Positions 1 through 32,608 of a stretch of 32,608 bases of DNA are shown in pieces. Position 1 is the first letter of the stretch. The number at the start of each line of letters is the position of its first letter. A program made the translations under genes and the position numbers. The notes beneath the pieces were generated by a model. It searched no databases, was not told the origin of the DNA, and was given only the letters and a program-made list of their open reading frames with translations. The DNA comes from Anaerolinea sp. (GTDB lineage: Bacteria; Chloroflexota; Anaerolineae; Anaerolineales; Villigracilaceae), in NCBI GenBank assembly GCA_020719725.1, contig DYPU01000021.1, forward strand, positions 1-32,608, read 5' to 3'.

Positions 1-896
1 GGTTGTCCATGTCGAGGTCGAAGCTGATATCGGCATAATTCGAGCCAGCCAGGATCTTCGGCTCAGGCACGCGGTAGACTCCGCGCTGCTCTTTGACAAC
101 CCGGATAAACGGGTTTTCGTTACTCAGGGCGCGGTAGGCTTTCCACAGTTCCTTGGGGGTCACACCGGGCTTGACGAAGGCATGCGCCGTCGCCAGCGCG
201 CCGCGCACCAGATCGACCGAGGTCATCGTCAGGGTGGCGTTGACCAGCCCGAGCTCCTGGATCACTTCAGCCGTGTGGCGATGCCCATAGGCCGAAAAAG
301 TGCGGATCACGTTGCTGCGTTCCGGGTGGTGCGAACCGGGGTTGCCCTCCGCGCCGCCCTCTGAAGAGCCAACCTTGATCTCGACAAAGATGTTTTGTTG
401 CAGGTCGATCAGCCCGGCCTTGACCAGCGGCAGCAGCGCCAGGTTGGTGGCGGTGGCATTGCAGCCAACTCCGCTGGCATAGGTGGCCGTTTTGAGTTCC
501 TCGCGGTGGATTTCGGGCAGGCCGTAGACAAATTTCCCCAGCCATTCGGGAGCCTTATGATCTTCGCCGTACCATTTTTTGTAGGCCGCCGGGTCTTTTA
601 AACGGAAATCCGCTGAAAGGTCAACGATCTTGCCGGCCAGCGCGGCATACTTCTCAATTTCCTTCTGGGCCTGTCCGTGCGGCGTAGCCAGGAACAGGAC
701 ATCCACCTCGCTGATCTCTTCAGGCGAAACAAAGGTCAGGCTGATCTGTTTGCGCAGGTTGGGGTGCGATTGATAGATATATTCACCCATTTTGGCGCGT
801 GAAGTGGCAAAGATGATTTCAACTTGCGGGTGGGCATTCAACAGACGGATCAGTTCCCCGCCAGCATAGCCCGCCGATAATTCCTGCTCGGATCAT
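1..896 (-). CDS. argC: N-acetyl-gamma-glutamyl-phosphate reductase / LysW-gamma-aminoacyl-phosphate reductase (ArgC/LysY), 3' end outside window, apparent frameshift near 868-877
   Basis: Reverse-strand translation gives MIRAGIIG from ATG at 896, then in another frame [11 protein letters not shown]..., [10 protein letters not shown] and ...[38 protein letters not shown] at the window edge. These are typical ArgC motifs. The ATG overlaps the lysX stop. Confidence 0.85.
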
Positions 897-1765
897 AGGA
901 CGGTAACCTTTCCTCGCGCCACGTCGGCGGTGAAGTCAACAATCATGCCGGGGATGTCGATGCCGGTGGTGGGCATCAGTGAGTGAAACTCCATCGTATG
1001 ATTGATTTCGTTGATCAGATAGCCCCGGTCGGGGTGTTCGAGTATGTCCACGGCCAGCACGCCGCCGCCAACGGCCTGGGCCGCGCGCACGCACAATTCG
1101 TCCAACTCGGGGGTCAGCGGGCAGATCTCGCCTTCGCCACCGCGGGCGGTGTTCGTGATCCAGTGCTCCGAGCGGCGATAGATCGCCGTCACGGTGCGGT
1201 CCCCGGCCACAAAGGCGCGGATGTCGCGCCCAGGTTTGCGGATGTATTCCTGGATGTAATAAACCGAGTGCTGCACCGAGCCGAGCATGTCCTTGTGTTC
1301 CAGCACGGCTTCGGCAGCATCGCGGTCGTTGATCTTGGCCAGCAAACGGCCCCATGAGCCAACAACCGGCTTGAGCACAACCGGGTAACCCATCTTCTCG
1401 ATCGTTTCGATCGCCGCTTCGGGCGAAAAAGCGATGTGCGTCTCAGGCTGGGGCAGGCCGGCCTGGGCCAGCGCCGCGCTGGTTGCCAGCTTGTCGCCGC
1501 AAGTCTCGGAGACCCGCGCCGTGTTGACGGTCGGGACGCCCCAGGCATTTAATATCCGCAGGGCATTCAGGCCAGATGTATAACTGATGCTGCGCTCCAG
1601 AATGGCGTCATATTGCCGCCAGGGCGAAGGATCATCCAGATTAAACTGGATTTTTCTATCATCCAGCCGGTCATAATCGATGCCGCGCGCTTCGAGGGCG
1701 GCGAAGATCCACTTCTCTTCAACCCGCACGCGCGAAAAAAGGACGCCAATCCGCAAGCGTGTCAT
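893..1765 (-). CDS. lysX: RimK-like ATP-grasp ligase LysX/ArgX (LysW-glutamate/aminoadipate ligase)
   Basis: 290-aa [31 protein letters not shown]...; ATP-grasp features ([34 protein letters not shown]); sits between lysW and argC. Confidence 0.9.
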
Positions 1766-1932
1766 TATTCGCCCCAGTCTTCTTCTTCCATGGGAGCAAG
1801 CTCCAGCTTGGCGGGGTTCAGGGCGATGATCTCAAGGTCCACGCCGCAATCGGGGCAGACGATGATCTCGTTGACTTCGGCGTTGGCAGCCAGGGTCACA
1901 ACAGCTTCACATTCAGGGCAAGAGGCGTTCAT
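1765..1932 (-). CDS. lysW: LysW amino-group carrier protein, 55 aa (not in ORF track)
   Basis: My reverse-strand translation: [55 protein letters not shown]. It has the CxxC...CxxC zinc-ribbon and the C-terminal EDWGE tail diagnostic of LysW. Its stop overlaps the lysX start (TAATG). Confidence 0.95.
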
Positions 1933-1971
1933 GGGTTTTCTCCTTGTTAGGTGATTGGTAATTGGTAATTA

Positions 1972-3342
1972 CTATTTACCAATTACTTCTTTTGCATTTT
2001 GGATCTGGACTTTGACCGCTTCAGGCGCGGTGCCGCCAAACGATTTGCGGCGGCTGACGCTTTTTTCCGCGTCGAAGACGGAGTAAACGTCCGACCCGAA
2101 GCCTGGGTGCAGGGACTGGTAGGTCTCCAGGCTGAGGGCTTCGATACTCGTCCCGAGCTCGGCAGCCGCTGCGACGGCCTTCCCGGCGGCGGAATGGGCC
2201 TCGCGGAACGGGACGTTCTTCTCGACCAGGTAATCTGCCAGGTCGGTGGCCAGCATGGCCGGGTCGAGCCCGGCCCGCATCCGCTGCGGATTGACCTTCA
2301 GGGTGCGGATGGCGTTTGCCAGCACGGGTAGTAACACCGTCAGGGTGTCAAAAGCCGCGAAAACGGCGGGTTTGTCTTCCTGCAAATCTTTGTCGTAGGT
2401 CGAGGGCAGGCCCTTGAGGGTTGCCATCAGCCCGGTCAGCAGGCCAAGCAAGGTCCCGGCTTTGCCGCGCCCGAGTTCGAACATGTCCGGGTTTTTCTTT
2501 TGCGGCATCAGGCTCGAGCCGGTCGAATAAGCATCCGAAAGCTCGAAGAAGCCAAACTCGGCGGTCGTGAACAGTACCATGTTTTCAGAGAAACGGCTCA
2601 GGTGCGTGCCGGTCATCGCGGTCACGAACAAAAATTCAGCGGCGAAATCGCGGTCAGAGACGGCGTCCAGGCTGTTGGGGCTGGGGCTGAGAAAACCCAA
2701 CGCGGCGGCCAGCGCATCCCGGTCAATGTTGAAGGGCGTACCGGCCAGGGCTCCGCACCCGAGCGGCAGCACGGCGACCCGTTTCGATAAATCCGCCAGA
2801 CGCTCGACATCGCGCTGCAGGGCCCAAAAATGGGAGAGCCACCAGTGCGAGAGCAAGATCGGCTGGGCGCGCTGGAGATGGGTGTAGCCGGGCATCAGCA
2901 GCCCAAAATCGACTTCGGCGCGCTCGACGAGAGCGCTTTGCAGATCGCGCAGGACGCTTTTCAGGACCGGCAAGTGGTCGAGCATCCACAGTCGAAAATC
3001 GGTGGCAACCTGATCGTTGCGGCTGCGCCCGGTGTGCAGTTTGCCGCCGACCGCCCCTACCAATTCTTTCAGGCGGCGCTCCACAGCGGTGTGAATGTCT
3101 TCATCTTCTTCCTGGAAGACAAGCGCACCCTGTTGAAACTCAGCCAGCACTTTCTCAAGCCCGGCGCACAGTTCAGCGCTTTCCACAGCGGTCAAAACAC
3201 CAGCGGCTTCAATGGCTTTGGCCCAGGCGATGCTGCCGCGCACATCCTGTTCGGCCATACGCTGGTCGAAGGGCAGCGAGGCGTTCAACAGCCAGGCTTG
3301 GGGGTCGAGTTTGCCGCTAAAACGGCCGCTCCAGAGGGACAT
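1972..3342 (-). CDS. argH: argininosuccinate lyase
   Basis: 456-aa ORF; MSLWSGRFSGKLDPQAWLLNASLPFDQRMAEQDVRGSIAWAKAI, GSSLMPQKKNPD signature. Confidence 0.97.
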   Translation of the reverse strand: MSLWSGRFSGKLDPQAWLLNASLPFDQRMAEQDVRGSIAWAKAIEAAGVLTAVESAELCAGLEKVLAEFQQGALVFQEEDEDIHTAVERRLKELVGAVGGKLHTGRSRNDQVATDFRLWMLDHLPVLKSVLRDLQSALVERAEVDFGLLMPGYTHLQRAQPILLSHWWLSHFWALQRDVERLADLSKRVAVLPLGCGALAGTPFNIDRDALAAALGFLSPSPNSLDAVSDRDFAAEFLFVTAMTGTHLSRFSENMVLFTTAEFGFFELSDAYSTGSSLMPQKKNPDMFELGRGKAGTLLGLLTGLMATLKGLPSTYDKDLQEDKPAVFAAFDTLTVLLPVLANAIRTLKVNPQRMRAGLDPAMLATDLADYLVEKNVPFREAHSAAGKAVAAAAELGTSIEALSLETYQSLHPGFGSDVYSVFDAEKSVSRRKSFGGTAPEAVKVQIQNAKEVIGK

Positions 3343-3432
3343 GGAAAATCCTTTTTATTGAGTGATTGGGTGATTTTACGATTGGGTGATTAAAAATCAC
3401 AAAATCACCCAATTTCCAAATCACAAAATGAT

Positions 3433-4695
3433 TTAATCTCGTTTAAATCTCGAATAATCGGGCTGGGGCATTTCGAGACCCGAAACGGGCAGCCCGTTCA
3501 AGGCGCGGACTTTGAGCGACAGGCCGTACAGGCGAATGAAGCCCTCGGCGTCGGACTGGTCATAGACATCTTCCTGGCCAAAGGTTGCGAAATCTTCGCG
3601 GTACAGGCTGAATTTGCTCTTTCGCCCGGCAGTGATGATGTTGCCTTTGTAAAGTTTCAAACGCACAGTCCCGGTGACGGGGCCCTGGGTGCTGTCGACA
3701 AAGGCCGCGAGAGACTCGCGCAACGGAGCAAACCACAGGCCGTTGTAAACCAGCTCGGCGTATTTCAGGGCAACCGTGTCTTTGTAGGCGATGGTTTCCT
3801 TATCGAGCACCAGCGATTCAAGATCGCGGTGGGCCGCCAGCAGGATGGTCCCGCCGGGGGTTTCGTAAACGCCATGCGATTTCATCCCGACCAGGCGGCC
3901 TTCGACCAGATCCACCCGGCCGATGCCGTGCGCGCCGCCGATATTGTTCAGGTACGAAAGCAGTTGGGCCGGCGAAAGCCGCTGACCATCGACAGCAACC
4001 GGAATGCCGGATTCAAACTCAATCTCAACATAAACCGCTTCATCGGGGGCGTTTTCAGGCGAGGTACTGAGCAGGAACATGCCTTCTTCGGGTTCGTTCC
4101 AGGGGTCTTCGAGCAGGCCGCCCTCGTGCGAAAGGTGCCACAGGTTGCGGTCGCGGCTGTAAATCGATTTGAGAGTCGCGGTGATCGGGACGTTGTGGGC
4201 CTGGGCGTAATTGATGGCGTCTTCGCGTGAGCGGATGTCCCATTCGCGCCAGGGAGCGATGATCTTCAAGCGCGGGTCGAGAGCCATGGTGGTCAGCTCG
4301 AAGCGCACCTGATCGTTGCCTTTGCCGGTCGCGCCGTGGGCGATAGCATCCGCGCCGACTTCGTGAGCAATATCGACCATGTGCTTGGCGATCTGCGGAC
4401 GGGCCATCGAGGTGCCGAGCAGGTATTTGCGCTCGTAGACCGCCCCGGCCTTGAGCACCGGAAAAACGTAATCGCGCACAAATTCCTCGCGCAGGTCACG
4501 CACAAAATACTGGCTGGCGCCGCTGGCGAGGGCTTTTTCTTCCAGCCCGTCCAATTCTTCGGCCTGGCCAACGTCCGCGCAGAAGCAAACGACTTCACAG
4601 CCATAGTTTTCCTTGAGCCACGGGACAATGACGGACGTATCGAGACCGCCGGAATAAGCCAGAACAACCTTTTTGACATCGTGTTTCTTTGGCAT
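3433..4695 (-). CDS. argG: argininosuccinate synthase
   Basis: 420-aa [45 protein letters not shown] motifs. Confidence 0.97.
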
Positions 4696-4733
4696 AACGA
4701 AAACTCCTGTGTAAGAGAATAAAAAGCATAGAA

Positions 4734-4761
4734 AAAGCCCTCCTTGGTGAAGGAGGGCTTT
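4734..4761 (-). terminator. intrinsic terminator/attenuator hairpin in the argG leader
   Basis: 12-bp perfect stem AAAGCCCTCCTT/AAGGAGGGCTTT with 4-nt loop. On the minus strand it is followed by a U-run (TTTTTC) and lies about 38 nt upstream of the argG ATG. Confidence 0.85.
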
Positions 4762-4818
4762 GGTTTACGAGTTCTTTCAACTACCCGCGTTGCGCTAACA
4801 ACAAAAAATGCCCGACCT

Positions 4819-4878
4819 TCAAGTGGAGAAGTAGGTACGACGGGTACGGGGCAGACGCTTCGAGAAAATATGCTTCAT
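4819..4878 (-). CDS. Arg-rich leader peptide (19 aa), putative arginine attenuator peptide
   Basis: Reverse strand: ATG AAG CAT ATT TTC TCG AAG CGT CTG CCC CGT ACC CGT CGT ACC TAC TTC TCC ACT TGA = MKHIFSKRLPRTRRTYFST*. Four CGT codons fall within seven positions, just upstream of a terminator and argG. Confidence 0.75.
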   Translation of the reverse strand: MKHIFSKRLPRTRRTYFST

Positions 4879-4888
4879 AATTCGCGCG

Positions 4889-4917
4889 AGTATAGCCGCG
4901 CCAGGTGGTGTAGTCAA
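4889..4917 (-). promoter_or_regulatory. sigma70-type promoter of the arg operon
   Basis: Reverse strand TTGACT (4917-4912), 17-nt spacer, TATACT (4894-4889). The predicted TSS lies only a few nt before the leader-peptide ATG (4878). Confidence 0.8.
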
Positions 4918-5004
4918 GGGCAGGCCTTAATGAACAGCGCTCTTTTATGAAAATTTTATAGAAAACTTTCCTTTATATTTTTAGGGAATTTGCGCCAAAA
5001 ATCA

Positions 5005-5031
5005 TTGACACATTTGGCGCGGCGGTAGAAT
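5005..5031 (+). promoter_or_regulatory. putative promoter for the homocitrate-synthase-like leader
   Basis: TTGACA (5005-5010), 15-nt spacer, TAGAAT (5026-5031). The spacing is shorter than optimal. Confidence 0.45.
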
Positions 5032-5096
5032 GCCGCCCATTATGTTATCGAAACCCGTTTATACAACCATGCAGGCCAAGGCCAAGCGAAGCGCCA

Positions 5097-5230
5097 GCCC
5101 ACTTCCGTGCTTCGGTTCGGATTTGTGGGCGGTCTTCGGTTAAACAGGGATTTTGTAAAATAATGCTGTAGTTTAGTCTACATGCCTGTCACGCCGACGC
5201 GCTCTCCAAAACCGGAAGGCGCGTTTTATT
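5097..5230 (+). promoter_or_regulatory. structured leader with terminator-like hairpin (possible attenuator)
   Basis: Hairpin GCCCAC (5097-5102)/GTGGGC (5125-5130), then ACGCGC (5197-5202)/GCGCGT (5219-5224) followed by TTTATTATTTTT, upstream of the 5311 ORF. Confidence 0.5.
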
Positions 5231-5241
5231 ATTTTTCAGAG

Positions 5242-5292
5242 TCCAAAGTCTCGCGACTTTGGAGCGAAAGGCGCAAAATCCGGAGATTTTGC
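5242..5292 (+). repeat. two tandem small hairpins just upstream of the 5311 start codon
   Basis: TCCAAAGTC-tcgc-GACTTTGGA (5242-5263) and GCAAAATC-cgga-GATTTTGC (5273-5292), both perfect with 4-nt loops. Confidence 0.7.
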
Positions 5293-5310
5293 ACTCCAGA
5301 AGGAAAACTT

Positions 5311-5544
5311 ATGCTTGAAATTTTAGATACCACCCTGCGTGAAGGCGAACAAACGCCGTATGTCAACTTTACGATCAATGAAAAAATTGAAATCGCCCGG
5401 ATGCTCGACCCGGTGGGCGTGGAGATGATCGAGGCGGGCGACCCGTCAGTATCGTCGAATGTCGCCGGGGCCGCACCTACCGCTCGAAGGATGGATTATG
5501 TTTGGGGCAAGAAAAGTAAAAAGCAAATCAGCCTTTTTGCATAA
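5311..5544 (+). pseudogene. truncated homocitrate synthase / 2-isopropylmalate synthase family gene (N-terminal ~52 aa only)
   Basis: MLEILDTTLREGEQTPYVNFTINEKIEIARMLDPVGVEMIEAGDPSVSSNVA is a DRE-TIM metallolyase N-terminus (DTTLREGEQ). After about 5466 the sequence becomes non-homologous and stops at 5544. Confidence 0.75.
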
Positions 5545-5767
5545 AACTAAAACAGCGTAGGCCATGTTTTTAGAAACAGAGGCCGGCTTCGGGGAGAATG
5601 GCTAAATCTATACCATCCACCTATCAAGTTTGTGAAGGTCAAATGTTATGTTTCACAAAATCGCACGGAATTTTGAAATCTGTACTAAAATAGTATTGAT
5701 TGTAAGGTTGCTGTTATGCCGATGCAATTTACGACTAGTAAAATAACCGTGTGGAGTCTATTTAATT

Positions 5768-6145
5768 ATGGAAGAAGGTTCTGTAACAATTCTGTACGTG
5801 GAAGATAATCCAGACAATCGTATGTTAGTCCGCCGAGTGCTTTCGGTGGAGGGTTATACGGTTGTAGATGCCCCCAGCGCAACCGAAGCGTTTGAAAAGC
5901 TGAAGTCGCTAAGGCCTAATCTTATTTTGATGGATATTAATATGCCTGAGATGGATGGCTATACATTGACTGCGCGCATTCGGCAGTTGCCTAATATGGG
6001 AGGAATTCCAATTATTGCGTTGACGGCAAATGTAATGAAGGGTGATAGAGAAAAATCACTTGAAGCAGGCTGTGATGGTTATATTCAGAAACCTATCGAT
6101 ATTGACACAATTGCAAGCCAGATTGAGCGTTACCTGAAGAGGTAA
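5768..6145 (+). CDS. stand-alone response regulator receiver (CheY/DivK-like)
   Basis: 125 aa: ILYVEDNPDNRMLVRRVL...LILMDINMPEMDGYTL...PIIALTANVM...GYIQKPID. All REC signature residues present; no output domain. Confidence 0.95.
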   Translation: MEEGSVTILYVEDNPDNRMLVRRVLSVEGYTVVDAPSATEAFEKLKSLRPNLILMDINMPEMDGYTLTARIRQLPNMGGIPIIALTANVMKGDREKSLEAGCDGYIQKPIDIDTIASQIERYLKR

Positions 6146-6148
6146 TTT

Positions 6149-6625
6149 ATGAGCGAAAATGGAATTGCCCGACCAATCACATCTCCGGGTGGGGATTCAC
6201 CCCGCAAACCAGGACTTCCTAAAGACGCTACAGTGTTGGTAGTTGAAGACAATGTGTCAAACTTCGTGCTGGTAGCCCGATTGCTGGGTTTTATGGGCAT
6301 CCATTGTGAATGGAAAACTTCGGGGTATGAGGTTGTGGAATATGCAGATACCTTACCCCGCTTGGATTTGATCTTGATGGATATTCGCCTTCCTTACGAA
6401 GACGGCTACGGGGCTTTGAAAAAAATTCGCGCATCGGAGCGGTTAAAGAATGTTCCAATTGTGGCGGTTACTGCCGAGGCCAGCCTGGAGCAAATGAACA
6501 AGGCGCGCGCTTCGGGGTTTAACGGTTTTCTAGGTAAGCCACTGGACCCGGATAAATTTCCAGATCAAATAAAAAGAATTCTTACCGGTGAGCCTGTCTG
6601 GGAAATTCCTTACGAGGAAAGATAG
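6149..6625 (+). CDS. stand-alone response regulator receiver
   Basis: 158 aa: VLVVEDNVSNFVLVARLLGFMG...LILMDIRLPYEDGYGAL...PIVAVTAEAS...GFLGKPLDP. Confidence 0.93.
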   Translation: MSENGIARPITSPGGDSPRKPGLPKDATVLVVEDNVSNFVLVARLLGFMGIHCEWKTSGYEVVEYADTLPRLDLILMDIRLPYEDGYGALKKIRASERLKNVPIVAVTAEASLEQMNKARASGFNGFLGKPLDPDKFPDQIKRILTGEPVWEIPYEER

Positions 6626-6626
6626 C

Positions 6627-6671
6627 AAAAGCGAGGAGACTTCTCCAATAAAGAGAACCATCCTCGCTTTT
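6627..6671 (+). terminator. intrinsic terminator between the receiver genes and the GAF array
   Basis: AAAAGCGAGGA (6627-6637)/TCCTCGCTTTT (6661-6671) with an inner TTCTC/GAGAA pairing and a T-run. Confidence 0.7.
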
Positions 6672-6700
6672 TGATATATTCACTTTTTGAGAGCAGCCCC

Positions 6701-8890
6701 ATGAGCAAAACCGCTCCAGTAACCTTCGACCTGACAACAATCATCAAACTTCACGAGACAAATTACGAGTTATTTAAGGCAAGAAGCGAGAAAGAAGTTG
6801 TATCAGCCATCCAAGACTCGTTGAAGATGTTGCCTTTTCTTTCGGCTTATTATCTTGTCAGTGATGCCGGGTTGAACCTGGTGCTTTCGTATGATCCACG
6901 CAGCCGAAAAGCAATTGTAGGAATTAAGAAGCACATCGAAATTTCAGCGACAGAAGTGGCAAAATTCTTCTCGGAAAGCATAAAAACCTTTGCTGTTGAT
7001 AACGTTAATTTAACCCCAGAAATTCTGGCTACATATAAAGATGCAGGTTGTCATTCTGTGACAGCTATTCCAGCTATCCAGGATGTGGTTACGACAGGGG
7101 TTATTTTATTAGGGGCTATTGAAGAACAAGTTGTTGATGAGCGCATAGCAACTCCAATTATTAAGCTGGCAGAAACAATTCCGCTTGCGATGGAAAATAT
7201 TAAAGCAGCTCGGGCAATTCAGCAACGGCTGCGAGAGCTGGAAGCTATTTCGGATACCAGCCAACTGATTTCGTCTTCCGGGGATTTGCAAGAATTGTAT
7301 GCAGTGTTACACAAACAGATTCGCGAAACCATTGGTGATCTCAGTTTTGCCATAGGTCTGTATGATTCTGAAACTGAAACCATCGAAATTCCTTACTTGT
7401 ATGATGAAGAGAGTATCAAAAAAATTGACTCTTTCAATATGGGTGAAGGGTTAATTTCGATTTTGATTCGCACCAAACAGCCGCTGATGCTGGTAGACGA
7501 TACAGAACGCCGGGCGCGGGCGCTGGGCGCAAAATTTATAGGAAAAGCGGCCAAATCCTGGATGGGCTGTCCATTAGTAGTGGGAGGCGAGGCGGTTGGC
7601 GCGATCATTATTCAAGACCTGATCAAAGAACAGCGCTTCACACAAGATGATTTGCGTTTTCTAACATCGCTCTCGGCTCAAGTGGGAGGGGCTATCTATA
7701 ATACCCGGTTGCTTGAAAATGCCCGACGTAGAGCCTTACAGCTGCAAACAGTAGCGGAGATTTCACGCGAAGTTTCAAGTTCATTGATTGTAGATAATCT
7801 TTTACGACAAGCTGTCCATTTGGCAGTGGAACGGTTTAATTTTTACCACGCAGCGGTCTTTTTGTTAGATCCCGCCAAAGAATATGCGGTTATTCGAGAG
7901 GCCACTGGCGAGGCCGGAGCGCAAATGAAACGGGCCGGGCACAAACTGGCTGTAGGTTCAAAATCGATTGTGGGAATTGTTTCAAAAAACAAAGAGCCTT
8001 TGGTTGTTAACGATACAAGCAAAGACCCAAATTATTACGCCAATCCACTTTTACCTGATACAAAGGCAGAAGCAGCGCTGCCTCTGCGCGTTGGCGATCA
8101 AGTCATCGGCGTTATGGATGTGCAAAGTATCCGCGCTTATGTTTTCACAGAAGAAAACATGAAAATCCTGCAAATTCTGGCGGATCAAATGGCAGTTGCA
8201 GTAGTGAACTCTGAGCTATTTGCCGAGGCGCAAGAAAGGCTCTCCCAGCATAGGCTATTACACCATGTTACAACCGCCGCCGCATCGAGCACGTCTATTG
8301 AAGAGGCACTCAATAGCGCTGTGCAGGGGTTACAAGTAACCCTGGGCGGCGACCAGATTGCGATTTTACTTTCGGACAAAGAACAAAAAAGCCTGGATGT
8401 GCGTGCTTCAATTGGATACCCTAACGAAGAATCAGCCAAGCTAAAAATTCCATTTGGAGTTGGGATTACCGGATGGGTAGCAGCACATCGGCAGGCACAA
8501 CGCGTCAATGATGTGACCAAAGACTCACGTTATATTGCAGTCAACTCAAAAATTCGTTCGGAACTAGCCATTCCCCTCATCTATCGCAACGAGGTGCTGG
8601 GGGTCTTAAATGTTGAAAGTCCACGTATCGCCGCGCATACTGAAAATGACGAGGAGATGCTGGGGACGCTGGCCGGAAGTCTGGCGGCTATTATTGCGCA
8701 TTCGCGTCTACTAGAGCAATTTCGCAACCAGGTGGACCGTGAAAGAATGCTGTACGAGGCCATCAATAAGATTCGCCGCACATCAAATTCGGGAAAAATC
8801 CTGTCGATTGCGTCAGATGAACTGGTAAAGGCGCTTTCTGCACGCAGCGTATCGATCCAGGTCAATTTACAATCCGCAGAAAATAAATAA
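6701..8890 (+). CDS. soluble multi-GAF protein (about 4 GAF domains), no output domain
   Basis: The ORF opens at a TTG at 6671, but ATG at 6701 (MSKTAPVTFDL) is more likely. Repeated GAF motifs such as FNFYHAAVFLLDPAKEYAVIREATGEAGAQMKRAGHKLAVGSKSIVGIV...LPDTKAEAALPLRVGDQVIGVMDVQS. Confidence 0.88.
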   Translation: MSKTAPVTFDLTTIIKLHETNYELFKARSEKEVVSAIQDSLKMLPFLSAYYLVSDAGLNLVLSYDPRSRKAIVGIKKHIEISATEVAKFFSESIKTFAVDNVNLTPEILATYKDAGCHSVTAIPAIQDVVTTGVILLGAIEEQVVDERIATPIIKLAETIPLAMENIKAARAIQQRLRELEAISDTSQLISSSGDLQELYAVLHKQIRETIGDLSFAIGLYDSETETIEIPYLYDEESIKKIDSFNMGEGLISILIRTKQPLMLVDDTERRARALGAKFIGKAAKSWMGCPLVVGGEAVGAIIIQDLIKEQRFTQDDLRFLTSLSAQVGGAIYNTRLLENARRRALQLQTVAEISREVSSSLIVDNLLRQAVHLAVERFNFYHAAVFLLDPAKEYAVIREATGEAGAQMKRAGHKLAVGSKSIVGIVSKNKEPLVVNDTSKDPNYYANPLLPDTKAEAALPLRVGDQVIGVMDVQSIRAYVFTEENMKILQILADQMAVAVVNSELFAEAQERLSQHRLLHHVTTAAASSTSIEEALNSAVQGLQVTLGGDQIAILLSDKEQKSLDVRASIGYPNEESAKLKIPFGVGITGWVAAHRQAQRVNDVTKDSRYIAVNSKIRSELAIPLIYRNEVLGVLNVESPRIAAHTENDEEMLGTLAGSLAAIIAHSRLLEQFRNQVDRERMLYEAINKIRRTSNSGKILSIASDELVKALSARSVSIQVNLQSAENK

Positions 8891-8913
8891 GCGCTCACGG
8901 AGAACTTGCTCCC

Positions 8914-11052
8914 ATGCAAAGCCGTCCACAAAAAAAAGTACCTTTCTCTGAAAATTTACTGCGCGGAAGCCTGGCAATCAAATTAGTTGCCATATCTCTT
9001 GTTACTTTCGCGGCCATTTTTGGCTATTCTTACCTTCAAGGGTACAACAACACTATCGCAACTTTGACAGCCGATGCAGAAAAAGAATTGTCGCAAATTT
9101 CTGAGATACTGGAAAGCGAACTTGCCGGAGATAAAACCACCGCCACAGCGCTCGCAATCAGTGTCGCAGACAGAAATGATGTGAAGCTGCTGGTTGCGCA
9201 AAAAAATAGAGAGGCCCTAATAGAATTATTAACCCCTCTATTTGGGCAACTAAAAGAAAAATATCAGGTAGTACATTTTAACGTTATCGATGAACGCGGC
9301 GTAGTTGTTTTACGGCTAAACAACCCTGAAAAATTTGATGACTACGTTGCTTACAATTATATTGTGACCAATACACTAAACACCAAACAGGTTAGCAATG
9401 GCCTGGAAGTAGACACCAATGGGCTAAGTATGCGCGGTGCAGCCCCCGTCTACGAAAACGCCCAATTTGTTGGATTAATTGAAATAGGCCTCGATTATTC
9501 AGAGGCTTTTGCCAAGTTAATGAAACAACGAACCGGGGCCGACTATACTATTTGGCTATATAAGCCAGCCACCGTGCAATTTAAAACAACTTTTGAAGAA
9601 TCCAATCCTGTGCCAGTCAATGAAAATTTTGTCTTTTACGCAGGTACACAAAAAGACAAAACACAAGCTAAAAGCGCAGACTTTGAGCAAGCTTTTGTAA
9701 CATTCGACAATATTTTCCGGTCGGCTTTTTCTGTAGGAAAAGCAGATGCCACCCTGCTGGTTCCCATTCTTGGGCTGGATGAGACTTTCTTTGGCGTAAC
9801 AGAGATTAGCATTAACTATGAAGAAAATATTCAGGCTTCGCAGGAAGCCGGGAATTCAGGGCAATTGGCACGCGTTGGGCTATCCCTAATCGGGCTAATA
9901 GGAATTGGGTATGCCATCAATTGGATTATTTTAGCCCCACTCCGAAAAATCTCTCGTTTTGCTGAAAATATAACGCGAAAAGATACTCAAACCGAACTAC
10001 GACTAAAAACGGGAGATGAGTTTGAACACGTTGCGCAGACATTGACACAAATGGCTCAAGCGGTCAATCAAACCCGCGAAGACCTGGAAAATCTGGTGTC
10101 TCAACGCACAGCTCAACTTCAAGCATCCAATGAAGTGGCAAAGGTAGCCACTTCGATTCTCGATCCAGATACATTAATCAACAACGTGGTCAACTTGATC
10201 ACCAAAAGTTTTGGGTACTACTATGCGGCGATTTTCTTGACGAGTGACGATGGTAGATGGGCCGAAATAAAAGACGCTACCGGGACAGCAGGCGAAACGC
10301 TTAAAGCCAGGCGTCACAAACTGCAAGTAGGCGGAAATAGCATGGTTGGATCTGCAATTAGTTCAAAGGAAGCGCACATCGCCCTAGACGTAGGTGACGC
10401 ACCAGCCCGATTCAACAACCCACTGCTACCTAACACCCGCTCGGAAATTGCCTTGCCATTAATCGTAGCGGATCATATCATTGGCGCAATGGATGTGCAG
10501 TCTGTAAAAGAGGCAGACTTCATGCCAGAAGACATCTCTACGCTACAAAATATGGCAAATCAAGTTGCAATTGCACTAGAAAATGCGCGTTTGTTTCGTG
10601 AAATGAACGATTCACTCGATGAACTAAAACAAGCCAACCGCGAATATGTCACATCTGCATGGGGCGAACGGCTCAAATCCGGAAAAATGGAACACGCAAC
10701 CCATCCAAATCTGCCTGCGATTGAAGCGGGAGAAACGATTCGAGGCATTGATATTTCGCTAAATTTGCGTGAACAAAGTATCGGTCAAATATCGCTCGAA
10801 GTAGACAAAGAATGGGACACAGAAGACCAAACCTGGGTCGAGGCCCTTGCAACTCAAGTGGCAATTTCTCTGGAAAACTCCCGCTTGCTTGAAGAAAGCC
10901 AACAAGCTGCTCTGCGGGAACGCCTTTCGGCCTCTATTATTCAAAAGGTATGGTCTGCCAACAATATCGATGCCATCATCCAGACAGCTGTACGAGAACT
11001 TGGCCGTTCACTAGATGCATCAGAAGTAAAAATTGAGTTGAAAGTAGAGTAA
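8914..11052 (+). CDS. membrane receptor: TM-Cache-TM-HAMP-GAF plus half-GAF tail, no output domain
   Basis: 712 aa. N-terminal TM (LAIKLVAISLVTFAAIFGYSYL), extracytoplasmic Cache-like region (VVHFNVIDERGVVVLRLNNPEKFDD), second TM near LSLIGLIGIGYAINWIIL, HAMP (PLRKISRFAENITRK...), GAF. Confidence 0.85.
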   Translation: MQSRPQKKVPFSENLLRGSLAIKLVAISLVTFAAIFGYSYLQGYNNTIATLTADAEKELSQISEILESELAGDKTTATALAISVADRNDVKLLVAQKNREALIELLTPLFGQLKEKYQVVHFNVIDERGVVVLRLNNPEKFDDYVAYNYIVTNTLNTKQVSNGLEVDTNGLSMRGAAPVYENAQFVGLIEIGLDYSEAFAKLMKQRTGADYTIWLYKPATVQFKTTFEESNPVPVNENFVFYAGTQKDKTQAKSADFEQAFVTFDNIFRSAFSVGKADATLLVPILGLDETFFGVTEISINYEENIQASQEAGNSGQLARVGLSLIGLIGIGYAINWIILAPLRKISRFAENITRKDTQTELRLKTGDEFEHVAQTLTQMAQAVNQTREDLENLVSQRTAQLQASNEVAKVATSILDPDTLINNVVNLITKSFGYYYAAIFLTSDDGRWAEIKDATGTAGETLKARRHKLQVGGNSMVGSAISSKEAHIALDVGDAPARFNNPLLPNTRSEIALPLIVADHIIGAMDVQSVKEADFMPEDISTLQNMANQVAIALENARLFREMNDSLDELKQANREYVTSAWGERLKSGKMEHATHPNLPAIEAGETIRGIDISLNLREQSIGQISLEVDKEWDTEDQTWVEALATQVAISLENSRLLEESQQAALRERLSASIIQKVWSANNIDAIIQTAVRELGRSLDASEVKIELKVE

Positions 11053-11072
11053 TTTTCAGGAAAAAACAATTC

Positions 11073-12746
11073 ATGACTCAATTAAGCCCATCCTCCCCGC
11101 AAACAGAAAGCACAATCCCTTTTTGGACCTCCATTTCGGAGTTTCTAACAAAGCCAAATAATGTCTTAACCAATTTAAAAGACCGGCGGCGAGCGCAACT
11201 TACCGCTGCGCTCACTTTATTTGTTACTATTTCGAATATCGTTGCAGTTTTGTTTGCGTCAGACCAAAATTTGAATTATTTGCTTGTTATTAGCGGCGTC
11301 GGCATAGTCTCTTATTTTATTAGCCGAACGCGCTTTTTTTCTTATGGCGCATTTTTATTTATATTATCGCTCACAGCAACACCCTACGTTACGATACTAA
11401 GTGCTCAAGATTCAAACATAATTGGGCCTATCTATGCCTGGATTCCATTAGCCTTGATACTCGCCAGCGCCCTATTAAACCAATGGGCCTTGTTCCTGCT
11501 TTTGGGAATTTCTGTTACTGCCATTCTGGGGCTACAGTTTATCTATCCGCAATACTCAAGTGAAATCGCCACCACCTCAGGGATTATCACCACCATTGGG
11601 ATTCTTTTGGTCTACCTTGAATCTTTTAGAGCCGGAATAGAAAAAGAACAGCTTTCTGAATTAACAAAAGCCAATCAAGAATTATCGCTTGCCAGCCAAT
11701 TTCTAGAAGAACGGGTAGTGGAACGCACAGAACAACTTAATCGAAGAACAGAGCAGCTTGAAGCGGCGGCAATGGTTGCCAGAACTGCTGCGGAAACAAG
11801 CAACATCAGAATCTTGATGGAGAATGTAGTTGATGAAATTTCGCAACGCTTTGGCTTTTATCATACCGGCATCTTTTTAAGCGACTCGGCGCGACAAAAA
11901 GCCTATCTGGCGGCGGCCTCTTCGGAAGGCGGAAAACGGATGCTGGCGCGCGGTCATAGCCTGGATATTGGCCGGGAAGGGGTTGTCGGCTACGCAGCCT
12001 ACGAAAAGCGTCCACGCATCGCCCAAAATATTGACAACGAAAATGTCTATTTCCGAAATGCAGAATTGCCAGGCACAAAATCTGAGGTAGCGCTACCACT
12101 CATCGTGAAAAATCAGGTTATTGGCGTTTTAGACATTCAATCCACCGAGAGAAAATCATTTGGAACAGATGATCTATTTATTTTACAAACAATGGCAGAT
12201 CAAGTCGCTCTGGCAATTCAAAACGCGCGCCTGCTCGAAGAAAGTCAAATTGCGCTAGGCCAACTACAGAGTCTCTCCAGCAAATCTATTCAGGATGCCT
12301 GGCGCGGTCATTTAAACAATAAAACCAAAGGCTATATTTACACATCCGGGAACGTTGAAATACTGACAGACGCCTCATCCGATAACGATAGCGACATTCG
12401 TCAAAACTTAAGTATCGTGATCAGCTTACGTGGTCAAAAAATCGGCACAATTAACCTCAAACGCGAAAGTGAAGAAACCGCCTGGACAGAAAAAGAACAA
12501 GAGTTTACAGAAAAAATTGCATCCCAAATTGCCCTGGCAATCGAAAATGCGCGACTGCTGGAAGACTCTCAGCGGCGCGCGGCAAGAGAGCAAACCCTAA
12601 ACGAATTAACAACCCGGCTAAGTCGGTCACTGGATGTAGAAACACTTTTGCAAAATGCGGTTCGAGAATTGCAAAAATTGCCACAGGTCACCGACGCCAC
12701 TGTAATTATTGCGCCGCAAACCCCTCGGAAACAGGAATCAAGGTAG
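11073..12746 (+). CDS. polytopic membrane GAF receptor (TM bundle-coiled coil-GAF-half-GAF)
   Basis: 557 aa. Several hydrophobic N-terminal segments, coiled coil RVVERTEQLNRRTEQLEAAA, GAF FGFYHTGIFLSDSARQKAYLAAASSEGGKRMLARGHSLDIGREGVVGY. Confidence 0.85.
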   Translation: MTQLSPSSPQTESTIPFWTSISEFLTKPNNVLTNLKDRRRAQLTAALTLFVTISNIVAVLFASDQNLNYLLVISGVGIVSYFISRTRFFSYGAFLFILSLTATPYVTILSAQDSNIIGPIYAWIPLALILASALLNQWALFLLLGISVTAILGLQFIYPQYSSEIATTSGIITTIGILLVYLESFRAGIEKEQLSELTKANQELSLASQFLEERVVERTEQLNRRTEQLEAAAMVARTAAETSNIRILMENVVDEISQRFGFYHTGIFLSDSARQKAYLAAASSEGGKRMLARGHSLDIGREGVVGYAAYEKRPRIAQNIDNENVYFRNAELPGTKSEVALPLIVKNQVIGVLDIQSTERKSFGTDDLFILQTMADQVALAIQNARLLEESQIALGQLQSLSSKSIQDAWRGHLNNKTKGYIYTSGNVEILTDASSDNDSDIRQNLSIVISLRGQKIGTINLKRESEETAWTEKEQEFTEKIASQIALAIENARLLEDSQRRAAREQTLNELTTRLSRSLDVETLLQNAVRELQKLPQVTDATVIIAPQTPRKQESR

Positions 12747-12752
12747 AACGCC

Positions 12753-15536
12753 ATGATGAAAATGCTAAAATTCCTGAATTTTGACTTTACTTCTTCGGAC
12801 AACGAACAATTACCCGAAGAACAAAAAAATCTGCACCGAATTTTATCAAGCGCGGTAAGTTATATACCGCTTATGTTGGCTTTTAACTTTTTTGGGTTTG
12901 TACTTATTTACCTGCTGGCCCTCGTTGGTCTTTTGGATTATGCTGACCTTAAATTGCTTGGCGTAGCTGCGGTTTCTCTCATAACAGCCGCCCTACATAT
13001 ACCAATCAGCCATTTACTGAAAAAAAATCATCTAAACTCTGTCGTATTGGCTTTATTTTTGCTGGATGGTTCAGCAAGCGCATTCCAAATTTTTCTATGG
13101 CAAGGGACGGCCCCCTTTATATTTTTCTCAATGACCGCAATTAGCCCTGCGATTATTTTTTTACCACTTGGCGGCATAAAAATTCGTTTAAAAATCGTCA
13201 TTATCGGCATTGCCGCCTTACTAGCCATCTCAATGTATGGATTAAACAACAGCCTGGCCTACCCTCGGCTGGAAAAAAGCAACCTCTCTACCATGGCCGG
13301 ACTAACAATTTACGCGACTGTAATCATCGCCATGGTTACCCTCGTTGTAACAAATGCCATCCAGTTTCGGACGATTGTAGCGCGTCTAATAATCACCTTT
13401 GCGTTCATCACCCTGGTTTCAGCCACATCAACACTTGTTATTTCTGGGCTAGTAAACCTGTTCCGCGATAGAAATCAGACAATTCAACAATTACAAGCCA
13501 TTTCAGAACTTAAGTCGGCACAAATGTTTGCCGTGTTGCAAGAATACGAAAAAACAGCCACATCCTCGAACATCCGCGATGAACTGCTCCGCCAACGCAT
13601 CTTATATTTACTAGACGGAAAAATCAACACGCTGACCTACAAGCTCAATTACGAACTTGTTCATTCCGCTATTACACAAACAGCCAATCAAGCTCAGGAA
13701 TATCAAGAGCTTTTTATCTTTGATGATAGCGGTAGGGTTGTCGTCTCCAACATTAAATCAAATGAAAGCCAAGTGATCTCCGGCGAAAAATTCTTCACAG
13801 CCGCCGCCAAAGGCCAACGTTATAGCATCGATAACAATCCCTTCGCCAGCCAACAATCTATTATCATTTTGACCAGAATTGAGCGAAACGGGAAGTTTAT
13901 GGGCGCTTTTGCGACAAAAATCAGCCTGGAGACCATACGCCCAATTTTTGAGACGGAATCCAACCTGGGCGACACACTGGAAACCTACCTGGTTGGCGAC
14001 GATTACTACACCCTGAGCAAAACAAAAGGCGGCGAAAGCGTTTTTGTCGAGACATTTGCGACAATTGGAGCTTTAAGCAGTCGTATTCCTTCGGGAAGTG
14101 GAATTTACAATAATTATGATGATACGTCCGTACTTGGCTATTACCAATTTTTGCCAGAACTGGGCAGTGTTTTTGTATCTGAAATTGAACAAAATGAAGT
14201 AACACAAAAAATTCTGGAGCTTTTATTTACCAACATTAGCGTCGGCGTTTTTACCGCGCTTATGTCTCTCTCAATTGTCTGGGTAATTTCACGCTCAATC
14301 AGCAGACCGGTAGTTTATCTGGCACAAAAAGCAACTCAATTGGCGCAAGGGGATTTATCAACACGCATCAGTGTGGAGCAATCAGACGAAATTGGAGTTT
14401 TGGCAAGCGCTTTCAACTCGGTAGCCAGCGAACTGCAAACACTTATTCAAACTCTCGAACAAAAAGTGACAGACCGCACCGAGGATTTGCAAAAACAAGC
14501 GAATCGCTTACGGGTAGCCGCGGAGGTGTCGCGCGACGCAATAACTTCTCAGGGCCTTGATGAGATCTTAAATCGTTCCGCGCAATTGGTAATGGATCGT
14601 TTCGGCTTTTATCACACCGGTATTTTCTTAATTGACCCTCAGGGTGAATTTGCGGTACTAAGAGCCTCTCCCACCGAAGCCGGGCAGGAAATGATAAAGC
14701 GCGAACACCGCTTAAAAATTGGGCAAGTGGGCATTGTAGGTTATGTCGCAGATGTAGGGGAACCTCGCGTTGCACTGGATACCGGCCAGGATGTAACTTA
14801 CTTCAACAACCCCTTATTACCAAACACTCGTTCCGAGATGGCCTTGCCGCTTACAGTCAACAATAAAATTATTGGCGTATTAGACGTTCAGAGCGAAAAA
14901 TCTGATGCTTTTAGCCAGGAAGATATTGCAACTTTGCAAATTATGGCAGACCAGTTAGCGTTAGCCATTCAAAGAGCGCAATTCTCTGATGAATTACAAA
15001 GAAACTTGCAAGAGCTGGAATATGCCTATCAACGATTTACACTTTCAAGCTGGAGAGACATCTCACAAGAGAGCGAAAAGCGCATTGGCTACAAATATGA
15101 TGGCGCACAAATCACATCCGTAGAAACACCTAATAAAGAACTGGCCCAAGCCCTTCGACAAGGAAAATCTATCGTCAAATCGTTGCCTACCGATGAATCT
15201 GGCAACAAAAAAACAACACTGGCGATCCCAGTAAAAGTCCGCGAACAAATCATCGGCGCTGTAAACTTGGAATTTGCGACAGAATCACTGCCTCAGGATA
15301 CCATCAAGTTAGTTGAAGATTTATCCAATCGCCTGGCAATGTCACTGGAAAATGCGCGCCTGTACACCGAAACCCAAAGACTGGCATCCAATGAACGCAT
15401 GGCTGGAGAAATTTCAACCAAGATTGGCTCATCAATCAATGTAGAGACTATTTTACGGACAACAGTGCAAGAGTTGGGAAGATTTGCGCCAGGAGCCGAA
15501 ATTACTTTAAGGTTGGGCAAGGATAAGGAAGACTAA
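12753..15536 (+). CDS. membrane receptor: polytopic TM bundle + Cache ectodomain + HAMP + GAF + half-GAF
   Basis: 927 aa. About six N-terminal TM segments, then TM-Cache-TM (LFIFDDSGRVVVSNIKSNESQVISGEKFF), HAMP (SRPVVYLAQKATQLAQGDLSTRISVEQSDEIGVLASAFN), GAF. Confidence 0.85.
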   Translation: MMKMLKFLNFDFTSSDNEQLPEEQKNLHRILSSAVSYIPLMLAFNFFGFVLIYLLALVGLLDYADLKLLGVAAVSLITAALHIPISHLLKKNHLNSVVLALFLLDGSASAFQIFLWQGTAPFIFFSMTAISPAIIFLPLGGIKIRLKIVIIGIAALLAISMYGLNNSLAYPRLEKSNLSTMAGLTIYATVIIAMVTLVVTNAIQFRTIVARLIITFAFITLVSATSTLVISGLVNLFRDRNQTIQQLQAISELKSAQMFAVLQEYEKTATSSNIRDELLRQRILYLLDGKINTLTYKLNYELVHSAITQTANQAQEYQELFIFDDSGRVVVSNIKSNESQVISGEKFFTAAAKGQRYSIDNNPFASQQSIIILTRIERNGKFMGAFATKISLETIRPIFETESNLGDTLETYLVGDDYYTLSKTKGGESVFVETFATIGALSSRIPSGSGIYNNYDDTSVLGYYQFLPELGSVFVSEIEQNEVTQKILELLFTNISVGVFTALMSLSIVWVISRSISRPVVYLAQKATQLAQGDLSTRISVEQSDEIGVLASAFNSVASELQTLIQTLEQKVTDRTEDLQKQANRLRVAAEVSRDAITSQGLDEILNRSAQLVMDRFGFYHTGIFLIDPQGEFAVLRASPTEAGQEMIKREHRLKIGQVGIVGYVADVGEPRVALDTGQDVTYFNNPLLPNTRSEMALPLTVNNKIIGVLDVQSEKSDAFSQEDIATLQIMADQLALAIQRAQFSDELQRNLQELEYAYQRFTLSSWRDISQESEKRIGYKYDGAQITSVETPNKELAQALRQGKSIVKSLPTDESGNKKTTLAIPVKVREQIIGAVNLEFATESLPQDTIKLVEDLSNRLAMSLENARLYTETQRLASNERMAGEISTKIGSSINVETILRTTVQELGRFAPGAEITLRLGKDKED

Positions 15537-18283
15537 TGTTTGAATTTTTCAAAAACATCTTTCTCCAATTGTCTGAAACAGACGATAGTAAGCAAAGCAA
15601 TATTGAGGCAATTGCTCTGATCGGGACGGTGGTTGCCTGGCTGGCGCTTCCCGCTTATATACTGATGAATTCCTTTACGAGGGTCTGGCAGTTTGAATAT
15701 TTAATTTATAACGACTTAGCTCTGGCCGTAGGGCTAAGTCTGGCCTATATTTTGGCGCGCACAAAGATTAGATACATCTCCGCCTGGTTGACGGCTTTAT
15801 TCGTCGAAATTACCTTTATCGCTGCAAATTTCTTTGTTTCTGGGCTGGGAATTATCCTAGCCGTCATAGCGCTGACCATTATTATCAATATCGCCTTGCA
15901 GAGTTTGCCAACACAGCAAGCAATATACATGATAATAACAGCAGTCCTTACAACTGCAGGCTGTATCGTTATAGATTTGCTGAACATTTTCCCCGATAGA
16001 ATTGCATCTCCGCAATGGATTCAACAAGTTATTATCGTCTTCGGCGGGGTCGCAATCCTCTTTTTAACTATTAATTATCTCGAAACATTGCAGTTTTCAT
16101 CGCTTCAAACCCAGCTTTCCATCGCTTTTCTGTTAATTGCGCTGCTGCCTCTGGTCACTGTACTTATTTCATCTTTTATTACGCAAACTCAAACCTTAAG
16201 AACCATCCAAGATCAAGAACTAAGAAGAATTTCAAGCGAAATTTCAGATGGAATAGACAGTGAGTTGATTAATCTGACGCAAGCGATGGAGACTCACGCA
16301 AACCTTCCTGCGATTAAGCAGTATCTGACAGATGAAAACTCAACACTTCTGGATACATTTTTAGCCCTAAGTAATCAAAATCCATTTATTCTTTCCTATG
16401 GTCTGGTAGATACGCAAGGAAAAACGTTGCTGGATATTCGCACTTTTCGAGTCAACGAAAACAATGCCAATACAGGTTGGTTTCGAGAAACAATGACGCG
16501 CCGCGCCGGTTATGTTTCAGAACTTATTTATGATACCGACCTGTTACGCCCTGTATTTTATGTCAGCGCTCCAGTTTTCAATGAAGCTCAAGAAATAATA
16601 GCGGTTGTTCGCGCCGAATACGATGCCGAATTTTTAAGAAAATTTCTGATCGACAAAACCAGTGATGAAGATAAAAGCCTCACAGTACTGGTTGTCGACC
16701 GCAACAACATTATTGTCGCCCATAGCGCACAACCAGAACTGCAACAAAAGACATTGTCACTTTTAAGACAAGAACAAATTAGCGCATTGCAAGCCACCGG
16801 GCAGTTGCCTCCCGGCACAGCCGAATCCAATTCGGCGATGCTCACTAAACTCGAAGAATCGCTCAATGCTGCATCCAGTGACGATTTTTTTTCGGCGCAG
16901 CTTGCCAATAATACAGACAGTGAAAGCACCACTACAACCAATAAGATTATTAGCAAAAACTGGACTGTTGTCGTTGGAAAAGTATATAGTTTTGATATGT
17001 TGAATATTTTAAATATTAACCTGACCCCTATTTTGGTTGTGACAGTCGTTATGCTCGCAATGATCGTGACCGCCACAAATACTTCAAAGCTAATTACATC
17101 TCCTATTAACAGACTGACTCTGGTAGCGAAAGAAGTTGGTCAGGGAAATTTGAACGCAAAAACAGGCATCACCCGGCATGATGAAATTGGAACTCTGGCA
17201 AATATTTTTGACGAAACGACCGCGCAACTGAGAGGAATTCTGCAAAACCTTGAAGCGCGTGTTTCGCAGCGCACGAATGAACTGGCTGTAGCCAATACTC
17301 TTGTTACCAAAAAGGCGGATCAGCTAAAAACTGTTTCGAATGTTGCAAATGCCATCAACAATCTGCAAAGCTTAAAATTGCTTTTACCACAGATCGCAAA
17401 TGAAATTAACAAATCATTTGGTTATTATCATGTCGGGATTTTCTTATTGGATCCAAGCGGGCAGTATGCCTTCCTGAGCGCGACAAACAGCGAGGGAGGC
17501 CAACGTATGCTGGAGCGCGGCCACAAACTTCGGGTAGGCCAGGTTGGTATTGTAGGATATGCCACCGGCGTGGGAAAAGCCAGAATTGCGTTAGATGTTG
17601 GTGATGATGCGACATTCTTCAATAACCCCGATTTGCCAGAAACGCACTCCGAAATGGCCTTGCCTTTAAAATCTGGCGGCAACATCATTGGAGCGCTGGA
17701 TATTCAAAGCAAAGAAATATCGGCTTTTTCAAAAGATGATATTGAAATTTTATCGCTTCTGGCAGATCAAATCAGCATTGCTATTGAAAACTCGCGTTTA
17801 TTCGAAGAAACCAGAACTGCTCTAGCAGAAGCTCAACTTGTTTTCAACAAAACGATTCAAGCCAGCTGGAGCGACATCACAGAAACAGAAAAAAGCGCAT
17901 ATCGCTTTAACAACGGTCAGATTACTGAAATCACCCAAAATGAGACAAATCAATCTGATGAAAACCACGAAAATCTTGTGCTCCCCATCAGTATTCGCGG
18001 TGAAAAGCTAGGCTTTATAGAAATAAAAACCGCCCAACAGCGTGAATGGAACGAACAGGATGTCCGAATATTTCAATCGGTTGTGGACCGCTTGGGGTAT
18101 GCCCTTGAAAACGCCAGACTCTTTAGAGACGCCCAAAGATTGGTGTCAAAAGAGAGGGTTATCGGCGAAATTGCAAACAGAATCGGGCATTCTGTAAATC
18201 TGGACGATATTATGCAAATAGCAGTAGAAGAACTGGGACATATTATCACCGATTCTGAAATTACGATTCAGCTCGGCGAATAA
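15536..18283 (+). CDS. membrane receptor: polytopic TM bundle + Cache ectodomain + HAMP + GAF + half-GAF
   Basis: 915 aa, same layout as the upstream gene; TAATG overlap with it; HAMP (SPINRLTLVAKEVGQGNLNAKTGITRHDEIGTLANIFD); GAF FGYYHVGIFLLDPSGQYAFLSATNSEGGQRMLERGHKLRVGQVGIVGY. Confidence 0.85.
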   Translation: MFEFFKNIFLQLSETDDSKQSNIEAIALIGTVVAWLALPAYILMNSFTRVWQFEYLIYNDLALAVGLSLAYILARTKIRYISAWLTALFVEITFIAANFFVSGLGIILAVIALTIIINIALQSLPTQQAIYMIITAVLTTAGCIVIDLLNIFPDRIASPQWIQQVIIVFGGVAILFLTINYLETLQFSSLQTQLSIAFLLIALLPLVTVLISSFITQTQTLRTIQDQELRRISSEISDGIDSELINLTQAMETHANLPAIKQYLTDENSTLLDTFLALSNQNPFILSYGLVDTQGKTLLDIRTFRVNENNANTGWFRETMTRRAGYVSELIYDTDLLRPVFYVSAPVFNEAQEIIAVVRAEYDAEFLRKFLIDKTSDEDKSLTVLVVDRNNIIVAHSAQPELQQKTLSLLRQEQISALQATGQLPPGTAESNSAMLTKLEESLNAASSDDFFSAQLANNTDSESTTTTNKIISKNWTVVVGKVYSFDMLNILNINLTPILVVTVVMLAMIVTATNTSKLITSPINRLTLVAKEVGQGNLNAKTGITRHDEIGTLANIFDETTAQLRGILQNLEARVSQRTNELAVANTLVTKKADQLKTVSNVANAINNLQSLKLLLPQIANEINKSFGYYHVGIFLLDPSGQYAFLSATNSEGGQRMLERGHKLRVGQVGIVGYATGVGKARIALDVGDDATFFNNPDLPETHSEMALPLKSGGNIIGALDIQSKEISAFSKDDIEILSLLADQISIAIENSRLFEETRTALAEAQLVFNKTIQASWSDITETEKSAYRFNNGQITEITQNETNQSDENHENLVLPISIRGEKLGFIEIKTAQQREWNEQDVRIFQSVVDRLGYALENARLFRDAQRLVSKERVIGEIANRIGHSVNLDDIMQIAVEELGHIITDSEITIQLGE

Positions 18284-18311
18284 TATTCTAATCCGGCAAA
18301 GGAGTTATAGA

Positions 18312-20252
18312 GTGAATCGTTTTTTCTTCACCCAACAAGGCACGCTCCGCTTCCGCGCAAGAATTGCGCTGGCTTTTACGTTCATTGGCATTCTAGTTTC
18401 TATTGTTGCGAGTATTAGTCTGTACAACAGTGCCCGCATTCAAATCATCAAACAAATTCAACAGCGCGCTATTACAATCGCCAGTTTAACCGCCATCCAA
18501 CAAAATGGAGACCTGCACTCCACGCTAACTGAACAAGACAGCAGTACCTACAATTCTGTACGAAATCGTAATACCATTATTATGAACACTGATAAAGAAA
18601 TCACATCTATCTACACAATGCGGCGCGATGAAACCGGAAATATCTACTTTGTGGTAGATGTAGTCAATGATAGCTTGTCGGTTCTGAGAGGCCCCGCCAA
18701 ACTGGGAGAATTTTACATAGACGCCAGTGAAGTATTGCAAAATAATTTTGGCACGATAAATTCAACCATTGTTGAAAGCCAGCCATATACCGATAGTTGG
18801 GGAACCACCCTTTCAGCCTATGCACCTTTTTATCGCTCCAACGGAGAAATTGAAGGGATCGTAGGTGTAGATATTTCCGCAAACGTAATCGAAACAGCCC
18901 AACAAGAGATTATCGCTACAAGTTTTTATTTAATTTTAGGGCTGATCCCGTTAACCGGCATTGCTGGCTGGATACTAGGAACTGTGACGGCCACACCCAT
19001 CGAAAAGATAGCAGAAAGCGCTCAAAAAATTATCAATGGTGACTTTTCGCAAACGGTTCAGGTTCATTCCAGGGACGATATTGGCCTTTTAGCTACGACT
19101 TTTAACAAAATGACCGACCAGTTACGCGGGTTAATTTCCAACTTGGAAAGCCGCGTTTCCGAAAGAACGGTGGAGCTTACTGCTCAAACCCAGGAGTTAC
19201 AAACGCTAGCCAAGCAAGAAGAACGCCGCGCCAGCCAATTTCAAACCATTGCTCAGGTCAGTTCCATTATCAACACGGTCCAAAGTACAGAAGAATTATT
19301 GCCACGCATTACCAATATTATTAGCGATCAATTTGGTTATTATCATACAGGCATCTTCCTTATTAGCGCTGATGGCCGCTATGCTGTCTTAAGCGCAACC
19401 AATAGTCCTGGCGGCAAAAAAATGCTGGCGAGAAACCATCGCTTAAAAGTGGGCGCAGCAGGAATTGTCGGGTTTGTAACTGGAACCGGTGTGCCTAGAA
19501 TTGCGCTTGACGTCGGTGACGATGCTGTCTTTTTTGACAATCCCGATTTACCGGATACCCGGTCTGAGGCGGCGGTACCGCTCCGAGCTGGCAAACAAAT
19601 CATCGGGGCGCTTGATGTCCAAAGCGAGACATCTGCCGCTTTTAGCCCGGCAGATGTCGAATTGCTTTCTATTTTGGCAGATCAGGTCACAATCGCCATT
19701 GAAAACTCACGTCTATTTGAGCAAACACGAAAATCGCTGGCAGATGCTCAGAACGTATATCGACAATATCTAAAAACGCAGTGGACAGAATTCTTAAAGG
19801 ATGAGAAAAAAACCGGATATCGTTATGCCTTGACCAAAACCTACGCCATCGACCAGGCAGTTGATTCGCCGCAGACACAACAAGCAAAAGTATCCGGAAA
19901 AACCCAATTTATTAAGGATGAGAAATTTCCTCAGATTATTATTCCGATAAAGTTGCGCGACGAGGTCGTCGGAGTCTTGAATATCACGTCACAAACCAAT
20001 CGAGAATGGACCGAGGATGAGCTTGATATTGCCCAGGCTGTAGCCGAGCGCGTGGCGATTGCATCAGAAAATGCCCGCCTACTCAGCGAAACTCAGCGGA
20101 AGGCCGCAAAAGAAGAAACTATTGGACAAATCACATCCAAGATTAGTTCATCGGTAAACATGCACAATATCTTGCAAACCACAGTTGAAGAAATTGGGCG
20201 CGCCATCCCTGGCTCAGAAATTGTCATTCAGCTTCGCGGGCAGGATAACTAA
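18312..20252 (+). CDS. membrane receptor: TM-Cache-TM-HAMP-GAF-half-GAF
   Basis: 646 aa, GTG start after GGAG; ectodomain ITSIYTMRRDETGNIYFVVDVVND...GEIEGIVGVDIS; HAMP TPIEKIAESAQKIINGDFSQTVQVHSRDDIGLLATTFN; GAF. Confidence 0.85.
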   Translation: MNRFFFTQQGTLRFRARIALAFTFIGILVSIVASISLYNSARIQIIKQIQQRAITIASLTAIQQNGDLHSTLTEQDSSTYNSVRNRNTIIMNTDKEITSIYTMRRDETGNIYFVVDVVNDSLSVLRGPAKLGEFYIDASEVLQNNFGTINSTIVESQPYTDSWGTTLSAYAPFYRSNGEIEGIVGVDISANVIETAQQEIIATSFYLILGLIPLTGIAGWILGTVTATPIEKIAESAQKIINGDFSQTVQVHSRDDIGLLATTFNKMTDQLRGLISNLESRVSERTVELTAQTQELQTLAKQEERRASQFQTIAQVSSIINTVQSTEELLPRITNIISDQFGYYHTGIFLISADGRYAVLSATNSPGGKKMLARNHRLKVGAAGIVGFVTGTGVPRIALDVGDDAVFFDNPDLPDTRSEAAVPLRAGKQIIGALDVQSETSAAFSPADVELLSILADQVTIAIENSRLFEQTRKSLADAQNVYRQYLKTQWTEFLKDEKKTGYRYALTKTYAIDQAVDSPQTQQAKVSGKTQFIKDEKFPQIIIPIKLRDEVVGVLNITSQTNREWTEDELDIAQAVAERVAIASENARLLSETQRKAAKEETIGQITSKISSSVNMHNILQTTVEEIGRAIPGSEIVIQLRGQDN

Positions 20253-20262
20253 AGGTACATTT

Positions 20263-22008
20263 ATGCAAAACTGGCTTAAGGAATTATTACAAAATTCAGA
20301 AATTGAAGAAAACTCTCCCAAAAATCTTCAAATGCTCCGAACAATTTTGGTTTTTATGATTGGCCTGACCGTTGTGACGGCCATCTTTATAGCAACACAA
20401 CGCAATCTGCCCGCCACGCTAATTTTATTAACTCTTGGCGCACTTTTATTTGCAAGCTATGTTCTTCTGCAACGCGGCCTGGCCTTTCCCGCTCGTTTTT
20501 TCCCGCCTCTGGCATTGCTTGTCGCAGTTTTTTTGATTGCGCTAAGAGCCAATGGGATCCACGACTCATCGTTAGCTACTTTTGCTTTTATCGTCATTTT
20601 TGCCAGCCTAACAATGGGCCAAAAAGGTGCCGTTTTGTTTGCCGGGTTAACTTTTCTAGCTATTCTAGTGATAAGTATCTTAGAAGTTTCAGGGATTTTT
20701 GCAAACCAACTAAGCGCATATACTGACTTATCCGACATTGTAATACTCGGAATCATTATACCGATGGGCACAGCCAGTGTTCAAATTCTGCTTATCCGTA
20801 AATTGAACAAAAGTATTGCGCTGGCAAAGAAAAGCGCGGAAGAACAAAGAAATGTTAATGCAGAAATCGCACAGATACAAGAACACCTTGAAGAACGCAT
20901 CGCAGAGAGAACATTGGACCTGGCAAAAAAATCCAAAGAATTGGAAGAACAATTAGTATCCAACCAACGGAGAGCGCGGCAATTTCAGGCCGTTGCGGAT
21001 GTAGCCCGCTATATCGCCGCGCTTCAGAATCTTGATGTTTTGTTTGCAAACATTACAGAACTAATTAGCGAAAGATTTGGCTATTACCATGTAGGCATTT
21101 TCCTAAACGATGAAGCCGATTTTAACTCCATCTTACGGGCCAGTAACAGCCCTGGGGGGAAAAAAATGCTTGAAAATAATCACAGACTAAAAATCGGAGA
21201 AACGGGAATCGTAGGGAATGTGGCTCAAACTGGTTTGCCTCACCTCGCATTAGACACCGGCGGGGATAATGTTTTCTTCAATAATCCTTATTTACCTGAA
21301 ACACGCTCCGAGATGGCGGTAGCACTGAAGATTTCTGAAAAAATCATTGGTGTAGTTAATATTCAAAGCGTTGAAGCAAATGCGTTCTCCAATGAAGATA
21401 CTGAAGTCTTCACGGCTTTGGCAGATCAGATTGCCATAGCCATTGAGAATACCCGGCTCTACGAGAGTCAGCAAAAATCAGTCGCAGAATCGGAAACAAT
21501 CTATCGTCAGTACTTACGAGAAGGGTGGGGACGCCTGTCAAACGAAGAAAACCTGACCGGGTATCACTACAAACTGGGTAGCGTCACCCCGCTAAAAATC
21601 GCCATAGAAAACCCGGAGTTCACGCAAGTCATGGAAACCGGAACTATCAAAATTGATACAGAGACCAAGGATTTGTTGTCTCTGGTGGTTCCGATCAAAC
21701 TGCGTGGCGAGGTTTTAGGAGTGCTTAATATTCAACAGCCGGGCAATAGAAACTGGACAAAAGATGAAATAGAGTTGGTTCAGGCCGTTGCAGACCGGGT
21801 CGCTATTTCCGCAGAAAATGCGCGGTTATTTGAAGAGTCACAGCAAAGGGCATCGCAAGAACAAGCTATCGGAGAAATATCGGCTAAATTAAGCTCGTCT
21901 GTAAACTTAAATACAGTTTTGCAAACTGCTGTCGAAGAATTGGGCCGTGTTTTGTCTGGTACGGATGTTGCCATTCAACTACTGGTTACAGAAGAGCAGC
22001 AAAAGTAG
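20263..22008 (+). CDS. polytopic membrane GAF receptor
   Basis: The track ORF opens at 20185 inside the previous gene. ATG at 20263 (MQNWLKELLQNSEIEENSP) is the likely start. TM bundle, coiled coil, GAF FGYYHVGIFLNDEADFNSILRASNSPGGKKMLENNHRLKIGETGIVGN. Confidence 0.85.
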   Translation: MQNWLKELLQNSEIEENSPKNLQMLRTILVFMIGLTVVTAIFIATQRNLPATLILLTLGALLFASYVLLQRGLAFPARFFPPLALLVAVFLIALRANGIHDSSLATFAFIVIFASLTMGQKGAVLFAGLTFLAILVISILEVSGIFANQLSAYTDLSDIVILGIIIPMGTASVQILLIRKLNKSIALAKKSAEEQRNVNAEIAQIQEHLEERIAERTLDLAKKSKELEEQLVSNQRRARQFQAVADVARYIAALQNLDVLFANITELISERFGYYHVGIFLNDEADFNSILRASNSPGGKKMLENNHRLKIGETGIVGNVAQTGLPHLALDTGGDNVFFNNPYLPETRSEMAVALKISEKIIGVVNIQSVEANAFSNEDTEVFTALADQIAIAIENTRLYESQQKSVAESETIYRQYLREGWGRLSNEENLTGYHYKLGSVTPLKIAIENPEFTQVMETGTIKIDTETKDLLSLVVPIKLRGEVLGVLNIQQPGNRNWTKDEIELVQAVADRVAISAENARLFEESQQRASQEQAIGEISAKLSSSVNLNTVLQTAVEELGRVLSGTDVAIQLLVTEEQQK

Positions 22009-22039
22009 CGGATAGAAAGAAACGACACAGGAGATACAG

Positions 22040-23836
22040 ATGTCACCAGAGTCGAACAATCAAAAAACATCCAGGCTGAGAACCTTTGGGGGCTGGCTCA
22101 TTGATCCTTTACAAACCCACCCAAAAATTTCCGAAAAACGCCATGCGCAATTGTTGGCAATCTTGACTCTCGTATTTATTTTCTCTAATTTAATCGGGCT
22201 ATGGTCAACCATAAGCATGGGCGGCTGGAGCAATTCGACTCTAACTTTGATATTGCTTACTATTCTAACAACCTCAGCCTACGCGCTAAGCCGGACCCAA
22301 AAACATCATGCTGGAGCCATTCTGTTCATTGCAAGCTGGAACATAGGCGCGTATGTCACCGCTTATTTTACAGAAGGCCAACCCGTAGGCACGATTAATG
22401 CCCTGCTGGCGTTTGTTTTCGTCATGTCCAGCGTGTTGCTCACTTTAAAATCAATCGCAATATTGGTTGGGCTCAATATCGCTGGATTTTTTATACTAGG
22501 ACTGATATTTCCAGACTTGAGCGCCATTGAAATCTATACAATTGCTGGAACATCGGGAACTCTTGCCGTATTGGTGCTTGTTTTGACAGCATATCGAAAT
22601 TTTCTAGAAAATCAACAGTTGGCAGAAGTGCAAAAAATCAATACCGAATTACTGGCGGCAAACTTTGAATTAAGTCAAAACCGGCTACTGCTAGAGCAAC
22701 GTGTTCTGGCGCGAACTTCCGAGCTTGAACTACGCACTCAGGACCTGGAGAAACGATCTAACGAATTGATTGAAGCCGATATTCAAATTAGACGAAGGGC
22801 TATTCAGGCCGAAACCATTGCAAAAGTAGCTCAATCCATTGCATCTATCCAAAATTTGCAAGAGTTGCTGCCACTAATTACACAAGTTATCAGCGAACAG
22901 TTCAATTTCTATCATACTGGAATTTTCTTGACAGACGCAGCCAACGAATATGCAGTCCTGAGCGCAGCCAATAGTGAAGGTGGTCAGCGTATGCTAAATC
23001 GCGGGCACCGCTTACGCATTGGTCAAACTGGTATTGTCGGTTACGTCGTCGCTGCCGGAAAACCGCGCATTGTTTTGGATACCGATAAAGACACTGTTCA
23101 TTATAAAAACCCCGATTTACCCGATACACAATCTGAGATGGCTCTTCCGCTGCGAATTGGAGAAAAAATCATTGGGGCCTTAGATGTGCAAAGCCTGGAA
23201 GCGGAGGCCTTTACTGAACAAGATGCAGAGGCCTTATCCACCCTGGCAGACCAGGTCAGCATTGCCATTCAAAATTCACGCCTGTTTGAAACAAGCCAAA
23301 AATCACTGGCAGAAGTCAATACGATTTACAGACAAACCTTGCAAGAAACCTGGTCTAAGACAATCGACGAACAGGATACAGTGGGATATCGCTTTAGCGC
23401 GCTGGGTAACCAACCCTTACAGGAAGAATTAAAAACAAAAAGCGTGCGACAAGCCCTTAGCAGCGGTCAAATGGTGGTAATACAAGAAGCCGAAACGCCT
23501 GAACTGGCGACTCCCATAAAGGTGCGCGGACAAATTATCGGCATCTTAAATGTTCGAGCGCCAGATGGGCACACTTGGAAAAAAAGCGAAATCAGCATTC
23601 TACAAGCTATCGCAGATCGGGTGGCAAGCTCGGCAGAAAATGCGCGTCTCTTTGAAGAAACAACCAGCAGAGCCCAACGCGAAAGAACTGTCTCTACCAT
23701 TACCACCAAAATTCGCAGCACCAATGACCCAGACCAAATGTTAGCCATTGCGCTGGCCGAACTAAGAACTGCGCTTAATGTCAAAGACATTCATATCAAA
23801 AAAATAGAAGACCCTGCCGAATCAACGCAGCGCTAG
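22040..23836 (+). CDS. polytopic membrane GAF receptor
   Basis: 598 aa, N-terminal TM bundle, coiled coil RVLARTSELELRTQDLEKRSNEL, GAF FNFYHTGIFLTDAANEYAVLSAANSEGGQRMLNRGHRLRIGQTGIVGY, half-GAF tail. Confidence 0.85.
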   Translation: MSPESNNQKTSRLRTFGGWLIDPLQTHPKISEKRHAQLLAILTLVFIFSNLIGLWSTISMGGWSNSTLTLILLTILTTSAYALSRTQKHHAGAILFIASWNIGAYVTAYFTEGQPVGTINALLAFVFVMSSVLLTLKSIAILVGLNIAGFFILGLIFPDLSAIEIYTIAGTSGTLAVLVLVLTAYRNFLENQQLAEVQKINTELLAANFELSQNRLLLEQRVLARTSELELRTQDLEKRSNELIEADIQIRRRAIQAETIAKVAQSIASIQNLQELLPLITQVISEQFNFYHTGIFLTDAANEYAVLSAANSEGGQRMLNRGHRLRIGQTGIVGYVVAAGKPRIVLDTDKDTVHYKNPDLPDTQSEMALPLRIGEKIIGALDVQSLEAEAFTEQDAEALSTLADQVSIAIQNSRLFETSQKSLAEVNTIYRQTLQETWSKTIDEQDTVGYRFSALGNQPLQEELKTKSVRQALSSGQMVVIQEAETPELATPIKVRGQIIGILNVRAPDGHTWKKSEISILQAIADRVASSAENARLFEETTSRAQRERTVSTITTKIRSTNDPDQMLAIALAELRTALNVKDIHIKKIEDPAESTQR

Positions 23837-23869
23837 TTTTGGAATATCCATCAATAGCTTGGAGGCAAT

Positions 23870-24661
23870 ATGACTTACATCATAGCAATATCAAACGAAA
23901 AAGGCGGGGTGGCAAAAACCACAACAACTTTTTCTATGGGAGCATCACTTGCCGATATGGGAAAGCGAGTTCTGCTATTAGACCTTGACCCACAGGCAAA
24001 TCTCACTCTCGCCAATGGTATTGAGCCAAACACTACCACCAAAAACAGCAGCCAAATCTTACTGGAGGGTTTAGCTGCGAAAGAAGCCATTATCAAAACA
24101 AATGTTGAAAATCTGGCAATTATCCCGTGTAATTCACGCATGTCAGACGCTGAACATTTTTTGCCGGTGCGTATCAATTACCAGTTTATTTTGCGGGATG
24201 CCTTACAACAAGCCAAATTAGACAACTATGAGTACATCGTTATGGATTGCCCGCCTTCAATGGGCGCAATCACGATAAATGCTCTGACCGCCTCCAATCT
24301 GCTTATTATCCCTACTCAGGCAGAATATTTTTCAGCATACGCTCTACGAGATATGATGGTTCTGATTCGAAGAATTCGAAAAGAAACAAATCCAGACCTG
24401 GCTTATCGAATTCTGGTTACGCTGCTCGACCAGCGTAACCGTACTCACCGCGCGATACGAGAACAATTACAACAAACTTTTGGAGCAGGGTTATTTACAT
24501 CTGTAATAGAAATTGATACACGCTTGCGGGAAAGCCCAATTGTAGGAATGCCAATTTCGCAATATCGCCCAAAGAGCAGAGGATCACAGCAATATCATGT
24601 ATTGGCTGAGGAGTTAATAGAATATGTCAGACAGCAAAAAGATTCGCAGCAAACTGAATAA
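23870..24661 (+). CDS. ParA/Soj-family ATPase (candidate cluster-positioning ATPase)
   Basis: 263 aa; deviant Walker A EKGGVAKTTTTFSMGASLADMGKRVLLLDLDPQANLT; YEYIVMDCPPSMGAITINALTAS. Confidence 0.92.
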   Translation: MTYIIAISNEKGGVAKTTTTFSMGASLADMGKRVLLLDLDPQANLTLANGIEPNTTTKNSSQILLEGLAAKEAIIKTNVENLAIIPCNSRMSDAEHFLPVRINYQFILRDALQQAKLDNYEYIVMDCPPSMGAITINALTASNLLIIPTQAEYFSAYALRDMMVLIRRIRKETNPDLAYRILVTLLDQRNRTHRAIREQLQQTFGAGLFTSVIEIDTRLRESPIVGMPISQYRPKSRGSQQYHVLAEELIEYVRQQKDSQQTE

Positions 24662-27600
24662 GCTTTTTGATGATATCGCCCAACCAGAAGGCGAACAGCC
24701 AATATCATCAGAAAAGCCAAAAACTGCACGCAAACAGCCCGCGCAAAAAAGCGCTGAGGGTGGTGTTCAGCTATCTCGAAGAACACCACGACACACGGGT
24801 ATGCTGCCAAATCTAGCCGAAACCGCCAGTCCGACAGTAACCGTTAGCGAAGCCACATCCGAAGGAACTGCCACGCTTTCGATTCCGTTTGTTTCTGGTG
24901 AAACTTGGAATAATATCGAAATTATTGATCACCAATCGCGCAAATGGAAATCTGAAGAACAGGCGCTTGTACGGGATGTTGTAGACCAACTAACCCTGGC
25001 CTTACAAAATGCGAATCTTTTTCAGCAAACCCAAAGACAAAATAGCCATCTGGAAATTCTGAATGAAATGGGACGCGAGTTGGCAACTCAGCTTAACGTT
25101 CAACAGGTGATCGAGAGTGCCTATAAATTTTCCAGCCAATTAATCAACACTTCCAGTTTTTTTGTTGCCTTGTACTCTGGCGATAGCGAAACGCTTACCT
25201 TTCCGATAGTAATGGTGAGGGGCAAGCGTATTGAATATACACAGCGCAAAATAAGAAGTGGGCTGACGGACTACGTTCTTCGGACTCGCAAAGCGCAATT
25301 GCTAAACGGGGATGTAACCGCTCAAATAGAAGCTCTGGGCATTCAGTTTATCTCAGTGGGCAATACCAACCCGGCAGTTTCCTGGCTGGGCGTTCCCATC
25401 ACGCTGGGCAGCAAGACGCTCGGCGCAATTGTCGTTCAAAGCACGGAAACCCCCTATCTCTATACAGAACAAGAACGCGACCTTCTAACCGCAGTTGCCA
25501 GCCAAACTGCAATTGCCTTGCAAAATGCCCAACTCTTCGAGCAAACTCAACAACAAAATGCAGAGTTAGCTATTCTTAACGATATGGGCAATGAATTATC
25601 TTCTTTGCAGACTACCGATGGTATCGCCGCGATCGTTTACAAATATGCTGGCAAATTAATGGATGTAACTGATTTCTTTCTGGCAATTTACCATAAAGAG
25701 ACAGAAGAAATGTCTTTCCCGCTGGTCTACTTTGAAGGCAAACTCATTCAGGCCGAACGTCAGGAAGTGGGCAATGGGCTAACCGGATACGTCATCCGAA
25801 CCCGTCAGCAGCTCTATTTGCCAGAGAATGTAGATGAAGGAATCGTCAAATTAGAGTTGGACTCACTGGAATTGGCAGAAGAAGCTCCGGCGCTGTGCTG
25901 GCTTGGCGTCCCAATGGTTTCGGGCCAGGAAGTTTTAGGTGTCGTCTCGTTACAAAGCTCCAAAACCGCACAGCTCTACTCCGAACGTCAGCGCGATCTG
26001 CTCTCGGCAGTTGCCAATCAGGCTGCAATTGCCTTGCAAAATGCCCAACTCTTCGAGCAAACTCAACAACAAAATGCAGAGTTAGCTATTCTTAACGATA
26101 TGGGCAATGAATTATCTTCTTTGCAGACTACCGATGGTATCGCCGCGATCGTTTACAAATATGCTGGCAAATTAATGGATGTAACTGATTTCTTTCTGGC
26201 AATTTACCATAAAGAGACAGAAGAAATGTCTTTCCCGCTGGTCTACTTTGAAGGCAAACTCATTCAGGCCGAACGTCAGGAAGTGGGCAATGGGCTAACC
26301 GGATACGTCATCCGAACCCGTCAGCAGCTCTATTTGCCAGAGAATGTAGATGAAGGAATCGTCAAATTAGAGTTGGACTCACTGGAATTGGCAGAAGAAG
26401 CTCCGGCGCTGTGCTGGCTTGGCGTCCCAATGGTTTCGGGCCAGGAAGTTTTAGGTGTCGTCTCGTTACAAAGCTCCAAAACCGCACAGCTCTACTCCGA
26501 ACGTCAGCGCGATCTGCTCTCGGCAGTTGCCAATCAGGCTGCAATTGCCTTGCAAAATACGCGCCTGTTTCAACAAACTGAAGGCCAAAATGCCGAACTT
26601 TCCGTGCTCAATGAAATTATACGCTCGGTTTCAGCAGAAATCAGCCAGGAAAAGGTTTTTGAAGTTGCCTACGAAAAAGTTCGTACCATCATACGCGCCG
26701 ATGCTTTCATCGTGGCGCTTTATGATGAAGAAAACAATGTCATCAAATATCCATTTAACATCGACGAAGGCATCCGATACGAAGCAATCGATAGCAAACT
26801 AGATGCCAGTAATTATATAGGCCAGGTACTCCTAAGCGGAGCACCCGTCCTTAAATTACGCAATGCGGAAAACCTAAACAAAAGAAAAACAGCCAGTCAG
26901 CCTCTGGGCAACATCAGCAAAATATCTGCGTCTTTGCTCTACGTTCCACTGCAACAAGGAACAAAAATCATCGGTGTATTATCTGTCCAAAGCTATGAGC
27001 TTAATGCATATAGCAATAAAGAAAAAAAGCTGCTCGAAAATATCGCCAACCAACTGACCGTAGCCATTCAAAACGCATTGCTCTACGACCAGGTCCAACA
27101 GCGCGCCAATGAGCAAGCGCTTCTAAATCAAATCGTTTCATCTGTCACAAACAGCCTCGACTTGCGAGAAAACCTGCAAAACGTAGCCAATAAAATTACC
27201 AAATACTTTCGGGCTGGGCACGTTGGCATAACAACCTTATCGGCAGATAAAAAATCACTGATTTTAACGGCAGATGCTCCCGCCCCTCCGGGTGGTTCCC
27301 CGGATATTGGATTATCAATTTCGATAGCTGGGAACCTTGCCACTGAAAAAGTAATCAATACCCGCAAAAGCCTGCTCATTGAAGATGTGCCCAACAACCC
27401 AGAAATGGAACCCATCCGCGAGATAATGAAAAACCGCGGAACCAAGCATCTTCTCATCTTACCAATGCTGGCAGGCGATGAAGTAATTGGCACGATAGGC
27501 GTAGATATTTTAAATGACTCGCGCATCATTACGGGCGAAGAAATAGCCCTACTGGAAACAATTGTCATCCAAATTGCCACTGCCATTCAAAATGCAAGAC

Positions 27601-30600
27601 TTTACCAAAATATTCAAGTTTCCGAAACCCGCTTCCGTGATGTGGCGCTGGCTTCCGCCGATTGGGTCTGGGAACTGGACCCGGAAGGCCGCTATACCTA
27701 CTGCTCCGACAAAGTTTTTGATGTGCTTGGCTACAAACCAGAAGATGTTTACGGCAAAAGCCCCGCCGATTTCATGCCAGCTAATGAAAAAGAGCGCGTC
27801 GTTCAAATTTTATCGGCTGCATTACATAAAAAAGAACGCCTCATCGACCTTGAAACCAGAAATATCACCCAAGACGGCCAGGTAGTCATTCTGCTAACGA
27901 ATGGACTACCCATCCTTGATGAAAACAACACCCTGGTCGGCTATCGCGGCGTTAATAAAAACATCACCGAACAAAAACTGGATCAGGCTGTCGCCGATGG
28001 CCTTGCCGAAATCACCGAGGCTGGTGTGACCAACACCTCTATCAATCAGGTTTTACCAGCCATCCATAAAAGCATCCTCAAGCTCTTACCCGCCAAAAAC
28101 ATCTACTTTGCGCTATTTGACCCAGAAAAAAACTTAATTTCCTACCCCTACAAAGTGGACGAACAAGATCAGGCTCCCTGGCCCAGCCATGAACCCTCTA
28201 AAAATCTCACCAACCACATCATCCGCACCGGAAAAGCATTACGCGTCACCCATCAAGAAATAGAGGAACTGGCCGACGCAGGAATCATTCAGCGCCGCGG
28301 TGCCCCTTCCAAACTATGGATCGGCGTACCGCTAAAAACAAAAGAAACCATCGGGGTCGTTGCCATCCAAAATTATGATTCCATTGAACTGACCGAGCGA
28401 CACTTTGAAATCATGCAACGGCTCGCCCCTCAAATTGCTACCGTTATCGATAAAATTCGCGCCGAAGAATCGATTCTTTTACAAAGCGCCGCTCTGGGAG
28501 TTGCCGCCAACGCAATCATCTTAACCGACACCGACGGTAAAATCACATGGGTCAATCCATCCTTCAGCAAACAAACCGGCTATGAAAAAAACGAAGTAAT
28601 CGGAAAAAACACCAGCTTCCTAAAATCGGGAATGCACGACGAAGGCTACTACAAACAAATGTGGGACATCATCACCAGCGGCGAAACCTGGTATGGAGAA
28701 ATAGCAAACCGCCGCAAGGATGGCTCTCAGTTTATTGTGGAACAAACAATCAGCCCGGTACGCAATTCAGATGGAGACATTTCTCACTACGTCTCCATTT
28801 GGCAGGATATTACCGACCGCAAACACACCGAAGAAACCCTGCGCCGCCAAAACGAATATCTGGCAACCGCTACTGAAGTTGGTCGTTTAATTACATCCAC
28901 CCTAGATATACCAACACTCTTCAACCGCACCGTCAGCCTGGTTCGATCTCGATTTGGGTACTACCACGTTTCAATTTTCACCGTCGAAGAAACCGGCTTT
29001 ACCTCCACCTTGCGAGAAGCAACCGGCGAAGCCGGAGAAGAGATGAAACGACGTCAGCATTCACTCACCGTCGGTTCAAAATCCATTATCGGCTATGTCA
29101 CCGCCAACGGAAAAACCCTAATCGTCAACAACACTGCCATCGACCCAATTCACCGACCCAACCCCTTGCTGCCAGAAACCAAAGCTGAAGCCGGTATTCC
29201 GCTAAAAATCGGCTCACGCATCATTGGCGCACTCGATATTCAGGCCCGTGAAGTTGGCGCATTTATGGATGAAGATATTGCCGTCCTCGAAACCCTGGCC
29301 GACCAAATTGCAGTTGCAATCGACAATGCCCGCTCCTACGAATTGGCCCAACAGGCCGTAAGCGAAATGCGCGAGCTGGATCGCATCAAAAGCCAGTTCC
29401 TTGCCAATATGTCACATGAATTACGCACCCCACTCAATTCCATCATCGGCTTTTCGCGCGTAATCCTAAAAGGAATAGATGGCCCGGTAAACGAACAACA
29501 ACACCAGGACCTTTCAGCAATCTACAATTCTGGGCAGCACCTGCTCAACCTGATCAACGACGTACTCGATTTATCCAAAATCGAGGCTGGCAAAATGGAA
29601 TTGGCAATCGAAGAAGTCAATATTAGCGATACCATTAACAGCGTCATCTCTAACGCCATGGGACTCGTCAAAGACAAACCTGTGCGGCTCGAAAAAGAAA
29701 TTGAAGCGGGTGTACCCACCATTCGGGCAGATGCCATGCGCATTCGCCAGGTTTTAATCAATCTAATCTCCAATGCCGCAAAATTTACCGAAGAAGGCAT
29801 CATCTTAATAAAAGCCAGCCTGCACATCAATTCTTCAGGGCAACAAGAAGTAATTGTGAGCGTAAAAGACACCGGCCCAGGCATTTCGCCCGAAAACCAA
29901 AACAAATTATTCCAGGCCTTCTCGCAAGTAGATTCTTCACCCACGCGCAAATCTGGCGGAACAGGCCTCGGCCTTTCAATTTGTCACCGCCTGGTGCAGC
30001 TTCACGAAGGCCGCATTGGTGTTCACAGTGTAGTAGGCGAAGGCAGCACATTCTACTTCACCATCCCTGCCTACCGCCAAGCAGTAAGAGAAGAAGAGAC
30101 AAATGGAAAAATCATCCTGTGCATTGACGATGACCCACAAATCATCAGTCTCTACGAACGCTATCTGAAACCGCAGGGCTACAAAGTGGTTGCTTTAAGC
30201 AATCCGGCCAACGCCAAAGACACTATCAAGCGCATAAAACCCTACGCAGTCACCCTCGATATTATGATGCCCGAAATGGACGGATGGCAAGTTTTGACAA
30301 GCATCAAAAACGATGCAGAAACACGCGATGTTCCAATTATCATTTGCTCCATCGTAGAAGAAGAAGAAAAGGGCTTTAGCCTGGGCGCAGCAGATTATCT
30401 GGTCAAACCCATCCTGCAAGATGACTTGCTACTTTCGCTCAATCGCCTAAATGGCGACGGCACCATCACAGAAGTACTCATCATCGACGATTCACCCGAT
30501 GATCTGCGCCTGCTCGAAAGAATCATCTCAGAAAAAGGCAATTACCTGACCCTCACCGCCGAAGGTGGTCTGGCTGGCTGGAACGCAATCCAACAGAAAA

Positions 30601-30848
30601 AGCCCCACGCCATCATCCTCGACCTGTTCATGCCCGACATGGATGGCTTTGCAATCATTGAAAAGCTAAAAACATCACCAGAACTGCGTGATATTCCAGT
30701 CATCGTCATCAGCGGAGCAGACCTAACCGAAGAACAACATAGCAAGCTAAGCAACCTTGGCAAAACCATGCTCCAAAAAGGAATGCTTGAGCAAAAAGAA
30801 CTCTTTGAAACGCTAGAAAAAGCCCTGCAACGCCTAAAACAAAAATAG
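24624..30848 (+). CDS. giant hybrid histidine kinase: basic N-terminus, half-GAF, GAFx5, PAS, GAF, PAS, GAF, HisKA, HATPase, REC, REC
   Basis: 2074 aa. H-box NMSHELRTPLNSIIGFSRV (His codon 29415-29417), N-box LINLISNAAKF, G-boxes DTGPGIS and GGTGLGLSI. REC1 CIDDDPQ...VTLDIMMPEMDG; REC2 IIDDSPDD...IILDLFMPDMDG. Overlaps the ParA gene by 38 nt. Confidence 0.95.
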   Translation: MSDSKKIRSKLNKLFDDIAQPEGEQPISSEKPKTARKQPAQKSAEGGVQLSRRTPRHTGMLPNLAETASPTVTVSEATSEGTATLSIPFVSGETWNNIEIIDHQSRKWKSEEQALVRDVVDQLTLALQNANLFQQTQRQNSHLEILNEMGRELATQLNVQQVIESAYKFSSQLINTSSFFVALYSGDSETLTFPIVMVRGKRIEYTQRKIRSGLTDYVLRTRKAQLLNGDVTAQIEALGIQFISVGNTNPAVSWLGVPITLGSKTLGAIVVQSTETPYLYTEQERDLLTAVASQTAIALQNAQLFEQTQQQNAELAILNDMGNELSSLQTTDGIAAIVYKYAGKLMDVTDFFLAIYHKETEEMSFPLVYFEGKLIQAERQEVGNGLTGYVIRTRQQLYLPENVDEGIVKLELDSLELAEEAPALCWLGVPMVSGQEVLGVVSLQSSKTAQLYSERQRDLLSAVANQAAIALQNAQLFEQTQQQNAELAILNDMGNELSSLQTTDGIAAIVYKYAGKLMDVTDFFLAIYHKETEEMSFPLVYFEGKLIQAERQEVGNGLTGYVIRTRQQLYLPENVDEGIVKLELDSLELAEEAPALCWLGVPMVSGQEVLGVVSLQSSKTAQLYSERQRDLLSAVANQAAIALQNTRLFQQTEGQNAELSVLNEIIRSVSAEISQEKVFEVAYEKVRTIIRADAFIVALYDEENNVIKYPFNIDEGIRYEAIDSKLDASNYIGQVLLSGAPVLKLRNAENLNKRKTASQPLGNISKISASLLYVPLQQGTKIIGVLSVQSYELNAYSNKEKKLLENIANQLTVAIQNALLYDQVQQRANEQALLNQIVSSVTNSLDLRENLQNVANKITKYFRAGHVGITTLSADKKSLILTADAPAPPGGSPDIGLSISIAGNLATEKVINTRKSLLIEDVPNNPEMEPIREIMKNRGTKHLLILPMLAGDEVIGTIGVDILNDSRIITGEEIALLETIVIQIATAIQNARLYQNIQVSETRFRDVALASADWVWELDPEGRYTYCSDKVFDVLGYKPEDVYGKSPADFMPANEKERVVQILSAALHKKERLIDLETRNITQDGQVVILLTNGLPILDENNTLVGYRGVNKNITEQKLDQAVADGLAEITEAGVTNTSINQVLPAIHKSILKLLPAKNIYFALFDPEKNLISYPYKVDEQDQAPWPSHEPSKNLTNHIIRTGKALRVTHQEIEELADAGIIQRRGAPSKLWIGVPLKTKETIGVVAIQNYDSIELTERHFEIMQRLAPQIATVIDKIRAEESILLQSAALGVAANAIILTDTDGKITWVNPSFSKQTGYEKNEVIGKNTSFLKSGMHDEGYYKQMWDIITSGETWYGEIANRRKDGSQFIVEQTISPVRNSDGDISHYVSIWQDITDRKHTEETLRRQNEYLATATEVGRLITSTLDIPTLFNRTVSLVRSRFGYYHVSIFTVEETGFTSTLREATGEAGEEMKRRQHSLTVGSKSIIGYVTANGKTLIVNNTAIDPIHRPNPLLPETKAEAGIPLKIGSRIIGALDIQAREVGAFMDEDIAVLETLADQIAVAIDNARSYELAQQAVSEMRELDRIKSQFLANMSHELRTPLNSIIGFSRVILKGIDGPVNEQQHQDLSAIYNSGQHLLNLINDVLDLSKIEAGKMELAIEEVNISDTINSVISNAMGLVKDKPVRLEKEIEAGVPTIRADAMRIRQVLINLISNAAKFTEEGIILIKASLHINSSGQQEVIVSVKDTGPGISPENQNKLFQAFSQVDSSPTRKSGGTGLGLSICHRLVQLHEGRIGVHSVVGEGSTFYFTIPAYRQAVREEETNGKIILCIDDDPQIISLYERYLKPQGYKVVALSNPANAKDTIKRIKPYAVTLDIMMPEMDGWQVLTSIKNDAETRDVPIIICSIVEEEEKGFSLGAADYLVKPILQDDLLLSLNRLNGDGTITEVLIIDDSPDDLRLLERIISEKGNYLTLTAEGGLAGWNAIQQKKPHAIILDLFMPDMDGFAIIEKLKTSPELRDIPVIVISGADLTEEQHSKLSNLGKTMLQKGMLEQKELFETLEKALQRLKQK
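25507..26558 (+). repeat. perfect 516-bp tandem duplication of one GAF + linker unit inside the giant kinase gene
   Basis: 25507-26042 is identical by eye to 26023-26558 (offset 516 bp = 172 codons). The shared 20-bp edge CTGCAATTGCCTTGCAAAAT occurs at 25507, 26023 and 26539. Confidence 0.95.
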
Positions 30849-30855
30849 CCACAAG

Positions 30856-30886
30856 AGCGATAGACCTGGCAGACAGGTCTATCGCT
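30856..30886 (+). promoter_or_regulatory. intergenic hairpin between kinase and threonine synthase-REC
   Basis: AGCGATAGACCTG (30856-30868), 5-nt loop, CAGGTCTATCGCT (30874-30886): 13-bp perfect stem without a T-run, just before AAAGGAG-ATG. Confidence 0.75.
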
Positions 30887-30902
30887 TAATAAAGGAGACC
30901 CC

Positions 30903-32579
30903 ATGCCATTCTCAATTCGGTGCATCGACTGCGGCCTGATTACAAGTTACCACCCCAACGACCTGACCTGCCCCAACTGCAAAAGCCAATGGCGCGAAGC
31001 CATTTACAACTACGACACAATCGCCAAACAACTGCCAGATGCCCTAAATAGCCGCACCTTCGACCTTTGGCGCTACCATGAATTGCTTCCCATTCACAAA
31101 TCCATCCCCAGTCTGCGCATGGGCGAAGGCGGAACGCCCCTCATTCGCGCCGTAAACCTGGGCCTTATGCTAGGCTGTAACAACATCTTCATAAAAGACG
31201 AAAGACAAGGCCCAAGCGCCTCCTTCAAAGACCGTCAGGCCGCCGTCACCATCGCCGCCCTCAAAGAAGCCGGAATCACCGAAATGGTCGCCGCCTCCAC
31301 CGGCAACGTTGCCATCTCCTATTCAGCCTTTGCCGCCCGAGCCGGAATCAAGCTATGGGCCTTCGTCACCAGCCTGGTTCCTGCCGTAAAAATGCGCGAA
31401 ATCGCGCTGTACGGCAGCCAAGTCATCAAAGTCACCGGGTCATACGATCAGGTCAAAAAAATCGCCGCCGAATTTGCCGAACAGCGCGGCCTGTACCACG
31501 ATATGGGCGCGCGCACCATCACCTCCGTCGAGGGTATGAAAACCATCGCCTACGAAATCGCCGAACAGCTCACCGAAGAATTTGGCCCCCCTACTGATGG
31601 CAGCCGCTGGCAAACCCCCACCTGGTATATTCAAGCCATTAGCGGCGGGCTTGGCCCAATTGGGGTTAGCAAAGGCTTTCATGAAATGCAACAAATGGGG
31701 CTTATCAAAAACATTCCCGCCATCGCCGCTATCCAAGCCGACGGCTGCGCTCCAATGGTACACGCCTGGAAGCAAAACCAAGAAGAAGCCAGCGCCGTCG
31801 TCAACCCCAAAACCCACATAGAAACCCTGGCAACCGGCACACCTGGCCGCGCCTATCCGCTGCTGCGCAAAGAATTCAAAGCACATCAGGGATTATTTGA
31901 AAGCGTCACCGACGAAGAAGCCTTTCGCGCGATGCACGTCCTCGCCAAGATGGAGGGGGTCTCCGCCGAACCCGCCTCAGCTGCCGCCTTCGCCGGTTTA
32001 TTCAAACTGGTACGAGCCGGAATCATCAAGCCGAACGACATCGTCGTGGTCAATTGCACCGGGCATACCATGCCAGCCGAACCCCTGGTGCTTGGCTCCG
32101 GCTGGGCCAGAAATGTAGTTCTCCCCAAAGAAGATGAAAACAACGCCGAAACAACCCCCAAAGAAGGCGAAGGCCTGCTTGCAGCCCTCAGCCGGGTCGC
32201 CCCAGACCGCTTCCCGCGCGTTGCCATTGCCGACGACACTCCAGATGCCCGCCGCCTGATTCGGCGCATTTTACAATCTCAGGGCGAATACACCATCTTT
32301 GAAGCCAGCAATGGCCGGGAGGCCCTGGAACTTGTCAACCGCGAACATCCCGACTTGCTCATTCTTGACCTGATGATGCCCGAAATGGACGGGTTTGCCG
32401 TATTAGACGCGCTCAAAAACAACCCAGACACCATGCACATCCCCGTCATCGTTTCAACAGCCAAAGAACTCACCAAAGACGAAAAAGACCTGCTTCAAGG
32501 TCAAATACAGGCCCTTATGCAAAAAGGTGACTTTATGAGCGATGAGTTCCTGGAAGAAGTAAAATCTTTAATTCGATAA
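30903..32579 (+). CDS. threonine synthase-like PLP enzyme fused to a C-terminal response-regulator receiver domain
   Basis: 558 aa. N-terminal zinc-ribbon CIDCG...CPNC; PLP-lysine motif GPSASFKDRQA; SGGLGP phosphate loop. After the linker KEDENNAETTPKEGEG, REC domain VAIADDTPDARRLIRRIL...LLILDLMMPEMDGFAVL...IPVIVSTAKEL...LMQKGD. Confidence 0.93.
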   Translation: MPFSIRCIDCGLITSYHPNDLTCPNCKSQWREAIYNYDTIAKQLPDALNSRTFDLWRYHELLPIHKSIPSLRMGEGGTPLIRAVNLGLMLGCNNIFIKDERQGPSASFKDRQAAVTIAALKEAGITEMVAASTGNVAISYSAFAARAGIKLWAFVTSLVPAVKMREIALYGSQVIKVTGSYDQVKKIAAEFAEQRGLYHDMGARTITSVEGMKTIAYEIAEQLTEEFGPPTDGSRWQTPTWYIQAISGGLGPIGVSKGFHEMQQMGLIKNIPAIAAIQADGCAPMVHAWKQNQEEASAVVNPKTHIETLATGTPGRAYPLLRKEFKAHQGLFESVTDEEAFRAMHVLAKMEGVSAEPASAAAFAGLFKLVRAGIIKPNDIVVVNCTGHTMPAEPLVLGSGWARNVVLPKEDENNAETTPKEGEGLLAALSRVAPDRFPRVAIADDTPDARRLIRRILQSQGEYTIFEASNGREALELVNREHPDLLILDLMMPEMDGFAVLDALKNNPDTMHIPVIVSTAKELTKDEKDLLQGQIQALMQKGDFMSDEFLEEVKSLIR

Positions 32580-32608
32580 TCATACGATTTGGTAATGAAA
32601 CAGAAAGC

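Follow-up and report, generated by a model that had tools for sequence, protein, structure and literature searches.

Does a two-component system in an Anaerolinea species act directly on a metabolic enzyme? The question is raised by one gene in a 32,608-nt stretch of DNA (positions 1-32,608, + strand, of contig DYPU01000021.1 in assembly GCA_020719725.1, from Anaerolinea sp., Villigracilaceae). We refer to this whole stretch as the window. A preliminary description of the window viewed the gene as a threonine synthase-like PLP enzyme fused to a receiver (REC) domain, and it raised the possibility that the enzyme is controlled directly by phosphotransfer.

One reading frame joins a PLP enzyme to a receiver domain

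The gene is a single frame without internal stops, and its parts are as follows.

30903-32579, + strand: PALP-REC fusion gene, 558 amino acids (from the ORF, Pfam domains, and orthologues)
30903-30992, + strand: zinc-ribbon-like N-terminal segment with Cys 7, 10, 23, and 26 (invariant in alignments A1 and A2)
31116-32057, + strand: PALP domain (fold-type II PLP enzyme), residues 72-385, with the PLP lysine K109 at 31227-31229 (from PF00291, invariance, and a fold match to threonine synthases)
32094-32213, + strand: variable acidic linker with a conserved short helix (EGLLAAL) at its end (from the alignment and the structure model)
32217-32576, + strand: REC domain, residues 439-558, with the phospho-acceptor D489 at 32367-32369 and with D445, T519, and K541 (from PF00072 and residue conservation)

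Both domains are far above Pfam's gathering cut-offs: PALP (PF00291, residues 72-385) scores 215 bits versus a cut-off of 35 (E = 1.8e-63), and Response_reg (PF00072, residues 440-541) scores 77.9 bits versus 30.2 (E = 8.5e-22). Together with the intact frame, these scores bear out the claim that one uninterrupted ORF encodes a fold-type II PLP enzyme and a complete REC domain. The finer features in the preliminary description are also present: the lysine motif SxSFKDR (SASFKDR in this protein, with K109), SGGLGP (residues 247-252), the zinc ribbon, and, in the receiver, the acidic pair, phospho-acceptor aspartate, Ser/Thr switch, and lysine (D445, D489, T519, and K541). The linker (residues 398-437) is acidic, as had been noted; across homologues it is 32-49 amino acids long with a mean of 16% D/E, and the window's own copy is more acidic than this mean. 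In the AlphaFold model of the protein (pLDDT 77, pTM 0.67), pLDDT drops below 50 at residues 388-426. An interface between REC and PALP would at most be a prediction of this model, which counts against the view that REC gates the enzyme.

The fusion is widespread and the receiver appears to be obligate

Such a frame could arise if two genes were joined in assembly or read through by chance. However, the same genome encodes a second full-length PALP-REC protein (on contig C33; 48% identity to the window protein). Among 60 relatives that we searched, most members of the family and order have a fusion of the window's type (A-type, 50-89% identity), and about 20 of the 60 have a paralogous B-type fusion as well (about 47-50% identity). 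When we sampled 300 Chloroflexota genomes evenly and added the source genome, 35 genomes had a strong match. Of these matches, 34 span both PALP and REC, some of them in further families of the class and in two lineages that belong to other Chloroflexota classes; the remaining match (G062) is a more distant PALP without REC (35% identity, in a 420-aa frame).

A scan of species genomes gave at least 527 candidate stretches that encode a relative of the query, and we named the best 80 of these (at least 527) as loci. The fusion is present in all 80. Nearly all of the 80 are titled Chloroflexi, Anaerolineae, or genera of these, and one is a MAG titled Blastopirellula. This MAG (L132, Blastopirellula marina) carries an Anaerolineae-type operon at 72% identity and is probably a misnamed bin. 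At L080 (9397-10974), the N-terminal half of PALP is in frame with an EamA transporter and REC is absent, due to either a deletion or an assembly effect. No plasmid record had a place that covered 80% of the query, and the best rows matched only the PALP part.

Full-length fusions occur in many independent assemblies, single-contig genomes included. With the second copy in the source genome and the fused homologues across the order, the class, and other classes, this refutes an assembly join, and we consider a join or a read-through to be next to impossible. Its independent occurrence in many genomes excludes chance and artefact as the source of the fusion. Absence from close relatives, proposed at the outset as a check, was not what we saw.

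As a test of obligate linkage, we used only the PALP part as the query against 150 class-level genomes and took the length of the matching frame as an indirect test for REC. This gave 56 matches at 49% identity or above. Frames of 539 amino acids or more account for 54 of them, and the other two, in short frames of 321 and 332 amino acids, are partial matches; none of the 56 lies in a 400-440 aa frame without REC. We also checked 75 fused proteins residue by residue: D445, D489, and K541 are invariant and position 519 is always T or S (75/75). In alignments of the fused proteins, SFKDRQA (with the PLP lysine), ASTGN, SGGxGP, CxGH, and the four zinc-ribbon cysteines are kept or nearly so. Among A-type orthologues, mean pairwise identity is 77% for PALP, 72% for REC, and 59% for the linker. 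PALP and REC thus appear to evolve at about equal rates while the linker drifts, and we take REC to be, by all appearances, an obligate part of the protein.

The enzyme is probably a distinct relative of threonine synthase and cysteate synthase

The window protein is a fold-type II PLP enzyme, with PF00291 above its cut-off and K109 invariant. Which enzyme is it? Its best NCBIfam match bears the name threonine synthase, and a fold search with the AlphaFold model returned threonine synthases first (a cysteate synthase, 9k3c, was within the top dozen). It resembles solved threonine synthases (PDB 2zsj, 2d1f, and 6cgq) in its fold, its PLP lysine motif, and its ASTGN loop. In contrast to them, it has SGGxGP instead of GNAGN, and it also has the zinc ribbon and REC. 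Moreover, it misses every NCBIfam cut-off for threonine synthase (149.3 versus 167.1 bits for TIGR00260 and 249.1 versus 303 bits for PRK08197). The NSxNPxR segment of threonine synthases has a role in binding the phosphate of the substrate. The solved threonine synthases and the ThrC of this genome have the motif, but the fused proteins lack it and have D-x-G...E-x-M-K-T there instead. That ThrC is encoded by a bona fide thrC on contig C41 (299 bits versus a cut-off of 167) that adjoins thrB; the genome also has a homoserine dehydrogenase gene.

So, despite the nearest folds and the name of the top match, it is very unlikely that the fusion is the organism's regulated threonine synthase. The low scores, the absent motif, and the thrC beside thrB led us to reject this identity and the label first given to the gene. 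Also, 32 of 41 genomes searched have a strong thrC besides the fusion. The other 9 have no strong thrC at the threshold that we used, so the fusion might act as a threonine synthase in those genomes.

The zinc ribbon had suggested a cysteate synthase-like activity as an alternative, which fares no better: against TIGR03844, the window protein scores 112.9 bits versus a cut-off of 324.9, and we rejected membership in this family. The cysteate synthase in PDB 9k3c (CapA2) has a similar domain length and an N-terminal extension that aligns over the zinc-ribbon region; it is 21% identical, and REC is found only in the fusion. The fused proteins do score higher for TIGR03844 (113-119 bits) than do the two other zinc-ribbon PALPs of the genome that we tested (65-67 bits). 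A tree of PALP proteins places the fused proteins in a single group with a long stem (support 0.71). The enzyme probably represents a distinct, active branch close to both threonine synthase and cysteate synthase.

A histidine kinase adjoins the fusion

Upstream of the fusion, the window encodes the following.

6671-23836, + strand: eight consecutive GAF/HAMP/dCache sensor ORFs without kinase domains (from Pfam and relatives' loci)
23870-24661, + strand: ParA/MinD-type ATPase (AAA_31); in relatives, too, it often precedes the kinase (from Pfam and relatives' loci)
24624-30848, + strand: giant hybrid histidine kinase with 7 GAF stretches, 2 PAS, HisKA, HATPase_c, and REC-REC, the presumed phosphodonor (from Pfam and position)
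30420-30818, + strand: terminal REC of this kinase (matched stretch), which groups with the enzyme's REC (from similarity and the REC tree)
30854-30888, + strand: strong hairpin between the kinase and PALP-REC genes (the 60-nt gap region folds at about -26 kcal/mol)

The kinase is 2074 amino acids long. Among the best 80 of at least 527 stretches, a histidine kinase is directly upstream of the fusion at 76 loci, and an EamA transporter is downstream at 74 (contig ends cut off another 4). At the window's own locus, the EamA gene lies just past the end of the window (contig C28, 32751-33698). With its REC score, its conserved residues, and this linkage to a kinase, the protein is a probable response regulator of the REC family.

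Different hairpins, with T-runs, occupy the gap between the kinase and PALP-REC in three relatives from the same genus, and the core of the window's hairpin is unique in its genome. It is possible that this hairpin is a terminator or attenuator. Because of such terminator-like hairpins between the two genes, their co-transcription is doubtful at several A-type loci.

Some other features of the window deserve mention. The sensor ORFs are co-directional, have no HisKA, HATPase, or MCP domains, and all lie upstream of a single giant kinase. In the kinase, two long tandem stretches within residues 305-655 or so (EQTQQQNAELAILNDMGNELSSLQ...) seem identical by eye, which could reflect a recent duplication within the gene or an effect of assembly. 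At the other end of the window (2-4695, - strand), genes for a semialdehyde dehydrogenase, a LysX-type ATP-grasp protein, and argininosuccinate lyase and synthase look like a LysW-type arginine pathway. A 120-aa ORF at 5182-5544 matches an HMGL-like domain over its first 49 positions only and is probably a truncated gene.

Proteins with dCache-HAMP-GAF or GAF domains recur upstream in relatives, and many share both the ATPase and the sensors. Given this setting inside a large sensory cluster, PALP might be a non-catalytic ligand-sensing or scaffold module, so that binding of an amino acid would tune REC or the kinase and not the reverse. At the loci that we examined, no known biosynthetic gene is consistently adjacent, with EamA as the only constant downstream neighbour. 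But the PLP lysine, the ASTGN loop, the loop for the PLP phosphate, and CxGH are all kept in the 75 proteins, and a pure sensor need not keep every one of them. We consider a sensory PALP to be unlikely.

The enzyme's receiver resembles the kinase's last receiver

The enzyme's REC had been described as resembling the last REC of the giant kinase. This was confirmed: outside of the second fusion, its best match in the genome is that REC (36% identity, E = 1.2e-21). In a tree of REC domains, the receivers of PALP-REC proteins cluster with most of the kinase-terminal RECs (moderate support, 0.82), and the kinase's other REC falls outside this cluster. This suggests that the two receivers descend from a common ancestor by duplication, which would not prove that there is a phosphorelay between them.

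At most of the listed B-type loci, PALP-REC starts 1-3 nt behind a GAF-HisKA-HATPase kinase, and a lone REC gene usually comes next. Two genomes from another class (L189 and L196) have the same order of kinase, PALP-REC, and REC. The B cluster often includes a third PALP, of the PRK08197 class and without REC, which recurs in several relatives. For example, at L009 (4717-5943), the third PALP scores 505 bits versus 303 for PRK08197 and adjoins a B-type PALP-REC and a lone REC.

REC domains often serve as sinks or dimerisation units. The enzyme's REC could likewise be a phosphate sink, or a docking or dimerisation module that places the enzyme at the kinase, with no role in gating; its closeness to the kinase's terminal REC and the flexible linker would fit. 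A sink does not need a covalent linkage that is obligate across the class, or two paralogous families that each have a kinase of their own, and the B cluster already has a lone REC gene. For these reasons we give little credence to a receiver without a gating role.

A proposed response regulator with a PLP enzyme as its output

We propose that the protein is probably a response regulator of a two-component system, with a PLP-dependent enzyme as its output that is gated by phosphorylation of D489. The adjacent multi-sensor histidine kinase would pass phosphate to D489 in the C-terminal REC. Phosphorylation would alter the contacts of REC or the oligomeric state via the flexible linker, and this change would turn the activity of the PLP enzyme up or down. 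The substrate is presumably some amino acid, perhaps a phospho-amino acid, and the EamA transporter conserved alongside the fusion may act on the enzyme's product or on a related amino acid.

Direct phosphotransfer control, as first suggested, is well supported by the conserved phosphorylation residues, the obligate fusion, and the kinase in both paralogous clusters. That much of the suggestion stands on anatomy and context; phosphotransfer and gating themselves are what we infer. Besides the hairpins, two more points count against this proposal. First, the A-type kinase has two RECs of its own, which could take the phosphate instead. Second, at one deep-branching locus (L192), no kinase adjoins the fusion. 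A rather unlikely extension of our proposal is a signal-to-metabolite module, in which the kinase phosphorylates the PLP enzyme and EamA exports an amino-acid-like product, so that sensing leads to a secreted metabolite or a cell-cell signal without transcription.

The presence of a fused PLP enzyme and REC beside a sensor kinase in many Chloroflexota genomes suggests that two-component signalling switches a metabolic enzyme directly in these bacteria. If so, this widespread family would clearly exemplify two-component control exerted directly on small-molecule metabolism, and hundreds of genes whose nearest database label is threonine synthase would gain a function. The B-type paralogue, right behind a simple kinase, would make a compact test system.

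Comparison with known systems

For most response regulators, the target is DNA, a second messenger, or a partner protein. Response regulators with enzymatic outputs, such as CheB and PleD, resemble the fusion in that REC is covalently bound to an enzyme and a histidine kinase gene is adjacent; here, however, the output is a fold-type II PLP enzyme. The attachment of REC to metabolic enzymes is an acknowledged theme (PMC5847659). The archaeal REC-enzyme fusions are typically confined to a family or genus (PMC5847659), whereas PALP-REC occurs across a class and in further Chloroflexota lineages. Our search of openly available papers found none that describes a fusion of threonine synthase or PALP to REC, so the theme is known but this pairing is apparently undescribed.

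Threonine deaminase is a fold-type II enzyme with C-terminal ACT domains. More broadly, fold-type II PLP enzymes are commonly under the control of C-terminal regulatory domains, as in cystathionine beta-synthase with its Bateman module (PMC9081730). Like both of these enzymes, the fusion has a regulatory domain on the C-terminal side of its PLP catalytic core; unlike theirs, this domain is a phosphorylatable REC rather than one that binds a small ligand.
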